From Arcticibacter tournemirensis (GTDB taxonomy: Bacteria; Bacteroidota; Bacteroidia; Sphingobacteriales; Sphingobacteriaceae), in assembly GCF_006716645.1 (NCBI RefSeq), contig NZ_VFPL01000001.1:2666001-2730000 (forward strand): a stretch of 64,000 nt of DNA, in the 5' to 3' direction. Made by a program: the position numbers and the translations under genes. Of the stretch, positions 1-64,000 are shown one piece after another (the stretch's first letter is position 1; each line of letters starts with the position of its first letter). The notes beneath the pieces were generated by a model that was given only the letters and a program-made list of their open reading frames with translations, did no database searches and had not been told where the DNA came from.

Positions 1-37
1 ATGAATATTTTCTTTGCTTTAAAAATCACTCGCATCA

Positions 38-3000
38 TTATCTGATTAAATGTATTGCTCCTGTCCTTTTGGGTTCCGAACTGTTATACGTCATACCAGG
101 CCATTCGGTTCCATTTTTAAATGTTGCTGCTATCTCCCAGAAGTAAATACCCTGTGGAACGGTAACTCCGTTTCGGGTTCCATCCCAACTTTCTGAAGGT
201 TCTCCTCTCGAATCAAGAGCCTCTGTATGCCAGATCAGTTCACCCCATTTATTAAATATCCTCATATGCCATTTTTCTATTCCCGAGCCTTTGACTTTAA
301 ATGTCCTTAACTCATTGGTTGCGCTATTCGGCATGAACGCATTAGGCACAAACAGACTACCCGGGATGCCTGATATCCTCACCGTTTTACTTAATGTATC
401 TGTACAGCCTTTAGCATTGGTGACAATAAGCCGTACTTTATAAGATCCTGTATCCGGGTAGGTGTGGTCGGGATTAGGTGCAGAAGAAGTAGAACCGTTA
501 TCGCCGAAGTCCCATTCCCATTTTTTTATGTCTTCCCTGCTGGCGTCTCTGAATGTGAAGGTGTAATTCGGGATATTTATTACATCCCCGGGCAGCACAT
601 CGAAGTCAGCAACCGGCGGCGGCGACACCGTAATATAATCCTTTATCTCAAGTGTGTCAGTACACCCGAAAGGGGAAATGGATATGAGCCGTACCCGGTA
701 GGCGGAACTACTGTATGAGTACGTATGAGTTGGATTCGGATCAGAAGAGCGCGCTCCATCGCCAAACTCCCATATGTAAGAGTTTGCTCCTGTTGTTTTG
801 TTGATAAAGCGCACGGTTAATGAAGTACAACCCGAAGTTTCATTCGCCGAAAAATCGGTGAAAGCCTGGGGATTAACCGTAATTGTTTGTGTAGTGGTGG
901 TATCTGAACATCCGTTCGATGCGGTTAACCGTACAATGTACTTACCACCTGCGGCGAATGTATGAGGAACGGGATTGGTGTTATTAGTAGTATAAGGGGC
1001 ACTTCCATCACCAAAATCGTATGTAAATACTGTTGCACCAATAGTATTATTAATGAAATTTACTGTGTGTGGCGCACATCCTTCGTATTCATTGCCATTT
1101 ACTACCAGGTCTGGAAACACTGTATTCGGCGATATGCGAATGGTATAAGTACTTTCGTCTTTGCCACACTCATTTTCTGCAGTCAGCCGCACTACATAAT
1201 CTCTTGGCCTGTTGCTGATATATGTATGGGTTACAGCATTCGTATTCGTCGTTTTTAATAGTTCAGTACCGTCGCCAAAATCCCAGGTGTAGGTGTTGGT
1301 CGATCCCTGTGTTCTGTTATTAAAGGTTACCGTCAATGGTGAACATCCTCTGGTTTTATCAGGCGCAAATAATGCAATAGCTCGCCCAATTACTTTAATT
1401 TCTATGCTTTTTGTGGAGTTGGAGCAGCTGGAGAACGCCTGTAGTGTCACGTTGTATGTGGTATCCTTGCCATCGGTACGTGCATCAAATACTATGGTAC
1501 CCGGGTCTTTTAGTGTAGAGAATTTGCCGTTTCCGAAATCCCATTTAAAAGTAACACCTTGTGTGTTCAGTGTGGTGTTTTTAAAGAGGACGTTTAATGG
1601 CCCGCATCCGCTGATCTTGTCTGTACTAAAGTTGGCAGTCAGCGATGCATTCGTCTTGAAAGTATGCGAGAATGTAGCCGATCCACAGCCCAGCGCGCTG
1701 CTAACTTTTAGCGTTATCTCAACAGAATCACCCACGGCACTTAAGTTATAGCCAGGAAAAGTTTGCCCTGTGCCAATTGGCTGCCCGTTGGCAAACCATT
1801 CAAAACTATCTCCTTGTTCGGATCCATCTGCTGTTATAGTTCCTGCAGATATGTTAAACGGAGCACAAGCAGCATCCGAGCTCCAGGTAAATCCGGCGTC
1901 AGGTCCGGGAGACACCCGTACCGTGATTACATTACTTACGCTCTGTTGAAGTCCCTTACAAATTGCGGAACTTACGATACGCCGGAAAGAGGAAGATTGA
2001 GACAAGGCCTGCGGCTGGTAGTCTTTATCAGTCGCCTGGAGAATTATAGCCCATGTCGCGCCATTATCCGAACTTTTCTCCCATTGATAGCTATAAGTGC
2101 CGTCGGCACCCAGCGGCGTAGTTCCGGTAAGTATTGCAGGCGTATTATTGCTGCATATAAACTGATCCGCAGAAATAGAATTATTCGTAATACCCTTCTG
2201 AACATTTATCTTCACGATGTTACTGTAACTGCTGCAGTTTCCTGACGTTGCAATTCTGCGGAAGAAAGCAGATTCGACAGAGATGGCCTTTAAATCCTTT
2301 TCGGTTGCCGTATTTATCGGAAGCCAATCGGTTTCGTTTATGCTCGTTTCCCATCGGTACGAATAATTATTGTCGCCCCCGGTAGGAGTACTTCCATTGA
2401 CAATATACTCTGCACCTTCACATATCTCAGAAGATGTAGTGGATATGGTATTTGAGGCGACAGGAAGGAGGATTTGAATGGTTACTTCGTCACTGCTGGG
2501 TTTGCAATTAAAAGGACCGGATATGGTCCACAAGAAGCGATACGTTGTCCCTGGCACCAAGCCGTTTGCAACAGCATCGAAGCGCGTGTCATCATCAAAA
2601 GAAATGCCTCCCTGTCCCGATGCCAATGTCCACTTACCGACACTGGAGCCCGGGTTGTTCGCTTTCAGTTGCACCCTTGTTACATTACAGATCTTTTCAT
2701 CATCGCCCGCGTTGGCGATCACGGGAGGCGCGGAAACAGTAATTGTCAGGGTAACAGGCGCGCCTTCACATCCGTTGCCGGTAACCGGGGTAATAGTGTA
2801 TATGACAGTGCCAGAAGTGTTGCCTGCGTTTACCAGGGTATCGTTTATGCTATTTGTAGCGAGAGGAGTGCTTTGCCTGCTGTTTCCGCTGATAGCACCC
2901 TGCACCGTACTCGTCCATCGGTATTTTGTTGCTGCAAGATTTGAACTAAGAGTGATCCCGGCCGGCTGGTTGGTGCAAATAGTGGAGTTTGCTGCCGTTA

Positions 3001-5458
3001 CCGTTGCGGATGGCAGCGGTGAAACAGTAACAGTAAAAGTAAACTCTTCTCCTTTACATCCATTGCTTTCAGGTGTGATGATATAAGTAACGACAGCATT
3101 CTGGTCAGGGTCGGAGTTTGTAATGATATCAGAAATATCTCCACTGCCGCTGGCAGAAAAATTTGAGGCATTAGCGGTGCCGCTGGCCGTCCAGGAAATA
3201 GTGCTTCCGGGAATACTTGCAGTGGGCCTATAGTTTACCGCCGTTCCGGTACAGATCGTTTTTTGAGCTGCGCTAGTGATCTTATTCGGCGGGTTAATAG
3301 TGATAATGACGACGTCGTCCACCTTATCGCAGGGCGCGGGATTTAATGTTACGGCTGAAAGAGTGAGTTCTGCCTTCCCTGCCGATACTTCAGCCGGAGA
3401 GGGGAGGTACTGTGCATTTAAAGCGTTGCGCCCGGGCAAAAATGTACCTGTTCCACCCTTCCATTCAAAGGAAGATACAGGTGGGCCCGAAATAGAACCT
3501 TGTAATATTGCGCTGCTGCCAGCGCAAATTGTTTGATCGCTTCCTGCTGAAATAGTAGGCGACTCGTTAAAAGTTAATGATCTGGTTTCAGTAACCGTTC
3601 CGCAATTGTTCTTGTGTGTAATAACAATAGTGTATGTAGCATAGTCGTTAAACAGAATAGAGGGTTCTTTTGAGGATGCGCTTGTTCCATTCTCGAAAGA
3701 ATAAGTCCCTCCGCTTACCGACCAGGAATATGTATCGCTGAGCTCTTTAACTTTTCCGCTGAAGCTTGTGCTAACAGGGTTTCCCCCCGTATTGCTGAAG
3801 GTTAGAAGTTGATCTTTTCCGCAAAGGTTTGCCTGCCAGTTGGCGGTAATTGTTGGCGACTGATTAATTAGTATTGTCTGCTCAGCGCTCGTTACTGTAT
3901 CGCAAACAGAACTTATGCTTAGTTTAATGGTATAGATACCTTCTACGGTAAAGCCTATCTGCGGGTCTTTACTGTTTTTGGTTGTATTGTTATTAAAGAC
4001 TGCCGGAGCCGGGCCATTAATTATCCATTCATAATCATGCTTTGCAAGGTTGTTAGGGTCTACCACCGACTTATTCACGGGTGTAACGATCGAGCCGAGA
4101 CAATAGGTGTCGGCCGAGAGTTCGAAATCAGCTTTTGGCGGAACCTGTATATATACAGTCTTTTCTACGGGAGCGGCCTGGCATTCAGATGTGCTTTCAG
4201 ACTCAAGCCGGATCGTATGGTTGCCAGAACTTGTAAACGTATGGTTAAGCGTGTAAGTTATAGGAACGCCCTGAGGTGTAATTAACTGATTGTCGATATA
4301 CCAATAGTAGACAACATTATTGTTTTGGCAGGAAGGTGAACTTGTACTCGGGTCCTCACCGGCAATAGATTCGTTAGTAATTGCTATCGGTGTATTGACA
4401 CATGCCAGGAGAGGAGCTGTAAAGCGATTTTCAGGCTGACTTATTACTTTTGCCTGGCTTGAAATAGGCACGCCGATATCCCCGCAAAACTGGCTTCGTG
4501 TTTGTACAACAATGCCAAACACATTATAGTACCTCACATTTCCGATTGTTATTTGACTGCCGCACGAAGACTTTGTATAAAGATGGCTGATCTTCCCGTT
4601 TGTAGATTTAATTTGGCTCAGGATAAACGTCTCAACAGATCCATCACCCCATGTAACCTGGTAGGTATTTCCGGGAAAATTTAACTGAATTCCGTTCGTA
4701 GAGGTTGTTTCAACATTGTATTCTAGTGCCCCTAAAGGCAGACAAACTGTGCTGCTTCCGGGTGGATTAAAAGGGGTATTAATTCGATTGTTAATCAGGA
4801 AATAGGCTCTCGTCCCGATAACACCATTGAGTTCTGCACGTACGAAAATTGTATAATGAGTAATATCAGGTGTAAACTGCTGGGGCGACGACGGGAAGGA
4901 GAGCTGCTGCGTATCCGAAGGGTTCGCTTCGTTTCTGAAAGTAGCTGTAACACTGGCACCTGCAGAGGACGTGTTACTGAAATTATAGCGGACATTGGTT
5001 CTCCCAGGAGAACATGATCCAAAGGCTTTGGTGCTATTGTTACCGATCACCTGCTGGGCAGGCGCATCAATTTCCGCCCTTACGCCTGCGCTATTTTTAA
5101 TTTCAAACGACGCTGAAGGTGAGCTGGTAATTGCCGGATTAGAAGATTTTATGCGTACCCGGTAATTTCCTGCTCCTATATTTGCCGGAATAGTGCCGTT
5201 TACAAATGTCGTATAAAAGCCGGCGTAGCTTCCTATTTCTGTCTCGCTGGCAAAGCTCCCGGATGCATCCGACAAGTACAGCTTAAATTCATTATCAGTT
5301 TTGAAATATCCGGTATCCTCATTTAGCGTAACAGGTACCGCAATAGATGAGCCCTGGCCATAAGGCCCGTCCATATTTCCAGGTGTGATAGTCTGGCTAT
5401 AGCCCGGTAAGAGACATCCTGAAATTAAGTAAAATAATAGAGCCCAGAATTTGTTCAT
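38..5458 (-). CDS. Giant PKD-repeat protein with type B T9SS sorting domain
   Basis: About 1806 residues, read from the ATG at 5458 because the hydrophobic signal peptide (MNKFWALLFYLISGC...) begins there; an ORF start four codons earlier adds only MGDS. The middle consists of Ig/PKD-like beta repeats; the clearest PKD units lie in roughly residues 1270-1690 and carry WDFGDG/WEFGDG motifs. The last 90 or so residues (VPNAFMPNS..., FNKWGELIW, W.G...G...P.G.YFW, ending GAIHLIR) match the gliding-motility-associated C-terminal domain (CHU_C), the type B signal for the type IX secretion system. It is therefore expected to be exported and surface-attached or released, probably in adhesion or matrix binding. 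It stands alone, with no operon partner visible at the window edge. Family assignment is firm; the ligand is unknown. Confidence 0.9.
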   Translation of the reverse strand: MNKFWALLFYLISGCLLPGYSQTITPGNMDGPYGQGSSIAVPVTLNEDTGYFKTDNEFKLYLSDASGSFASETEIGSYAGFYTTFVNGTIPANIGAGNYRVRIKSSNPAITSSPSASFEIKNSAGVRAEIDAPAQQVIGNNSTKAFGSCSPGRTNVRYNFSNTSSAGASVTATFRNEANPSDTQQLSFPSSPQQFTPDITHYTIFVRAELNGVIGTRAYFLINNRINTPFNPPGSSTVCLPLGALEYNVETTSTNGIQLNFPGNTYQVTWGDGSVETFILSQIKSTNGKISHLYTKSSCGSQITIGNVRYYNVFGIVVQTRSQFCGDIGVPISSQAKVISQPENRFTAPLLACVNTPIAITNESIAGEDPSTSSPSCQNNNVVYYWYIDNQLITPQGVPITYTLNHTFTSSGNHTIRLESESTSECQAAPVEKTVYIQVPPKADFELSADTYCLGSIVTPVNKSVVDPNNLAKHDYEWIINGPAPAVFNNNTTKNSKDPQIGFTVEGIYTIKLSISSVCDTVTSAEQTILINQSPTITANWQANLCGKDQLLTFSNTGGNPVSTSFSGKVKELSDTYSWSVSGGTYSFENGTSASSKEPSILFNDYATYTIVITHKNNCGTVTETRSLTFNESPTISAGSDQTICAGSSAILQGSISGPPVSSFEWKGGTGTFLPGRNALNAQYLPSPAEVSAGKAELTLSAVTLNPAPCDKVDDVVIITINPPNKITSAAQKTICTGTAVNYRPTASIPGSTISWTASGTANASNFSASGSGDISDIITNSDPDQNAVVTYIITPESNGCKGEEFTFTVTVSPLPSATVTAANSTICTNQPAGITLSSNLAATKYRWTSTVQGAISGNSRQSTPLATNSINDTLVNAGNTSGTVIYTITPVTGNGCEGAPVTLTITVSAPPVIANAGDDEKICNVTRVQLKANNPGSSVGKWTLASGQGGISFDDDTRFDAVANGLVPGTTYRFLWTISGPFNCKPSSDEVTIQILLPVASNTISTTSSEICEGAEYIVNGSTPTGGDNNYSYRWETSINETDWLPINTATEKDLKAISVESAFFRRIATSGNCSSYSNIVKINVQKGITNNSISADQFICSNNTPAILTGTTPLGADGTYSYQWEKSSDNGATWAIILQATDKDYQPQALSQSSSFRRIVSSAICKGLQQSVSNVITVRVSPGPDAGFTWSSDAACAPFNISAGTITADGSEQGDSFEWFANGQPIGTGQTFPGYNLSAVGDSVEITLKVSSALGCGSATFSHTFKTNASLTANFSTDKISGCGPLNVLFKNTTLNTQGVTFKWDFGNGKFSTLKDPGTIVFDARTDGKDTTYNVTLQAFSSCSNSTKSIEIKVIGRAIALFAPDKTRGCSPLTVTFNNRTQGSTNTYTWDFGDGTELLKTTNTNAVTHTYISNRPRDYVVRLTAENECGKDESTYTIRISPNTVFPDLVVNGNEYEGCAPHTVNFINNTIGATVFTYDFGDGSAPYTTNNTNPVPHTFAAGGKYIVRLTASNGCSDTTTTQTITVNPQAFTDFSANETSGCTSLTVRFINKTTGANSYIWEFGDGARSSDPNPTHTYSYSSSAYRVRLISISPFGCTDTLEIKDYITVSPPPVADFDVLPGDVINIPNYTFTFRDASREDIKKWEWDFGDNGSTSSAPNPDHTYPDTGSYKVRLIVTNAKGCTDTLSKTVRISGIPGSLFVPNAFMPNSATNELRTFKVKGSGIEKWHMRIFNKWGELIWHTEALDSRGEPSESWDGTRNGVTVPQGIYFWEIAATFKNGTEWPGMTYNSSEPKRTGAIHLIR

Positions 5459-5563
5459 AGAGTCCCCCAATTAGCAGAAGCAGGTACATGCAAATTTTAT
5501 GATGTACCTCTTATACGGGGCAACATTCAATTAGGGTTCAAAAAAATAAACAATTTCTGTTCG

Positions 5564-6106
5564 TTATACAGCTAACTCATCGATATAATTACTCAACCTG
5601 GGAAGATATATAATATTACTATGTTTTTCGACCTCCATTGACCAGAAGCTTCCGGCAAGTTTGAAGATCTTAAAGAGCTGATTGGATTCGTGTAAAAGGA
5701 AGAATTCTGCCCACTGACTGATAGTCATCCGCCCAAGCACTGCATGAGTACCAACCCGCGCATAATGCTCTGCCGGCATTTCCTCCAGCATTAAGCAGAG
5801 ATTACTTCTCATCTTGTATAATTCATGCAGGAGTGATCCCGTCGTTTTTGCACAGGTAAACGAAAATTCGGCATCGAGGTCGGGTTTGTAAACTTCAAAA
5901 TAGGGGTTGATGTCATTCACTATTCTATTAAGACGTTCCATGAAAATATGCTGGTATCTGGTCAGATAGGCGATAGTCTCGTGGATGGAGAATTTATCTG
6001 TACTAAGTCTGTTATAGATAGCTTCGGGCGGAAGGTCGTCAATATAGTTTTTTATAGTCTTGTGCTGGTTTGCCAACCGCTCAAGCGTGTATTCATTTAA
6101 ATTCAT
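5564..6106 (-). CDS. DinB-family (DinB_2) protein
   Basis: 180 residues, a usual size for a DinB/YfiT four-helix bundle. Histidines in helix 1-2 (SIHETIAYLTRYQHIF) and in the late helix (FFLLHESNQLF) are spaced like the metal-binding triad of DinB_2 proteins. Members act as thiol-dependent transferases or hydrolases in other bacteria, but most Bacteroidota copies are uncharacterised. It is monocistronic, 94 bp upstream (in its own sense) of the giant PKD gene on the same strand, so co-transcription is possible. The substrate cannot be told from the sequence. Confidence 0.75.
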   Translation of the reverse strand: MNLNEYTLERLANQHKTIKNYIDDLPPEAIYNRLSTDKFSIHETIAYLTRYQHIFMERLNRIVNDINPYFEVYKPDLDAEFSFTCAKTTGSLLHELYKMRSNLCLMLEEMPAEHYARVGTHAVLGRMTISQWAEFFLLHESNQLFKIFKLAGSFWSMEVEKHSNIIYLPRLSNYIDELAV

Positions 6107-6629
6107 AAGTTTTCCGGTTAGTTAGTAATATAACATTACCCAATTTCTTTTTGTTCTCATGAGAGCAGAATTAATGCCATTACGAAGATATTAGTATGTT
6201 ATTAAGCCTTTATTTTATTAGGGTTAAGAAATTTATAATACAAGTAAAAAATACAAGGAAAAGTGAAAGGAGCAGGGGTTGCATGTTGTTGAATATGACC
6301 AGAAATATAAACAGTCAGATTTTCCTGTGTGGCAGTAATCTTCATGAGCGTTTCCTGTTCTTGCATACTGAAATGGTTTTGAATATGATGCGATTACTAA
6401 TCCTAACAAAAATGGGGATACTAAGCTCATACCAATTTTTTTAGGTTAGGCGGGATAGTGAATAAATTCCCCAATTCGAGGTGTCTTAGAAACAATGTAA
6501 GGTTTTTGTTTTGGTGTTATTGGTTGATAGTCAGTTTGTTGTATTGTTTGTTGGAAGTTGGTACAGTTATTTCTATTAGCGTTCTATTCATGCGGGGACT
6601 TCGGTAATGCATCAATTATACTAATAGAT
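6107..6629. other. 523-bp intergenic region, no gene supported
   Basis: AT-rich and punctuated by stops between the divergent DinB gene and the LruC gene. Open frames on either strand here are short and give low-complexity translations with no recognisable family. No convincing promoter, RNA or repeat was identified. Confidence 0.5.
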
Positions 6630-8674
6630 ATGAAAAAATTACTACTGTTATTATTGATTACAACTGTTTACTTGTCAGTAAGCTCCTGCAAGAAAGATCT
6701 GCCGGGCAACTCTGCAGTCCAGGAAACAGAAGACAAAGCGGCTCCTGATGGATTCGATTACAGTACTACAAAGAAAGTAGAAGTTAACGTCAGACTGCTT
6801 ACACGAACAGAGCAACCTGTAAAAGGAGTTCTCGTTTCTATTTACAGTCCTGCGAGCCTTACAGAAGGTACTGAGCTTGCCAGGGTGCTGAGTGATGATA
6901 ATGGCTATGTGAAACTTCTGTTGTAATACCTGCGGGATTAGACTCGCTGATAATCGATCCTGCTTATATTGGTTTAATGCGAAATGCAAAAGCGTACGTT
7001 ACCGGAAACAGCTTAAGTGCGATCATTGGAGGAAAAACAGGCTATAGTGGGAATATAGTTGCCGAAAATGTCAATCGCACTGGCGTTGCAAAAACCTTTT
7101 CGGCCCGGTCTTCTGCAATTCCAACGGTTTATAACTACAAAGCAAGCGACTTCGATTCTAATGGGCGGCCGGTAAACAGGTCGGCAGTGGATAATATCGA
7201 CTTTAGTGCTTTAATGACACAGATAACAGCGACGTTGCCCGAAAGAAAAGCAGTAGATCCAAAGTATATTAAAACAGAAGCTCCTGCAAATCTGAATATT
7301 ACGGATTTAGCCGATGTATGGATTACCTTCCTGCACGAGGGGGCCAATTATAAAAATGTCCTGGGGTATTACACCTATCCGACCGGACACGCTCCCCAGA
7401 GCGCTGCGGAAATTGATTCAGTACATATTATCTTTATGAATGCTTCGCTTAACGGCAGCGGTGGTGGTATGCTGACGGGAGACAAAGTGAAGATTGGCAG
7501 ATTCACACCTGGAACCACTATTGGCTTTGTATTGTTACAAGATGCATATAATAACGGCTCTGTCAATACGGGACGAGTGAAGTTTTTTACAAATGAATCT
7601 CTTAACCCGGAGGCGAACAATAATAAGAAAAGACATAATGTATTGCTTCACGGCGCGAGTCAGCGTATATTCATGATAGGATTCGAGGATATTGACAGAT
7701 CAACCGGCAAGAATAGTGACAACGATTTCAACGATCTGCTTTTTTATGCTCAATCTAATCCGGTAGAGGCAATTTCACCGAAAGATATTCCATACCTCGA
7801 CGAAAAAGTGAAGGATACAGATGAAGACGGAGTGCCGGATACTATGGATGAATATCCGGAAGATCCAGAAAGAGCATATGTTCGCTATTATCCTAGTAAA
7901 GACGTATGGGGAACAACTGCATTTGAAGATCAATGGCCTGCGGAAGGGGATTATGATCTTAACGATCTGGTAGTTTCATACCGGTATAAATTCGCTATGA
8001 GTACCAATAATAGGGTGGTCGATCTTACTGGCGAATATAAGCCCCTTGCTGCCGGAGCAAGCTTCCAGAATGGATTTGGAGTACAGCTTCCTTTAAATCC
8101 GTCTGTTATTAAATCGGTTACTGGTCAGGCTCACATAAATAATTATATCAAGCTGGCTGGAAACGGAGTAGAAGGGGGCCAGTCAAAGGCGGTAATTATT
8201 CCTTTTGATAATTACAGGGCGCTCTTCGGATCTTCAGCCTCTTATATCAATACCAGCTTATCGCAGAGTAAGATAAATAGCAACACTGTTACGGTGTACT
8301 TAGAACTCAATTCTACTCTTGCCGACGATTTTACTGCCGAGGCACCGTTCAATCCATTTATGATCAGCAATCTCACAAGAGGACGTGAAATTCACCTGGT
8401 AAATCATAAACCCACCGATCTTGTAAACATGAGTTTACTTAATACATCGGCCGATAACTCGAATCAGGCAGCAAACAGATATTATATTACCGCCGATAAC
8501 CGTCCTTTCGCACTGGACTATTTTGGCTTCTTCGCATATCCAACAGAGAAAAATGCCATCTACGACGCTTACCTGCATTTCGCGGAATGGGCAAAGTCTG
8601 GCGGGAAGCTGTATAGTGACTGGTATCTTGATAAGCCAGGGTACAGAAAAGCTGAATACATCTACACAAAGTAG
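6630..8674 (+). pseudogene. LruC-domain lipoprotein gene split by a one-base frameshift
   Basis: The N-terminal part (6630-6926) starts with a lipoprotein signal (MKKLLLLLLITTVYLSVSSCKK) and stops at TAA 6924. The other frame is open from before 6914 and continues the same protein (TSVVIPAGLDSLIIDPAYIG) into the 565-residue ORF counted from 6977. Restoring one A in the AAA run at 6912-6914 (GTG AAA ACT TCT) gives one protein of about 680 residues. Downstream are a DUF4114-type stretch (FMIGFEDID...DNDFNDLLFY) and then a LruC domain (DTDEDGVPDTMDEYPEDPERA, GDYDLNDLVVSYRY). LruC proteins are surface lipoproteins of Bacteroidota with unknown partner. Either a true inactivating deletion or a sequencing error in a homopolymer would explain the break. 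The start at 6630 was chosen for the lipobox. Confidence 0.85.
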
Positions 8675-8696
8675 CTCTTTCCATAATAGTTAAATA

Positions 8697-8729
8697 AGCA
8701 TCAGTTCCGCAAGGACTGATGCTTTTTTT
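8697..8729 (+). terminator. Intrinsic terminator after the LruC gene
   Basis: AGCATCAGT (8697-8705) pairs with ACTGATGCT (8715-8723), with a short loop and then a run of seven T. It lies 22 bp after the LruC stop codon. Confidence 0.9.
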
Positions 8730-8940
8730 ATTGGGTGTTTTAAATATTCGGACGCAAGATTGTGAAAATGTCCTGGGATTAGTAAGCGCGCTTCTGTCGC
8801 CACATACCGCATAAAGAAAATTGGTAAAGTCAGCTGAATATCCTGTTTGTCGCTTATTGGGTCCCTTTTAGTGATAAATCGAGATATAAATAGGTTGTTG
8901 AATATATAAGGTGTACATTTATAGAATTAAATAAAATAAA

Positions 8941-9132
8941 ATGCAACAAGGAACAGTAAAATTTTTTAATGAAACTAAAGGTTTCGGATTCATCACCCCG
9001 AGTGCAGGGGGTAGCGAAATCTTTGTTCACTCTTCAGGTCTTATCGATTCAATTCGTGAAAGTGATACAGTAAGCTATGACGTTGAACAAGGTAGAAAAG
9101 GTCTTAACGCCGTAAATGTAAAAGTTATTTAA
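8941..9132 (+). CDS. Cold-shock domain protein (CspA family)
   Basis: 63 residues forming a single cold-shock OB fold. The RNP1 motif (KGFGFI) and the RNP2-like IFVHSS are intact, as are the N-terminal GTVKFFNETKG and the C-terminal GLNAVNVKVI. It binds single-stranded nucleic acid and would act as an RNA chaperone in the cytoplasm. It stands between two terminators, so it is probably a single-gene transcript; a near-consensus -7 box (TACATTTA) lies about 30 bp upstream. Confidence 0.95.
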   Translation: MQQGTVKFFNETKGFGFITPSAGGSEIFVHSSGLIDSIRESDTVSYDVEQGRKGLNAVNVKVI

Positions 9133-9170
9133 TAAAATAATAATTACATACCTTATTATGATATTATCGG

Positions 9171-9199
9171 GCACCCGTAAAAACGGGTGCTTTTTTTTT
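9171..9199 (+). terminator. Intrinsic terminator of the cold-shock gene
   Basis: GCACCCGT (9171-9178) and ACGGGTGC (9183-9190) form a perfect 8-bp stem with a four-base loop, followed by nine T. Confidence 0.93.
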
Positions 9200-9563
9200 G
9201 CTTGGCGATGTGTACTTTTTTTTTGACCGCAAAGAAAAAAGATACCAAAAAAGAAACTCGCGGCTGCTTTCATTGCTTTGAAAGAGTATGCTGATACAGG
9301 TTTTAGAGCTGCCGCAATGAAAAAGGCCGCAGGATCGGTTATGGCAGGTCAGTGACAGCGAAACGACACAAAAGATAGTCGATATGCCGCAATGAAAAAA
9401 AAGCCGCAGGATTGCTTACGGCAGGGTAGTGAATGCCGCATCCTCATTTATTGTTTTTATAGAAGATATAACAGTCTTTTATTTCGATAGAGAGGTGGCG
9501 GATTAGGTAATTGACATGTGTCGTCCAATGTAAGCGTGATCTTTGCGCGTGAGTCTTTATTTT
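9200..9563. repeat. Intergenic stretch with a degenerate two-copy direct repeat
   Basis: Two imperfect copies of a roughly 45-bp unit, beginning TGCCGCAATGAAAAA, containing GCCGCAGGAT and ending GGCAG.GTNAGTGA, lie at 9310-9354 and 9385-9432. The copies differ by two bases in the A run, so no reading frame is shared. The flanking poly-T/poly-A stretch (9210-9260) resembles decayed noncoding repeats of Bacteroidota. No gene is supported. Confidence 0.5.
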
Positions 9564-9589
9564 AATAAAAGATATATTTGTCTTTTATT
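9564..9589 (+). promoter_or_regulatory. 26-bp palindromic operator with embedded -7 box, upstream of nirK
   Basis: The sequence runs AATAAAAGATATA then TTTGTCTTTTATT. It is identical, in the sense of the gene, to the site in front of ric (17366-17391) and differs at two positions from the perfect palindrome in front of the DUF2249 operon (21089-21114). The centre holds TATATTTG (9573-9580), a full TAnnTTTG Bacteroidota -7 element, so a bound dimer would cover the promoter. No good -33 box is seen at standard spacing. The site lies 230 bp before the nirK start, predicting a long leader. Confidence 0.75.
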
Positions 9590-9720
9590 ATTTCTTTTTG
9601 TAATTTTACACTATTCCTTTCAGGCTCAATACCACGAGACAAGGATGGAAATATACGTAGTTCTGATGTTTAAATATTAAAAACGGAGGTATAAGCTTAA
9701 ACGACTTTGCTTTTAGGATT

Positions 9721-9759
9721 AATTAAAGCTGTAAGCTCAATGGGGAGAGCGCTTTAATT
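9721..9759 (+). promoter_or_regulatory. Hairpin in the predicted nirK leader
   Basis: AATTAAAGC (9721-9729) and GCTTTAATT (9751-9759) are perfect 9-bp inverted arms around a 21-base loop, lying between the predicted transcription start (about 9587) and the nirK ATG at 9820. There is no T-tract after it, so it is not a terminator. It may be a stability element or a second protein site. Confidence 0.4.
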
Positions 9760-9819
9760 GCCGGTTTCACTACTACTACTGTCTGCCTTCAATTATAACA
9801 CGATATTAAAGGAACAATA

Positions 9820-11256
9820 ATGATAAATTATAACATCAAAATCGGCATAGCTTTATTGGCATTTGCGGCAGTAATAAACAGTTGTACAAATCCGGGAAAA
9901 TCGAAAGAAGGAAATGATTCGGTGGTTGGCCAGTATGAGGCTGAACTTACAGATGCTCCAAACGTACCAAGGTCTCCAGGTTATAAATACCCCGAGAAAG
10001 TGATCATCAAGCTGGAAGTGGTTGAGAAGGTAATGCGTCTGGCAGACGGCGTCGAATACAACTTCTGGACATTTGGAGGAAAGGTGCCTGGAAAATTCAT
10101 CAGGATACGGGAAGGAGATGAGGTGGAGTTCTATTTAAGTAACCACCCTAATAATAAATTACCCCATAATATAGATCTGCACGCGGTTACCGGTCCGGGT
10201 GGTGGTGCAGAGCCTTCTATGACCGCTCCCGGGCATACATCTAAATTCTCATTTAAAGCGTTGAACCCAGGGCTTTTTGTATACCACTGTGCTACGGCCC
10301 CTGTGGGATTGCACATTGCAAATGGCATGTACGGACTGATCCTCGTCGAACCTAAAGAAGGTTTACCTCCGGTGGATAAAGAGTTTTACGTAATGCAAAG
10401 CGAGTTTTATACGAAGGCTAAATATGGCCAGCTCGGGCTTACCGACTTTGATATGGAAAAAGCACTGGATGAAAAACCGGAATATGTGGTGTTTAACGGC
10501 TCTGTGGGAGCGGCTGTTGCTGAGAAGGCAATGCAGGCTAAGGTTGGAGAAACGGTAAGACTATATGTGGGGAATGCAGGTCCTAATCTTATATCGTCTT
10601 TCCATGTCATCGGAGAGATATTTGATAATGTTCATGTGGAAGGTGGCAGTCTGGTGAATAAAAATGTGCAGACTACGGCTATCCCTGCCGGGGGTGCTGC
10701 AATAGTAGAATTTAAGTGTGACGTTCCCGGGACGCTTAATCTCGTAGACCACTCCATCTTCAGAACCTTCAATAAAGGTGCCCTGGCACAGATAAAGGTG
10801 GTTGGCGAGGAAAATCTTAAAGTGTATAGCGGCAAGCAGGGCGATATGATCTACCAGCCTGGGGCTGAAACACAGAAAGAGCCAGATGCTGGCGCTGTAA
10901 AAAGCGCGGTTCCGGAAAAGTCACTCCCGGAAAGAATGGAACAAGGCCTCGTATTGTTTCAATCCAATTGTGCCGCATGTCATCAAAAAAACGGCGAGGG
11001 TCTTGCCGGTGCATTTCCGCCGCTTGCAAAATCCGATTATCTGATGGCCCGTAAGGACAAAGGAGCAGGTATTGTTTTACACGGATTAAGCGGGAAGATA
11101 AAGGTGAAAGGTAAAGATTATGATGCAATAATGCCTCAGGTGCAATTGAACGATGATGAAATTGCGAGTGTTTTAAGCTATGTAAGGAATAGCTGGGGAA
11201 ACAAAGGGGGGCTTGTTAAAGCGTCTGAAGTTTCAGCAGTACGGAATGGAAAGTAA
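9820..11256 (+). CDS. nirK: Copper nitrite reductase (class II, AniA-like) with C-terminal cytochrome c domain
   Basis: 478 residues. It reduces nitrite to NO in the periplasm. An N-terminal lipoprotein signal (lipobox near INSC, residue 22) anchors it. Copper ligands are visible: PHNIDLH gives type 1 His116, catalytic Asp119 and type 2 His121. [15 protein letters not shown] gives type 2 His156 and type 1 Cys157, His165 and Met170. The shortened spacing is that of class II enzymes such as Neisseria AniA. FHVIG in the second cupredoxin domain fits the remaining type 2 His region. After a linker, a fused monohaem cytochrome c domain carries CAACH (Cys384-His388), presumably to feed electrons internally. 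It is the first gene of a five-gene operon; its last 11 bases overlap the next start. Likely controlled by the 9564 operator. Confidence 0.96.
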
Positions 11257-12046
11257 AACGAGCATAAGGATTTTTTCTGCAATTGCAGTACTCTTGTTAC
11301 TGGGAACTGTAGCCTCTTATTCACAGACTAACAGAGCTGCCGCGAAGGGAATGGTTTTAATACCGGCCGGCAGCTTTAAACCTTTTTTTGAAGTAAAAGG
11401 GGCCGGAAAGAAAACCGTTAGATCGTTTTACCTTGATGTTTATGCGGTTACAAATAGCGACTTCCTTCGTTTCGTTAAAGCCAATCCACAATGGTCCAGA
11501 TCGCGTATCTCACGGCTGTATGCCGATAAAGAATATCTTAAGCATTGGGAAAGCGACTTTAGTTTAGGTAAGAAGCATGCCCTTCTGGCAAATAGCCCGG
11601 TGACCAATATTTCATGGTTCGCAGCGCGTGCATACAGCAAATGGGCCGGTAAGCGGCTGCCCAACATGGATGAATGGGAATATGCTGCCGGCGCTGGAAT
11701 TGCAGATAAAAGACTTCCGATCGAAAAAGTAATTTTAAACTGGTATAGTAAGCCGAATCCTGCCGTTACTCCTCACGTCGGTTCCACCTTTAAGAATAAG
11801 TTGAATGTGTACGATATGCATGGCCTGATATGGGAGTGGGTTTCTGATTTTAACAGCGTAATGATGGGCAGTGATTCGCGAAGCGGAGCGTTGAATTCTA
11901 ACCTCTTCTGTGCCGCAGGATCGAACGGAGCGGCAAATAAAGAAGACTATGCAGCTTTTTTGCGCTTTGCCTTCAGGGAAAGCCTGAAGGGAAGTTATAC
12001 TATTAATAACCTGGGATTCCGCTGCGCCCGTGATGTGAAACAATAA
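11246..12046 (+). CDS. FGE-sulfatase (SUMF1) fold protein, NirV-like
   Basis: About 266 residues from the ATG at 11246, which is preferred over an upstream start because the Sec signal peptide ([22 protein letters not shown]) begins there; it overlaps the nirK stop by 11 bp. SUMF1-family hallmarks are present: MVLIPAGSF near the N-terminus, [41 protein letters not shown] and a C-terminal GFRCARD. The fold is that of formylglycine-generating enzymes, but NirK-linked members (NirV in Rhodobacter) have no proven activity and are thought to assist nitrite reductase. Translational coupling to nirK supports that. It is a predicted periplasmic protein. Confidence 0.85.
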
Positions 12047-12069
12047 TTAGAATTATAAAGCAAAGTATT

Positions 12070-12684
12070 ATGCGTAAAATAATAAGTTCATACGCCCCCG
12101 TCTTACTGGGAATAACCTTTTTATTAATCTCTTTAGCAGGTTGTACAGAAAGCCATTCGACGGTTTCTATTGCCGATAAAAGTGTTGACGATAGTGTTTC
12201 AGAAAAACCATCCGTGTATCTTATAGAAAGTTTGTGGCAGAAGCAAACCGGAGAGACTATTAAGCTTGACGCGTTCAAAGGTAAGATACCAGTTGTCTCC
12301 ATGATTTTTACAAGGTGTGCCTATGCTTGCCCCCGAACCATTGCCGATCTGAAAAATATCGAAAAACAGCTGCCTGCCGGGATAAAAAATGATGTAGTCT
12401 TTGTGCTGATCTCTTTTGACGACCAACATGATTCACCTGCTCAGCTTCGGAAGTTTGCCACTAAGATGCAGACTGGAAAAAACTGGGTTTTGTTGCACGG
12501 CGACGAAGAAGGGATCAGGGATCTGGCAATGGTACTGAATGTTAAGTATAAAAAACAGCCCGACGGCAGCTTTACTCATTCCAATATGATCACTATGCTG
12601 GATCGTAATGGAGTTATTAAAGCTCAGTCGGAGGGGTTGGGCGCTGATCCGGCGCCAATACTCACAAGAATAAATAACTTATAA
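12070..12684 (+). CDS. SCO1/SenC-family copper chaperone
   Basis: 204 residues with a lipoprotein signal (lipobox LAGC, Cys25) and a thioredoxin-like fold. The copper-binding CxxxC (Cys83, Cys87 in TRCAYACPRT) and the distal His170 (THSN) are all present. SCO proteins deliver Cu(I) to periplasmic cuproenzymes, classically cytochrome oxidase. Position in the nirK operon, 23 bp after the NirV-like gene, suggests metallation of the nitrite reductase here. Confidence 0.93.
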   Translation: MRKIISSYAPVLLGITFLLISLAGCTESHSTVSIADKSVDDSVSEKPSVYLIESLWQKQTGETIKLDAFKGKIPVVSMIFTRCAYACPRTIADLKNIEKQLPAGIKNDVVFVLISFDDQHDSPAQLRKFATKMQTGKNWVLLHGDEEGIRDLAMVLNVKYKKQPDGSFTHSNMITMLDRNGVIKAQSEGLGADPAPILTRINNL

Positions 12685-12689
12685 ATATT

Positions 12690-13139
12690 ATGAAGAAGCA
12701 AATTCAGACCATTTTCGCCGCCGCGCTGATCAGTGTGTTCTTTTTCTCGTGCGGGAATAATACACCCCACGAAGAACACAGCCAGGAAGATCATAAACAA
12801 TTAGGAGTTCCGGCAGTTACACTTAATAATGGCTCAGTTTGGAAGGCGAATACAGAAACAACTGCCGGAATCAATAACATGATTTCGCTAATTAATGAGT
12901 CGGAAAATAAAAAAGACGCCTCCTGCAAAGATTTAGGACTTTCTTTGAATCAGGAGTTTAACCAGATACTGAAAAAATGCTCGATGAAGGGCGAGGCGCA
13001 TGAGCAGCTTCATCACTACCTGATGCCGATCATTCCTGTAATTGACAAAATAGAACAGGGACAATCCGGCGACTGCAAGACGACACGGGAAGAGCTAAAA
13101 GAGTATTTGGCAGAGTATGATAACTATTTTAAATCATGA
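12690..13139 (+). CDS. Small lipoprotein of the nirK operon, function unknown
   Basis: 149 residues. Lipoprotein signal ending FFFSCGNN, then a His/Glu-rich stretch (HEEHSQEDHK), then a mostly helical domain with several further Cys and His (ASCKDLG, KKCSMKGEAHEQLHHYL, SGDCKTT). I do not recognise a named family. The His-rich segment and the neighbouring SCO gene make metal binding plausible, but that is inference. The gap to sco is 5 bp and its stop overlaps the next start (ATGA), so it belongs to the operon. Confidence 0.7.
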   Translation: MKKQIQTIFAAALISVFFFSCGNNTPHEEHSQEDHKQLGVPAVTLNNGSVWKANTETTAGINNMISLINESENKKDASCKDLGLSLNQEFNQILKKCSMKGEAHEQLHHYLMPIIPVIDKIEQGQSGDCKTTREELKEYLAEYDNYFKS

Positions 13140-13435
13140 ATATATTAGATAACCTCCAGCTGAATGATGAAAAGCCAGCGGTACTAACAATACGAAATAC
13201 CGACCAGGTTCTTATACTCGCTATCGGCTTGAAAAAGGCACAGGTACTGCAGCGGCATGTAACCCCCACTCAGGCAACGCTTATTGTACTCAAGGGTGTG
13301 GTATCTTTCGAAATGGAAGGTGAATTTACCAGGGTAGAGCTTGCTGAAACCTTCGAAATACCAGCGAACGTTCCCCACGAAGTGACTGCTATTGAAGAAA
13401 GTGTGTTTTTAGTAGTAAAAGACAAAATAGCATAA
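13136..13435 (+). CDS. Small cupin-domain protein
   Basis: 99 residues forming a single cupin barrel without a signal peptide, so cytoplasmic. The second cupin motif is visible (FEIPANVPHEVTAIEESVFLVV), and the first is weak (RHVTPTQATLIVLKGVVSFEMEGE), with one His remaining. Such single-domain cupins are common next to nitrite/NO genes in Bacteroidota, with no assigned reaction. It overlaps the preceding gene by 4 bp, is last in the nirK operon, and is followed by a bidirectional terminator. Confidence 0.8.
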   Translation: MNILDNLQLNDEKPAVLTIRNTDQVLILAIGLKKAQVLQRHVTPTQATLIVLKGVVSFEMEGEFTRVELAETFEIPANVPHEVTAIEESVFLVVKDKIA

Positions 13436-13470
13436 AAGGCATCCGATAAAGTATACGTCACCGGTAATAA

Positions 13471-13510
13471 AAAAGGGCTGCAGATTTAAAACCTGCAGCC
13501 CTTTCTTTTT
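13471..13510. terminator. Bidirectional terminator between the nirK operon and qnor
   Basis: GGGCTGCAG (13475-13483) and CTGCAGCCC (13493-13501) form a perfect 9-bp stem, flanked by A-rich sequence on the left and T-rich on the right, so it can serve both convergent transcripts. Confidence 0.9.
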
Positions 13511-13520
13511 ACAGAAAAAC

Positions 13521-15797
13521 TTAGTGAAGTTTTTCTGTCTTCTTTACGTCGAAGTCGCCTTTATGGTAGCTCCAACCTGTTTTCAATCCTATAACAAACA
13601 ATGCCAGTCCGATGGTTCCAAAAGCGAAGATGGTATCACCGATTACCCGGAGCCATCTTAACGTATTCATTATCGGCTGTTGCATGAACTCTGCAGACCT
13701 TGCATACCACATACCTTCGTTAACACTTGCGACTGTTTGCAGAAGTCCGATCGGCAATACGCTGATCAAAACCATCAGCAATAAGCCGATATTAATAGAC
13801 CAGAAGGAGAAGCCAATGAGGCCATCTTTCCAAACGTTTTGCCGGTACAAGCCTTTAAGTACAAACAACATCAGTCCTATCCCTAATATTCCATACACAC
13901 CAAACAAGGCTGTGTGAGCATGAACCGGGGTGGTGTTAAGGCCCTGCATGTAATATAATGCGATAGGAGGATTGATAATAAAACCAAATATCCCTGCGCC
14001 AAGGAAATTCCAGAATGCGACTGCCACGAGGCAATATATTGGCCATTTATAGGCATTTACCCAGGGCTTCAGTTTGCTTATGCTGTAGTTATGATAAGCT
14101 TCAATCCCTATAATCACCAATGGAACAACTTCCAGGGCGCTGAATGTAGCTCCTAAAGCCAGAACGGCCGTTGGCGTTCCTGAGAAATAAAGATGGTGAA
14201 AGGTCCCGATAATACCTCCGGAAAGGAAGATAATAGTCGAGAACAATACATTTAAGGTAGCAGTCCTTTCATTCAGTAACTTCATTCTCGTAAACAGGAA
14301 GGCTGCGACAACTGTAGCAAACACCTCAAAGAAGCCTTCTACCCACAGGTGTACTACCCACCAGCGCCAGTACTCCGCAATAGCCAGGTTCGTACGCCGT
14401 CCCCACATCAGTCCGGCACCGTAGAACAAAGCAATTGCCACTGATGATATAATAAACATGATCAGCAGATTTCTGCTTGATGTTTTTTGCCTCAGGGCCG
14501 GAAGGAGCGCCCGTACCATCAGTCCCAGCCACAGGAATAAGCCAATGAGCAGGAAGATTTGCCAGAATCGTCCGAGGTCTACATATTCATATCCCTGATG
14601 CCCGAACCAGAAATTCTCAATGTATCCCAGCCGTTGCATGATAGCCATCCATTGACCACCCATAGAACCAGCCACTATAATCAGCAGGGCAATAAATAGA
14701 AAATTCACTCCCAGTGTCTGATATTTTGGTTCATATCCCGATACGGCGGGAGCAATGTAGAGGCCTGTGGCCAGCCAGGATGTCGCGATCCAGAAAATGG
14801 CCAGCTGAACGTGCCATGTCCGGCTTAAAGAATAGGGAAGAACCTCATCCAGCGGTATGCCATAGAACGCACTTCCCTCCACACCGAAATGGGCGGTAAC
14901 CACGCCAAGGATAACCTGCACCAGGATCAGAGCGGTCACTATCCAGAAATATTTGAGTGTCGCCCTCATCGAAGGGGTCGACTTGATTTGCAGCAATGGA
15001 TCTTCCGTTGGTATGTCATCTGCAACTTCTTCTTCCTTGTTCTTAGCATTGTAAAAAACAAGTATGCCAATCCCGAGAAGGAGCATAATGACGCTGAACC
15101 CAGTCCACAACATCAGATCGCCGGTTGCTACGTTGCCCACAAGGCGTTCCGAAGGCCAGTTGTGTGTATAAGAGACATTTTCGCCCGGCCTGTTAGTAAC
15201 ACAGGCCCAGCTGGCCCAGAAAAAGAATGCACTTATTTTCTTTAGTCTTACGGGATCCTTAATGGTGTTTTTAGGGATTGCGTATGCCTCCCTAAGGTTG
15301 TTAAATGCAGGGTCGTCCGAAAAAAGCCCCGAGTAGTATTGCTCGAGCTGTTTATAAGCCAGGGCGCGCTCAGCAGAGAGCGTGATGGTTCCTTGTGCTT
15401 CGTCAAATGTATTCTTTCGGATTTCCTTCTGCAGTGTGGTCTGGAGGGCCGCTTTTTGCTCGTCGTTTAGCTTGTCGAAAACGTTGTTAAACCTTTTCGT
15501 AGCCTGGTGATCAAGCATGTATTTAGCTTCCCTGTGTATCCAGTCGGCAGTCCAGTCCGGCGCAGCATATGCTCCATGTCCCCATATAGAACCGACCTCC
15601 TGTCCGCCAATGCTTTGCCATACGTTCTGTCCGTCTTTGATGTCTTCTCCTGAAAATAATACTTCATCTCCAGATACCACCTTTTCCGGGATAGGAGGTG
15701 CTTTCTGATAGATCTCAATTCCATAATAACCTAACACGGCGAAGGAGAGTCCTACTACTAACGCGAATGCTAGCCATAACTTTCTTGGATTTTTCAT
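13521..15797 (-). CDS. norZ: Quinol-dependent nitric oxide reductase (qNor, NorB/NorZ)
   Basis: 758 residues from the ATG at 15797 (an upstream TTG adds two codons). It is a single-subunit, 14-helix inner-membrane enzyme that reduces NO to N2O using quinol electrons. An N-terminal helix is followed by a large periplasmic segment (IPEKVVSGDEVLFSGEDI..., GQ.VWQSIGGQEVGSIWGHGAY) typical of the qNor fusion of NorC-like and NorB parts. The haem-copper core shows WWVVHLWVEGFFEVF and GTFHHLYFSGTP with paired His. Length matches the family (about 750-760). It removes the product of the convergent NirK. Confidence 0.95.
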   Translation of the reverse strand: MKNPRKLWLAFALVVGLSFAVLGYYGIEIYQKAPPIPEKVVSGDEVLFSGEDIKDGQNVWQSIGGQEVGSIWGHGAYAAPDWTADWIHREAKYMLDHQATKRFNNVFDKLNDEQKAALQTTLQKEIRKNTFDEAQGTITLSAERALAYKQLEQYYSGLFSDDPAFNNLREAYAIPKNTIKDPVRLKKISAFFFWASWACVTNRPGENVSYTHNWPSERLVGNVATGDLMLWTGFSVIMLLLGIGILVFYNAKNKEEEVADDIPTEDPLLQIKSTPSMRATLKYFWIVTALILVQVILGVVTAHFGVEGSAFYGIPLDEVLPYSLSRTWHVQLAIFWIATSWLATGLYIAPAVSGYEPKYQTLGVNFLFIALLIIVAGSMGGQWMAIMQRLGYIENFWFGHQGYEYVDLGRFWQIFLLIGLFLWLGLMVRALLPALRQKTSSRNLLIMFIISSVAIALFYGAGLMWGRRTNLAIAEYWRWWVVHLWVEGFFEVFATVVAAFLFTRMKLLNERTATLNVLFSTIIFLSGGIIGTFHHLYFSGTPTAVLALGATFSALEVVPLVIIGIEAYHNYSISKLKPWVNAYKWPIYCLVAVAFWNFLGAGIFGFIINPPIALYYMQGLNTTPVHAHTALFGVYGILGIGLMLFVLKGLYRQNVWKDGLIGFSFWSINIGLLLMVLISVLPIGLLQTVASVNEGMWYARSAEFMQQPIMNTLRWLRVIGDTIFAFGTIGLALFVIGLKTGWSYHKGDFDVKKTEKLH

Positions 15798-15815
15798 GAT
15801 CAATAGTGGTTTAAT

Positions 15816-15832
15816 GTTTATTGATAATAAAC
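15816..15832. promoter_or_regulatory. Inverted repeat just upstream of norZ
   Basis: GTTTATT-GAT-AATAAAC, a perfect 7-3-7 palindrome, centred about 27 bp before the norZ ATG. A regulator site is possible; it is unlike the 26-bp operator. Confidence 0.35.
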
Positions 15833-15856
15833 AGTTTTAATGATTGGCTTAATAGT

Positions 15857-15909
15857 TAAAACAAATACGCTTTTATTGTTTTAGTTAATTTCAATTCACA
15901 GGTGTGAAT
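15857..15909 (-). promoter_or_regulatory. Possible norZ control region with two inverted repeats
   Basis: TAAAACAA (15857-15864) is inverted as TTGTTTTA (15876-15883). Read in the gene's sense, this element contains AATAAAAG followed by TATTTG, like a degraded, one-base-shorter version of the 26-bp operator. A second repeat, ATTCACA-GG-TGTGAAT, lies at 15894-15909. Either could bind the Rrf2 protein or a Crp/Fnr-type factor. Confidence 0.35.
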
Positions 15910-15939
15910 CCGCAATAAACGGTTAAGTAAATTCTTGTG

Positions 15940-16368
15940 CTATTTTAGAAAATACTTATTCCGCTCGTACTCCTGTACCATTTCGTATACCGATTTCTTG
16001 CTGAATTCAATCAGCAACTGAGTTCTGATAGGCTTAATTTGGGAGTGTACAGGACAGGGTTGTATATCCGAACAGTTCTTTAGTCCGAGTACACATGAGC
16101 TAAAGAGTTCGTTCCCGTCTATGGCCCGTATAATATCGATAAGATATAGTGAACTGGGATCGGCGATGTAAAACCCGCCATTAGGACCCTTATTCGATGA
16201 TAGTACCTTTTTTCTGGAGAGCTCCTGCAGAATCTTACCAGTGAAATGCATAGGCGAACCTATCGCCTCTGCAATTTCTATTATACCGGCTTTTTCATTC
16301 TTATAGCTTCTGAACGCTATATACACAGTAGCGCGTATCGCGTATTCGCAAGATTTTGAGAGTATCAT
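15940..16368 (-). CDS. Rrf2-family Fe-S transcriptional regulator (NsrR/IscR-like)
   Basis: 142 residues. The N-terminal winged helix is typical of Rrf2 (MILSKSCEYAIRATVYIA, ...KILQELSRKKVLSSNKGPNGGFYIA). Three cysteines in the dimer/cluster loop, Cys92, Cys99 and Cys105 (C-x6-C-x5-C), match the cluster ligands of NsrR and IscR. NsrR proteins lose their [4Fe-4S] cluster on NO and release DNA. Location between norZ and ric, and only 33 bp after ric, suggests co-transcription with ric and control of the module. It is the best local candidate for binding the 26-bp palindrome. Whether it is NsrR proper cannot be decided from sequence alone. Confidence 0.88.
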   Translation of the reverse strand: MILSKSCEYAIRATVYIAFRSYKNEKAGIIEIAEAIGSPMHFTGKILQELSRKKVLSSNKGPNGGFYIADPSSLYLIDIIRAIDGNELFSSCVLGLKNCSDIQPCPVHSQIKPIRTQLLIEFSKKSVYEMVQEYERNKYFLK

Positions 16369-16401
16369 CTTTTACCTGTACAAACCTAAATTTTTTTTCG
16401 A

Positions 16402-17352
16402 TTATTTCAGTTGACTTTCTAATTCTATCGCCTTAGGGAAAAGAATATTATTTTCAAGATGAACATGCTGATGAAGATCATTTTCAAATTCTTCCAGTTT
16501 CTTGAAAAGGATGCGGTATGATGTGCAGGCATCTTCAGGCACCAGATAGTCGCTCGACAGCAGCCTTATTTCGCTTAAGTCCTCACCGGCACCTTCGTGT
16601 TCCATCTCCATTACTTTTATAGGATTTGTCACATTGCCGAAAGAAGGCAATGGTAAGCTACCGCCATTCTTTTGTGCCGACACCAGTTCTTTAATATAAG
16701 GGAAAAGAACGCTTTCTTCTTTTACCAGGTGCTGACTAAGGTCAGCGGCAATACCCGAGAACACTTCCGCAATCCGCACTAATTCCGGATGATGATCGCC
16801 GTGTACTCTTGCTACTTTTAGCGATAATTCTGATAAGAAGGGGATGTTTTCTTTTACATACCGGTGGTGTGTATTTATAATGTAATCCGAAAGGAAAGCC
16901 AAATCCCAGGCCTGGAAATCAACAGAGCTTCCTACCGTTATTTCATCTACTGCCGATAGTTCTGCCTGTACTTTGTGTATATCTAACCCTTTCTTGTCGC
17001 ATACTTCCGACAGGGCTTTCTTTCCTCCACAGCAGAAGTCAATTCCGAATTTCTTGAACACCTGCGCTTTTCTGTAATCTTTCGCCACCATTTCACCTAT
17101 GGTTTCTTCCTGCGCATCCTCAGCTTTTTTGCTGATCCTAACTTTCCACCATTCAGGCCCGTTTTCAAGATACTCCCATGTGAATATATTTCCTCTCTCA
17201 CCGAGCAGCTGGTAGTACAAGGGTTTCGGATCGTGGTCATTCAGGATAGTAAATTGCTGGCCGCCCAGCAGCGAATCAAATTTTTCAAAAATTGCCGGGT
17301 GTTTAAATCTCGGCTCAATCAGCGTCACATTTAAGATTTCTGTATTTTCCAT
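16402..17352 (-). CDS. ric: Iron-sulfur cluster repair di-iron protein with N-terminal DUF2249
   Basis: 316 residues, longer than ordinary Ric/YtfE/ScdA (about 220-240) because of an N-terminal DUF2249 domain (residues 1-75, including HDPKPLYYQLL and PEWWKVRISK). This is followed by the ScdA_N domain (TIGEMVAKDYRKAQVFKKFG, DFCCGG near residue 107) and a hemerythrin-like domain with the expected His/Glu pattern (NTHHRYV, HGDHHPEL, HLVKEESVLFP, MEHEGAGEDL, HLENNILFP). It repairs or restores Fe-S clusters damaged by NO. The promoter and operator lie immediately upstream and rrf2 follows. Its DUF2249 links it to the DUF2249 gene at 20250. Confidence 0.93.
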   Translation of the reverse strand: MENTEILNVTLIEPRFKHPAIFEKFDSLLGGQQFTILNDHDPKPLYYQLLGERGNIFTWEYLENGPEWWKVRISKKAEDAQEETIGEMVAKDYRKAQVFKKFGIDFCCGGKKALSEVCDKKGLDIHKVQAELSAVDEITVGSSVDFQAWDLAFLSDYIINTHHRYVKENIPFLSELSLKVARVHGDHHPELVRIAEVFSGIAADLSQHLVKEESVLFPYIKELVSAQKNGGSLPLPSFGNVTNPIKVMEMEHEGAGEDLSEIRLLSSDYLVPEDACTSYRILFKKLEEFENDLHQHVHLENNILFPKAIELESQLK

Positions 17353-17365
17353 TTTTTTGTACTTT

Positions 17366-17391
17366 AATAAAAGACAAATATATCTTTTATT
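17366..17391 (-). promoter_or_regulatory. 26-bp palindromic operator in front of ric
   Basis: Exactly the reverse complement of the nirK site, so identical in the sense of its own gene. It ends 13 bp before the ric ATG and covers the ric -7 box. With so little room downstream, an activator role at this spot is unlikely and repression fits better. Confidence 0.8.
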
Positions 17392-17406
17392 CTTTTTGAA
17401 AGCAAA
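17375..17406 (-). promoter_or_regulatory. ric promoter (TTTG-N20-TATATTTG)
   Basis: On the minus strand, TTTG (17403-17406), a 20-bp spacer and TATATTTG (17375-17382) match the Bacteroidota -33/-7 consensus. The -7 box is the core of the palindrome. The predicted leader is about 15 nt. Confidence 0.72.
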
Positions 17407-17448
17407 TCATAAATGGGAATACGCGGTACTAAATGAGAGGGAATTGTT

Positions 17449-18633
17449 CTACTTATGTAAAAATCTAAAGTATCCTATAGCTGGAAGCACAAATAGGAGG
17501 GAGGAAATGAGAAGCAAGTATTCATAAAAAGGAACTGCAATGTGCAGAATGGAAAGTACAGGTTGTACAAAAAGAAAGCATAGGTAAATAATTACCAGAC
17601 CTATAAATCCGTTATTGATATAGTTCAGATAAGGGGATTGTTTAAAAAAACCTGATACCCTAAACTGATCGAGAATCAAAGGCATAATGCAGCCTAAAGT
17701 AAGAAGGTGAATATAGCCGATGATGATATAACGCGACGAGAACACCCAGAAACCGACGGCAGGAATGCAAACCAAAATCTGGAAGAATATTTTGAGTGTA
17801 ACGGCGAGTAATGCAAGACGGACAAAAAGGGGAGTGGTTACTCCACGATGTTTTACAGCCGACAGTAGTTTTACCCAGCTAACAAAATTAACTGCAGCGC
17901 CCGCAAACCCGGTTATACCAATCCACAAAGGAGGATTGCTCCACAACGTAAATATGAAAAACAGCGGAATGGTTGAGCCGATAAATAAATGAAGCCATAG
18001 TCGTTCACCTTTCTTAAAAGACATGTTCTTTAGATAAGTGTTGGCAAGGAGTGCCAGTACCGCAAGCAGCATCCATCCGTTCATCTGGAAATGGAGGTAG
18101 AAGTATATCGAATTCTGGTATAGAGGATTCGCTTTTAATCCTGCCGCAGCGAGGGGACCGAGAGTAAAAGGACCTAAGGACGACAGGCATAAGAATACCA
18201 GCGATGCCTTGATCAGCGCCCCGGATATCGGATTAAACGCTTCCTTTACAGAATTATTTTTCAGGATGATATAAGCAGCATAATAACTTATGAATATGAA
18301 GAGGGAAGAGAAACTTATAGATACAGCTTTATAACCCTGAAGAAAAAAGCTGATAAGCATTCCGAAAGATGCGATCAGCGTAAGTATAAATATTCTTTTA
18401 AATGCGCGTGTGGAAGTTTTATCAGAAGAAAACGTCCCTGCTATCAGGATTACAATTGCCAGGAACACCCATCCGGCAAAGGCAAAGTGGGAATGAGCAT
18501 GTAAAAGGAACATGTAATTTACTCCCGGTACCGAAGCCAGATGCATCCAGCGCAGCAGTATCCCTAAAATGGTTAGTATCAGAAAATTCACAACAGCCCA
18601 GCGGGGGTAGCTGCTGGTTCGTATCCACTCCAT
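17449..18633 (-). CDS. Polytopic membrane protein, haem-copper-oxidase-I/NnrS-like
   Basis: 394 residues from the ATG at 18633; the preceding stop and this start share a base (TGATG). About 12 hydrophobic helices. His-bearing helices (LLHAHSHFAFAGWVF, YLHFQMNGWMLLA, YIHLLTLGCIMPL) resemble haem-binding helices of oxidase subunit I and NnrS proteins. No complete oxidase motif set was seen, so catalysis is not claimed. It is last in a four-gene operon starting at 21071 and directly upstream of ric. An accessory role in nitrite/NO metabolism is inferred from context. NnrS proteins in other bacteria protect against NO stress. Confidence 0.65.
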   Translation of the reverse strand: MEWIRTSSYPRWAVVNFLILTILGILLRWMHLASVPGVNYMFLLHAHSHFAFAGWVFLAIVILIAGTFSSDKTSTRAFKRIFILTLIASFGMLISFFLQGYKAVSISFSSLFIFISYYAAYIILKNNSVKEAFNPISGALIKASLVFLCLSSLGPFTLGPLAAAGLKANPLYQNSIYFYLHFQMNGWMLLAVLALLANTYLKNMSFKKGERLWLHLFIGSTIPLFFIFTLWSNPPLWIGITGFAGAAVNFVSWVKLLSAVKHRGVTTPLFVRLALLAVTLKIFFQILVCIPAVGFWVFSSRYIIIGYIHLLTLGCIMPLILDQFRVSGFFKQSPYLNYINNGFIGLVIIYLCFLFVQPVLSILHIAVPFYEYLLLISSLLFVLPAIGYFRFLHK

Positions 18634-18968
18634 CAATATCCTTTTAGCTGTCGCAAACCTTCTTCGGTTATGTTATCGTAACTCCATTCTGGTTCCCAGG
18701 TTAGTTTTACCTCAGCAGAGAAAGCCGGGAAATTATGCTCAAGGCAGTTCTTTACAGAATTAAGGATGGCGTCGCCCATAGGGCAGTACTTCGATGAGAG
18801 CGTCATTACCACCACAATTTGTTTTTCGGAGTCGTTTACGCTGACATCGTATACGAGTCCGAGATCAATTATATTAATATGAAGCTCTGGGTCAATAACT
18901 GTTCTTAAAGCTTCAGTTACTTCCATATTAAGGAAGGATGACTTGTTGGTAATATCAAAGTTTGTCAT
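18633..18968 (-). CDS. MIP18/DUF59 (SufT/PaaD-like) Fe-S assembly factor
   Basis: 111 residues. Family signature: VTEALRTVIDPELHINIIDLGLVYDVSV, then VVMTLSSKYCPMGDAILNSVK and VKLTWEPEW. These small cytoplasmic proteins help insert Fe-S clusters (SufT, PaaD). The Cys in KYCPM is the position usually conserved. It sits between two polytopic membrane genes, overlapping the upstream one by 14 bp. In an NO-linked operon, a role in cluster maturation or repair fits. Confidence 0.85.
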   Translation of the reverse strand: MTNFDITNKSSFLNMEVTEALRTVIDPELHINIIDLGLVYDVSVNDSEKQIVVVMTLSSKYCPMGDAILNSVKNCLEHNFPAFSAEVKLTWEPEWSYDNITEEGLRQLKGY

Positions 18969-20253
18969 AGAGTGTAATTTCCGATCGGTGCCGCAGCACG
19001 GTGATAATATTGAAAATATATAGAAGAGCTGTCGTGATCAGGCATACAATACCGGCACACAACAGACTATCTGATTTTAAAATTAAACCGGTATAAAAAC
19101 TCAGGCAGAAAAGTGTGAAAGTAATTGTCTGGGCTTTTAAAATGCCTTTTTTATAAAGATCTGCGGGCAGCGGAGTTTTTCCCTTTCCTGCTAGGTGCTC
19201 ATATTCCTTCACCCATACAATAAAAGGAAGCGTTTTAAAAGCTTGACCCAGTATCAGCGCGCTGATCCACCCCATAAACAGAAGAGATCCATAAAGTTTT
19301 GTCATGTTTACAGAAGTTGGATTTCCACTAATATGATAGTGAACAATAAATGGCAATACCAGGATCGAAACAGCAAGCAACGCAAATGATAAAACAGTAT
19401 GAACGATTGGAAGGTCAAGATGCTTTTTAAGCCTCGACCTGAAGCATTGTACAATGAAGACAAACCACATTAAAATTCCGGCGATCAGTACAAACGCAAT
19501 GATAAAGGTCTTTGCATTGATCCCAGAGATATAAGTATCCGCAAGAAAAAGAATAAGGGCGGTATTCACGAGATAGTAGCTCCACTTCAACAGCCCTTCA
19601 TTCTGTTCCCTCGAAACCAGGAACATCGGAATTAACTTTGAACTCACGCCAATGATCAGCAGTAAAAACCAGCCTGCAATCCCCATATGGGCATGCAGTT
19701 TGAGGAACAAAAGATGGTCCTTAGGGAGAAAAGCATATCTGAAATTAAAGACTAGTAAAACCCCCAGCACCACCGTTGCAATGAGCCAGATGCAGGATGT
19801 AATGATGAACTCCTGATGTATGCCAGTCTTTTTCTTGTTACTTTCTGCAGTTTGCAGAATAACGGCCGCAAACATAAGAACAGAAGTGAGCAGCATCAGG
19901 CCTCCTGCCTGCATAGCGATGCCTGGCTGAAACACCCAGAAAGAATGGGTAAGAAGACACAGTCCGCCGATAAAAAGTATAAAACTCAGCCATGGAAGGC
20001 GATAGCCCGACAAGTCCGATTCAAAGATCACCGGAATGAGCTGGTAGCAAGCGCCAAAGATGATCAGCGTGCCCCATCCTAAAGCAGCCATATGGGTTAT
20101 GGCTAGCAGTCTGGGCTGGAAATAATGCCCCTGCATCTCCTTCACTGAGAAAAAGAGCATCAATGTAAGCGCCAGAAAACAAAGGGCAGAAACAAAATAA
20201 TGGCTCACCACTATTTTATACAAACGGGGAGACTGCTTTTTTTCCGGGCTCAT
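18955..20253 (-). CDS. Polytopic membrane protein, haem-copper-oxidase-I/NnrS-like (paralogue)
   Basis: 432 residues with about 12 predicted helices. His-containing helices include ITHMAALGWGTLIIFGA and KLHAHMGIAGWFLLLIIGV, again like oxidase subunit I or NnrS haem-binding helices. It is distantly similar in layout to the 17449 gene, so the operon encodes two such proteins. Overlaps its neighbours by 4 bp (upstream) and 14 bp (downstream), showing tight translational coupling. The function is not known; the context is a nitric-oxide module. Confidence 0.65.
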   Translation of the reverse strand: MSPEKKQSPRLYKIVVSHYFVSALCFLALTLMLFFSVKEMQGHYFQPRLLAITHMAALGWGTLIIFGACYQLIPVIFESDLSGYRLPWLSFILFIGGLCLLTHSFWVFQPGIAMQAGGLMLLTSVLMFAAVILQTAESNKKKTGIHQEFIITSCIWLIATVVLGVLLVFNFRYAFLPKDHLLFLKLHAHMGIAGWFLLLIIGVSSKLIPMFLVSREQNEGLLKWSYYLVNTALILFLADTYISGINAKTFIIAFVLIAGILMWFVFIVQCFRSRLKKHLDLPIVHTVLSFALLAVSILVLPFIVHYHISGNPTSVNMTKLYGSLLFMGWISALILGQAFKTLPFIVWVKEYEHLAGKGKTPLPADLYKKGILKAQTITFTLFCLSFYTGLILKSDSLLCAGIVCLITTALLYIFNIITVLRHRSEITLYDKL

Positions 20254-21071
20254 AGTTTATAGATAAACAAAGTGACTTTGGATCCACCGTCGTCTTGTAT
20301 AACGTATTCGTATCCTTTTTCGCGCAGGTGTGGAAGTAAATAAACAGGCACCTTCTTGTGGTGGACGAATAAAGCTTCATCATCCTTCATTTGTTCCAGC
20401 TTCTCAAGAATGGTGAGCATAGGCTTGGGCATCTCGAACATCGTCACATCAATTTCAACAAGCTTTCCTTCGTATTTCTTCAAAAGGGTTTCAATGTTGT
20501 ACAAGGGCGTTTTTTCTATCTTCGGAGGGGCAACAGGGGCGATGTTCCCGGTTCCTGTCCTGTGAAAATAAGTATGTATCAGATCTTTGCTTATGAATTG
20601 AGTATGGGCAGAAAAGCCTTTTCCTGACAGCAGGTTAATAAGCGGCAGAGGCTCAAATGTATTGATGATCTTTAAGTACTGGCCACTCTTTAACTCGTTT
20701 GCTTTTAACATGATCAGCTTCAACGGATCTTTGTTTTCGGCAAGGACGGGCCGCACATCGAGTTCAATGGTTGCCTCAGGCGCCGGTGCCTGAAAACCTT
20801 CTGTTTTTAAGGGTAAGCTGTCTGATGAAGACGTCTGTAGCTGAAATCCTATATTTTCCATCGTTCTTAAAAATTCATGGATATTACAGCCGGCAATTTT
20901 ACAGGCATCGGAAATAGAGACTCTTCTGGCAAGTATTTTTCTTAGTACCGGGTTTCTAAGTTTGTTGAAGTTTTTGTTAAGCTTTGTGAGCGCTGCAATT
21001 ACTTCTTCTTGTCTGAAATCCAGCAATTGTTTTATGGTCGTATTTCTGTCGATAATAAACGGCTGTTCCAT
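20250..21071 (-). CDS. DUF1858 plus double DUF2249 protein
   Basis: 273 residues from the ATG at 21071 (a GTG one codon earlier is also open). The N-terminal 60-70 residues look like DUF1858 (TTIKQLLDFRQEEVIAALTKL, SISDACKIAGCNIHEFLRTM). Two DUF2249 domains follow (LDVRPVLAENKDPLKLIML...LSGKGFSAHTQ, and VEIDVTMFEMPKPMLTILEKL...LREKGYEYVIQDD). DUF2249 is a TusA-like fold with no fixed role, often beside denitrification and Ric genes. It is first in its operon, 17 bp after the perfect 26-bp palindrome, so probably co-induced with nirK and ric. Confidence 0.82.
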   Translation of the reverse strand: MEQPFIIDRNTTIKQLLDFRQEEVIAALTKLNKNFNKLRNPVLRKILARRVSISDACKIAGCNIHEFLRTMENIGFQLQTSSSDSLPLKTEGFQAPAPEATIELDVRPVLAENKDPLKLIMLKANELKSGQYLKIINTFEPLPLINLLSGKGFSAHTQFISKDLIHTYFHRTGTGNIAPVAPPKIEKTPLYNIETLLKKYEGKLVEIDVTMFEMPKPMLTILEKLEQMKDDEALFVHHKKVPVYLLPHLREKGYEYVIQDDGGSKVTLFIYKL

Positions 21072-21088
21072 CACCCTTCAAAGATAAT

Positions 21089-21114
21089 AATAAAAGATAA
21101 ATTTATCTTTTATT
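21089..21114 (-). promoter_or_regulatory. Perfect 26-bp palindromic operator in front of the DUF2249 operon
   Basis: AATAAAAGATAAA plus TTTATCTTTTATT, fully self-complementary over 26 bp. The centre TAAATTTA (21098-21105) is one base from a TAnnTTTG -7 box. It lies 17 bp from the ATG, almost the same geometry as at ric. Confidence 0.78.
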
Positions 21115-21175
21115 ATTATCTTTTTACATTTTGGTGATATCGAACCCTATCTAGTCAACTCTCTTCTGCCTTATT

Positions 21176-22279
21176 TTATTGCCTCACGCCACCCAGAAAT
21201 ACATCTGTCAGTTCGAAATCAGAATTAAAGAGCGTGAGATCAGCTCTGTAACCTTTTTCCATTCGCCCCCTGTCGGAAGTGCCAATTACGCGTGCGGGGT
21301 ATGTAGATGCCATTCTGATAGCTTCATCCAGCGGTATACCGGCATGCTGAACGCAGTTTTTAATAGCTTTAAGTAAGGTGAGCTTTGAACCCGAAAGGGT
21401 GCCGTCCGGCAGGGTATACCGGTCTTCCTGTTCAACATGAATATAAGCGCCTTCTTTTACCGCTACAACGGCATCTGTAATAAGGAACAGCCGCTCTTTC
21501 ATAACTTTTTTACTGGCTGATACTACAGGGAAAGCTACATGTATCCCATCGGCAACAATACTGGCATATGCCTTTTCTGCTTCAAATACGGCGCCCGGCA
21601 ATCCAGGTTCGCGGTGGTGCAGGGGAGACATGGCATTGAATAAATGAGTAACGGTGGTGATGCCGTTGTTAAACCCTGCTCTTGCTTCTTCAAAAGTAGC
21701 ATTACTATGGCCCGCAGAAACGATCACCCCGTTGTCGGTTAAGAGTTTGATGACACCGGGGTCGGTTATTTCGGGCGCAAGGGTTATTATTTTAAGTAGC
21801 CCGCCGGCTTCATTAATCAGTGATTCAACTTCATTTATTTCGGGCTTCTTTATGCAGTCAAGAATATGGGCGCCCCGTTTCGCCGGATTGATGTAAGGCC
21901 CTTCGAAATGAATACCGAGGAAAGCCGGATGCCTGAATTGCTTAGCTACCCGGATTGTTTCTTTGAAAACCTCCAGCGAATTGGTAGCCAGGGTAAGTAC
22001 GAAGCCTGTTGTCCCGCTTTTTACTATGCCTTCAGTTATCGATTCCAAAGCCTTAACGGAAGGTTCATTCGAAAAAAGAACGCCTCCCGCCCCATATATC
22101 TGGAGGTCAAGCAGCCCCGGTGCAATGTACTTCCCGCTGCAGTCAATTACCGATGCCCGTTCCGGAATGGATGCGGTATCCGTAATATCAGCGATGGTAT
22201 TTCCGTCAAGCAAAATTGCGTTACCTTTTAATTCCCTGTCACCGGTAAAGATTGTGCCATTTATAAGTGCTGTTAACAT
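21176..22279 (-). CDS. nagA: N-acetylglucosamine-6-phosphate deacetylase
   Basis: 367 residues. It removes acetate from GlcNAc-6-phosphate in the cytoplasm, feeding amino-sugar catabolism. Amidohydrolase features: HFEGPYINPAKRGAH, the metal/substrate segment SAGHSNATFEEA, TVTHLFNAMSPLHHREPGLPG and LITDAVVA with the catalytic Asp. Length is normal (about 370-390). It lies 17 bp after the NagX-like gene and forms an operon with it; no nagB is visible nearby. Confidence 0.95.
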   Translation of the reverse strand: MLTALINGTIFTGDRELKGNAILLDGNTIADITDTASIPERASVIDCSGKYIAPGLLDLQIYGAGGVLFSNEPSVKALESITEGIVKSGTTGFVLTLATNSLEVFKETIRVAKQFRHPAFLGIHFEGPYINPAKRGAHILDCIKKPEINEVESLINEAGGLLKIITLAPEITDPGVIKLLTDNGVIVSAGHSNATFEEARAGFNNGITTVTHLFNAMSPLHHREPGLPGAVFEAEKAYASIVADGIHVAFPVVSASKKVMKERLFLITDAVVAVKEGAYIHVEQEDRYTLPDGTLSGSKLTLLKAIKNCVQHAGIPLDEAIRMASTYPARVIGTSDRGRMEKGYRADLTLFNSDFELTDVFLGGVRQ

Positions 22280-22296
22280 GATTGTCCCGATTTAAA

Positions 22297-23493
22297 TTAT
22301 AACTTCAGTCTGATTCGTTTTTTCTCCATCAGGCGAACAATTAAAACGATACAAAGTGAGAAAATAAGTGATTTTAACAGGCCGATAGTGCCGGTGCGAA
22401 AGAACATGGGTAAACGGCCTCCTGTAACTTCGAGGATTGCCTCGTGGATGTAAGGTATAAGATAGCAGGTTAATGTACTCGTTCCCGCTGCTTTTATCAC
22501 GTTATACCAACTTTTTAAACCCCTGATCTCTGTTAAGTAAGTTATTACGGCGAAGCTGATCATACTGATGCCGGTGCAGATTCCTACCCATGGGGGAGTA
22601 GCTCTTATTTTTGAAATTCCCCATACCGGGCGGGTGTAGAGCCCAAAAGCAAGCATTGCCAGTGCTCCGGCAAGAATAAACAGCCAGAAATATTTGTTGG
22701 CGGTGCCGAGCTTACTGTACATTAATGCGGTGATAACGCCAGCCATTGTAAGTGCAGGCATAGAGCCATCGCCTACAATCGAGATATACTCTTTTACGAT
22801 GTCCAATGAAGAAAACCATCCCGAATGGGCGGCGCAGTTAAAGAAAATGAAAAAGAGAAATGCTGCAATTTGCACCAATATACGGCCTTTTGAGAATAGG
22901 AAGATAGAACTGCTGATGAGATAGGTCCACCCAATCAGTCCGAGTATACCCCACCACTGCGGTCTCATTCCAATCTGGCCGCCCGCTTCAGAATTCCCTT
23001 CGTACAACAGGGCCAGCAACACCAGCAAGGAGATACCCGTGGTCTTTAAATAAACGACACGGTTTTTACCGGCACTTTTTGGGTAGTCGAGCCAGATCAG
23101 GAAGAAAGAGAACGTGATTATTATTTCCCATAACCATCGGGGTAACAAGGCAGAATCGCTGTAATTTCCGAGGTTGACATGGAAAAACCCCATTACCAGC
23201 AATGCAATTGCCCTTCCGGCAATATGTATGGCAATAGATTGAATGGAAGAGCCCTTCCTCAAACGGTTTTGAATAGCAAAAGGCACAGAAAGACCCACGA
23301 TGAAAAGGAAAGCCGGAAATATAACGTCGGCAAATCCCATTGCATCGGCAGCAGCATCAGCATGTCCCATCCAGGAAGGAATATTGATTAATGTGCCATG
23401 ATCATTTACAAATATCATAAGCAGTAATGTAAGGGCCCGAAAAGCGTCGATAGAAATTAGGCGTCCGGTACCCGGGTTTAGAGTTGAGGTCAT
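22297..23493 (-). CDS. NagX-like membrane acyltransferase-fold protein (DUF5009/HGSNAT family)
   Basis: 398 residues, about 10-12 helices. The signature start is RLISIDAFRALTLLLMIFVND, then FADVIFPAFLFIVGLSVPFAI. The family includes lysosomal heparan-alpha-glucosaminide N-acetyltransferase and bacterial NagX, repeatedly found in GlcNAc loci. Candidate roles are GlcNAc transport or transmembrane acetylation; neither is proven here. It is transcribed ahead of nagA, and its leader may contain an attenuator (23588-23650). Confidence 0.8.
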   Translation of the reverse strand: MTSTLNPGTGRLISIDAFRALTLLLMIFVNDHGTLINIPSWMGHADAAADAMGFADVIFPAFLFIVGLSVPFAIQNRLRKGSSIQSIAIHIAGRAIALLVMGFFHVNLGNYSDSALLPRWLWEIIITFSFFLIWLDYPKSAGKNRVVYLKTTGISLLVLLALLYEGNSEAGGQIGMRPQWWGILGLIGWTYLISSSIFLFSKGRILVQIAAFLFFIFFNCAAHSGWFSSLDIVKEYISIVGDGSMPALTMAGVITALMYSKLGTANKYFWLFILAGALAMLAFGLYTRPVWGISKIRATPPWVGICTGISMISFAVITYLTEIRGLKSWYNVIKAAGTSTLTCYLIPYIHEAILEVTGGRLPMFFRTGTIGLLKSLIFSLCIVLIVRLMEKKRIRLKL

Positions 23494-23586
23494 CGTGCGT
23501 AAGAGAGAAGCGAATAATTTGATAAAAGTAATAAAAAAAATTATTCGAACGGTAAGAATGAAATTTCCGAAGCGCTAATTACACGC

Positions 23587-23623
23587 AAAAAAAAAGCCCC
23601 GCTACAATGAGTGTAGTCGAGGC
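23587..23623 (-). terminator. Intrinsic terminator in the nagX leader or of a small RNA
   Basis: On the minus strand, GCCTCG-A-CTACA pairs with TGTAG-CGGGGC (23596-23623; one G-T pair and one bulge), followed by nine T (23587-23595). No gene ends upstream of it in that direction; the next gene, at 23934, points the other way. It therefore terminates a very short transcript or attenuates nagX. Confidence 0.75.
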
Positions 23624-23630
23624 ACCTAAA

Positions 23631-23671
23631 CCTTATCATCACAAAGATAAGGCTCTAAGACGGAATGTCAA
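23631..23671 (-). promoter_or_regulatory. Promoter with overlapping inverted repeat upstream of nagX
   Basis: On the minus strand, TTG (23669-23671), 19 bp, then TATCTTTG (23642-23649) fits the Bacteroidota promoter consensus. The inverted repeat CCTTATC (23631-23637)/GATAAGG (23646-23652) straddles the -7 box and could be an operator. The predicted start near 23636 is only about 12 bp before the terminator hairpin. Confidence 0.6.
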
Positions 23672-23933
23672 TACCCTTTTTGTCATATTACAGTAATGTT
23701 AGGGAGTGTAACTATCTTGTGCGGCTAATCTCATATCTCATCGACTGGGCAATCCCCGGCCAGAGTTCCTGAAATGATTATGGCGTGATTCGGGTGCAAA
23801 AAACTCGCATTCTTCGGGCCTACAGACCCGAAGCAGAGGCGGATCTTTCCGATTCATTTAATTAACCACACAATAGGTATATTAATTAATAAACAACCCT
23901 TCTGTTAATGATGCATTTCTTTACATTTGCGCC

Positions 23934-24386
23934 ATGTTTTTGTTTAACGTTCGTGCATACGGGCTCTTGATTAACGATAAGGAACAGATTCTTCTCAGCG
24001 ACGAAGAACACGAGGGCTTTTACATCACAAAGTTTCCGGGAGGAGGACTTGAATATGGCGAAGGCTTGATTGATTGCTTAAAACGCGAGTTCCTTGAAGA
24101 ATGTAATATGGAGATCGATGTTCCGGAACATCTTTATACCACGGACTTTTTTGAGAAGTCGGCTTTTAATGAAAGCCAGATTATCAGCGTTTATTATCTG
24201 GTGAAACCTGCGTCCGACTTAAACGTGCGTATCTCAGACCTGCCTTTTGATTTTAATAAGAACGATAAGGTTAGGCAGGCCTTTCGCTGGAAAAACCTTT
24301 CGGAGCTTGATCCATACGATGTTACATTCCTGACAGAGAAGAAAGCAATAGAAGCCCTTAAGCGGAAATTGAACAAGGCAGTCTGA
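23934..24386 (+). CDS. NUDIX hydrolase
   Basis: 150 residues. The Nudix box reads GGGLEYGEGLIDCLKREFLEECNME, matching Gx5Ex7REUxEExGU apart from the last Gly. It would hydrolyse a nucleoside diphosphate linked to another group; the substrate cannot be read from sequence. Monocistronic, convergent with cysC. Confidence 0.88.
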   Translation: MFLFNVRAYGLLINDKEQILLSDEEHEGFYITKFPGGGLEYGEGLIDCLKREFLEECNMEIDVPEHLYTTDFFEKSAFNESQIISVYYLVKPASDLNVRISDLPFDFNKNDKVRQAFRWKNLSELDPYDVTFLTEKKAIEALKRKLNKAV

Positions 24387-24613
24387 CCGGCCATTGGCCG
24401 ATTTCTGTCAGCCACCATCACATGTAAAAAGAAGTTATTTTTCTCAATTTGAAGTCTGAAAGTATTGTTTTCTTAACAATACAACTTATATTACAAGCGA
24501 TAAGGATCCGAAAATCAGATATCTCTTGCATGGCTTATGGTGCGTCCAGGGATAACCTCGCCCATGGTGAGCGTTACCAACACGGAGCCGCCTGGATATA
24601 ACGAAAGTTTTTA

Positions 24614-25213
24614 TTATATAGTATTACTCCGGATGCGGGGTAATACTGTATTGTATAACAACTCCGCGCTTTGCTCCTGGGTTTGCATTGACGTGGGCAG
24701 CACCAGGTTTGCATCGTCGGCTCTTTCAAACTCCGAACTTATGCCCGTAAAATTGCTGATACTCTCGTTGCGAGCCTTTTTATAAAGACCTTTTACATCC
24801 CTCTGTTCACATATGTCTAATGGGCAGTCCACAAAAACTTCGAAATAACGATGATTCAAAATCTTCTTAGCGAGCTCCCGATGTTCGCGGAGAGGGGTAA
24901 TAAAAGAACATATTGCGATAATGTTGTTGCTTACCAGTATTTTAGCAATTTCGGCTACCCTTCTGATATTTTCATACCGGTCTGCAGGGTTAAACGACAG
25001 GTCGCGATTGATGCCTGAGCGAAGATTGTCGCCATCGAGTAATACTGAAAGATAACCGTTAGCTCTAAGCTTTTGCTCTACAATAGTTGCAATAGTACTT
25101 TTCCCCGCACCCGATAATCCGAGCAGCCATATTACAACCCCTTCCTGTTTGAGAAGTGACGTTGCAGAGACGCTCGCAGAGAGAAAAGGGTCAATATTTA
25201 GTTCGTTTTGCAC
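24614..25213 (-). CDS. cysC: Adenylylsulfate (APS) kinase
   Basis: 199 residues, normal for CysC. It phosphorylates APS to PAPS, the universal sulfate donor. P-loop GLSGAGKS (residues 32-39), DGDNLRSGINRDLSF, YENIRRVAEIAKIL and the SFITPLREHR lid segment are all present. No ATG precedes the P-loop; the start is most likely the GTG at 25213, overlapping cysQ by 16 bp. It is the last gene of a nine-gene operon and would supply the sulfotransferase encoded at 26933. No ATP sulfurylase (cysD/cysN) is in the window. Confidence 0.93.
   Translation of the reverse strand: MQNELNIDPFLSASVSATSLLKQEGVVIWLLGLSGAGKSTIATIVEQKLRANGYLSVLLDGDNLRSGINRDLSFNPADRYENIRRVAEIAKILVSNNIIAICSFITPLREHRELAKKILNHRYFEVFVDCPLDICEQRDVKGLYKKARNESISNFTGISSEFERADDANLVLPTSMQTQEQSAELLYNTVLPRIRSNTI
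24620..24647 (-). terminator. Stable stem-loop over the cysC stop region
   Basis: AGTATTACTCCG (24620-24631) and CGGGGTAATACT (24636-24647) form a 12-bp stem (one G-T) with a four-base loop, inside the last codons of cysC. The tail that follows is A/T-rich but not a clean T run, so 3'-end formation or protection is only suggested. Confidence 0.4.
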
Positions 25214-25956
25214 AGGAAGCTGCCGTTTAATAAAGACGGTTTATTGTATTTAAATGGATTGCCTTCAGGTGTCGTCATCGCAGCACCGGCCAAAGTGGCA
25301 ATCGCATGGCCGGCGGCGGTATCCCATTCCATCGTTGGGCCCTTTCTATAATAAACATGAGCCTTTCCCTCAGCTATCATACAAAACTTTAATGAACTGC
25401 CTGCCGAAACAGAATTCACAATGGGAAATGCGGATAAAAATGCTTCTTCTTCAGGAGATGAATGCGATCGGCTGCCCACTGATATCCATGCAGAGGCCCC
25501 CGAATCTGCTTTTATTTGCTCAGGAACGCCATTCGAAATCTTCCAGCTCCCGGTTTCAGGTTCTCCATAATATAGTGTGTCCTGAACGGGAATATAGATC
25601 ACGCCCAATATTGGATGACCATCATGAATCAAGGCAATATTTACTGTAAACTCACCATTTCTGCTGATGAATTCCTTTGTTCCGTCGAGAGGATCCACGC
25701 ACCAGTAATAATCCCAGTTCTTTCTTACCTCGTAAGGAATATTGCTGCCTTCTTCCGATAGTACCGGAAAAGAAGGTTTTATTTTCTTCAGCCCCTTTAA
25801 AATAATCTCATGTGAGATCCGGTCTGCCATAGTTAGTGGCGACTTATCGTCTTTCAGAGTAATGTCGAAATTCTGCAGGGGACCATTATAAACGTCTAAG
25901 ATGGCATTTCCCGCTTCTTTTGCCAGAGATAATAGCTTATCAATATCTATTTTCAT
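25198..25956 (-). CDS. cysQ: 3'(2'),5'-bisphosphate nucleotidase
   Basis: 252 residues from the ATG at 25956, one base after the previous stop; an upstream-extended ORF reads back through the GH16 gene and is rejected. It hydrolyses PAP, the by-product of PAPS-dependent sulfation, to AMP. Metal-site motifs of the inositol-phosphatase superfamily are visible: SEEG, WCVDPLDGTKEFI and EWDTAAGHAI. Its partners here are CysC and the PAPS sulfotransferase, which is exactly where PAP must be cleared. It overlaps cysC by 16 bp. Confidence 0.93.
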   Translation of the reverse strand: MKIDIDKLLSLAKEAGNAILDVYNGPLQNFDITLKDDKSPLTMADRISHEIILKGLKKIKPSFPVLSEEGSNIPYEVRKNWDYYWCVDPLDGTKEFISRNGEFTVNIALIHDGHPILGVIYIPVQDTLYYGEPETGSWKISNGVPEQIKADSGASAWISVGSRSHSSPEEEAFLSAFPIVNSVSAGSSLKFCMIAEGKAHVYYRKGPTMEWDTAAGHAIATLAGAAMTTPEGNPFKYNKPSLLNGSFLCKTN

Positions 25957-25957
25957 A

Positions 25958-26926
25958 CTATTCAGAGCGATCGTCATTAGGTTCGTTAAAGGGGGTGAAT
26001 TTAACCCAATCAACAAACATTTCCTTTGAATCAAAATCAGGAGCCTTATAGGTTCCACTGTCGTTACCAGCCCACCAGGCAAACCAATTACCAATATAGA
26101 TATATGAAGCTAAATAAGGAACCTTAACTGTGCTTGTATGTAGTAATTTATTGTCTATATAATATTCTACTCTCGGTGTCTGTCCGTTTCCGCCCGTATG
26201 CCAGTCCCAGCGATATATATGAAATGAATTGTCGTTCAGTTCTTTTGCTAAAGCAATGGCCTTGCTTTCATATTCGCCGGCTTTTTCGCCAATCCAGTTT
26301 GTTAACAAGGGGCTGCCAAGATTAACACCTTTTATCTCTATATCTATTTCATGATTAAGAGTAATAGTGCCGTTATCCGGAATATTACCTGCAGTAACAG
26401 CTTTTTGATAAGCTTCCGGATTCGATACAGCTGTTATCTGCTTATACCAAAAGGTCCATGCAGCGGATAACACTCCCATATCCGGAGTTTGAAGAACTCT
26501 CATCTTGATCTCATAGCGCCCTGAAGCAAAACGTTGCTTCGATTTGGCTACTCCCCCCAAACGTTTGCTCTGCCCGCCGGCTCCCCTCAACGTTCCCGAA
26601 TATTGATCGCCAAGAGCCCTCATTACGGCAAAACCGTTTTTTAGATACACGTTCTCTTTAATTACGCCGCCATGCTGATGCGCAGTGTTTGAAGGTTGTC
26701 CCCATATCTGGTTGAGTTTTTCCCACTTAGTATCATCAAAAGTGCCTTCGAACTTATCATAAAAGATGCCCGCTGCTGTGAGGTCTCCAATGTCCGGGTC
26801 GCCATCCGGCTCTTCCGTAACTACGGGATCCGGGCCGGGCTCTTTGTCCTGTGTTTTTTCTCCTTTCTTACAACCTATAGCAAGCACAAAAATCAGTAAA
26901 GAGAGCTTAGTCAGATGTTTTTTCAT
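25958..26926 (-). CDS. GH16-family glycoside hydrolase, lipoprotein
   Basis: 322 residues. Lipoprotein signal (LAIGCKKG, Cys19), an acidic/Pro linker, then a GH16 beta-jelly-roll. The catalytic strand HEIDIEIKG supplies Glu193 (nucleophile), Asp195 and Glu197 (acid/base). The C-terminus VDWVKFTPFNEPND is shared with the other GH16 at 35473. GH16 enzymes cut beta-1,3 or beta-1,4 linkages in galactans, glucans or host-type glycans; the actual substrate is not deducible. Surface or periplasmic lipoprotein, seventh in the SusCD/sulfotransferase operon, 6 bp after the sulfotransferase gene. Confidence 0.88.
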   Translation of the reverse strand: MKKHLTKLSLLIFVLAIGCKKGEKTQDKEPGPDPVVTEEPDGDPDIGDLTAAGIFYDKFEGTFDDTKWEKLNQIWGQPSNTAHQHGGVIKENVYLKNGFAVMRALGDQYSGTLRGAGGQSKRLGGVAKSKQRFASGRYEIKMRVLQTPDMGVLSAAWTFWYKQITAVSNPEAYQKAVTAGNIPDNGTITLNHEIDIEIKGVNLGSPLLTNWIGEKAGEYESKAIALAKELNDNSFHIYRWDWHTGGNGQTPRVEYYIDNKLLHTSTVKVPYLASYIYIGNWFAWWAGNDSGTYKAPDFDSKEMFVDWVKFTPFNEPNDDRSE

Positions 26927-26932
26927 ATGTCT

Positions 26933-27955
26933 TTAAATTTGCGGATTCTGAGCATTTCGGTTTTTTATTGCATGGAGTATCGCCAACTGCGGTTCACGTC
27001 GCTCAAGGTCACTTTTTTTAGCACTTGAAAGTATCTCCTTTCTTAACAGAGCGTTTTCAATGGTATACTTTTTTATCATCTCTTCAGAAACAAGGTTGGA
27101 GCTGGTCATGGATGTATGTAGAGCATATCCTAAACGCTTTAATGTGTCACCCGCAATCAGCTCAAACAACTCAAGGTCAGTATCCTTGAAGTCTTTCAGA
27201 AATTTCCCGGTATTGTTACTGATGATAGGCCGTTCAAGATTCGACCACATTTCTCCAGCTGCTGCAGTTATACGTGAAGTATTGGACCGGTAAAACTGCA
27301 GCATATCTTCAGAATAACTAATCTCAAGGAAGTTGCAGAGCTTTTGTACTATTTGCCCGGGATGTGTTATCAGCGATTCGTAGTTTAATGCAAAGAAACG
27401 TGAGCTGTCCAGGCGCGACGCGAGCTCAAGACATGCGTCCTGATCTTGCTTCCATTGTTTGGCAAGAAAGTAAGTATGTTTTTCACCTACAACAGCTTTT
27501 TTGAAGGATACGGCTACATCGCGGCCGTCCCGGTACAGAAAAATATATTTTAAGTCGGGTTGCACTTTTTCGAGCTCAGTGGCGTAGTAAACATTACCCA
27601 TGCTTTTGCAACACCAGTATTTCGATCCCTTAGTGAGGGCGGCCTGCTGGTAAATGAGTTTATTCAGTTCAAAAAGGCTAAATACTTCAGACTGCCTGAA
27701 AAGCTGCTCTTTGTCGGCAAATATTCCTTCCCATGGTACCGGATTGGCATTTACAAAGTCAACCACATCGCTGATAAGAGCGCGGTACGCTGCTTGGTCT
27801 AGCGGCCCATAGAGTGGCAGGAGTGGAACAAATGTTGTAAGAATGTGTGGGGGGGGGGGGGATGCAATATCTTCCGATTGATCCAGGATCACCCGCAAAA
27901 GGTTTGATCCAGATCGCTGAGTTCCTATTATCTGTATTCCTGCTGGTTTTTTCAT
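26933..27955 (-). CDS. PAPS-dependent sulfotransferase with a 13-base homopolymer
   Basis: 340 residues, no signal peptide, cytoplasmic. It would transfer sulfate from PAPS to a hydroxyl or amine. The 5'-phosphosulfate loop is GTQRSGSNLL (residues 11-20) and the 3'-phosphate motif YRDGRDVAVS (141-150). Its start overlaps the chrA stop by one base (TAATG). Codons 32-36 contain thirteen consecutive C on the coding strand (Ser-Pro-Pro-Pro-Pro). Loss or gain of one base would truncate the protein shortly after, before the second PAPS motif. The acceptor (glycan, lipid or small molecule) is unknown. Confidence 0.9.
   Translation of the reverse strand: MKKPAGIQIIGTQRSGSNLLRVILDQSEDIASPPPPHILTTFVPLLPLYGPLDQAAYRALISDVVDFVNANPVPWEGIFADKEQLFRQSEVFSLFELNKLIYQQAALTKGSKYWCCKSMGNVYYATELEKVQPDLKYIFLYRDGRDVAVSFKKAVVGEKHTYFLAKQWKQDQDACLELASRLDSSRFFALNYESLITHPGQIVQKLCNFLEISYSEDMLQFYRSNTSRITAAAGEMWSNLERPIISNNTGKFLKDFKDTDLELFELIAGDTLKRLGYALHTSMTSSNLVSEEMIKKYTIENALLRKEILSSAKKSDLERREPQLAILHAIKNRNAQNPQI
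27849..27861 (-). repeat. G13/C13 homopolymeric tract inside the sulfotransferase gene
   Basis: Thirteen G in a row on the plus strand, within codons 32-36 of the gene. The gene is in frame at this length. Tracts this long are prone to slippage. Confidence 0.95.
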
Positions 27956-29196
27956 TAATATAAGACTATTTTCAATATTACGCCGGCCGCAATGGAAGCA
28001 AGAATCAAATAGACCGGACTTACTTTATATTTATAATTCAATAAAAAAGATAGGATAGCTACTGATGCCACTACGACGTTCCTGTCCAGCTGTTGTAATA
28101 GTTTTAGGCCCGAGGCGATGATCAATCCTATCACTATGGCTTTTATACCTGCCAGCACATGCCGGAGACGTTTATTGTCTTTGTTTTTATCCAGTATTTG
28201 TGATACGAAAATCATCAGCACTGCTGACGGTATGAATATGGACATGGTTGCCAGTATAGCTCCTGTTATACCTGCAAGCTTATAACCAATAAACGTTGCG
28301 CTAACGAGAATAGGACCAGGAGTGACCTGACTGAATGCTATGGCATCAATAAACTCCTGCGTACTTAACCATTTCATTTCGTTCACAAAAAGTGATTGCA
28401 TGATAGGAATCATGACATAACCGCCGCCGAAAAGAGAAAGGCTGATTCCCGAAAATACAAGGCCTATTTTAAGATATGTGTTTTCTATCAGCCTTGGGAT
28501 ATTAGCTATAAATGATAACTCGCAGATGGCCAGAATTGTAAGCATCAGCTTTGCAGGCAGGTCCATTCTAAGGCTCATTCTTAAACCGGGAGATTCTTTG
28601 ATACCTGGGCGAACGCCGGCGGTTTTCATTATCACGCCAGCAAGCCCGCCGGCAATAATCAGCCCGATGGTAATAAAATAACTCTTGGAAATAAACTGAA
28701 TTATTACGGCAATAATGCTCAGAGCCGACTTTCTTACGTCAGACGCCGCTTCTTTTCTGAACAGATTTAGTCCTGTTGAAATAATAATAGCGCCCACTGT
28801 TGCTCCGGTGAAATACATGATGCTGCCGGCTTGCAAACTATAAGCGTAGCGAAAATAGGCAACAGACAAGATAAACATTAAGATACATGCCGGAAGAAGA
28901 ATGCCAAGCATACTGATTGCAGCACCTTTCTTCCCCCTCAAAAAATGCCCGATGTAGGTGACTACGTTGACAGCTAAAGGGCCGGGAAGAAGACTGGCCA
29001 CAGTTACAGCGCCCAAAATAGTGTCGTTGTCAATAACATTATCTTTGTCAACCATTTCCCGCTGTACTACGGAAATCAAAGCCATGTGCCCGCCGAATGA
29101 CACCAATCCTATTTTAAAAAAGGCGGTGAATAAATATCGCAGCGAAACTTTCTTGTCAGCAGCCTTACTTCGGCCCGTATCAATGTCCCTGTACAT
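27955..29196 (-). CDS. ChrA-family (CHR) transporter
   Basis: 413 residues from the ATG at 29196, inside the last 17 bases of the upstream gene; an earlier TTG would add 11 residues. It is a two-domain (long-chain) CHR protein with repeated halves: KIGLVSFGGHMALISVVQREMV...SLLPGPLAVN in the first and FSGISLSLFGGGYVMIPIMQ...SQVTPGPILVS in the second. Characterised relatives export chromate, an analogue of sulfate. In a sulfate-activation operon the natural ligand may be sulfate or another sulfur oxyanion; this is inference. Confidence 0.88.
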   Translation of the reverse strand: MYRDIDTGRSKAADKKVSLRYLFTAFFKIGLVSFGGHMALISVVQREMVDKDNVIDNDTILGAVTVASLLPGPLAVNVVTYIGHFLRGKKGAAISMLGILLPACILMFILSVAYFRYAYSLQAGSIMYFTGATVGAIIISTGLNLFRKEAASDVRKSALSIIAVIIQFISKSYFITIGLIIAGGLAGVIMKTAGVRPGIKESPGLRMSLRMDLPAKLMLTILAICELSFIANIPRLIENTYLKIGLVFSGISLSLFGGGYVMIPIMQSLFVNEMKWLSTQEFIDAIAFSQVTPGPILVSATFIGYKLAGITGAILATMSIFIPSAVLMIFVSQILDKNKDNKRLRHVLAGIKAIVIGLIIASGLKLLQQLDRNVVVASVAILSFLLNYKYKVSPVYLILASIAAGVILKIVLY

Positions 29197-30619
29197 TTGA
29201 AATAGGGTTATAAGATAAAAAATTAGCAATTTCTTCTATCCTGTAAGGATCACCGCCTACCTGTACTTTCCATAATACTCTTCCCTTCTTGTCAGTAATA
29301 AGAAGAGCTCTTGGATCGGTGACGCAGAACAATATCTTATCTCCGTTGAATAATTCTGCATTTCCTTTTGCTGAGGTGTAATAGTCCTTCAGTAGCGGGA
29401 CATTCAGCGTTGTTACAGCAGTATGCGTGATTGTGTCCACCTTAAATGCCATCGCTCTGGTAATCTGTTTTTTTGAACCATTGTCGAGAATCATCAACTC
29501 ACCCTTTCTGTTGATATGTGCAAAATGCTGCGAGCTAAACAAATCATCCTTATTTAACTGAAAATTACCCTTCTCTCCCAATTTCCATATCACTCTGCCC
29601 GTTTTATAATCGATCTTCCAAATCTGGTTCAAATCCCGGTAAGAAATCAGAAAGTTGCCATCTTTTTCCTTAAATACCGAGTTGGCATGCACCCAGTCTT
29701 TTTTATGTTTGAGTATTTCCTTGTCATCTAGAGGATTGAGGTGATCGAGAACCGACCACTGCCATATTTTTTTGCCTTTTCTTGAAAATACTACTATTCC
29801 GTCTCCGTGAACGGTATCTCTTTTAGCTCCGCCGGCGGCAGAAAGATCGAATACTTTTTTTTCGAATGTCAGGGCATAAATATTGCCATTCTCATCTGTG
29901 CGAACTTCATGATGGACCATTTTATCCATTTCGCCTTTACCTCTCTGAAGATGAGTTAGCACCTTACCCGAGAGATCAAGCTCCACAATTTCATCCCCAC
30001 CCGAAGAAGGGATTTTCTCCGAACCTACTATACATAACACCGTTCTGTCTGGTGTCCAGTGCGAAACTTTTACGCCTTTTTTAAAAGCCTCGTACCATAC
30101 AATATTTCCTTTGTGGTCAATAATAACAGCAGATCCAGGTTCTGTTAATATCTGGGTAAGAAAGAACTTTCCCTTCATCTCCTTACTGAACTTTTTATTC
30201 ATGTATTCAAGGCTGAAATAGGGTGTTGCCTGATAGATAGGCTGAGTTTCGAGAGGATGATTCCTGCTAAATGCGGTTTGAGAAGAGTTAAATGCCACTA
30301 CCTTAAACGTATAGTTAGTGTTGGCGAGTGCATTCGTGACCCACAGTGTATGCTCTTTTGTCCCTTCGGAAATACCCGTATACAGGGTATCTCTGCTGTT
30401 TTTGGCCCAGTATTTTATAAAGGTCTTGCATTTCCTGTTTGTAGTGACCTTTAATTTCAGGCGGAGCCGGTTCTCAGGCAAATGAATCAGATCTATATTT
30501 TTAATTTTAAGCGGGTTTAGAGTATTAAGAATGTGTTCGCCCCGCCATAATATCGTCGTTGCAATGACTGCCAATGTTATTATGAAGATCAGAAGAATGG
30601 ATGTTTTTTTTCTGCCCAT
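29180..30619 (-). CDS. Arylsulfate sulfotransferase (ASST) family protein
   Basis: 479 residues. An N-terminal signal anchor (residues 7-24) precedes a fibronectin-like domain (about 40-125) and a beta-propeller. The ASST catalytic set appears conserved by spacing with E. coli AssT: MVHHEV (His236/237), WVHAN (His311, Asn313), SYRD (Arg328) and SSQHFAH (His365). ASSTs move sulfate from an aryl sulfate to another hydroxyl without PAPS, via a sulfo-histidine, in the periplasm. Here it follows susD by 59 bp and overlaps chrA. Having both a PAPS-type and a PAPS-independent sulfotransferase in one operon is uncommon. Confidence 0.85.
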   Translation of the reverse strand: MGRKKTSILLIFIITLAVIATTILWRGEHILNTLNPLKIKNIDLIHLPENRLRLKLKVTTNRKCKTFIKYWAKNSRDTLYTGISEGTKEHTLWVTNALANTNYTFKVVAFNSSQTAFSRNHPLETQPIYQATPYFSLEYMNKKFSKEMKGKFFLTQILTEPGSAVIIDHKGNIVWYEAFKKGVKVSHWTPDRTVLCIVGSEKIPSSGGDEIVELDLSGKVLTHLQRGKGEMDKMVHHEVRTDENGNIYALTFEKKVFDLSAAGGAKRDTVHGDGIVVFSRKGKKIWQWSVLDHLNPLDDKEILKHKKDWVHANSVFKEKDGNFLISYRDLNQIWKIDYKTGRVIWKLGEKGNFQLNKDDLFSSQHFAHINRKGELMILDNGSKKQITRAMAFKVDTITHTAVTTLNVPLLKDYYTSAKGNAELFNGDKILFCVTDPRALLITDKKGRVLWKVQVGGDPYRIEEIANFLSYNPISNVQGH

Positions 30620-30678
30620 ATCGAATAATGATTAATCCCGAAAGATAACAATCACGCCTGTATCTTTCGGGATATAAC

Positions 30679-32247
30679 TTATTTTACCCTGCCATTGTTA
30701 ACAGAGGGTTCGAGGGAGGTATTACTCTGGATCTCGTTCTGAGGATATGGATAAACCGTATAGTCCACATTGTCTGAATAGGTGGAAGGGTTTCTTAAAG
30801 TAGGAACTACCTTTTCCTTAAACTTTAGTAAAGGATTGGAGCCATTGGAAGCACTGCGGCCCCAACGGATGAGGTCGTCTCTTCTTCTGCCTTCCATGAA
30901 GAATTCTTTAAACCTTTCTTCAAAGATCCTGTCTCTTAAAGCCGCTTTTGAACTATAGCTGGCAAGCTGAATACTACTTAGTCCTGCACGATTTCTGATG
31001 GCATTGATCACGTCAATACTTTCCTGATTAGGCCCGTTAAGCTCATTTAATGCTTCTGCTCTCATCATCAGAACATCGGCATAGCGAATGATAGTTACGT
31101 TATTAAAACCGGCGTAATTGTAATTGTTCACGTGAGGGTACTTCAGGTTATAAACATAGGTTGCAAGAACAGTATCCGGCGCTGTTCCGCCCTCTCCGCC
31201 AAATTCTTTCGGAACACTGATCACCTGGCCGTAAAGGGAAGTAAATTTACCCGTTAGGAGATTCCTTCTGTCGTCAGTCTTATCGAATAAAGAGTAGAAT
31301 TGAAGGTGGATCGGAAAGCTTCCCCAGCCTCTGTTTAAATCCCATGGAGTAGAATTGATACCAAAGCTGTTGCTGTTAATACCGTAGGCCCCTGGTTCGT
31401 TTGACGATTTGAGGACGAAGATAAATTCATTGTCCGACCGGTTACCGGTATCAAAGAGGGAGACGATGCCACCTTCAGCAGGAGTTCTGAGATCGTAGTT
31501 TTTGTTCATCACTTCCAGAGCCTTGTCAGCGGCTTTCTGCCACTCACCGCGCCGCATATACAATCGCACGAGCAAAGCTTTTGCAGCACCGCTGGTTGCC
31601 CGCGCAACTTCAGCAGGGGGGTAAGAAGGGGGAAGATTCGACTCTGCGAATTCAAGGTCGGCTATTATGGCCGCCTCTACCTCAGCTTTAGGTGTTAATG
31701 CCGGATTCTCGTCGCTTTCTGTAAATTCAGAAGAAGACTTTAAAAGAAGAGGAACATCGCCCCATAGAGAGGTCGCATCATAATAGGCAAGGGCCCGGAG
31801 AAAGCGTACTTCCCCTATATTCTGATTTTTAACCTGCTCTGAAGACCCGTTCTTCACATAATCTATCTTCTTAATCAAGGCTTCTGCTTCATTGGCCCTC
31901 GAAATCATTCTGTAAACGCTTGTCCACACATCATTTATTGCAGCATTGGTAGCGTCGTAAGTAAGCTGATCAAGCTGTACACCCTGGCGTGCCGTTACAG
32001 CTGTTGTGACAGCATCAGCAGGGTATTCATAAAGCCAGTACAGATAGCCAGCATAATATCCGAAGCCTCCGTTGTCTTTTAACGCTGCGTAAACTCCGCG
32101 TACCCCCTGTTCTCCGTGTTGTGGCTTTGTAAGCGTATTTTCATCATATACAGAGAATGTTTCCTCCTGGAGCCCATTTTCGCAAGCTCCGATAGTTAGC
32201 ACTCCAAGGACGGATACTGTAGTTATTATTTTGTATATTCTTTTCAT
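30679..32247 (-). CDS. SusD/RagB-family outer-membrane glycan-binding lipoprotein
   Basis: 522 residues, lipoprotein signal with lipobox IGAC. SusD family features include the TPR-like N-terminus (VRFLRALAYYDATSLWGDVPLL), the C-terminal VTIIRYADVLMMRAEALNEL and ERFKEFFMEGRRRDDLIRWG. It captures the oligosaccharide and acts as the lid of the SusC channel. 18 bp after susC. Confidence 0.95.
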   Translation of the reverse strand: MKRIYKIITTVSVLGVLTIGACENGLQEETFSVYDENTLTKPQHGEQGVRGVYAALKDNGGFGYYAGYLYWLYEYPADAVTTAVTARQGVQLDQLTYDATNAAINDVWTSVYRMISRANEAEALIKKIDYVKNGSSEQVKNQNIGEVRFLRALAYYDATSLWGDVPLLLKSSSEFTESDENPALTPKAEVEAAIIADLEFAESNLPPSYPPAEVARATSGAAKALLVRLYMRRGEWQKAADKALEVMNKNYDLRTPAEGGIVSLFDTGNRSDNEFIFVLKSSNEPGAYGINSNSFGINSTPWDLNRGWGSFPIHLQFYSLFDKTDDRRNLLTGKFTSLYGQVISVPKEFGGEGGTAPDTVLATYVYNLKYPHVNNYNYAGFNNVTIIRYADVLMMRAEALNELNGPNQESIDVINAIRNRAGLSSIQLASYSSKAALRDRIFEERFKEFFMEGRRRDDLIRWGRSASNGSNPLLKFKEKVVPTLRNPSTYSDNVDYTVYPYPQNEIQSNTSLEPSVNNGRVK

Positions 32248-32265
32248 GACATTTTTTTTATCTCA

Positions 32266-35200
32266 TTAAAATGTTATTCTCGCACCTAACAGATACATCC
32301 TGTTTACAGGATATGCATTAAAATCAATCCCCCTTGCTACATTCCTGTTTTGCTGTGAATTGTTGACGAGGTTACCAACTTCGGGATCCAGCCCCGAGTA
32401 ATTGGTGAAGGTGTACAGATTCTGCGCGTTCACATAGATATCAAGACCGGCTATACCTACCGGCTTTAGAATGGAGGACGGTACATTGTAAGTGAGTGTG
32501 ATGTTTTTTAATCGCAGAAAGTCTGAACTTTCAACAAAGCGCGAATTTACCCATCCTCCATGAGAGTTACCATAAAAACTCCTTGCCGGAATAGTTCCTG
32601 TGGTATTTTCTGGCGACCAAACGTCTGTTAAAACCTCCTTTAGAACATTTCCTTGTGTAACAGGATTCAGGAGATCGATTTTTTGTACGTTAAGAAGTTT
32701 TCCTCCGGTTTGTCCCTGTAAAACAATGTCGAGATTGAAATTCTTATATGTGATATTATTAGTGAGACCAATCAGAGACTTCGGCACTCCGCTGCCAAGG
32801 ATTTTACGGTCATTTGCATCCAAAATACCGTCCATATTCAAATCAACAAATTTGGGGTCGCCGGCCTCTGCATTTGGATGCGTTGTGGTTAACACAGGGT
32901 CATTCTCCTGGATAATGCCATCATAAACATAGCCATAAATAGCTCCAACCGGTTCGCCTGTGCGTATAATAAAAGGACTCTCAAAACTTGCCGCACCATC
33001 AGGCTTAAAGCTACCCACATAAATGTCGGCGTTATTAGTTCCGAGTGCTTTGACCTTATTGGTATTGTAAGAATAGGAGAACGTGCTGTTCCACTTAAAT
33101 TGCCTGGATGACATATTAACTGTCTGGAGTGAAAGTTCGATGCCCTTATTGGCTACTTTCCCTGCATTGCCAAAGCGTGTCTGAAAACCTGTCGATGGCG
33201 AGATGCTTCGGTCTAACAGAAGGTCATTCGTCTGCTTATTGTAATAGTCGGCTTCGAAGATGACACGGTTCTTCAGAAGTCCAAGTTCCAGCCCAAAGTC
33301 CCAGGCAGCGGTTTCTTCCCATTTCAGGTCGGCGTTAGAAAGTCGTGTAACAGCAATACCGCTAACGGTAGAGACACCGTCGAAAGTGTATTTAGTTGAG
33401 TTATCGCTGGCATAAGTAGCCAGTGAAATTCCGGAAGAAATACGATCATTTCCTGTAACCCCGTAACTGATCCTTGCTTTACCCGCAGATAAAATACCAA
33501 GATCCTTAATGAAGCTCTCTTCATTAAATCTCCAGGCAATAGCTACAGAAGGGAAGTATCCCAACTTATGATTGCTTCCAAAAACAGAAGATCCATCAAT
33601 CCTGTAGGTCCCGGTAAAAATATATTTGTCTTTATAATCATAATCTACCCGGCCGAACCAGCTTTTTCTTTTTACCAGCGTCTTCCCCGAATAGCCCGTA
33701 AACTGCTGCGCTGTCCCCAGGTTGTTGTATCCGAGGTCGTCGCTGCTGAAATTTGTCGCATTAATACCCTCTTCCTGATAGGTGTAGTTTTGGTGATTGT
33801 ATCCTAAAAGGAATTTAGCATTATGCCCATTCTTTTTCAGCTCATAATTTGCTGTGGGGTTAAAGATCAGGTCCTGTTCGCTTATATTGGTAATTGTGCC
33901 AATTCCCTTAGAAGCGACAGCATTTGGTACAGAGGAAGGCGCGAAATAAGAAACTTTGGCTTTGGTGATGTCGGCACCAAAATCAGACTGCAATGTAAGG
34001 TTTTTAACCGGCTGGTATTTTAAAGAGAAATAACCATTGGTCCTGTACGTCGTATTCTCTCTGTCTTCGGCTTCCAGGAAGTGCAGAGGGTTCTGGGCAT
34101 CAAGTTGAGCGGGCACTCCTGAGTCGAACGTTGACGCAGGGTTTGCTTTTAACACCTGTTTTAGAAATCCGTTGATTGTCGAAGGACTGAGTGGAAGGTC
34201 GTTTTGAATGCCATAATTACCAAATACTCTTGCTGTCATTTTAAATTTATCATTCACACTATGGTCAACGTTTACCCTTCCACCATATCTTTTAAACTGA
34301 GAATGGATAATAATACCCTCCTGACTCAGATAGTCGAAACTGGAAAATACAGCCGTTTTGCTTGACCCGCCAATAAAACTGACCACATGGTTCTGAACTG
34401 AAGCAGACCTGAAAGCCTCATCCTGCCAGTCTGTACCGAGGAGTCCTTTTTGCAGAGAATCTAGACGTCCGGGACCGTAAGGAGCCAGGCTGCCCTCCAA
34501 ACCCGACAACTTGTTAAGTCGTAATGCATGATCGTAGGGGCCAATGAGATCAAACCGGTCAACCACATTCTGGACCCCTAAATAGCTGTGTATATTGAGC
34601 CTGCTTTCTTTGTTTATTCCATTTTTTGTGGTTATCAGAATAACGCCGTTAGCGCCCCTCGACCCGTAAATGGCGGTGGATGCAGCGTCTTTCAGGATAG
34701 TCATTGATGCAATGTCTTCCGGATTCAGAGAAAATCCTACACCTGCATTCGTTGGAAACCCATCAATAACATAAAGAGGCTCGCTATCGGCGTTCAGTGA
34801 ATTCGTTCCCCTGATTCGTATGGATAAGGCAGCACCCGGCGTTCCGTTATTCTGGTTTACCTGTACGCCCGCCGCACGGCCCTGCAGGAGATTGGCAACC
34901 GACAGGGACGACTTGTTAAGATCTTCGGCATTAAGGGTAACCGCAGAACCTGTAAATGTGCTTTTATTCTTACTACCATAACCCACTACCATCACCTCAT
35001 TCAGGGAAGTTACGTCTGGCACCAGACGCACATCATGCTTCGGCAATCCTTTAACCGGAACCTCCTTAACATGGAATCCAATCATTGTAAAAACCAAAGT
35101 GGCATTTTCTTCCACCACCAACGTATACTTTCCGTTAATTGCGGTGGATGTGCCATTTTTTGTTCCTTTTTCAAGCACATTTACCCCCGCAAGAAGCTCT

Positions 35201-35364
35201 CCGTCATTGGCAGTAACAACTCCTGTAACCGTGATTTTTTTCCTGGCATTCAATGACGAACCCTGACCGGCAATCACTTCCGAAAATATAAATGCCTGGA
35301 TTATAAGAGCCGAAAATAATATTTTAAAAATAAGCCTAAGCTTTGTTGTAAAAGTATAATTCAT
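32266..35364 (-). CDS. SusC/RagA-family TonB-dependent outer-membrane transporter
   Basis: 1032 residues. Signal peptide, a carboxypeptidase-regulatory-like domain (about 45-125: TGVVTANDGELLAGVNVLEKGT), the RagA signature EVMVVGYG, a plug domain (NLLQGRAAGVQV...IRGTNSLNADSEPLYVIDG...AIYGSRGANGVILITTK) and a 22-strand barrel ending in Phe. It imports oligosaccharide into the periplasm with energy from TonB, partnered with the SusD at 30679. Second in the minus-strand operon, after the GH16 at 35473. Confidence 0.96.
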   Translation of the reverse strand: MNYTFTTKLRLIFKILFSALIIQAFIFSEVIAGQGSSLNARKKITVTGVVTANDGELLAGVNVLEKGTKNGTSTAINGKYTLVVEENATLVFTMIGFHVKEVPVKGLPKHDVRLVPDVTSLNEVMVVGYGSKNKSTFTGSAVTLNAEDLNKSSLSVANLLQGRAAGVQVNQNNGTPGAALSIRIRGTNSLNADSEPLYVIDGFPTNAGVGFSLNPEDIASMTILKDAASTAIYGSRGANGVILITTKNGINKESRLNIHSYLGVQNVVDRFDLIGPYDHALRLNKLSGLEGSLAPYGPGRLDSLQKGLLGTDWQDEAFRSASVQNHVVSFIGGSSKTAVFSSFDYLSQEGIIIHSQFKRYGGRVNVDHSVNDKFKMTARVFGNYGIQNDLPLSPSTINGFLKQVLKANPASTFDSGVPAQLDAQNPLHFLEAEDRENTTYRTNGYFSLKYQPVKNLTLQSDFGADITKAKVSYFAPSSVPNAVASKGIGTITNISEQDLIFNPTANYELKKNGHNAKFLLGYNHQNYTYQEEGINATNFSSDDLGYNNLGTAQQFTGYSGKTLVKRKSWFGRVDYDYKDKYIFTGTYRIDGSSVFGSNHKLGYFPSVAIAWRFNEESFIKDLGILSAGKARISYGVTGNDRISSGISLATYASDNSTKYTFDGVSTVSGIAVTRLSNADLKWEETAAWDFGLELGLLKNRVIFEADYYNKQTNDLLLDRSISPSTGFQTRFGNAGKVANKGIELSLQTVNMSSRQFKWNSTFSYSYNTNKVKALGTNNADIYVGSFKPDGAASFESPFIIRTGEPVGAIYGYVYDGIIQENDPVLTTTHPNAEAGDPKFVDLNMDGILDANDRKILGSGVPKSLIGLTNNITYKNFNLDIVLQGQTGGKLLNVQKIDLLNPVTQGNVLKEVLTDVWSPENTTGTIPARSFYGNSHGGWVNSRFVESSDFLRLKNITLTYNVPSSILKPVGIAGLDIYVNAQNLYTFTNYSGLDPEVGNLVNNSQQNRNVARGIDFNAYPVNRMYLLGARITF

Positions 35365-35472
35365 TGTTTAATTGCTTTTAGTCCGGTTAATTAATACAAA
35401 ACAAACAGGTGGAATTCTCATTCTTAGCTTGAGTTAATTGCGATGGGAGATTTTCGTATTTGTGTCATTTCT

Positions 35473-36279
35473 TTATTTTAAATCATTAGGTTCATTGAAG
35501 GGCGTGATCTTTACCCAATCCACATATAAGTATGCTGATTCAAAGTCGGCTTCTTTAATCCACCATGGAAACCAAATGCCTATGTTATAACATCCCGCGT
35601 GCGCCGGTATATTTTCAAAAGACGTATGAAGAAGCTTGTTGTCGTAATACCATTCTACCCGGGGCTTCTGTACATCACTTCCTGTGTGCCATTCGAACCG
35701 GTACAAATGATACTGCCCATCGGTTTGATTACCGAAAAACTTGTCGGCGTTATTGTATTGATCTTCACCGACACCTCTCCAGTTGGTCATCAGGCCCCAG
35801 TCGAGCCTTGAACTGTCGGGAGTACGGGGCGCCTGGTTGTGGCCCGGAAATTCAAAGTCTATTTCATGGTTAAAGTTGTCGTTCTCATAATAGAATGTCC
35901 AGAATGCAGTTAGAGCGCCTGGATGCGGGCAAATTTTAGCTTTTATTTCAAAGCTTCCCGAGGCATACATTTTTTTTGTAGAGGCAACACCGCCTACTTT
36001 GGTATTCTGACCGTGTCCTTTAATGCTTCCTTTATAAAGGTTGCCATTTGCCCTTATTATAAGATTCCCGTTACCTGCCGAAACATTTTCCGGGACTACA
36101 CCACCATGTCGCCCTTTTGCTGGATTCTCACCCCATTTTGAGTTTAGCAGAGTCCATACAGTTGTATCTATCGACGTTCCGTTGAAGTCGTCGAAAAAAA
36201 TCTGTGCGCTACTGCTTGCAGGGAAACAAATACACAAGAGGAACGGGCAGAGAAACAGAATAAAGGAACATCGTTGCAT
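35473..36279 (-). CDS. GH16-family glycoside hydrolase, secreted
   Basis: 268 residues with a Sec or possible lipoprotein signal (residues 1-25, Cys-rich hydrophobic core ending ASSSAQ). GH16 catalytic strand HEIDFEFPG gives Glu139, Asp141 and Glu143. It ends VDWVKITPFNEPND, the same tail as the second GH16 of the operon, so the two are paralogues although one is a clear lipoprotein with a longer linker. First gene of the operon, divergent from the HTCS. Probably cleaves the polymer outside the cell or in the periplasm. Confidence 0.88.
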   Translation of the reverse strand: MQRCSFILFLCPFLLCICFPASSSAQIFFDDFNGTSIDTTVWTLLNSKWGENPAKGRHGGVVPENVSAGNGNLIIRANGNLYKGSIKGHGQNTKVGGVASTKKMYASGSFEIKAKICPHPGALTAFWTFYYENDNFNHEIDFEFPGHNQAPRTPDSSRLDWGLMTNWRGVGEDQYNNADKFFGNQTDGQYHLYRFEWHTGSDVQKPRVEWYYDNKLLHTSFENIPAHAGCYNIGIWFPWWIKEADFESAYLYVDWVKITPFNEPNDLK

Positions 36280-36339
36280 AATAAGCGGCCTTAATTTTTT
36301 TTAAAACTACGCATATGTGCTATCAGATATGTTCCTATA

Positions 36340-36366
36340 GTCCCGATTTGTAGTAATTCTGTCCCG
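36340..36366. promoter_or_regulatory. Direct repeat in the HTCS/operon divergent region
   Basis: GTCCCG occurs at 36340-36345 and again at 36361-36366, 21 bp apart (two helical turns), midway between the divergent GH16 and HTCS genes. This arrangement suits tandem binding by an AraC-type domain, but it is unproven. Confidence 0.35.
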
Positions 36367-36524
36367 TTGGTACTTATATTCAATAAAAAGAATTTCTTTT
36401 ACGGTGGTAAAGGTAATTTAGCACTGCTATCTTTGAAAAGAGTAACTTTAAAATCCCGTTTTATAAATTGTAAAGGCTGTAAATAGGTTATATTAGCTTT
36501 TTCGGCTGGATTAAGAAAAGAAAT

Positions 36525-39500
36525 ATGAAATTTCGTTGCTTAGGTCTCTTTCTTATAATACTATTCTGTTCCGTTACTGCTTTTTCTCAAACAAATAATA
36601 CGCGGTTTGTTCGCATTGGCTTTGATGAGGGTTTATCGCAAAGTACGGTAAGACACGTGTTTCAGGATAGTAAAGGATTCTTGTGGTTTGGCACCAGAGA
36701 TGGTTTGAACAAGTATGACGGTTATAAATTTGTGGTCTATAAGAAGGATCTTGAGAATGGGAATAGCTTAAGTTCGAACGATATCAAGGCAATCACCGAG
36801 GATCGCGATGGCAAATTATGGATCGCAACATGGGAAGGTGGTGTAAACGTGTTTGATCCTAAATCCGGAAACTTTCGTCATTTCAGGAAACGGAAATCGG
36901 GTGCCGGTGGCATTTCCAGCGACTTTGTCGAGTGCATCAGCATAGATGGAGATAACAATGTATGGATGGGCAATGATTCAGAAGGACTAGATCTGTATGA
37001 CAGGAGGGAGCAGCGTTTTACTCATTTTGCCAGTTCAAAACACGACGTCCATTCGCTCAGCAGTAATAATATAACCTCGATATATGAGGATTCTCAAGGA
37101 ACTATCTGGGTAGGGACGACCAACGGGCTCAACCTGTACACAAAAAAAAACCGCAGATTTAAGCGGTTTATGCATGAACCAGGCAATGCGTTGTCTCTTT
37201 CCAATAACAAGATCAAATTTGTATTCGAAGATAGAAAAAAGAACCTTTGGATTGGTACTTATGGTGGCGGTCTTAATCTATTCGATCGTCAAACGCAGAC
37301 TTTTAGGAGAATTGCGTTAGGGCCCCGTACTTCCGACTATAATGTATTGCTTGCCATCGCCGAGGACAATAACGGCAATCTCTGGATAGGAACTGAAAAC
37401 AAAGGTCTGGTGGTATTTAATCCCTCGCGTAACTCCTGTATTTATTTTCCAAACAACGACAACGATAATACCAGTATTTCGAGCAGGACTATCAACTCTG
37501 TAATAAAAGACATTAAGGGGAACATTTGGATAGGAACCCTAAACGGGGGTGTAAATTTCGTCAGTACAGATGCCGGAAAGTTTAGTCATTACAGGCATCA
37601 GGAAGGCACAAACAGCCTGAGCAATAATATAGTGGATTGTATTTACGAAGATTCCAAGGGCTATTTGTGGATCGGTACAGATGGGGGCGGAGTAGACCGG
37701 TTCGATAGAAGAAACCGGCGGTTTACGAATTACAGGCATATTCCAAACAACGCCAATAGCATTGCCGGCGACTACATACCTTCTGTGTCTGAGGACGCCC
37801 GGCATTCGATGTGGATCGGAACATGGGGTGAAGGAATGACCGTTTTCGACCCTGTAAAAAATCGATATAAGCACTACCGCCATAATCCGTCTCAGGCGGG
37901 GAGCTTAAGCAACAACTATGTCTTTTATATCTATAAAGACAGCCGCAATCAGATGTGGGTAGGCACCTATGGCGGTGGATTGAACCGGTACGATTTTTCG
38001 AAAGATGCGTTTATTCATTACCAGAATGACTTGAGAAGCCGGTTCAGTCTGAGTAACAATTATATACTTACCATATCGGAAGACAGTAAAGGGAATCTAT
38101 TGATAGGTACCGATGGAGGAGGACTCAATATTATGAATCCGGCTACCGGTAGGTTTAAAGTATACAAGCATGTAGATGGCGTGAATAGCCTCAGTAACAA
38201 TAGTGTAAATTCGATATGGGAAGATAAAAAAGGCTTTATATGGCTGGGAACAAACTACGGACTAAACAGGTTAAATCCTGCAACCGGGGCTGTGAAGTCA
38301 TATTTTACAAAGGATGGCCTGTCAAACGATATTGTAACTGCATTGCAGGGGGATTCGCACGGCCGGCTGTGGATTAGTACTGCCGACGGTTTCTCCAGGC
38401 TGAATATGGAAAACGGGGCATTTAAGACTTTCACGATTGCCGATGGTTTGCAGGGTAATGAATTTAAAGCTGCAAGATGCTTCAGCGGTAACGGTTTGAT
38501 GTACTTTGGAGGCACCCGTGGCTTTAATGAGTTTAACCCTGCAAATATTAAAGAATATCCTTACGACCCGCCCCTTTTATTCACCGGCTTCCAGGTTTTC
38601 AACAAGGATGTGCCTATAGGAGAGAAAGGAGCAAACGGGGTGTCTGTCAGCGAAAACATAAATACCGTAAAACAGATCGTCTTGTCGTATAAGCAATCGG
38701 TCGTTACGTTTGAATTTGCATCTCTAAACTATGCAGACAAACAAAAAAAACAGTATGCATACAAACTTGGCGGGTTCGACAAGCAATGGCATTACATAGG
38801 TACAAAGAATAATATTACATATACCAATCTTGATCCGGGGGAGTACCTGCTGGAGATAAAAACGCTTACTAGTGATGGAAAATGGTCGGATAGAAAGGCC
38901 TCACTGCGCTTAGTTATAACCCCGCCTTTCTGGAAGACCTGGTGGTTCAGGTCGCTTTTTGTGCTGGGCGTCGGTGCCATTGTTTTGCTTGTATTTTATC
39001 AGCGGCTTTCATCTATACGGCAAAGGAACCGGCAGCTTGAAACGGAAGTTTCAAAGCGTACTTTACAGCTAAAAGAAATCAACAGCGACCTTCTTCGGAG
39101 TAACGAGAAAATTAAACATCAGAATGAAAAATTAGAAGAATACAACAGGGAGATCATGCAAAAATCCGACAAGATCCTGCGGCAACAGGAGCATATTGTT
39201 TACCAGAATCACGAGCTGGAAAAAACAGTCCTGGAGCTCGAGATGAGCAATAACACAAAAGACCGTTTTTTTTCGATCCTTGCGCATGACTTGAAAAACC
39301 CGGTGGCAGCACTTTCCGGTATTTCCGATTTGCTAAAACAGAAACTTCCAAAGCTTACAGAACAGGAAGTATATGCTTATGTTAACGACATTAACAAAAG
39401 TTCAAGCTCTGTTTATAATCTATTGATTAATCTGCTCGACTGGGCCCGCACTCAGAACAAGACGATAACCAGGAAGCCCTCGGATGTGAATGTGTACGAA

Positions 39501-40805
39501 CTGGTTGTAAACGCATATTCTCTGATGGAACAGCAGATGAAAAGTAAAAGCATCCGTTTCACTACCCACATCGACCCTGCTCACACTATCTATGCTGACA
39601 GACAGATGATTGATACGGCTGTAAGAAATATAATCGGTAACAGTATTAAGTTTACAGCTGCATACGGAGAGATAAAGGTTGATTCTTCTGAACAGCATAA
39701 TGCTATCCTCCTGACTTTTAAAGATACGGGAGTTGGAATGACCAGCGGGCAGATCAGTAGGCTGTTTGATATTAAAAATCAGGACCTCTCTGTGGGAACG
39801 GCGGGAGAAAAGGGGACTGGCCTTGGTCTTGTTGTAACGAAAGAATTTATTGAAGCAAATGAAGGTTCGATCGAAGTGGAGAGCTGTGAGGGACAAGGGA
39901 CGACGTTTATTATAAGTTTACCTAAAGCTTCATGGCCGGTTGAGGCGCATCTTGATAAAGTGCCGGCAGAGGGTGGCCCGGGCCTGGTGGCCACAGCTAA
40001 TGAGCCGACTGATATGTCCGGCGCGGAAATTAACGGAAGAAAAGTACTTGTTGTGGATGACAACAGTGAGATAAGAGCCTATCTCAGGCTCCTTCTTTCA
40101 GATTCCTTTGAGGTATGCGAAGCAGCGAACGGCGAAGAGGGAATTCGTATTGCCACGACCACCCAGCCTGATGTCATTATCTCAGATATGCTGATGCCTG
40201 TAATGAACGGACTTCAGCTATGTAGCAGTATAAAGGGTAGCCCCTCCACTAGTCATATTCCTGTAATACTGCTTACCAGTCAAACCAACGAAGAGAGTCA
40301 GCTTTCGGGATATGAAGCTGGAGCCGACGCCTATCTTCCCAAACCAGTTAACAGGAACATCCTCATGACGGTAATCTGTAATTTCATCAGGACCCGTGAA
40401 AAAATCCGAATCAGATTCGCCCAGTCAGATGATATTTATCCTAAGGATTTGCCATTTAGTACTCTTGACCGTGAGTTTCTCGACAAGATTGTGAATTATG
40501 TAGAAGAACACCTCTCAGAACCAGATCTCGATCACCGTAAAATCTGTGAGTTAACTTCAATGAGCCGAACAGTCCTTTATGCTAAATTTAAGTCGCTGAC
40601 GGGACAAGGGGTACACGACTTCATTAAGTCGATACGTTTAAAGAAGGCCTTGAAGCTCCTGCAGGAAGGGAAGCTGAATATTAATCAGGTTTCTTACGAG
40701 GTTGGATTTAATACTCCTTCCTATTTTTCCAAGAGTTTCATTAAGCAATACGGCGTTACTCCCAAAGAGTATGTTTTAAACCTGCGGAGTGCAGTAAAGC
40801 CCTGA
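36525..40805 (+). CDS. Hybrid two-component system regulator (HTCS)
   Basis: 1426 residues in one chain. Signal peptide (1-22); two seven-bladed periplasmic propellers from reg_prop repeats (WIGT.GGGL, to about 690); Y_Y_Y domain (about 720-800); one membrane helix (WWFRSLFVLGVGAIVLLVFY, from about 805); a coiled coil; HisKA with ILAHDLKNP (His near 922); HATPase with GTGLGL (near 1098); receiver KVLVVDDNSE...VIISDMLMP (phospho-Asp near 1221); AraC-type HTH (1320-1420). HTCS proteins sense an oligosaccharide in the periplasm and directly activate the adjacent polysaccharide locus. Divergent from the GH16/SusCD operon, its likely target. Confidence 0.96.
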   Translation: MKFRCLGLFLIILFCSVTAFSQTNNTRFVRIGFDEGLSQSTVRHVFQDSKGFLWFGTRDGLNKYDGYKFVVYKKDLENGNSLSSNDIKAITEDRDGKLWIATWEGGVNVFDPKSGNFRHFRKRKSGAGGISSDFVECISIDGDNNVWMGNDSEGLDLYDRREQRFTHFASSKHDVHSLSSNNITSIYEDSQGTIWVGTTNGLNLYTKKNRRFKRFMHEPGNALSLSNNKIKFVFEDRKKNLWIGTYGGGLNLFDRQTQTFRRIALGPRTSDYNVLLAIAEDNNGNLWIGTENKGLVVFNPSRNSCIYFPNNDNDNTSISSRTINSVIKDIKGNIWIGTLNGGVNFVSTDAGKFSHYRHQEGTNSLSNNIVDCIYEDSKGYLWIGTDGGGVDRFDRRNRRFTNYRHIPNNANSIAGDYIPSVSEDARHSMWIGTWGEGMTVFDPVKNRYKHYRHNPSQAGSLSNNYVFYIYKDSRNQMWVGTYGGGLNRYDFSKDAFIHYQNDLRSRFSLSNNYILTISEDSKGNLLIGTDGGGLNIMNPATGRFKVYKHVDGVNSLSNNSVNSIWEDKKGFIWLGTNYGLNRLNPATGAVKSYFTKDGLSNDIVTALQGDSHGRLWISTADGFSRLNMENGAFKTFTIADGLQGNEFKAARCFSGNGLMYFGGTRGFNEFNPANIKEYPYDPPLLFTGFQVFNKDVPIGEKGANGVSVSENINTVKQIVLSYKQSVVTFEFASLNYADKQKKQYAYKLGGFDKQWHYIGTKNNITYTNLDPGEYLLEIKTLTSDGKWSDRKASLRLVITPPFWKTWWFRSLFVLGVGAIVLLVFYQRLSSIRQRNRQLETEVSKRTLQLKEINSDLLRSNEKIKHQNEKLEEYNREIMQKSDKILRQQEHIVYQNHELEKTVLELEMSNNTKDRFFSILAHDLKNPVAALSGISDLLKQKLPKLTEQEVYAYVNDINKSSSSVYNLLINLLDWARTQNKTITRKPSDVNVYELVVNAYSLMEQQMKSKSIRFTTHIDPAHTIYADRQMIDTAVRNIIGNSIKFTAAYGEIKVDSSEQHNAILLTFKDTGVGMTSGQISRLFDIKNQDLSVGTAGEKGTGLGLVVTKEFIEANEGSIEVESCEGQGTTFIISLPKASWPVEAHLDKVPAEGGPGLVATANEPTDMSGAEINGRKVLVVDDNSEIRAYLRLLLSDSFEVCEAANGEEGIRIATTTQPDVIISDMLMPVMNGLQLCSSIKGSPSTSHIPVILLTSQTNEESQLSGYEAGADAYLPKPVNRNILMTVICNFIRTREKIRIRFAQSDDIYPKDLPFSTLDREFLDKIVNYVEEHLSEPDLDHRKICELTSMSRTVLYAKFKSLTGQGVHDFIKSIRLKKALKLLQEGKLNINQVSYEVGFNTPSYFSKSFIKQYGVTPKEYVLNLRSAVKP

Positions 40806-40894
40806 TCACAGATAAAGACTTCGGGACGGACTGGTTTACATATATTCAGGATTATTGGAAACAGAATCGATTGCTGTGATGCTAGTTTTGAAAG

Positions 40895-43432
40895 ATGAAC
40901 GATATCTTATCCTTAAAAAGAGCCGCTCTTGTTATACTTTTACTGGTAAGCAGTGGCACGGTTTGTTTTTCACAGTCCCGAAAGAGCGATTTTGCTTATA
41001 AAATGCAAGTTAAAAAAGCCGGTATGGTGAAACCGGTTTGCACCTTTGTCCTCCGTAACACGGGGAGTGAGGCATTGCCCGCTGCTGGTTGGGCAATTTA
41101 TTTTAATTCAATAAAAGATCCTAAGATCGAAGAGGGCGACACCTCGTTCTACCAGGTCAGTCATATCAATGGCGATCTGTACCGCCTGCATCCCGGAAAG
41201 AAATTTATACCCCTTCTTCCCGGAAAGCAGATGTCTATAGATATATATCAGCAGTTTCTAAAGAATGTTTCAGACTTTCCGGCAGGTTTTTATCTGGTGT
41301 GGGATAAAAACCCGTCAAAGGGATACCCGATAAAGAATACAGACCCTGGTTTTACATCCCTTATCCCAGAAGAACAGCAGATCTCCCAACAGATATTTGA
41401 ACAAAATGAAATCGTTTTAAGTAACCGTTCCCTGTCTTCAGTAAAGATTTTCCCTACACCGCTCAAGTATAGCGAGAAGGGCTTTACCTATAAAATGAAG
41501 GGTGGTGTTGGCATTATAAGCGATCCCGCCTTCCATAATGAAGCGACGCTGCTGGCGTCCGACCTTTTAACCTTATTTGGCCTGAAGTCGCCGGTACTCC
41601 CTTCGGGAAGCGGTCCTGCCATCGTTTTGAAAAAAATGCCTATGGCCGCAGACGCATATAAGCTGGAGATAGATAAAGAAAGGGTGGTTATTTCTGCCTC
41701 CTCATCCACCGGTATATTTTACGGGATTCAGTCTTTGAAAACGCTGCTACCTCCCGATAGCTGGAAAGGAAAACATTCGTCGCTCGATGTTCCGGCTGTA
41801 GCAGCAGAGGACGCCCCCCGGTTTGGACACCGCGCCATCATGCTGGATGTAGCCCGCAATTTCCAAACGAAGCAACAGGTGCTGAAAGTAATTGACCTCA
41901 TGGCTCTCTATAAGCTGAATATTCTTCACTTTCACTTGATAGACGATGAGGGCTGGAGGGTAGAAGTAAAAGACCTTCCCGAACTTACGCAGGTAGGGGC
42001 AGTCCGGGGGCATAGAACGAACAGCAGTGATTATTTACCTCCGTCGCACGGTTCAGGAGCCGATATTAATAAACTTCCCGGAAGTGGCTTCTATTCCAGA
42101 GAAGATTTTATCGAAATATTGAAGTATGCAAATGAACGGCATATTCAGGTGATCCCCGAAATTGAAACCCCCGGCCATGCCCGTGCTGCCATAAAAGCAA
42201 TGGAAGCAAGATACAGGAGGCTCATGAAGACTGGCTTTAAAGCAGAAGCTGAGAAATATTTGTTAACCGATTTATCAGACAAATCAGTGTACAAGTCGGT
42301 ACAAGGATGGAACGACAATGTGATCAACGTGGCACTTCCTTCTGTGTATACTTTTATGGAGAAGGTAATTGGAGAGTTCGTCAGAATGTATAAAGAGGCA
42401 GGAGCTCCCCTCGTTACGATCCACATGGGTGGTGATGAAGTGCCGGCAGGTGTATGGGAAAACTCCGGCGCCGTATCAAAGCTCACTTCCACGGATAAAT
42501 CGGTTAAAGGCCCGGAAGACCTTTGGAAGTACTTCTTTACAAGGGTAAACTCCATCCTAAGCAGTTATAATCTGCAGATGTCAGGCTGGGAAGAAATCGG
42601 TCTCAGGAAGGTAACCGAGGGCGGTAAAAAACGAATGGTAGTAGATACGTCCATGGTGAAGTACAATTTCAGAACCGACGTATGGAATAACCTCATTGGC
42701 ACCGGGGCCGAAGATCTCGCGTATCGTCTGGCTAATGCAGGATACAAGGTAGTATTGTCTAATGTTACCAACATGTACTTTGATTTCGCCAGCGATCAAA
42801 GTTTTAAAGAGCCCGGAATGTACTGGGGAGGGTATGTTGGCGCTGAAAAGCCATTTTACTTTATTCCATACAATTACTTTCGCAACTTCAAAGAAGATGA
42901 CCTCGGCAATCCGGTAGACCCTTCTGTATTTGAAGAGAAAGAGCGGTTAACTGAAGCAGGACGAGCGAATATTATTGGTCTCCAGGCTGCTCTATGGAGC
43001 GAGACCATTACAACGCCGCAGCGCCTTGAATATATGCTCTTGCCTAAGCTGTTAAGCCTGGCGGAAAGGGCCTGGGCGGCTGATCCGGCATGGGCTACAG
43101 ATCCCGATCCGGCAGTGAGCGAAAAGTTGTACCGTTTAGCGTGGTCTGATTTCCTTACAAATCTTTGGGATCGGGAGTTGCCCCGGCTGGATTATTACCA
43201 CAGAGGCTTTTCTTACCGTATTCCCGCACCGGGAGTGATCCTAAAGAACGGTAGAGTTTTGGCAAATGCAGAGTCGCCCAAACTTACTATTCGTTATACT
43301 ATCGACGGTACAGAACCTAATGCCGGTAGTCCGCTATACAAAGATGGTGTTTCGTCAAAAGGAACCATCCTGTTTAAAGCGTTTAATGCTGCAGGACGAT
43401 CGGGCAATACGGTTAAAATTATAAACAAATAA
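40895..43432 (+). CDS. GH20 beta-N-acetylhexosaminidase
   Basis: 845 residues with a signal peptide. An N-terminal CHB_HEX-like carbohydrate-binding domain (about 30-170), a GH20b domain (about 185-290), the GH20 barrel, and a C-terminal CHB_HEX_C-like domain (TIRYTIDGTEPNAGSPLY). The catalytic pair is Asp514-Glu515 in HMGGDEVPAGVWE; HFHLIDDEGWRVEV and PEIETPGHARAA are also typical. It releases terminal beta-GlcNAc or GalNAc by the substrate-assisted mechanism, in the periplasm. 89 bp after the HTCS gene on the same strand; its product could feed the nagA pathway at 21-23 kb. Confidence 0.95.
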   Translation: MNDILSLKRAALVILLLVSSGTVCFSQSRKSDFAYKMQVKKAGMVKPVCTFVLRNTGSEALPAAGWAIYFNSIKDPKIEEGDTSFYQVSHINGDLYRLHPGKKFIPLLPGKQMSIDIYQQFLKNVSDFPAGFYLVWDKNPSKGYPIKNTDPGFTSLIPEEQQISQQIFEQNEIVLSNRSLSSVKIFPTPLKYSEKGFTYKMKGGVGIISDPAFHNEATLLASDLLTLFGLKSPVLPSGSGPAIVLKKMPMAADAYKLEIDKERVVISASSSTGIFYGIQSLKTLLPPDSWKGKHSSLDVPAVAAEDAPRFGHRAIMLDVARNFQTKQQVLKVIDLMALYKLNILHFHLIDDEGWRVEVKDLPELTQVGAVRGHRTNSSDYLPPSHGSGADINKLPGSGFYSREDFIEILKYANERHIQVIPEIETPGHARAAIKAMEARYRRLMKTGFKAEAEKYLLTDLSDKSVYKSVQGWNDNVINVALPSVYTFMEKVIGEFVRMYKEAGAPLVTIHMGGDEVPAGVWENSGAVSKLTSTDKSVKGPEDLWKYFFTRVNSILSSYNLQMSGWEEIGLRKVTEGGKKRMVVDTSMVKYNFRTDVWNNLIGTGAEDLAYRLANAGYKVVLSNVTNMYFDFASDQSFKEPGMYWGGYVGAEKPFYFIPYNYFRNFKEDDLGNPVDPSVFEEKERLTEAGRANIIGLQAALWSETITTPQRLEYMLLPKLLSLAERAWAADPAWATDPDPAVSEKLYRLAWSDFLTNLWDRELPRLDYYHRGFSYRIPAPGVILKNGRVLANAESPKLTIRYTIDGTEPNAGSPLYKDGVSSKGTILFKAFNAAGRSGNTVKIINK

Positions 43433-43448
43433 ATTTAGCCCCTCGGCT

Positions 43449-43479
43449 TTAGCTTTCAGCTTTTACCTTTTACCTTTGA
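43449..43479. repeat. Short degenerate heptamer-like repeat
   Basis: Between GH20 and ubiD: GGCTTTAGCTTTCAGCTTTTACCTTTTACCTTT-type drift (units AGCTTT, TTACCTT). It is similar in style to the repeat at 55.97 kb. Function unknown. Confidence 0.45.
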
Positions 43480-43485
43480 GCTCTC

Positions 43486-45324
43486 ATGGGATATCAAAGT
43501 TTAGAAGCATGTGTAGCCGATCTTGAAAGAAACGGTCATTTAATCAGGATCAGGGAAGAAGTAGATCCGTATCTTGAGATGGCAGCCATACATCTTCGTG
43601 TTTTTGAACATGAGGGGCCTGCTCTTTATTTCGAGAATATAAAGGGTAGTCGTTTTCCGGCAGTATCCAATATTTTTGGCACGCTGGAGCGGTCGAAGTT
43701 TATCTTTCGTGATACGCTTGAGAAGATAAAGGTGCTGGTCGATCTGAAAACGGATCCCGTGAAGGCTGTTAAGAATCCCTTCGGATATCTGAACGTTGCC
43801 GTGACAGCGCTGTCAGCTTTACCCCTCAAAGGACGCCGGAATGCACCAATAAACTTCGGGAGGACGAAGATCAGCGATCTTCCACAGATAGTGAACTGGC
43901 CGATGGACGGCGGGCCTTTCGTGACCATGCCACAGGTATACACGGAAGATGCCGATAAACCAGGCATTATGAACGCCAATCTCGGGATGTACCGGATACA
44001 GCTTGGAGGGAATGAGTATATACGGGATAAAGAAATAGGCTTACATTATCAGCTTCACCGGGGAATAGGAGTACATCAAACGAAGGCAAATGCCAAGGGA
44101 CAACCACTTAAAGTCAGTATTTTTGTAGGAGGCCCCCCTTCACATCCGCTCTCGGCCGTAATGCCGCTGCCGGAAGGACTTTCTGAAATGACGTTTGCAG
44201 GAGCGCTTGGAAACCGAAGGTTTCGTTATTTCTACGATGAAGAGGGCTTCTGCATTTCTTCAGACGCCGATTTTGTAATCACGGGGACAGTATATCCCCA
44301 TGAAAACAAGCCGGAAGGTCCCTTCGGCGATCACCTCGGATATTATAGTCTTGCACATCCATTTCCATTGATGAAGGTGCATAACGTATATCACCGGAAA
44401 AATCCAATCTGGTCATTCACCGTTGTAGGCCGGCCTCCCCAGGAGGATACAAGCTTCGGCGCCCTCATTCATGAAATTACCGGATCGGCACTGCCAAAGG
44501 AAATCCCCGGGCTACATGAGGTAAATGCCGTAGATGCTGCAGGTGTGCACCCCCTGCTTTTTGCTATCGGAAGTGAGAGGTATACGCCTTACCTCAAAGA
44601 GCGTACACCCCAGGAGATCCTCACCATTGCCAATCATATCCTTGGAAAAAACCAGCTTAGTCTGGCAAAATACCTTTTCATCTCGGCGAAGGAAGATAAT
44701 CCAACACTGCATACGCATGATATAGAACGATTCCTTACCCACGTCCTCGAAAGAATTGATTTTGCAAGGGACCTGCATTTTCATACCAATACTACTATTG
44801 ATACGCTGGATTACACAGGAGGTGCTCTGAATTCAGGGTCTAAGGTAGTGTTGGCAGCGGCCGGAGAAAAGAGGAGGGAGTTATGGAAGGAAGTTCCTTC
44901 ATCATTTACCATTCCGAACCTCTTTAGTGATTTCAGACTGGCGATCCCGGGCGTTCTTACACTTAAGGCGCCTGCGTACATAAACGAAGCAGAGACAGAA
45001 AAAGCTATAGCCGTTTTGAACGAACATCTCAGGTCGGTCGATTTAAAAGGGTTGGCGCTGATTGTCTTATGCGACGATGCTTCCTTTACCGCTGCCTCAG
45101 TTAATAACCTGGTTTGGATCACGTTTACGCGCAGCAATCCGGCCAACGACATTTATGGAATCAACAGCTTTACAGAGCATAAACACTGGGGATGCCGGGG
45201 ACCGCTTATTATAGATGCCCGCAAAAAGCCTCATCATGCGCCCGAACTGATTAAAGATCCGGAGGTGGAAAAAAGGGTAGACCGTTTAGGAGAAAGGGGC
45301 GGGTCGTTGCATGGTATTATTTAA
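43486..45324 (+). CDS. UbiD-family decarboxylase
   Basis: 612 residues, within the range of the long bacterial UbiD-like proteins. Motifs that line the prenylated-FMN site are present: GIMNANLGMYRIQ, LHYQLHRGIG, VSIFVGGPPSHPLSA, and the acidic cluster ENKPEGPFGDHLGYYS that holds the catalytic Asp/Glu. UbiD enzymes reversibly decarboxylate aromatic or unsaturated acids; in quinone-making Bacteroidota the usual role is a menaquinone (futalosine-route) or related step. No ubiX partner is seen nearby, so the substrate is open. 53 bp after GH20. Confidence 0.88.
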   Translation: MGYQSLEACVADLERNGHLIRIREEVDPYLEMAAIHLRVFEHEGPALYFENIKGSRFPAVSNIFGTLERSKFIFRDTLEKIKVLVDLKTDPVKAVKNPFGYLNVAVTALSALPLKGRRNAPINFGRTKISDLPQIVNWPMDGGPFVTMPQVYTEDADKPGIMNANLGMYRIQLGGNEYIRDKEIGLHYQLHRGIGVHQTKANAKGQPLKVSIFVGGPPSHPLSAVMPLPEGLSEMTFAGALGNRRFRYFYDEEGFCISSDADFVITGTVYPHENKPEGPFGDHLGYYSLAHPFPLMKVHNVYHRKNPIWSFTVVGRPPQEDTSFGALIHEITGSALPKEIPGLHEVNAVDAAGVHPLLFAIGSERYTPYLKERTPQEILTIANHILGKNQLSLAKYLFISAKEDNPTLHTHDIERFLTHVLERIDFARDLHFHTNTTIDTLDYTGGALNSGSKVVLAAAGEKRRELWKEVPSSFTIPNLFSDFRLAIPGVLTLKAPAYINEAETEKAIAVLNEHLRSVDLKGLALIVLCDDASFTAASVNNLVWITFTRSNPANDIYGINSFTEHKHWGCRGPLIIDARKKPHHAPELIKDPEVEKRVDRLGERGGSLHGII

Positions 45325-45390
45325 GAAGTTTATTTAAGAAAATTTATGGATTTTTGTCCGTAATATTATCTTAAAAATAAACCTTCGACC

Positions 45391-48300
45391 ATGCCTCACT
45401 ATTCCTTTAGGCTAACTTTTTTTAAATCGTTCCTGCTTTGTCTGATTGCGACATGGTGTATCAACACTCCGGCCAGGGCACAGCGTACTTTCTTATATGA
45501 AGATCTTGTTTTTAAAATTGATTCCCTGGCCAATGTCGGCCTGATACGATCAGCATTAAAAAAGGCAAAAGAGCTGGAGCAGCTTGGCAAACGGCAGAAA
45601 CAACCAGCGTGGCAAATAAAGGCTGTATTATTTCGGGTAGCCTTTCAAAATTATCTGGATCAGGACGCAGTAATGCCTGTGATTGATTCGTTGAACTCCG
45701 ACATAAAGGAGTCGGAGTTTCCTCTAAAACCGGTACTTCAGTCTGTTCTCGCCCAGACGTACTGGAGATATTACCAGGTTAACCGATACAGGATCAGGTC
45801 AAGAAGCCATGTTGATAAAGTTCAGAAGGATATAGCGACATGGGGTCTCAGAAGTATCGCTGACACAGCTTCAAAATGGTTCAAAGAATCCTTATCTCAA
45901 AGAGAGCTATTGCTAAATACTCCTGTTAATATCTTTAACAATGTACTCGCAGGCGACACTACGAGACTTGAAGTCAGGCCAACCTTATACGATATACTTC
46001 TTCACCGTGCACTCGATTTCTTCTTGGACTACCAGGCTTCATCGCCGCGATCTTCCTTTTCGCTTGATGATCCTCGCTTGTTTGCTGCAAGTAACGTGTT
46101 TGGAACTATAGCTATTTCGTCGAACGATACCTTATCGGCTTTTTATACAGGTTTCAAACTGTTACAGCAGGCGGAAAGATTACATCTTACAAATGGCCGC
46201 ACCATTGCTGCTGCACACCTGAATATGAGACGGATGGAGTGTTTGAAATACAATACAAGTCTGAAGGAAAAAGATATCTTATACCTGAAAACGCTTAAGC
46301 ACATTGCATTTTCAGATAAGTCAGGTGTGGTGGCTGCGGATGCATTGTACAGCCTTGCCATTGAATACCGTTATAAGGATAGCCTTGGTCTTGCACTTGA
46401 ATTCGCCAGATTAGCTTCAGCGAGGTATCCCGGTTCGAGGTCTGCCAGACTGGCCGATAAACTTTTGGCAGAAGTTCTCCGTAAAGATCTTTCTTGTGCT
46501 GTAGAAGAGTTTAATTTACCAGATGAGAATTTGCTCGCTTCAGTTTCTTACCGGAATGTTAAAGCTGTTCTGTTAAGCTTATATAAAATCAGCTTCGGTG
46601 ATTATGATTCTGTTACGCGTACGGGGGATAGACGTTTGAATAGAAAGCGGATTGCTGAAGTAGTTGAAAAAAGTCAGCTTGTGCAACATAAGAACATCGG
46701 GCTTCCCGGCCCGGAAGATTACAAAGAGCATCGAACTGAATTAAAAATTGGCCCCTTTAAGCCCGGCGCCTATCTTATGGTATGTCGTGACGCCGACTCT
46801 CCCGACTCTGCCCTTATTCAATGTGCGCCGCTTATTGTATCAAACCTTGCTTTTACAACCAGATTCACCGGAAACGAAAAATGGGAAATACTGGTAGCCG
46901 ACAGAAAGAAGGGACACCCGCTCGCTTCCGTGATTGTCAGTTTGGATAGTGCCGGTGCTTCCTCACGAAAATCAGGAACATTTTCGTCCGCACTAACAGA
47001 TAAACTAGGGAAAGTTTATTTTGCAGGCGAAAAAGGAAACTATGGAATACAGATTGTCAGGAATAGAGATACCCTTGTTAAGAGAGAGTTGCATTTTTAT
47101 CAGTCGAATCCCCACGAGCTTGCCAATCCTCAAACCGAATTTCTTTCTGCATTGTTTACCGACCGGAAAGTTTACAGGCCGGGACAGATTGTTTATTTTA
47201 GGGGAATAGAAATGGCACGTTCCGGAGATACTTCAGCTCTGGTTTCTCAAAAGACGTTGCAGATAGAGTTGCGGGACGCTAATAATGGAGTTGTCGATAA
47301 GCTGGATAATATCATTACTAACGAGTTCGGCTCTTTTAGTGGGGCTTTTATTCTCCCTGAGGTCACTACTAACGGACCCTATAATATTTCAACAGGACAT
47401 GGCGTTTCGTGGTTTAGAGTAGAAGAATATAAACGGCCGACTTATTCTGTGAAGTTTTCTCCTGTTGAAAAAATATACAGGTTTAACGATTCGGTAACTG
47501 TAAGAGGGCATGTACAAGCATATGCATCGTATGGAATTTCTAATGCCAGGATAAGTTACAAGATTGAGAGGAGTAATACCTGGGGCGACTATCACAGGTA
47601 TGGGGGCATAAGAAACGGAAGGCCTTCATTCAATTTAGTCACAATCACAACAGACTCAGTGCGAAGTAACAATGAAGGAGAGTTTACCATTCCCTTCCGG
47701 GCTAAAATTGATAAGCAGGAGGCATATCCAGGCGCTGTTTATACTTATAATATTACCGTAACGGCAACATCGCCCGACGGAGAAACTAGGTCATCGCTTG
47801 TTTCTGTTACAATAGGAGATCGTGCAATAAGAGTAGCTGCTTTGGTCGATCAGCTTATTTCTGTGACAGAGAGGATAAAGATCCCAGTTAGCTTAAGTAC
47901 TTTAAATGGCCGTCCACAGGCGGGGAAGATAACTGCCGAACTATATCAGGTCAAAGGTCCCGAAAAGATCTTTCGCAGGAGGTTCTGGAGTACGCCGGAT
48001 CTGCCCCTTATGAAAAAGGATGAGTTTGAGAGGGCTTTCCCGTCTTACTCCTACAGGGACGATCAAAATGACCAAAAGGTCAAAAAAATGCTTTTTAAGG
48101 ACAGTATTAGCATAACAGAAGATCAACCAGCTTTTGCCGTATTCAGCAAGCTGGAAAATATCTCTTCGGGATATTATTTAATCAGGTTCTTAGCCCGAAA
48201 TGTCAATGGAGATACCACATCGGCCGAATACTATACTACACTTCTAAGCCAGCAGGCCGATATGCCTGCCGGACAACGGTTTTGGACTGTAGCATTCAGA

Positions 48301-51300
48301 AATACAGCAAGCAAGGAAGAAGACGCATTGTTCTTTACAGGCTTCGGAGAACGGGGAATGATATTGAAGGAGATGTACAACGGAAACAAGCTTTTGTCAG
48401 CTCAATGGCTTCAATCCGGAAAAAAACAAACACCGATTAGCGTTGCTGGTAACACTGGTCGGGATCTTCGTCTCCAATTTTTGTCATTCCACGATAACAG
48501 AGTATATCAATATTCACAGAACATTGATCAACGTCTTCCAGATAAGCAACTTAATATCTCCCTTTCTGCATTTAATGAAAAATTGACACCGGGAGGCAGA
48601 GAACATTGGAGATTAAAAGTTACAGGAAAAGATGGTGAACCGGTCGAAGCTGAACTGCTTGCAGCAATGTACGATATGTCAATTGATCAACTGAATAGAA
48701 AAGATACATGGTCACTTCCCGTTATTCGAAGGCAGGAATATTATAACTATTTCAGTTGGGATAGTTACTTCACACAAAGGCCTGTTAACTCCTATCCTCT
48801 AAAGTTCAAAAGGAATATTTACGAAGACGTGCCTCCTGGCTATATCGATCTGGAAAAAGTATCGGTTTATACACCTCAGTCTTCCGCTGTTGACAAGATG
48901 GATTCGGTTTTTCACCAGACTGAATACTACAATGCTTTGAACTCTTTTAAAAAGGGTTTTAATATTTCCGGGCGCGTGCTTCTCGAAGGTAATCCTCAAG
49001 AGTGGGCGCTTGTTAAAATAAGGGGCAGCAACATTAGTGTATCTACCAATCAATATGGTTATTTTAAGATTAGGGTCCCTTCTGATGTTACCTTGGACAT
49101 AAGCTTTTTAGGATACATATCTCAATCTGTAAAAGTAAAAGAGGGCCTTCCCGTAGTAGTAAATCTTAGAAAAAACCGAAGTGATCTAAACGCTGAAGCA
49201 GACAAACGACGGATTGAAAAGCTCCCGGGGAGCGAAGACTCGCCAGTATCCAGGGTTTTAAGTAAACAGTGGAAACGCAGTTCCCGGGTTGAAATGGAGG
49301 AAGATTACACTGTTCATGATTTTGCAAGCATGGAAGCCTTTCCGGCTTTACCTCCTTTTTTGCCTGAAAAAAAGCAAGTCGTCAATTTTAGGAGAAATTT
49401 TAATGAAACCGCTTTCTTTTACCCACATTTAAAGACAAACCAGAAAGGAGAGGCATCAATAGAGTTTACGGTACCCGAATCCCTGACAAGGTGGAAATTG
49501 AAGATTTTTGCCCATACCAGGAATTTAGCTTCCGGATATTTAGAAAAGGAATTGGTTACTCAAAAAGAATTGATGATTGTGTCTAATTTGCCACGCTTCT
49601 TCAGGGAAGATGATTCTGTGACCATAACGGCAAGAATTACAAATTATTCAGGAAAAACGCTTAGGGGTACTGCGGAACTTCAGTTATTTAACCCGGATAC
49701 CAAAGCCCTCTTACCGGTTATTTCCCGCTCTCCAATGCCTAGTAAGCAGTTTGAAATAACCCCGGATTCAAACGAGGTTGTTCCCTTTACTTTTTTAATA
49801 CCAAGGGGATTATCAGGTATTACCTGCAGAATAAATGCAATAACGCCCAGCTGCTCAGACGGAGAGGAGACTTTTGTTCCTGTCCTGAGCAACGCCCAAC
49901 TCGTTACAGAAAGCTTGCCTCTGGTGGTTCCATCAGGGCAAAGCCGGTCATTCACCTTCGAGCCACTTCTAAAAAAGCAATCCGCATCATTAAGAAGCAA
50001 AAGTCTTTTACTTGAATATACGTCTAATCAGTTGTGGACGGTGATCCAGTCCTTGTCAACTTTCCTAGGCAGCCCTTCTGTTACCACTGAGCAAACATTC
50101 GGTAGCTATTACGCAAACACCCTGGCGTCATACATGCTGAACAAGTATCCTGAGATGAAAATGATACTTTCAAACCTTGAAAGGCATTCGTCAAAGGAAG
50201 TGTTTAATGAGGCATTGAAAAACAGGAAAGTAAATTCAGCTTTTATAGAAGAGACACCCTGGTTAAATGAGATTCAATCACAAAGTGAGCAGAAAAAGAA
50301 CCTTACTTTGCTTGCCGATTTCAACAGGATGAATTACGAGAGAGATGAATACCTAAAGGAGCTTTCCCGGATTCAGATCAATGACGGATCATTTCCGTGG
50401 ATCCCGGGCGGGACTGCAGGCGACAGATATATTACCCAATATGTTACGGCGGGTATAGGGGCAATTCTGCAATTATCCGCCGCGGCAGATCCCAGACTTG
50501 TCGCGATTTCAAAAAAAGCGATAAAATATCTCGATCAGCGGCTTATCTCCGATTATAAAACTTCTGGTGGACCTTTGTCTCCCTTAACAATACAAGGGTG
50601 GTATGCGAAAAGTTATTATGGGAAGAAAGAAATTACAGGCGAGCTTGTAGGTGCTTTTGCCGCTTATATTGCCGGGGTTAAGGCTGAATGGACAAGAAGG
50701 AGTATTTATGAACAGGCTATGATCGCTTTAACTGCCTTTAGGTTTAATGATCCTGCTTTTACCAACCAAATCGTCGCTTCTTTAAAAGAAACAGGAGTGC
50801 GGTCTGAAGAGTCAGGAATGTACTGGCCCCGGAATAAGCCAGGTCATTTTTGGTATCAATCCCCTGCAGAGACACAGTCGTTACTCATACAATTATTTTC
50901 TGAATGTACTGATGATACGAGTGCTGTTGCCGAAATGAAAACATGGTTATTAGGGAATAAGCATTTGTCGGATTGGAGAACTACAAAAGCTACAGTTGCA
51001 GCCTGCTCGGCATTGTTTACAGGGCGTGAAGGTGAGTTGCCTGGCAGCGATCTTCCGGAGATCAAAGCAGGCGACAGACAGTTAACCTCATTAATGCAGC
51101 CTGAAGTTTATGGTCATGGAACGGGTTATGTAAGAGCTTCATGGGGGGCGGAAGAGATTTCTCCTAAACTTGCTGAAATAAAGATTAAGAACACCGGCAA
51201 AGCGACTGGAATAGGGGCGGTGTACTGGCAGTACCTCGAAAATATAAATAAGATAAAGCCATTTTCTTCCGGTCTTTCTATTGAACGAAAATACTTTCTT

Positions 51301-51690
51301 GTAAAAGACCTGGGACATGATAAGCGCTTGTATGAAATTGATGATAAACACATTCCGGTTAAGGGAGATTTAATAAAAGTAATGCTTTACGTTAACGCTG
51401 AAGAAGATTTTGAATATGTCCACTTAAAAGATCTTAGACCTTCAGGTGCTGAAGTGGCGAAGGGTTTATCGGGCTTCGAAACGCAGGACGGGTTATACTA
51501 TTATCAGGTGCATAAAGACGCTTCTTCCAATTTCTTTATTAGTCGTCTGCCGAAGGGTAAATATGTGCTGGAGTATGGCCTTTGGGTAACGCAGGCAGGA
51601 ACATTTAATTGCGGTATTTGCAGTATCCAGAGTATGTATGCGCCTGAGTTCGGAGCCCACACAAGCGGAAAGAAAATAGAATTCAGATAG
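45391..51690 (+). CDS. Alpha-2-macroglobulin-like protein without thioester Cys
   Basis: 2099 residues. Signal peptide (to about residue 30). Helical N-terminal part; MG2-type domain (DRKVYRPGQIVYFRGIEM, about 590-610); an inserted carboxypeptidase-regulatory-like domain at about 1190-1245 (FNISGRVLLEGNPQEWALVKIRG); the A2M core (FFYPHLKTNQKGEASIEFTVPESLTRWKLKIFAHT); then an alpha-toroid (about 1540-1850). The toroid begins VTTEQTFGSYYANTLASYML where thioester forms have CxEQ; Cys is absent. So it may trap or bind proteases or glycans only non-covalently, or be structural. Ends with a terminator. Periplasmic or surface location inferred. Confidence 0.88.
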   Translation: MPHYSFRLTFFKSFLLCLIATWCINTPARAQRTFLYEDLVFKIDSLANVGLIRSALKKAKELEQLGKRQKQPAWQIKAVLFRVAFQNYLDQDAVMPVIDSLNSDIKESEFPLKPVLQSVLAQTYWRYYQVNRYRIRSRSHVDKVQKDIATWGLRSIADTASKWFKESLSQRELLLNTPVNIFNNVLAGDTTRLEVRPTLYDILLHRALDFFLDYQASSPRSSFSLDDPRLFAASNVFGTIAISSNDTLSAFYTGFKLLQQAERLHLTNGRTIAAAHLNMRRMECLKYNTSLKEKDILYLKTLKHIAFSDKSGVVAADALYSLAIEYRYKDSLGLALEFARLASARYPGSRSARLADKLLAEVLRKDLSCAVEEFNLPDENLLASVSYRNVKAVLLSLYKISFGDYDSVTRTGDRRLNRKRIAEVVEKSQLVQHKNIGLPGPEDYKEHRTELKIGPFKPGAYLMVCRDADSPDSALIQCAPLIVSNLAFTTRFTGNEKWEILVADRKKGHPLASVIVSLDSAGASSRKSGTFSSALTDKLGKVYFAGEKGNYGIQIVRNRDTLVKRELHFYQSNPHELANPQTEFLSALFTDRKVYRPGQIVYFRGIEMARSGDTSALVSQKTLQIELRDANNGVVDKLDNIITNEFGSFSGAFILPEVTTNGPYNISTGHGVSWFRVEEYKRPTYSVKFSPVEKIYRFNDSVTVRGHVQAYASYGISNARISYKIERSNTWGDYHRYGGIRNGRPSFNLVTITTDSVRSNNEGEFTIPFRAKIDKQEAYPGAVYTYNITVTATSPDGETRSSLVSVTIGDRAIRVAALVDQLISVTERIKIPVSLSTLNGRPQAGKITAELYQVKGPEKIFRRRFWSTPDLPLMKKDEFERAFPSYSYRDDQNDQKVKKMLFKDSISITEDQPAFAVFSKLENISSGYYLIRFLARNVNGDTTSAEYYTTLLSQQADMPAGQRFWTVAFRNTASKEEDALFFTGFGERGMILKEMYNGNKLLSAQWLQSGKKQTPISVAGNTGRDLRLQFLSFHDNRVYQYSQNIDQRLPDKQLNISLSAFNEKLTPGGREHWRLKVTGKDGEPVEAELLAAMYDMSIDQLNRKDTWSLPVIRRQEYYNYFSWDSYFTQRPVNSYPLKFKRNIYEDVPPGYIDLEKVSVYTPQSSAVDKMDSVFHQTEYYNALNSFKKGFNISGRVLLEGNPQEWALVKIRGSNISVSTNQYGYFKIRVPSDVTLDISFLGYISQSVKVKEGLPVVVNLRKNRSDLNAEADKRRIEKLPGSEDSPVSRVLSKQWKRSSRVEMEEDYTVHDFASMEAFPALPPFLPEKKQVVNFRRNFNETAFFYPHLKTNQKGEASIEFTVPESLTRWKLKIFAHTRNLASGYLEKELVTQKELMIVSNLPRFFREDDSVTITARITNYSGKTLRGTAELQLFNPDTKALLPVISRSPMPSKQFEITPDSNEVVPFTFLIPRGLSGITCRINAITPSCSDGEETFVPVLSNAQLVTESLPLVVPSGQSRSFTFEPLLKKQSASLRSKSLLLEYTSNQLWTVIQSLSTFLGSPSVTTEQTFGSYYANTLASYMLNKYPEMKMILSNLERHSSKEVFNEALKNRKVNSAFIEETPWLNEIQSQSEQKKNLTLLADFNRMNYERDEYLKELSRIQINDGSFPWIPGGTAGDRYITQYVTAGIGAILQLSAAADPRLVAISKKAIKYLDQRLISDYKTSGGPLSPLTIQGWYAKSYYGKKEITGELVGAFAAYIAGVKAEWTRRSIYEQAMIALTAFRFNDPAFTNQIVASLKETGVRSEESGMYWPRNKPGHFWYQSPAETQSLLIQLFSECTDDTSAVAEMKTWLLGNKHLSDWRTTKATVAACSALFTGREGELPGSDLPEIKAGDRQLTSLMQPEVYGHGTGYVRASWGAEEISPKLAEIKIKNTGKATGIGAVYWQYLENINKIKPFSSGLSIERKYFLVKDLGHDKRLYEIDDKHIPVKGDLIKVMLYVNAEEDFEYVHLKDLRPSGAEVAKGLSGFETQDGLYYYQVHKDASSNFFISRLPKGKYVLEYGLWVTQAGTFNCGICSIQSMYAPEFGAHTSGKKIEFR

Positions 51691-51700
51691 GATAAATAAT

Positions 51701-51735
51701 AAAAAGCCGGAACCCTTAACAGGAGCCGGCTTTTT
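51701..51735. terminator. Bidirectional terminator between A2M and FadL-like genes
   Basis: AAAAAGCCGG (51701-51710) and CCGGCTTTTT (51726-51735) are perfect inverted arms with a 15-base loop, lying between two convergent genes. Confidence 0.9.
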
Positions 51736-51756
51736 ATTGAGAAAAATTAACACGTT

Positions 51757-53265
51757 CTAAAAACGGAAACCTACAGTAAGGTAAGCATTGTTGTAAGACC
51801 TTTTGAGCTCAGCTTCGGGACTCATGCTTCCATAAACCTCATACGGGTAAACGTTCTGTTTTCTTGAAACATTAGTGTATGTTGCATCAACAAAGAAATT
51901 ACTAATCCTGTATCCAATACCACCGCTGATATTTGTAGTAGCGCCCCCTATTCCTTTTTCAGGATTTCCAAGGTAGCCATAGCCAGCTCTTAAATACACA
52001 TTAGGACTTACCCGTCCTTCCGCACCGATGCGGGCATTTACGGTAGATTGGTACAACTCCTTTATGTTTTTATTGTCCTGAGCTGCGCCATCATAACCGC
52101 TCATATGCATACCTGCATAATCAACGTATTCTAAATCGGCTGTTATGAATCCTTTTTTCTCGATAAATACAGCCAGTCCGCCGCTTACTTTTAAAGGGGT
52201 TCTTAGATTATAGTTTTGTTCAAATGACTCGTCTTCATCCTGATTTCCTATCGGATATTTATCTCCGTTCGTGTAAAATGTTTCAAGTCCTAATGTTGTG
52301 TTGTCTTCTACAGAATACCATGTTGGACTTGTAAAGGAAGCTCCGAACTGAACAGACTCAAGAGGCTTATAGATGAAACCGAGTTTTAAGTTAAATCCGT
52401 TTCCGTTTGTCGTCTGATGGTTATCAAAAAACGTTTTGTATCCCCTCACTCCCTGTACGTTGTTTGCATCTACAAAATCTGCATTACCCTCTTCAGCAAA
52501 TGTAGAAGTAGAGTTATACTTTAAATTAGTAAAGGCAAGGCTCATTCCAACATAAAGCTTATTGCTGTAATTTGCTCCTACAGCGAGATTAAATTCGTTT
52601 TGACCTCCCGTGGTGACCTGAGTCATGGATTGTGAGGAATTTAGATGTGTTACCGGATCGTAAAGTAATCCAGATGCATCATGGCCAATCGTATCTACAA
52701 GGAAATGTTCATATCCCCAAAATCCGAGAGGACTGGCTGCTTTTTTCAAGGCATCAATAGTGGGACCATCATCGTATGCCCTTTCTGCAAACATGTCTGC
52801 GATTGAATTATTGGGATTGAAACCCGCATAATAAATATTATCATAAAAATTATTCGTTCGGTTCCATGATAGCCCAAAATTTACACTCAACAAGCCTTTG
52901 GTTGGATCTGCACCTTTTGGTACCCTCTGTGATGAGTGAAATACAACAGAGGCATTATTGAAGTTTAATTGCTTTTTTTTATCGCTTTCCTTTTGATTAA
53001 AGTAAGTGGATGAAATATCAGAAAAATTATATTCAGGCGTAAAACTGAACTCTGAGCCGTTGAAAAAACCAAGACCGGCGGGATTAGTACTAATGGAACT
53101 TAAATCTCCGCCTATTGCTGTTGATGCGTTTCCGATTCCCTTAATCCGGCTTGTTGATCCTCTGTCGAATCTCGAGAACCGCAGAGCATCCTGATTATAC
53201 TGCGCGTATATATTTTGAGTGACCATACATGCTATGATCACTACAAGTGCATAGTTAAATTTCAT
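51757..53265 (-). CDS. OmpP1/FadL/TodX-like outer membrane protein
   Basis: 502 residues from the ATG at 53265 (a TTG two codons earlier is also open). Signal peptide, then the family N-terminus NQDALRFSRFDRGSTSRIKGIGNASTAIGGDLSSISTNPAGLG, a beta-barrel with alternating aromatic strands, and terminal VGFRF. FadL relatives take up long-chain fatty acids or other hydrophobic compounds. Single gene, 27 bp downstream of the Tyr/Gly-rich lipoprotein gene, possibly co-transcribed. Confidence 0.88.
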   Translation of the reverse strand: MKFNYALVVIIACMVTQNIYAQYNQDALRFSRFDRGSTSRIKGIGNASTAIGGDLSSISTNPAGLGFFNGSEFSFTPEYNFSDISSTYFNQKESDKKKQLNFNNASVVFHSSQRVPKGADPTKGLLSVNFGLSWNRTNNFYDNIYYAGFNPNNSIADMFAERAYDDGPTIDALKKAASPLGFWGYEHFLVDTIGHDASGLLYDPVTHLNSSQSMTQVTTGGQNEFNLAVGANYSNKLYVGMSLAFTNLKYNSTSTFAEEGNADFVDANNVQGVRGYKTFFDNHQTTNGNGFNLKLGFIYKPLESVQFGASFTSPTWYSVEDNTTLGLETFYTNGDKYPIGNQDEDESFEQNYNLRTPLKVSGGLAVFIEKKGFITADLEYVDYAGMHMSGYDGAAQDNKNIKELYQSTVNARIGAEGRVSPNVYLRAGYGYLGNPEKGIGGATTNISGGIGYRISNFFVDATYTNVSRKQNVYPYEVYGSMSPEAELKRSYNNAYLTVGFRF

Positions 53266-53292
53266 ATTCAATTTTTTATCGAAAATATCAAG

Positions 53293-54201
53293 TTACCTGC
53301 CCCCGCGACTGCCTCTGGAAGGAGTGCTTGAACTACCTCCGCTTCCACTGCTGGTGCTACCGCTACTGCTTCCTCTTGAACTGCTGGAGGTGGAAGGAGT
53401 AGAGCTAGGGTAAGCTTCTCTTGTAGGTGTTTCAGCCCTGGCTGGCCTTGAATTTGTATTCGTTCTGTCTACTGAAGGTCTGGGTCTTTGTGTGGTACCT
53501 GAAGATGTTCTGCCATCCGTAGTCGGCCGTGTCGAATATCCTTCCGGTCTCGATACAGACCCTCTGCCACTGCCGTAACTACGGTCAGCTGGTCTGGCGC
53601 CACTTCTGTCTTTTCCATAATTGGGATTACCTGTACCCATATTCGGCCTGGACCTGTTGTTTCTGCCGCTAGCTATTCCTCCGCCGTAATATCCACCGCC
53701 GTATCCGTATCCATAGGGGTATCCGCCGTAATAAGAAACCGGGCCCCAGTAATTACCATAGTAAGGGTTGCCGTAGCCATAATAACCCCAGGGGCTGTAA
53801 TAGTTTGTATAATAGGGGTAACCAAATCCGAATGAAAGCGACAGTCCTGAGCCGTAGAACCACGGGTCATAACGGTAGCTGTACCAGGGATCGTAGCTGT
53901 AGCTGTACCAACTGTCGTAATAGGTTCTCCACGGCGACGCATAATAGAACCTGTTCAGTCTTGAAGCGTACCCGTAATCGTAATCATAGTCTACATTATC
54001 GTCTGCATAATCTCCCCCGCCATATAGCTGTTCGTTCGTACGGTAGCTTTGCTCATTTTTCTGAGGATACTCTACCTCTTTTGCTTTGGCCTGAGAATAA
54101 TATACATCATCATTGGTGCTCACCTGTGCCAAACGGTTGGTAGAGCAGGCCCCAAGCAGTAAGCTTACTGATGCAAGGGCCGGTAATAATAATCTTTTCA
54201 T
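53293..54201 (-). CDS. Tyr/Gly-rich low-complexity lipoprotein
   Basis: About 302 residues from the ATG at 54201, chosen for the lipoprotein signal MKRLLLPALASVSLLLGACS; upstream codons would bury it. Residues about 70-180 are Tyr/Gly/Trp/Pro-rich (YDPWYSYRYDPWFYGSG, YGYGGGYYGGG); the C-terminal 110 residues are Ser/Thr/Arg/Pro/Gly-rich. Such proteins are common in Bacteroidota and often mislabelled as vitellogenin-like. Probably an extended outer-membrane-attached protein. No enzymatic domain. Confidence 0.8.
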   Translation of the reverse strand: MKRLLLPALASVSLLLGACSTNRLAQVSTNDDVYYSQAKAKEVEYPQKNEQSYRTNEQLYGGGDYADDNVDYDYDYGYASRLNRFYYASPWRTYYDSWYSYSYDPWYSYRYDPWFYGSGLSLSFGFGYPYYTNYYSPWGYYGYGNPYYGNYWGPVSYYGGYPYGYGYGGGYYGGGIASGRNNRSRPNMGTGNPNYGKDRSGARPADRSYGSGRGSVSRPEGYSTRPTTDGRTSSGTTQRPRPSVDRTNTNSRPARAETPTREAYPSSTPSTSSSSRGSSSGSTSSGSGGSSSTPSRGSRGGR

Positions 54202-54365
54202 TGCCGTGTGTGTTAATTCTCCAATCAATCCCTGTCTCTTTCTTATTAGACGCAACTTCCGGGGAAAAGGTTGCATCATTTACTGTTTTATAGCCCGGTT
54301 AGTTTTATAACTTTGCTATCTGAATATTTGTGTTAAAATTACGAAAAAAAACTTTAAAAATTATT

Positions 54366-55838
54366 ATGAGTAAGGGTATTACAAGCAGAAATGACGATTA
54401 TTCGCAGTGGTATAATGAACTTGTTACAAAAGCCGACCTGGCAGAGCATTCTGCGGTGAGAGGATGTATGGTAATTAAGCCTTACGGATACTCTATATGG
54501 GAGAAAATGCAGGCTGCGCTCGACAAAATGTTTAAAGATACCGGCCACTCCAACGCCTATTTCCCCTTGTTCATACCGAAGTCATTTTTCTCTAAAGAAG
54601 CTTCTCACGTTGAAGGCTTTGCTAAAGAATGTGCAGTAGTAACGCATTACCGCTTGAAGAATGATGGAAACGGAAATATTATCGTCGACGAAGATGCCAA
54701 ACTGGAAGAGGAACTGATAGTAAGACCTACCTCCGAAACCATCATCTGGAATACCTACCGCGGCTGGATCCAGTCGTACCGCGACCTGCCTATACTTGTA
54801 AACCAGTGGGCCAACGTAGTGCGCTGGGAGATGCGCACGCGACTGTTCCTTCGTACTGCCGAATTCCTTTGGCAGGAAGGCCACACAGCTCATGCCACGG
54901 CTGAAGAAGCAATAACAGAAGCAGAACGTATGCTGCATGTATATGCCGACTTTGCTGAGAACTGGATGGCAGTACCTGTGGTGAAAGGCACCAAAACACC
55001 CAACGAGCGGTTTGCCGGAGCTATTGAAACTTATTGTATTGAAGCGCTCATGCAGGATGGTAAAGCGCTTCAGGCGGGTACGTCACATTTCCTTGGCCAG
55101 AACTTTGCCAAAGCATTTGATGTGAAATTCACCAGTAAGGAAGGGAAGCTTGACCACGTATGGGCTACTTCATGGGGTGTTTCTACCCGTTTAATGGGCG
55201 CCCTTATTATGGCTCACTCTGACGACGCCGGATTGGTGCTGCCTCCAAAACTGGCTCCGATACAGGTGGTGATCATTCCGATATATAAAAGTGAGGAAGA
55301 CCTGAACCGTATTACCGGGAAAGTAGATGGCCTCGTAAAAGAGCTTAAAGCCAGGAATATATCGGTTAAGTATGACGACCGCGACACACAGCGTCCTGGT
55401 TTTAAATTTGCTGAATACGAACTGAAGGGTGTTCCTGTGAGAATTGCGCTGGGAGCAAGAGACCTTGAAAACGGAACAGTGGAAATCGCGCGCCGTGATA
55501 CAAAGGAAAAACAGACCATTAGCAGCGAGAATCTGGCAGATCATATCGAACAGCTTCTTGAACAAATCCAGAAGGATATCTATCAAAAAGCTCTGAAATT
55601 CAGGGAAGAAAATATCACACGCGCAGATACCTACGATGAGTTTAAAAAAGTGCTCGACGAGAAAGCGGGCTTCGTATCGGCACACTGGGACGGCACCCCC
55701 GAGACGGAGCAAAGGATCAAGGAGGAAACCAAAGCGACGATCCGCTGTATTCCAATAGACAATCCCAAAGAAGATGGTGTCTGCATCCTTACAGGAAAGC
55801 CGTCTGTTCAGAGAGTGCTGTTCGCAAGAGCGTACTAG
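54366..55838 (+). CDS. proS: Prolyl-tRNA synthetase, archaeal/eukaryotic type
   Basis: 490 residues from the ATG at 54366 ([20 protein letters not shown]); the ORF start 12 codons earlier is GTG and gives a basic leader not seen in the family. Class II features: [81 protein letters not shown]; the anticodon-binding domain ([11 protein letters not shown]) and the C-terminal domain ending ARAY show ProS type 3. A -7-like TAACTTTG lies at 54308-54315. Confidence 0.96.
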
Positions 55839-55847
55839 TAGGGGTGA

Positions 55848-56030
55848 GGGTTGCAGGTTGCAGGTGTGAGTTGGATTATGAATTATGGGTTATGGGTTAT
55901 GAATGTTGAAAACGGACATAACCCATAATTCACCCATCAATAACCACTTTCAGTAATCAGCAATTAACTCTCAACCTTCAACTCTCAACTTTCAACTCTC
56001 GACCAATCCGCAACCCGCCTAAAACAATTA
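55848..56030. repeat. Intergenic repeat block with long hairpin after proS
   Basis: GAATTATGGGTTATG (55880-55894) is a perfect 15-bp inverse of CATAACCCATAATTC (55917-55931), giving a long-looped hairpin; GGGTTAT is also repeated directly. It is followed by drifting units of CAACTCTCAACTTT type (55965-56005) and flanked by GGTTGCAGG/GCAACCCGCC near-inverse ends. No coding capacity is apparent. May act as a transcript end or be a decayed repeat element. Confidence 0.55.
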
Positions 56031-56063
56031 TGCCTGCTGTTTGCTTTTGGATATATTACTCAT

Positions 56064-57119
56064 ATGGACGAAAACAACTCAAAGCACGAACACTCTTCAG
56101 GGGGTAAGAACCTCAAAGTTTATACCCAAAAAGTATGGATAACGCTCGGCATCATTGCGTTGCTGGTTATCCTTATTTTTATATTGAAAGCCGCATTTAA
56201 CGTTCTTTTAATGGTTTTTGCAGGCTCTCTGATTGCTACGTATTTTCACGGCGTAGCCGACATCATTGAGACACGCACCCGCTGGAGGCGACGCTGGTGT
56301 GTGATGCTCTCTGTGTCTCTCTCTTTTATTGTCGCCGGAATGCTGTTCTGGTTTCTGGGGGCGAAGATCTCAGAACAAGTGGGAGATATGTCGAAAGAAC
56401 TGCCTGATCTCGTTAAAACCGCAGAAGACAAATTGAAGCAAAGCTCTTTAGGCAGGAAAATAATCTATTACATTTCTGGCAACAACAGCCAGAAGCTTAT
56501 GACTTCCTTTCAGCAGATCTTTCGCACCAGTTTTGGTATCGTGGGCGATTTTTACATTACCTTCTTTATCGGCGTCTTTTTCACCGCCAATCCAAACCTG
56601 TATAAAGACGGGATCATCAAGCTCATTCCTCCCGCGGGAAAAGCAACAGCTAAACGACTGATGGACCGCATCAGCTACACACTGAAAGGGTGGCTGAAAG
56701 GCATGCTGATAGCCATGTTCTTTATCAGTATTTTAACCCTTACCGGACTGACGATCATTGGGGTGCCAATGGGACTGGCGCTGGCGGTGATGGCCGGACT
56801 GCTTAACTTTATCCCTAACTTCGGCCCGCTGATCGCTATGATTCCGGCAGTACTCATCGGCTTAACTGTGAGCGTTAATACCACACTCATTATTGTAGCA
56901 CTGTATCTCCTCATCCAGGCTGTAGAAAGCAATATTGTCACTCCGATGGTGCAGAACGCAATGATCAAAATACCTCCGGCGATGATTATTATCAGTCAGG
57001 TTTTGTTTGGTACACTTACCGGCGGCCTCGGCATAATCCTGGCGACGCCCCTGCTCGCTGTCATCATAGTAACGGTAGACGAATTATATGTAAAGAAACT
57101 TCAGAATAATCAGTCGTAG
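56064..57119 (+). CDS. AI-2E (TqsA/PerM) family permease
   Basis: 351 residues, about eight helices in the family layout: paired N-terminal helices (VWITLGIIALLVILIFIL, LMVFAGSLIATYFHGVADIIE), a central cytoplasmic part, then GLTIIGVPMGLALAVMAGLLNFIPNFGPLIAMIPAV and VESNIVTPMVQNAMIKIPPAMIIISQVLFG, which are diagnostic. Relatives export quorum signals or act as Na+/H+ antiporters; the ligand is unknown here. 69 bp before the histidine kinase gene. Confidence 0.9.
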   Translation: MDENNSKHEHSSGGKNLKVYTQKVWITLGIIALLVILIFILKAAFNVLLMVFAGSLIATYFHGVADIIETRTRWRRRWCVMLSVSLSFIVAGMLFWFLGAKISEQVGDMSKELPDLVKTAEDKLKQSSLGRKIIYYISGNNSQKLMTSFQQIFRTSFGIVGDFYITFFIGVFFTANPNLYKDGIIKLIPPAGKATAKRLMDRISYTLKGWLKGMLIAMFFISILTLTGLTIIGVPMGLALAVMAGLLNFIPNFGPLIAMIPAVLIGLTVSVNTTLIIVALYLLIQAVESNIVTPMVQNAMIKIPPAMIIISQVLFGTLTGGLGIILATPLLAVIIVTVDELYVKKLQNNQS

Positions 57120-57188
57120 GCGCCGGTATATAGTTGATATTTGCTATTAAATATATATTTTTACCGGAAACTATCCGGCGCTATATTA

Positions 57189-59162
57189 ATGTCTCTCAGC
57201 GGAAAATTACGTAGAATATTTTGTATCCTGCTACCCCTGTCTTTTCTGTGCTCTTACGGATATTCCCAAACCATGGCCTCATTATTAAAAAAATGGGATA
57301 AGGCCAGAGCCGATAAGGATTACAGGCAAAAAAGCGGGAACATTCCACTGGTACTGAAGATAGCAGACCACTACCGGTATACCTATCCCGACAGCTCACT
57401 GATGTACGCCAGGGTAGCGCTGGACCTCTCGAAAGCCCAGAACTCGGTTGAATCCGAAAAAAAGGCGCTCAACAGCATTGCCAAGGTATACTATATAAAA
57501 GGGGAGTACAACCTTTCGATGGAAGCCAGTTCGCGTGTGCTATTACTGAGTGCCGGAGAAAACAGTAACATAATCGTAGCCGATGCCATCAATAACATGG
57601 GATTGGTACTCCTTGGACAGACCAAGTACCATGATGCCATCCCCGAATTCAGGAAAGCAGCTCAGCTGAACCAGCGTTTTAAAAACCGGTCCTCTCTGGC
57701 GGCAAACTATATTAACCTGGGTATTTGCTTTGACGAGACCTCAAAACCCGACTCCGCCTTGTTCTATTTAAGGAAAGCTGTTGGTTTTGCACTCGAAACC
57801 AGCAACGCCAATATGCGTGATATGGCCTTCAATAGAATTGGACACACCTATTTCAACGCCGGAAACTATACAGAGGCGATTGATTACTATGAGGAGGTTA
57901 TTAAGATTACAAAAAATAACTGGGAGCGCTCTTTTGCAAATATCGGCCTCGCGAAAGTCTATTATCAGCAAGAGCAGTATAAGGCAGCCATCCGGCATGC
58001 AACCACCGGGCTTTATATGGCGAACAAGATGAACGTGAAATGGGACGCATCTGAAGCCAGTAAAGTGCTTTCTGAAGCTTATGCCAAAACAGGAGACTTC
58101 CGAAATGCTTATTATTTTTCGAGGTTAAACAAACGTTACGACGACAGTTTGATGAGCGAAGCGAAGGAAAAGGAAATCAATTACCTGAACCTGAAGCGAA
58201 AGATGGCAGAGAACCAACAACTGGTGCGTGATAATAAACTAAAGAATCAGGAAATTAAGCTTAACGAGCTGATATTCATATTGATCGGCGTAGCTGCACT
58301 GTTCATTGTTGTATTCATTGCATACATTATCCGCAGCAACCGGAAACAAAAACTCTTAAACCTGCGGCTAAACAAAAAGAATAAAGATATAGAGCTGCAG
58401 AAAGATAAGATTGAACAACAGAATAAAGAGCTGTCACGGCTCAACTATACCAAAGACCAGCTTTTCTATATCCTGAGTCACGATTTGCGGGCTCCTCTCG
58501 CATCCGTGCAGCAGGCTTCTGAGCTGCTTTGCGACGAGTGTTTCTCACCGGGCGAGCAGAAGATCATCGTAGAGGGATTCTACCGCGAAATTACCTCGGT
58601 ATATAATATGCTCAATAACATGCTGTACTGGGCAGCCAGTCAGCAAAAAGGTATCAAAGCGAACCGCTCGCTTATAGATCTCTCAGCTATAAGCCACGAG
58701 CTGTTAGACGTATACGAGATTGTTGCCAGGAATAAAGGCATCAGTCTGATCAACGAACAAAAACTGCCGGTATGGGTAAATGCCGATCCAGACCAGGTGA
58801 AAGTTATTATTCAGAACCTGGTAGGAAATGCCATTAAGTTCACCAATACAGGTGGATTGGTGCGTCTTTTCTTTGACGAAGATGAACTATATTACAAGCT
58901 TCACGTTAAAGACACCGGCGTAGGCATAACCGAAGAAAAGATAGAGCGTCTTTTTACGGCAGTAGGCAAGAGCATTTCCACCTACGGAACCAACAGCGAG
59001 ACTGGTACAGGACTTGGACTGGTACTCGTAAAGGAGTTCACCGGAGCCAACGGGGGGAACCTTGAAGTTCGAAGCAGCCATGGCGAAGGATCTGAATTTA
59101 TTGTTTCCTTCCAGAAGAAACTCGACTACGTATTAAACGAGGATTATGACCATGATGAATAG
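57189..59162 (+). CDS. TPR-containing sensor histidine kinase
   Basis: About 657 residues from the ATG at 57189 (MSLSGKLRRIFCILLPLSFLC signal peptide); the earlier TTG start is less likely. A periplasmic array of TPR repeats (about 45-330: YYIKGEYNLSMEASSRVLL, NMGLVLLGQTKYHDAIPEFRKAAQLN), one membrane helix (ELIFILIGVAALFIVVFIAYII, about 360-380), a coiled coil, HisKA (ILSHDLRAPLASVQQ) and HATPase (NLVGNAIKFTNTG, KDTGVGI, TGTGLGLVLVKEF). A membrane sensor kinase with no cognate response regulator next to it. Confidence 0.92.
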   Translation: MSLSGKLRRIFCILLPLSFLCSYGYSQTMASLLKKWDKARADKDYRQKSGNIPLVLKIADHYRYTYPDSSLMYARVALDLSKAQNSVESEKKALNSIAKVYYIKGEYNLSMEASSRVLLLSAGENSNIIVADAINNMGLVLLGQTKYHDAIPEFRKAAQLNQRFKNRSSLAANYINLGICFDETSKPDSALFYLRKAVGFALETSNANMRDMAFNRIGHTYFNAGNYTEAIDYYEEVIKITKNNWERSFANIGLAKVYYQQEQYKAAIRHATTGLYMANKMNVKWDASEASKVLSEAYAKTGDFRNAYYFSRLNKRYDDSLMSEAKEKEINYLNLKRKMAENQQLVRDNKLKNQEIKLNELIFILIGVAALFIVVFIAYIIRSNRKQKLLNLRLNKKNKDIELQKDKIEQQNKELSRLNYTKDQLFYILSHDLRAPLASVQQASELLCDECFSPGEQKIIVEGFYREITSVYNMLNNMLYWAASQQKGIKANRSLIDLSAISHELLDVYEIVARNKGISLINEQKLPVWVNADPDQVKVIIQNLVGNAIKFTNTGGLVRLFFDEDELYYKLHVKDTGVGITEEKIERLFTAVGKSISTYGTNSETGTGLGLVLVKEFTGANGGNLEVRSSHGEGSEFIVSFQKKLDYVLNEDYDHDE

Positions 59163-59260
59163 CGTACCGTAATGTTATAGTAATAAATCGCAATAAAACG
59201 CGCTTTCTACCCTATCTTCCCCCCGGTATTTATATTTTTGTTCAATTAACAGGATATAAA

Positions 59261-60403
59261 ATGAAATTTGCAACCAAAGCAATACATGCCGGCCAGGAAC
59301 CCGACCCCTCAACCGGAGCCGTGATGACGCCGATCTATCAAACGTCTACGTATTGGCAGAAGTCGCCTGGCGAGCACCAGGGATTCGAGTATTCGAGAGG
59401 AACGAACCCCACGCGTAGAGCCCTTGAAAGTTGCCTCGCCGCTTTGGAAAATACCACATACGGACTAGCTTTCTCGAGTGGAATGGCCGCAACGGATGCG
59501 GTGATGAAGCTGCTGAGAGCCGGCGACGAAGTGATAACCGGAAACGACCTTTACGGAGGTTCTTACCGCATCTTTACGAAGATATTCGCACAATACGGCA
59601 TTAAGTTTCACTTTGTCGACCTCTCCGATCCCCATCGGGTTCAGGACTATATAAACGATAATACCAAACTTATCTGGATTGAAACACCCACCAATCCAAC
59701 CATGCAGATCATCGATATAGCAGCCGTTGCTGCCATCGCGAAAGCCAATAAGGTGCTGCTGGCTGTAGACAATACGTTTGCTTCACCCTATCTCCAGAAC
59801 CCCAAAGATCTGGGTGCCGATATCGTAATGCACTCGGTGACGAAATACCTGGGCGGCCACTCCGACGTAGTGATGGGTGCCCTGATGCTCGATGATGAAG
59901 ACCTGTATAAGCGGCTCTGGTTTATCTATAACTCCTGCGGCGCTACTCCCGGTCCGATGGACAGCTTCCTGGTGTTGAGAGGGATCAAAACCCTTCATCT
60001 CCGGATGAAAGCACACTGCGAAAACGGTCGCCGTATCGCTCAGTTCCTTAAAACACATCCGCAGGTGGGCAAAGTATACTGGCCGGGGTTTGAAGACCAC
60101 CCCAATCACGAGGTTGCCAAAAAGCAGATGCGCGATTTCGGCGGGATGATTTCCTTCACCGTGAAAGACGCCGGATTGGAAAAAACCTTCAAGGTGGCTT
60201 CTTCCTTTAAAGTGTTTTCACTGGCTGAATCCCTTGGCGGAGTAGAATCCCTGATCAATCACCCGGCCACCATGACACATGCCTCCATTCCAAAGGAGAC
60301 ACGTGAGCAGGCCGGGGTGACCGATAACCTGTTGCGGCTAAGTGTAGGAGTAGAAGACATTGACGACCTGTTAGAAGACCTGGAAACAGCGCTGAAGCTA
60401 TAG
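59261..60403 (+). CDS. metB: Cystathionine gamma-synthase-type PLP enzyme
   Basis: 380 residues, family-length. Cys/Met-metabolism PLP enzyme with FEYSRGTNPTRRALESCLAALE, FSSGMAATDAV, LIWIETPTNPTM, VDNTFASPYLQNP and the PLP lysine Lys195 in SVTKYLGGHSD. It catalyses gamma-replacement or beta/gamma-elimination of cystathionine; the synthase and lyase cannot be separated safely by eye, so metB is the best guess. TATTTTTG (59233-59240) is a candidate -7 box 20 bp before the ATG. Confidence 0.85.
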   Translation: MKFATKAIHAGQEPDPSTGAVMTPIYQTSTYWQKSPGEHQGFEYSRGTNPTRRALESCLAALENTTYGLAFSSGMAATDAVMKLLRAGDEVITGNDLYGGSYRIFTKIFAQYGIKFHFVDLSDPHRVQDYINDNTKLIWIETPTNPTMQIIDIAAVAAIAKANKVLLAVDNTFASPYLQNPKDLGADIVMHSVTKYLGGHSDVVMGALMLDDEDLYKRLWFIYNSCGATPGPMDSFLVLRGIKTLHLRMKAHCENGRRIAQFLKTHPQVGKVYWPGFEDHPNHEVAKKQMRDFGGMISFTVKDAGLEKTFKVASSFKVFSLAESLGGVESLINHPATMTHASIPKETREQAGVTDNLLRLSVGVEDIDDLLEDLETALKL

Positions 60404-60489
60404 GTTGTATGTTGCCGGTTGTAAGTTCAAAGCTGTACATTGTTGCAGAGTATAACTGTTGATTAGGTTTTTTATCAGAAGCAAGGAAT

Positions 60490-61395
60490 ATGGGTGAAAT
60501 GAGTTTTTCTTTTTTTGAGAATAATGAACTGAAGGATTTCCTGGATGCAAAGGTAGATCAGTACAACCGGCCGGAATTTATAGAGAACGACCCGGTGGTG
60601 ATCCCACATCGCTTTACTGCGGTACAGGACATAGAGATCATGGGATTCTTTGCGGCCATCCTTGCCTGGGGACAGCGCAAAACGATTATCAGCAAGTGCA
60701 GTGAGCTTATCGAGCGAATGGATGGCCGTCCGTATGAGTATATCTTACACCACCAGGAAACCGATTTAAAGTCCCTGCTCGGATTCAAACACCGCACGTT
60801 CAATGACACCGACCTGCTGTACTTCGTAAGCTTCCTTAAGCAGCATTACAGCCAGTACGATTCATTGGAAGACGCTTTTTTGCCTTCGCGGACCGGCTTG
60901 TTCCATAATGAAGTATTGCGGGAAGAGTTCATGGACCAGGTTCAGGGGCCATACACCGGCGAGAGCTTTTCGTCGCCACCCTGTTACCTCAGTGAACTAC
61001 AGCCCGACGACCACCGGGTAGAGACTATGCTGAACCATTTCAGGACGTACTTTTTCAGCCTGCAGGACTTCCCTTCGCGCACCATCAAGCATATCAGTTC
61101 GCCCTCGCAGAAGTCGACCTGCAAACGACTCAATATGTTTCTGCGCTGGATGGTCCGTAAAGACCACCGGGGCGTAGACTTTGGACTGTGGAGCCGCATC
61201 AGTCCCTCGCAGCTCATGTGCCCCTGCGACCTGCATGTCGACCGCGTAGCGCGCAAGCTGAAACTTATCAGCAGGAAGCAAACCGACTGGCTCACCGTCG
61301 TAGAGCTCACCGCCCGGCTCCGTGAGTTTGATCCGCGCGACCCCGTAAAATACGACTTCGCACTCTTCGGCCTGGGCATCGAAGAGAAGTTTTAA
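60490..61395 (+). CDS. TIGR02757 (DUF2400) family protein
   Basis: 301 residues, matching the conserved Bacteroidota family. It begins LKDFLDAKVDQYNRPEFIENDPVVIPHRFTAVQDIEIMGFFAAILAWGQRKTII and ends DPRDPVKYDFALFGLGIEEKF. The distribution and the helical C-terminus resemble helix-hairpin-helix DNA glycosylase-type folds, but no activity is known. 17 bp before mnmE; the pair is likely co-transcribed. Confidence 0.85.
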   Translation: MGEMSFSFFENNELKDFLDAKVDQYNRPEFIENDPVVIPHRFTAVQDIEIMGFFAAILAWGQRKTIISKCSELIERMDGRPYEYILHHQETDLKSLLGFKHRTFNDTDLLYFVSFLKQHYSQYDSLEDAFLPSRTGLFHNEVLREEFMDQVQGPYTGESFSSPPCYLSELQPDDHRVETMLNHFRTYFFSLQDFPSRTIKHISSPSQKSTCKRLNMFLRWMVRKDHRGVDFGLWSRISPSQLMCPCDLHVDRVARKLKLISRKQTDWLTVVELTARLREFDPRDPVKYDFALFGLGIEEKF

Positions 61396-61412
61396 GATAA
61401 GAACCATACATA

Positions 61413-62795
61413 ATGACTAATTCTCACCACTTAGCCAAAGACACTGCCGATACCATTGTAGCGCTGGCAACACCCGCCGGAAGTGGCGCCATAGCCGTCA
61501 TCCGCCTGTCGGGGCCGCAAGCCATAGCCATTACCGATAAGGTATTCAGGGGTAAGGACCTGGCGAAGCAGTCGTCGCATACCGTTCACTTCGGAACTAT
61601 CCGCGACGGCGAAACCATCATCGACGAAGTACTGGTGTCCCTTTTCGTAGCACCTCATTCCTACACAAAAGAGAATGTGGTAGAGATATCCACACACGGC
61701 TCCAAATACATCATCGAAAACCTCATCAGGCTCCTCATCCGTGGAGGCGCCAGGGCAGCAAAGCCCGGCGAGTTTACGCTGAGGGCATTCATGAACGGAG
61801 GTATGGACCTGTCGCAGGCCGAAGCCGTCGCCGACCTCATTGCGTCCAACTCGCAGGCCTCACACCAGGTAGCCATGCAGCAGATGAGGGGAGGCTTTTC
61901 AGGCGAACTCCGGCAGCTCAGAGAGCAGCTCATCCACTTTGCTTCGCTGATCGAGCTCGAGCTCGATTTCTCAGAGGAGGATGTAGAATTTGCCAACCGC
62001 GAGCAGTTACGAGCGCTGGTGTACAAGATAAACAGTGTGCTGTCACGCTTAATAAAATCATTTGAGCAGGGCAACGTGCTGAAGAACGGTGTGCCCGTAG
62101 TGATCGCCGGGAAGCCAAACGTAGGAAAATCCACCCTGCTGAACGCCCTGTTAAATGAAGAGCGCGCCATCGTATCCGACATTGCCGGAACCACGCGCGA
62201 CACCATCGAAGACGAGATCTCCATCCATGGAATCCTCTTTCGCTTTATCGACACAGCAGGCATCCGCCATACAGAAGACATTATTGAAGCAAAAGGAGTG
62301 GAGCGCACCCGGGAGAAGATGAAACAGGCGAAGCTGATCATCTACCTGTTCGACCCCTCGCAGAGCTCCGGCGAAATACAGCATCAGCTGGACGAAGCCG
62401 CAAGCCTCGGCATGCGCGCCGTAGCCGTAATGAATAAAACCGACCTGGTGAGTAACCAGCAAAAGCAGGAGTTAAGCAGCCTGCCCTTAAACTATATATC
62501 TGCACGAGACAAGCAGGGCATCGAAGAGCTGAAGGACGAAATCCTGGAAAAAGTAAACCTGCATCACATCAATACCGACGACGTGATGGTAACCAATATC
62601 CGCCACGTAGAAGCCCTCAGGCACACCGAAGAAGCGCTGAACCGCGTCCTCGCCGGTATTGAGGATCCGGTGACATCCGATTTCCTTGCCATGGATATAA
62701 AGCAGGCCCTATACTATCTCGGAGAGATCACCGGCACCGTAACAACAGATGACTTGCTGGAGAATATATTTTCGAAGTTCTGTATCGGAAAATAA
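61413..62795 (+). CDS. mnmE: tRNA modification GTPase MnmE
   Basis: 460 residues. With MnmG it makes the 5-carboxymethylaminomethyl group on U34 of some tRNAs. N-terminal formyl-THF-binding domain (DTIVALATPAGSGAIAVIRLSGPQA), helical domain, and inserted G domain with G1 GKPNVGKST (from about residue 232), AGTTRD, DTAG and NKTD; C-terminal FCIGK with the conserved Cys. Its 3' end (TTCTGTATCGGAAAATAA, 62778-62795) is the coding end used as an attachment site by trmE-targeting islands in other phyla, and a mobile-type gene follows here. Confidence 0.97.
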   Translation: MTNSHHLAKDTADTIVALATPAGSGAIAVIRLSGPQAIAITDKVFRGKDLAKQSSHTVHFGTIRDGETIIDEVLVSLFVAPHSYTKENVVEISTHGSKYIIENLIRLLIRGGARAAKPGEFTLRAFMNGGMDLSQAEAVADLIASNSQASHQVAMQQMRGGFSGELRQLREQLIHFASLIELELDFSEEDVEFANREQLRALVYKINSVLSRLIKSFEQGNVLKNGVPVVIAGKPNVGKSTLLNALLNEERAIVSDIAGTTRDTIEDEISIHGILFRFIDTAGIRHTEDIIEAKGVERTREKMKQAKLIIYLFDPSQSSGEIQHQLDEAASLGMRAVAVMNKTDLVSNQQKQELSSLPLNYISARDKQGIEELKDEILEKVNLHHINTDDVMVTNIRHVEALRHTEEALNRVLAGIEDPVTSDFLAMDIKQALYYLGEITGTVTTDDLLENIFSKFCIGK

Positions 62796-62830
62796 CCACC
62801 CGTAATATATAGAAATATACCTATACTTTA

Positions 62831-62878
62831 TTTACGCAAAAGGGCTGTAATCAATGATTTACAGCCCTTTTGCGTAAA
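62831..62878. terminator. Perfect 20-bp inverted repeat after mnmE
   Basis: Arms at 62831-62850 and 62859-62878 (TTTACGCAAAAGGGCTGTAA and its exact complement) with an 8-base loop. The GGGCTG core and A/T flanks fit a bidirectional terminator; the 20-bp perfect match is longer than terminators usually are, so a recombination or boundary role is also possible. Confidence 0.75.
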
Positions 62879-62914
62879 CTCGCCCTGCGTTTTTTTACGA
62901 TCATTTCGTTTAGA

Positions 62915-62964
62915 TTTGTCCCTCATTTGTCCCCCAAATTGATTTTTTTTAAACGAGGGACAAA
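62915..62964. repeat. TTTGTCCC direct and inverted repeats
   Basis: TTTGTCCC at 62915-62922 and 62926-62933, 11 bp apart, then the inverse GGGACAAA at 62957-62964. The spacing of one helical turn and the mixed orientation look like protein sites, perhaps integrase arm sites or an operator for the 63051 gene. Confidence 0.5.
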
Positions 62965-63050
62965 CGGGTGAGTTTATTGGTCTTAGAAAGCCTTAAAAAG
63001 CCTAAGAGATCCTTAAAGAGCCATATTGGTTAACTTAGAATCATCGTGAA

Positions 63051-63860
63051 ATGTCGTCAAATATCCGTGTCAATAAGGTATGTGAATATTGTGGTAAAGA
63101 CTATGAGGCAAGGACAACTACAACAAGATATTGCTCTTCGAAATGTAATTCAAGGGCCTATAAGGCACTAAAACGGGGGGCGAAAATAGAGGAGGTAAAA
63201 AAACAGGTTCAAAATATCAGGAGCTTTCCGTTAGCTGAAATAAATGCAAGACAACTGCTGACGGTAAAACAGGCTTGTGTTTTTACCGGCATGGGAAAGA
63301 ATACTATAAACTATTGGATTAATAGCGGAAAGCTTCCCTCCTGTAATTTGGGAATCCGGCAAACCAGAATATTGAGAGAAGATCTGGAAAGGTTTTTCAA
63401 AAGCTCTGTTCATATGGTGCCGCAAAAAGAAAAGCAGAAAACAGCCATGGTCATACTGGACCGAGACAACGCCTATACAATCTCAGAGATCTGTGTGAAA
63501 TTTGGGGTTTCAATGTCTTTTCTCCGAAATTTTTGTAAGGTGAATAACATCGAAAAACAAGCAGTAGGCCGCGAAACATTGATAGCGAAAACGGTTATAG
63601 ACGAACTGCTGAAAAATCATATTGATAATAAACCATTGATTAATGAGGAGATTCAACACGAAAGAATCTTCGATCCGGATGAATGCTATTCAATAAAAGA
63701 GGTTGAAGCGATTTTTGGATTGTCTCCGTCGAATGTATACGGAATACTATTGAAGAATCGAATCGAAAAGCAGCGTTACGGAAAATCGGTATTAGTACGA
63801 AAAAGAGATATTGACGATTTGTATAAAGCCTACAGGAGCAGGACAAGCAGGGAAAAATAA
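63051..63860 (+). CDS. Zinc-knuckle and triple HTH_17 (excisionase-like) DNA-binding protein
   Basis: 269 residues. The N-terminus holds a likely zinc site (Cys11, Cys14, Cys28, Cys32: CEYCGKDY...RYCSSKC). Three repeats of a MerR/excisionase-type helix-turn-helix follow: about 70-117 (LTVKQACVFTGMGKNTINYWINSGKLPSCNLG), 141-187 (YTISEICVKFGVSMSFLRNFCKVNNI) and 212-260 (YSIKEVEAIFGLSPSNVYGILLKNRI). Proteins of this kind sit beside tyrosine integrases in Bacteroidota integrative elements and probably act as recombination directionality factor or regulator. Base composition is clearly lower in GC than mnmE, a sign of transfer. Confidence 0.8.
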   Translation: MSSNIRVNKVCEYCGKDYEARTTTTRYCSSKCNSRAYKALKRGAKIEEVKKQVQNIRSFPLAEINARQLLTVKQACVFTGMGKNTINYWINSGKLPSCNLGIRQTRILREDLERFFKSSVHMVPQKEKQKTAMVILDRDNAYTISEICVKFGVSMSFLRNFCKVNNIEKQAVGRETLIAKTVIDELLKNHIDNKPLINEEIQHERIFDPDECYSIKEVEAIFGLSPSNVYGILLKNRIEKQRYGKSVLVRKRDIDDLYKAYRSRTSREK

Positions 63861-63980
63861 TCAGTTTGTAAGATATGTTACCTCTTACTTCTCCGATGGA
63901 AAAAATACACAGGATAGCACCAGGGATATATTTTTTTTACCATTGCAACAGGTGTAGGGAATTCGTGTAAAGCAAGATAT

Positions 63981-64000
63981 ATGTCAAAAGTTACGTTAAG
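63981..64000 (+). CDS. Start of a probable tyrosine integrase (cut by window end)
   Basis: Only seven codons are in view: ATG TCA AAA GTT ACG TTA then AG. MSKVTL is how many Bacteroidota integrases with an Arm-DNA-binding domain begin, and it follows the excisionase-like gene at the expected place. The identification is tentative because nothing more is visible. Confidence 0.45.

Follow-up and report, generated by a model that had tools for sequence, protein, structure and literature searches.

A SusCD locus of Arcticibacter tournemirensis with PAPS synthesis and two types of sulfotransferase, possibly forming a sulfation relay across the inner membrane

Within a 64,000-nucleotide stretch of Arcticibacter tournemirensis DNA (hereafter the window), nine minus-strand genes at positions 24614-36279, separated by gaps of at most 108 bp and lying opposite a divergent HTCS regulator, combine a SusCD pair and two GH16 enzymes with PAPS synthesis, a PAPS-dependent sulfotransferase (ST), a ChrA-type transporter, PAP removal, and a PAPS-independent sulfotransferase (ASST). 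We tentatively read this as a dedicated sulfation locus, in which the two sulfotransferases would act as a two-step relay across the inner membrane in the service of the SusCD system, a possibility to which we give a little less than even weight. Profile matches to Pfam and NCBIfam identified the nine gene families and the HTCS and, together with the coordinates, bear out the original prediction of nine such genes with two sulfotransferase types and no sulfatase, as none of the nine matched a sulfatase in Pfam. The features are the following:

24614..25213, minus strand: CysC, APS kinase, which makes PAPS (PF01583, 8.9e-58; TIGR00455 over cut-off; GTG start)
25198..25956, minus strand: CysQ, 3'(2'),5'-bisphosphate nucleotidase, which removes PAP (TIGR01331 over cut-off)
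25958..26926, minus strand: GH16b, lipoprotein-like GH16 with an EIDIE motif (PF00722, 9.1e-8; alignment A3)
26933..27955, minus strand: ST, PAPS-dependent sulfotransferase, Sulfotransfer_3, with a TPST/CurM-like fold (PF13469, 2.6e-26)
27955..29196, minus strand: ChrA-type (CHR superfamily) transporter (Chromate_transp PF02417, 3.3e-76, two repeats)
29180..30619, minus strand: ASST, Arylsulfotrans (PF05935, 1.8e-30)
30679..32247, minus strand: SusD-family protein (PF07980, 2.4e-35)
32266..35364, minus strand: SusC/RagA TonB-dependent transporter (TIGR04056, 1.8e-248)
35473..36279, minus strand: GH16a, with an EIDFE motif (PF00722, 1.8e-12)
36280..36524, no strand: intergenic region between the operon and the HTCS, likely regulatory judging by its position
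36525..40805, plus strand: HTCS regulator (Reg_prop, Y_Y_Y, HisKA, HATPase_c, Response_reg and HTH_18, an AraC-type HTH)
40895..43432, plus strand: GH20 beta-hexosaminidase, 89 bp past the HTCS, a possible accessory gene (PF00728, 1.1e-90)

The spacing is tight throughout: 108 bp separate GH16a from SusC, 18 bp SusC from SusD, and 59 bp SusD from ASST; ASST and ChrA overlap by 17 bp and ChrA and ST by 1 bp; gaps of 6 bp and 1 bp flank GH16b on the ST and CysQ sides, and CysQ and CysC overlap by 16 bp. The divergent gap between GH16a and the HTCS measures 245 bp. The predicted gene positions held except for two starts, CysQ most likely beginning at ATG 25956, 1 bp past the GH16b stop, rather than at TTG 26094 of the longest open reading frame, and ChrA most likely at ATG 29196. 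Terminator-like sites in the block were about as frequent as in shuffled sequence (12 found, 12.2 expected). Promoter-like sites did exceed the shuffles (38 found, 26.6 expected, sd 5.9), as scored with a sigma-70 consensus that fits Bacteroidota promoters poorly, and internal promoters may be present.

As in SusCD/HTCS polysaccharide utilization loci, susC and susD are adjacent and accompanied by glycoside hydrolases, here two GH16 genes, and a linked, divergent HTCS. A role in glycan utilization is plausible. The closest solved structures to GH16a are (1,3-1,4)-beta-glucanases, and the profiles of both GH16 groups match these enzymes, and the two groups match each other weakly (hhalign probability 19%); for this reason the substrate assignment was dropped and no GH16 substrate is named. 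A GH20 gene also adjoins the type-A SusC in four relatives (L076-L079). SusCD loci for sulfated glycans normally carry sulfatases, whereas sulfation genes stand in their place here, and none of the nine genes encodes the sulfatase that marks a locus degrading sulfated glycans. The predicted logic opposite to that of a sulfatase locus is upheld, with PAPS made, PAPS used, and PAP removed. Elsewhere, the genome holds 12 full-length PF00884 matches over the cut-off, another that carries stops and falls into two pieces, and two that are short and below the cut-off.

The operon ST is the only PF13469 match in the genome and retains the conserved segments TQRSGSNLL and RDGRD. Its best Foldseek matches are tyrosylprotein sulfotransferases, enzymes that act on a phenolic hydroxyl. 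The ASST is likewise the sole copy, with no second match in the genome. It matches PF05935 with 106.6 bits (cut-off 24.2). PF05935 is also matched at E<=0.001 by 34 of the 34 members of the ASST alignment A1, from which one ASST cut by the end of its locus (L044) was left out. An N-terminal hydrophobic helix is followed by a beta domain and then the propeller, and the protein would face the periplasm. Its best PDB sequence matches are 9kf4 and 9kf6, both titled Cpz4, and profile matches gave 4.2e-27 for 9kf4 and 5.2e-6 for EcAssT. The AlphaFold model (pLDDT 93.3) has the propeller fold of known ASSTs, with the ASST 4p04 as best Foldseek match and Cpz4 (9kf4) as second.

In the profile match to 3elq, H237, H311, N313, R328, and H365 of the window ASST align with EcAssT H252, H356, N358, R374, and H436; in the latter enzyme, His436 is catalytic and His252, His356, Asn358, Arg374, and Thr501 bind the sulfuryl group (PMC13426309). 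ASSTs of the window type keep these five active-site residues, catalytic His included, and mostly have a predicted membrane anchor, and the aligned ASSTs with all five are those adjoining ST-ChrA, in three families. The R374 equivalent is missing from all 17 aligned type-B ASSTs (of 18 loci), type B having Tyr or Phe instead of Arg; ST-ChrA is still present there, and 10 of the 17 have a lipobox-like N-terminus. The periplasmic AssT of uropathogenic E. coli (EcAST) shares with the window ASST the propeller fold, the catalytic His, and the sulfuryl-binding His, Asn, and Arg; however, its gene stands with those for DsbL/DsbI, and no donor-making ST is mentioned in the passages cited (PMC13426309), whereas in the window a PAPS-dependent ST lies two genes away.

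A precedent for pairing the two enzyme types exists in the sulfation of caprazamycin in Streptomyces, where the PAPS-dependent Cpz8 generates a phenolic sulfate that serves Cpz4 as donor for the sulfation of a sugar (PMC6731281, PMC4257720, PMC13426309). Cpz4, the closest solved sequence relative of the window ASST, acts on a sugar moiety. The Cpz system also has a type III PKS that makes its phenolic shuttle, whereas the window genome gave no PF00195 match in a search where five of 14 controls matched, three of them over the cut-off. The maker of the Cpz shuttle is thus absent, a shuttle supplied by a type III PKS was set aside, and the window locus would work in a Cpz-like manner without being a member of that system. 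It further differs in having ChrA, CysC, CysQ, SusCD, GH16, and HTCS attached and an ASST with a predicted membrane anchor. The Bacteroides cholesterol-sulfation cluster BT_0411-BT_0416 resembles the window in carrying putative PAPS-synthesis genes beside a PAPS-dependent ST, but the passages cited mention no ASST or SusCD and say that BT_0413-0415 complete PAPS synthesis within the cluster, whereas CysD and CysN lie 2.3 Mb from the operon here (PMC9417993).

Conservation was examined in 399 genomes of the family. A strong ST match was found in 40 of them, four weak matches (E 3e-5 to 7e-4) being counted as ST-absent. All 40 possess ASST, against 46 of the 359 others, and all 40 possess CysC, against 94 of 359, at a CysC threshold of E<=1e-30 that 134 genomes pass (198 match at E<=0.001). 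The corresponding Fisher values (3e-31 and 1e-21) are descriptive, as they ignore shared ancestry. In every one of the 40 family loci retrieved, ChrA adjoins ST on the same strand; 34 of these loci also have ASST and SusD near ST-ChrA in the part retrieved, and 37 have CysC <=18 kb away (tblastn matches with E<=1e-5 over >25% of the query). In the type-A family loci, ST-ChrA-ASST-SusD share one strand in 16 of 16 fetched, with SusC also present in 15 and the remaining locus ending at a contig end. L035, L036, L037, and L039 were treated as copies of L072, L077, L079, and L076, whose contigs have identical lengths. The sulfur genes are kept with SusCD in relatives, and a chance neighborhood was rejected on the grounds of linkage and co-occurrence. 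The exact nine-gene order, which the original prediction had proposed to seek elsewhere, occurs in no other fetched locus, the nearest being L059 and L034, the latter with a natural ST-CysQ fusion. The familiar sulfatase signature gave one match in ORFs >350 aa of L034-L092, among which L080 is the window's own genome: a PF00884 protein in the extension of L087, ~11 kb beyond the ASST.

Other arrangements were also observed. Six type-C loci have ST-ChrA-CysQ-CysC apart from ASST, and in L038, L129, and, near a contig end, L126, the ST has neither ChrA nor ASST in its vicinity. Outside the family, three genomes of two other families (L127, L130, and L128) carry a contiguous ChrA-ST-ASST trio; all three ASSTs keep the five residues and all three genomes have APS kinase, and in L127 and L130, from one of these families, the trio occurs without a SusCD pair. 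The window ChrA is 34-36% identical to the ChrAs of these distant trios and 27% identical to its own-genome paralogue L095, a comparison that rests on pairwise identities, the ChrA tree having long branches and a row (L097) that is a DnaB-like neighbor ORF. No such locus is described in titles or abstract openings among the matches listed, subscription papers and preprints aside.

In the proposed relay, PAPS made by CysC in the cytoplasm would supply the Sulfotransfer_3 enzyme, which would load a small carrier, probably phenolic, with the sulfuryl group, and CysQ would destroy the resulting PAP. The carrier sulfate would cross the inner membrane via the ChrA-type transporter or, in a less bold variant, ChrA would move only the sulfate needed for PAPS. 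The membrane-anchored, periplasm-facing ASST would take the sulfuryl group onto its active-site His and transfer it to a saccharide hydroxyl, the saccharide having been brought into the periplasm by SusCD and GH16, the whole being under HTCS control. A SusCD locus would in that case add sulfate instead of removing it. We infer the carrier and the part of ChrA in exporting it, the passing of sulfate from ST on to ASST, the saccharide acceptor, and the periplasmic placement of the ASST. Points counted against the relay are the lack of a type III PKS, the 46 genomes with ASST but no ST, the type-B ASSTs without the R374 equivalent, the type-C loci with ST-ChrA apart from ASST, and the ST standing alone in L038, L126, and L129; in addition, ChrA might simply import sulfate, and SusCD, GH16, and HTCS are normally catabolic. 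Compared with the original prediction, the sulfation logic stands, while two points had been overlooked: the constant pairing of ChrA with ST and the likely coupling of ST and ASST in a relay like that of Cpz8/Cpz4.

The relay has to be weighed against separate jobs under one regulator, with the PAPS-dependent ST sulfating one product in the cytoplasm and ChrA bringing in the sulfate for PAPS synthesis, while the ASST, acting on its own in the periplasm, transfers sulfate among imported aryl compounds or glycosides. The 46 of 359 genomes with ASST but no ST and the six with ST-ChrA-CysQ-CysC apart from ASST fit such a division, as does BT_0412, envisaged by its authors as a sulfate importer (PMC9417993). 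Still, every one of the 40 strong-ST genomes has ASST, and it is the ASSTs beside ST-ChrA that keep all five residues across three families, so that we consider independent roles rather unlikely. Less probable again is sulfation of a self-made product, whether a secreted glycan, a lipid, or a tyrosine peptide, by both ST and ASST, with SusCD and GH16 remodeling or retrieving it: the ST fold is indeed closest to protein-tyrosine sulfotransferases, and the trio does occur without SusCD in L127 and L130, but no glycosyltransferase or polymerase was found by Pfam among the nine genes (short peptide genes falling outside that search), and HTCS regulation suggests a response to an incoming glycan. 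Finally, the ASST may take sulfate directly off a sulfated import, the alternative offered originally; this would leave unexplained why ASST is present in every strong-ST genome and why two genomes from a different family carry the trio with no SusCD pair.

Two further explanations were considered. Scavenging would have the ST run in reverse to regenerate PAPS while the ASST lifts sulfate off a sulfated glycan or an aryl glycoside that has been imported, the locus trapping sulfate. Given an external donor, some PAPS-dependent sulfotransferases can convert PAP back into PAPS (PMC13426309), but the breakdown of PAP by CysQ and the formation of PAPS from APS by CysC are both forward steps, and assimilation probably does not run through PAPS, which makes this reading highly improbable. 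The trapping of released sulfate put forward originally also finds nothing among the nine genes, sulfatase or other, that would release it. As for the sulfur genes being general assimilation genes sitting by chance in a SusCD operon, elsewhere CysC and CysQ do serve assimilation, and CysH, located 2.3 Mb from the operon with CysD and CysN, passes the broad NF002537/PRK02090 model, named phosphoadenylyl-sulfate reductase. However, CysH also passes TIGR02055, a model for APS reductases, and fails both TIGR02057, a model for PAPS reductases, and TIGR00434, so that, by these scores, PAPS is probably superfluous for assimilation. Since, in addition, the operon holds the only APS kinase and the only PF13469 ST of the genome, a role in general assimilation alone is unlikely and was rejected; with 359 of the 399 family genomes lacking a strong ST match and the linkage conserved, a chance placement is scarcely credible.

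Beyond this locus, the two-step relay leads to a bolder idea, which we regard as speculative and on balance doubtful: ChrA-ST-ASST could be a Bacteroidota module carrying activated sulfate across the inner membrane. As PAPS is formed in the cytoplasm and stays there, the PAPS-dependent ST would charge a small aryl carrier, the CHR transporter would export the resulting aryl sulfate, and an ASST, either anchored or secreted, would spend it on envelope acceptors, here SusCD-delivered saccharides. If true, the CHR family would have a transport function beyond inorganic oxyanions, and ASSTs would gain a natural, self-made donor. According to a 2026 review, what most bacterial ASSTs do physiologically, and on which natural substrates, is unknown (PMC13426309). 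With an ASST genetically tied to a PAPS-dependent ST, PAPS synthesis, PAP removal, a transporter, and uptake, donor, acceptor, and membrane route become testable in relatives such as Parapedobacter, which could reveal natural substrates of this poorly understood family.

The region around the operon is laid out as follows (window positions).
9820-20253: denitrification-type neighbourhood of a multicopper oxidase/cytochrome c, a nitric oxide reductase whose NorB carries a cytochrome-c-like domain, and a COX1-like protein
21176-23493: NagA-type amidohydrolase and a DUF5009 gene, past the CysC end of the operon
24614-36279, minus strand: GH16a, SusC, SusD, ASST (arylsulfate sulfotransferase), ChrA (CHR-type transporter), ST (PAPS-dependent sulfotransferase), GH16b, CysQ and CysC, with a divergent HTCS regulator
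43486-45324: UbiD-type decarboxylase, after a GH20 gene
45391-51690: 2099-aa alpha-2-macroglobulin-family protein, after the UbiD-type decarboxylase

The nine minus-strand genes opposite the HTCS regulator, the family of each of these ten genes and the lack of a sulfatase among the nine were all borne out as described in the original prediction. GH16a and SusC are separated by 108 bp, SusC and SusD by 18 bp, and SusD and ASST by 59 bp, while ASST overlaps ChrA by 17 bp and ChrA overlaps ST by 1 bp, ST lies 6 bp from GH16b and GH16b 1 bp from CysQ, and CysQ overlaps CysC by 16 bp. The starts of CysQ and ChrA are revised to ATG 25956 and ATG 29196. Terminator-like sites in the operon showed no excess over shuffled sequences. 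Promoter-like sites numbered 38 against 26.6 in shuffles (sd 5.9), counted with a consensus ill suited to Bacteroidota, and promoters inside the operon are therefore possible. At 0.433, the block has much the same GC content as its flanks (0.433 and 0.447). The NagA-type amidohydrolase on one side and the GH20 gene past HTCS hint at N-acetylhexosamine in the substrate.

The A. tournemirensis genome (5.66 Mb, 100% complete) gave one match each for APS kinase, Sulfotransfer_3 and ASST (queried with the protein, not a Pfam model), all inside the operon. CysN, CysD and CysH are grouped at 0.36 Mb with no adjoining CysC. With the NCBIfam models, this CysH scores above the cut-off for APS reductase (237.6 bits, cut-off 235.3) and below that for PAPS reductase (145 bits, cut-off 254.2), though a broad model that bears the name phosphoadenylyl-sulfate reductase accepts it as well. 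Since the only APS kinase, Sulfotransfer_3 and ASST matches are in the operon, CysN-CysD-CysH lacks CysC and CysH scores as an APS reductase, the PAPS made by the operon most likely serves sulfation; the operon is probably not one for sulfur assimilation, and the concern that its enzymes serve only that general purpose probably does not hold. PF00459 was matched by CysQ and one other protein, and chromate-transporter domains over the cut-off by the operon ChrA and two further loci. A sulfatase match at G000:C1:2111597-2112569 of this genome is split in two and interrupted by two in-frame stops, and is apparently broken.

When 399 family genomes were searched for the window ST (E ≤ 0.001), 44 matched, 40 strongly and 4 weakly. 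The 40 strong-ST genomes span six genera and carry 41 loci, our own included, and the other strong STs are 57–64% identical to the window ST, with four at 51–52%. ASST was present in 40/40 of these genomes versus 46/359 others, and CysC in 40/40 versus 94/359, counts that ignore shared ancestry. Within the genus, ST was found in our genome only (n = 6 sampled genomes). All 40 family loci that were fetched (L040-L079) have ChrA and ST on one strand, their aligned segments 3–129 bp apart, and the fetched stretch contains ASST in 34, SusD in 34, SusC in 33, CysQ in 32 and CysC in 31. By longer fetches and coordinates, CysC lies within 18 kb in 37/40, all but L062, L075 and L048, which is near a contig end.

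Sixteen of these loci, plus the window and L034, form type A, with ST-ChrA-ASST-SusD-SusC in window order on one strand (the L061 SusC falls past the contig end) and SusD 66–73% identical. This common order agrees with the anticipated conservation of the sulfur genes with SusCD in relatives; the exact nine-gene order did not recur in any other fetched locus. A window-kind GH16 occurs in 11 of the 16 (GH16a in 10, GH16b in L059), and L076-L079, from the genus Parapedobacter, carry another GH16-like lipoprotein, cluster c9, whose one scanned member had no Pfam match and whose profile matches beta-glucanases. ST and CysQ of L034 (Sphingobacteriales bacterium 50-39) are a single 621-aa open frame with both domains, which links the removal of PAP to this ST. 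In type B (18 loci), ASST, SusD and SusC are divergent in sequence (31–37% identity) and stand in altered order, with an M1-peptidase-like gene clustered at the locus; GH123_N, DUF5107 and M60 genes are added in extended loci such as L081. The SusC of L069, a type-B locus, is broken into two frames of 487 and 511 aa (4817-7848). Type C (6 loci) consists of CysC-CysQ-ST-ChrA alone, and the ASST of these genomes belongs to a SusC-SusD-ASST trio at another site.

At class level, 71/385 genomes matched ST (E ≤ 0.001), most of them weakly, with five strong matches (41–45% identity) besides our own genome. In 3/5 (L127 and L130 of one other family, L128 of another), ChrA, ST and ASST adjoin one another and run in one direction, and only L128 has a SusCD pair. 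ST has no ChrA or ASST nearby in L129 or in L126, where a contig end is close, and likewise in L038 (44%). APS kinase is encoded elsewhere in all five genomes. The contiguous ChrA-ST-ASST, found in other families mostly without SusCD, is thus the part retained most widely, and SusCD seems to be an add-on to it. Weakly similar sulfotransferases in other Bacteroidia (L132, L133) lie, by eye, among apparent polysaccharide synthesis/export genes, with a 677-aa CysC-containing frame ~3 kb away in L133.

All 27 aligned STs match Sulfotransfer_3 and keep the segments TQRSGSNLL and RDGRD, which we take to bind PAPS; the L034 ST, outside this alignment, has IQRSGSNLL. The nearest solved enzymes by fold are tyrosylprotein sulfotransferases, while the sequence profile ranks CurM and olefin-synthase STs first and tyrosylprotein sulfotransferases next, a kinship that makes a phenolic acceptor plausible. 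The family has another ST-CysC pair: in L111 (genome G206) and L116 (genome G323), a sulfotransferase of another kind, 25% and 21% identical respectively, sits beside its own CysC.

The ASST profile (34 rows, window included) matched Streptomyces Cpz4 (9kf4, 4.2e-27) and E. coli AssT (3elq, 5.2e-6), and the top Foldseek matches of the predicted structure (pLDDT 93; N-terminal helix 3-34, beta domain, propeller) were AssT 4p04, then Cpz4. By the 3elq profile match, H311, N313, R328 and H365 align with E. coli H356, N358, R374 and H436, and H237 aligns with the histidine taken as H252, residues whose roles are given in PMC13426309. Histidines 236 and 237, N313 and H365 are invariant across 59 aligned rows, and 58 of them have H311. 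All 18 type-A rows (copies removed) have R328, as do the three distant ASSTs contiguous with ChrA-ST; it occurs in 0/17 type-B rows and in 1/17 ASSTs without an adjacent ST (L113, itself lacking the H356 equivalent). In the aligned rows, the full residue set accompanies ASSTs adjoining ChrA-ST.

A script pattern, as opposed to a trained predictor, found lipobox-like sites in 0/17 type-A relatives and 10/17 type-B rows; the other seven type-B ASSTs and those of type-A L062 and L075 show by eye a cysteine after a hydrophobic stretch and may be lipoproteins too. The window N-terminus reads as an uncleaved anchor and, by eye, the distant three read as two secreted proteins and a lipoprotein (L128). 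Every N-terminus type would point outside the cytoplasm. SusC-SusD-ASST trios also recur away from ST in the family (L099-L110, L112, L114, L115, L117), several with a GH123_N, DUF5107 or cytochrome c gene; their ASST-like protein has no counterpart of R374 and could act as an altered enzyme or in binding.

In caprazamycin sulfation, according to PMC6731281 and PMC4257720, Cpz8 uses PAPS to produce a phenolic sulfate, and Cpz4 moves sulfate onto a sugar. We propose that the window ASST is the counterpart of Cpz4 and that ST, in the Cpz8 role, would make its sulfated donor. Since ASST appears to sit outside the cytoplasm and PAPS is produced inside it, the sulfate would need a carrier to cross the inner membrane; ChrA, the constant neighbour of ST, would be the obvious candidate exporter, the sober alternative being that it only imports sulfate. 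The acceptor would be a saccharide from outside, as SusCD, GH16 and HTCS suggest.

Several observations speak against such a relay: our genome has no type III PKS, ASST without this ST is common in the family, type B retains ST-ChrA though its ASST lacks the arginine, ST and ASST are apart in type C, and three fetched loci (L038, L126, L129) have ST without ChrA and ASST. Together they keep alive the possible but rather unlikely reading that ST and ASST work separately under one regulator, and the distinctly improbable one that the bacterium's own secreted product is sulfated. Among the open-literature matches listed, none described this arrangement. What is known is two-step sulfation, and we rate the locus, with its proposed relay from ST to ASST, as a variant of it.
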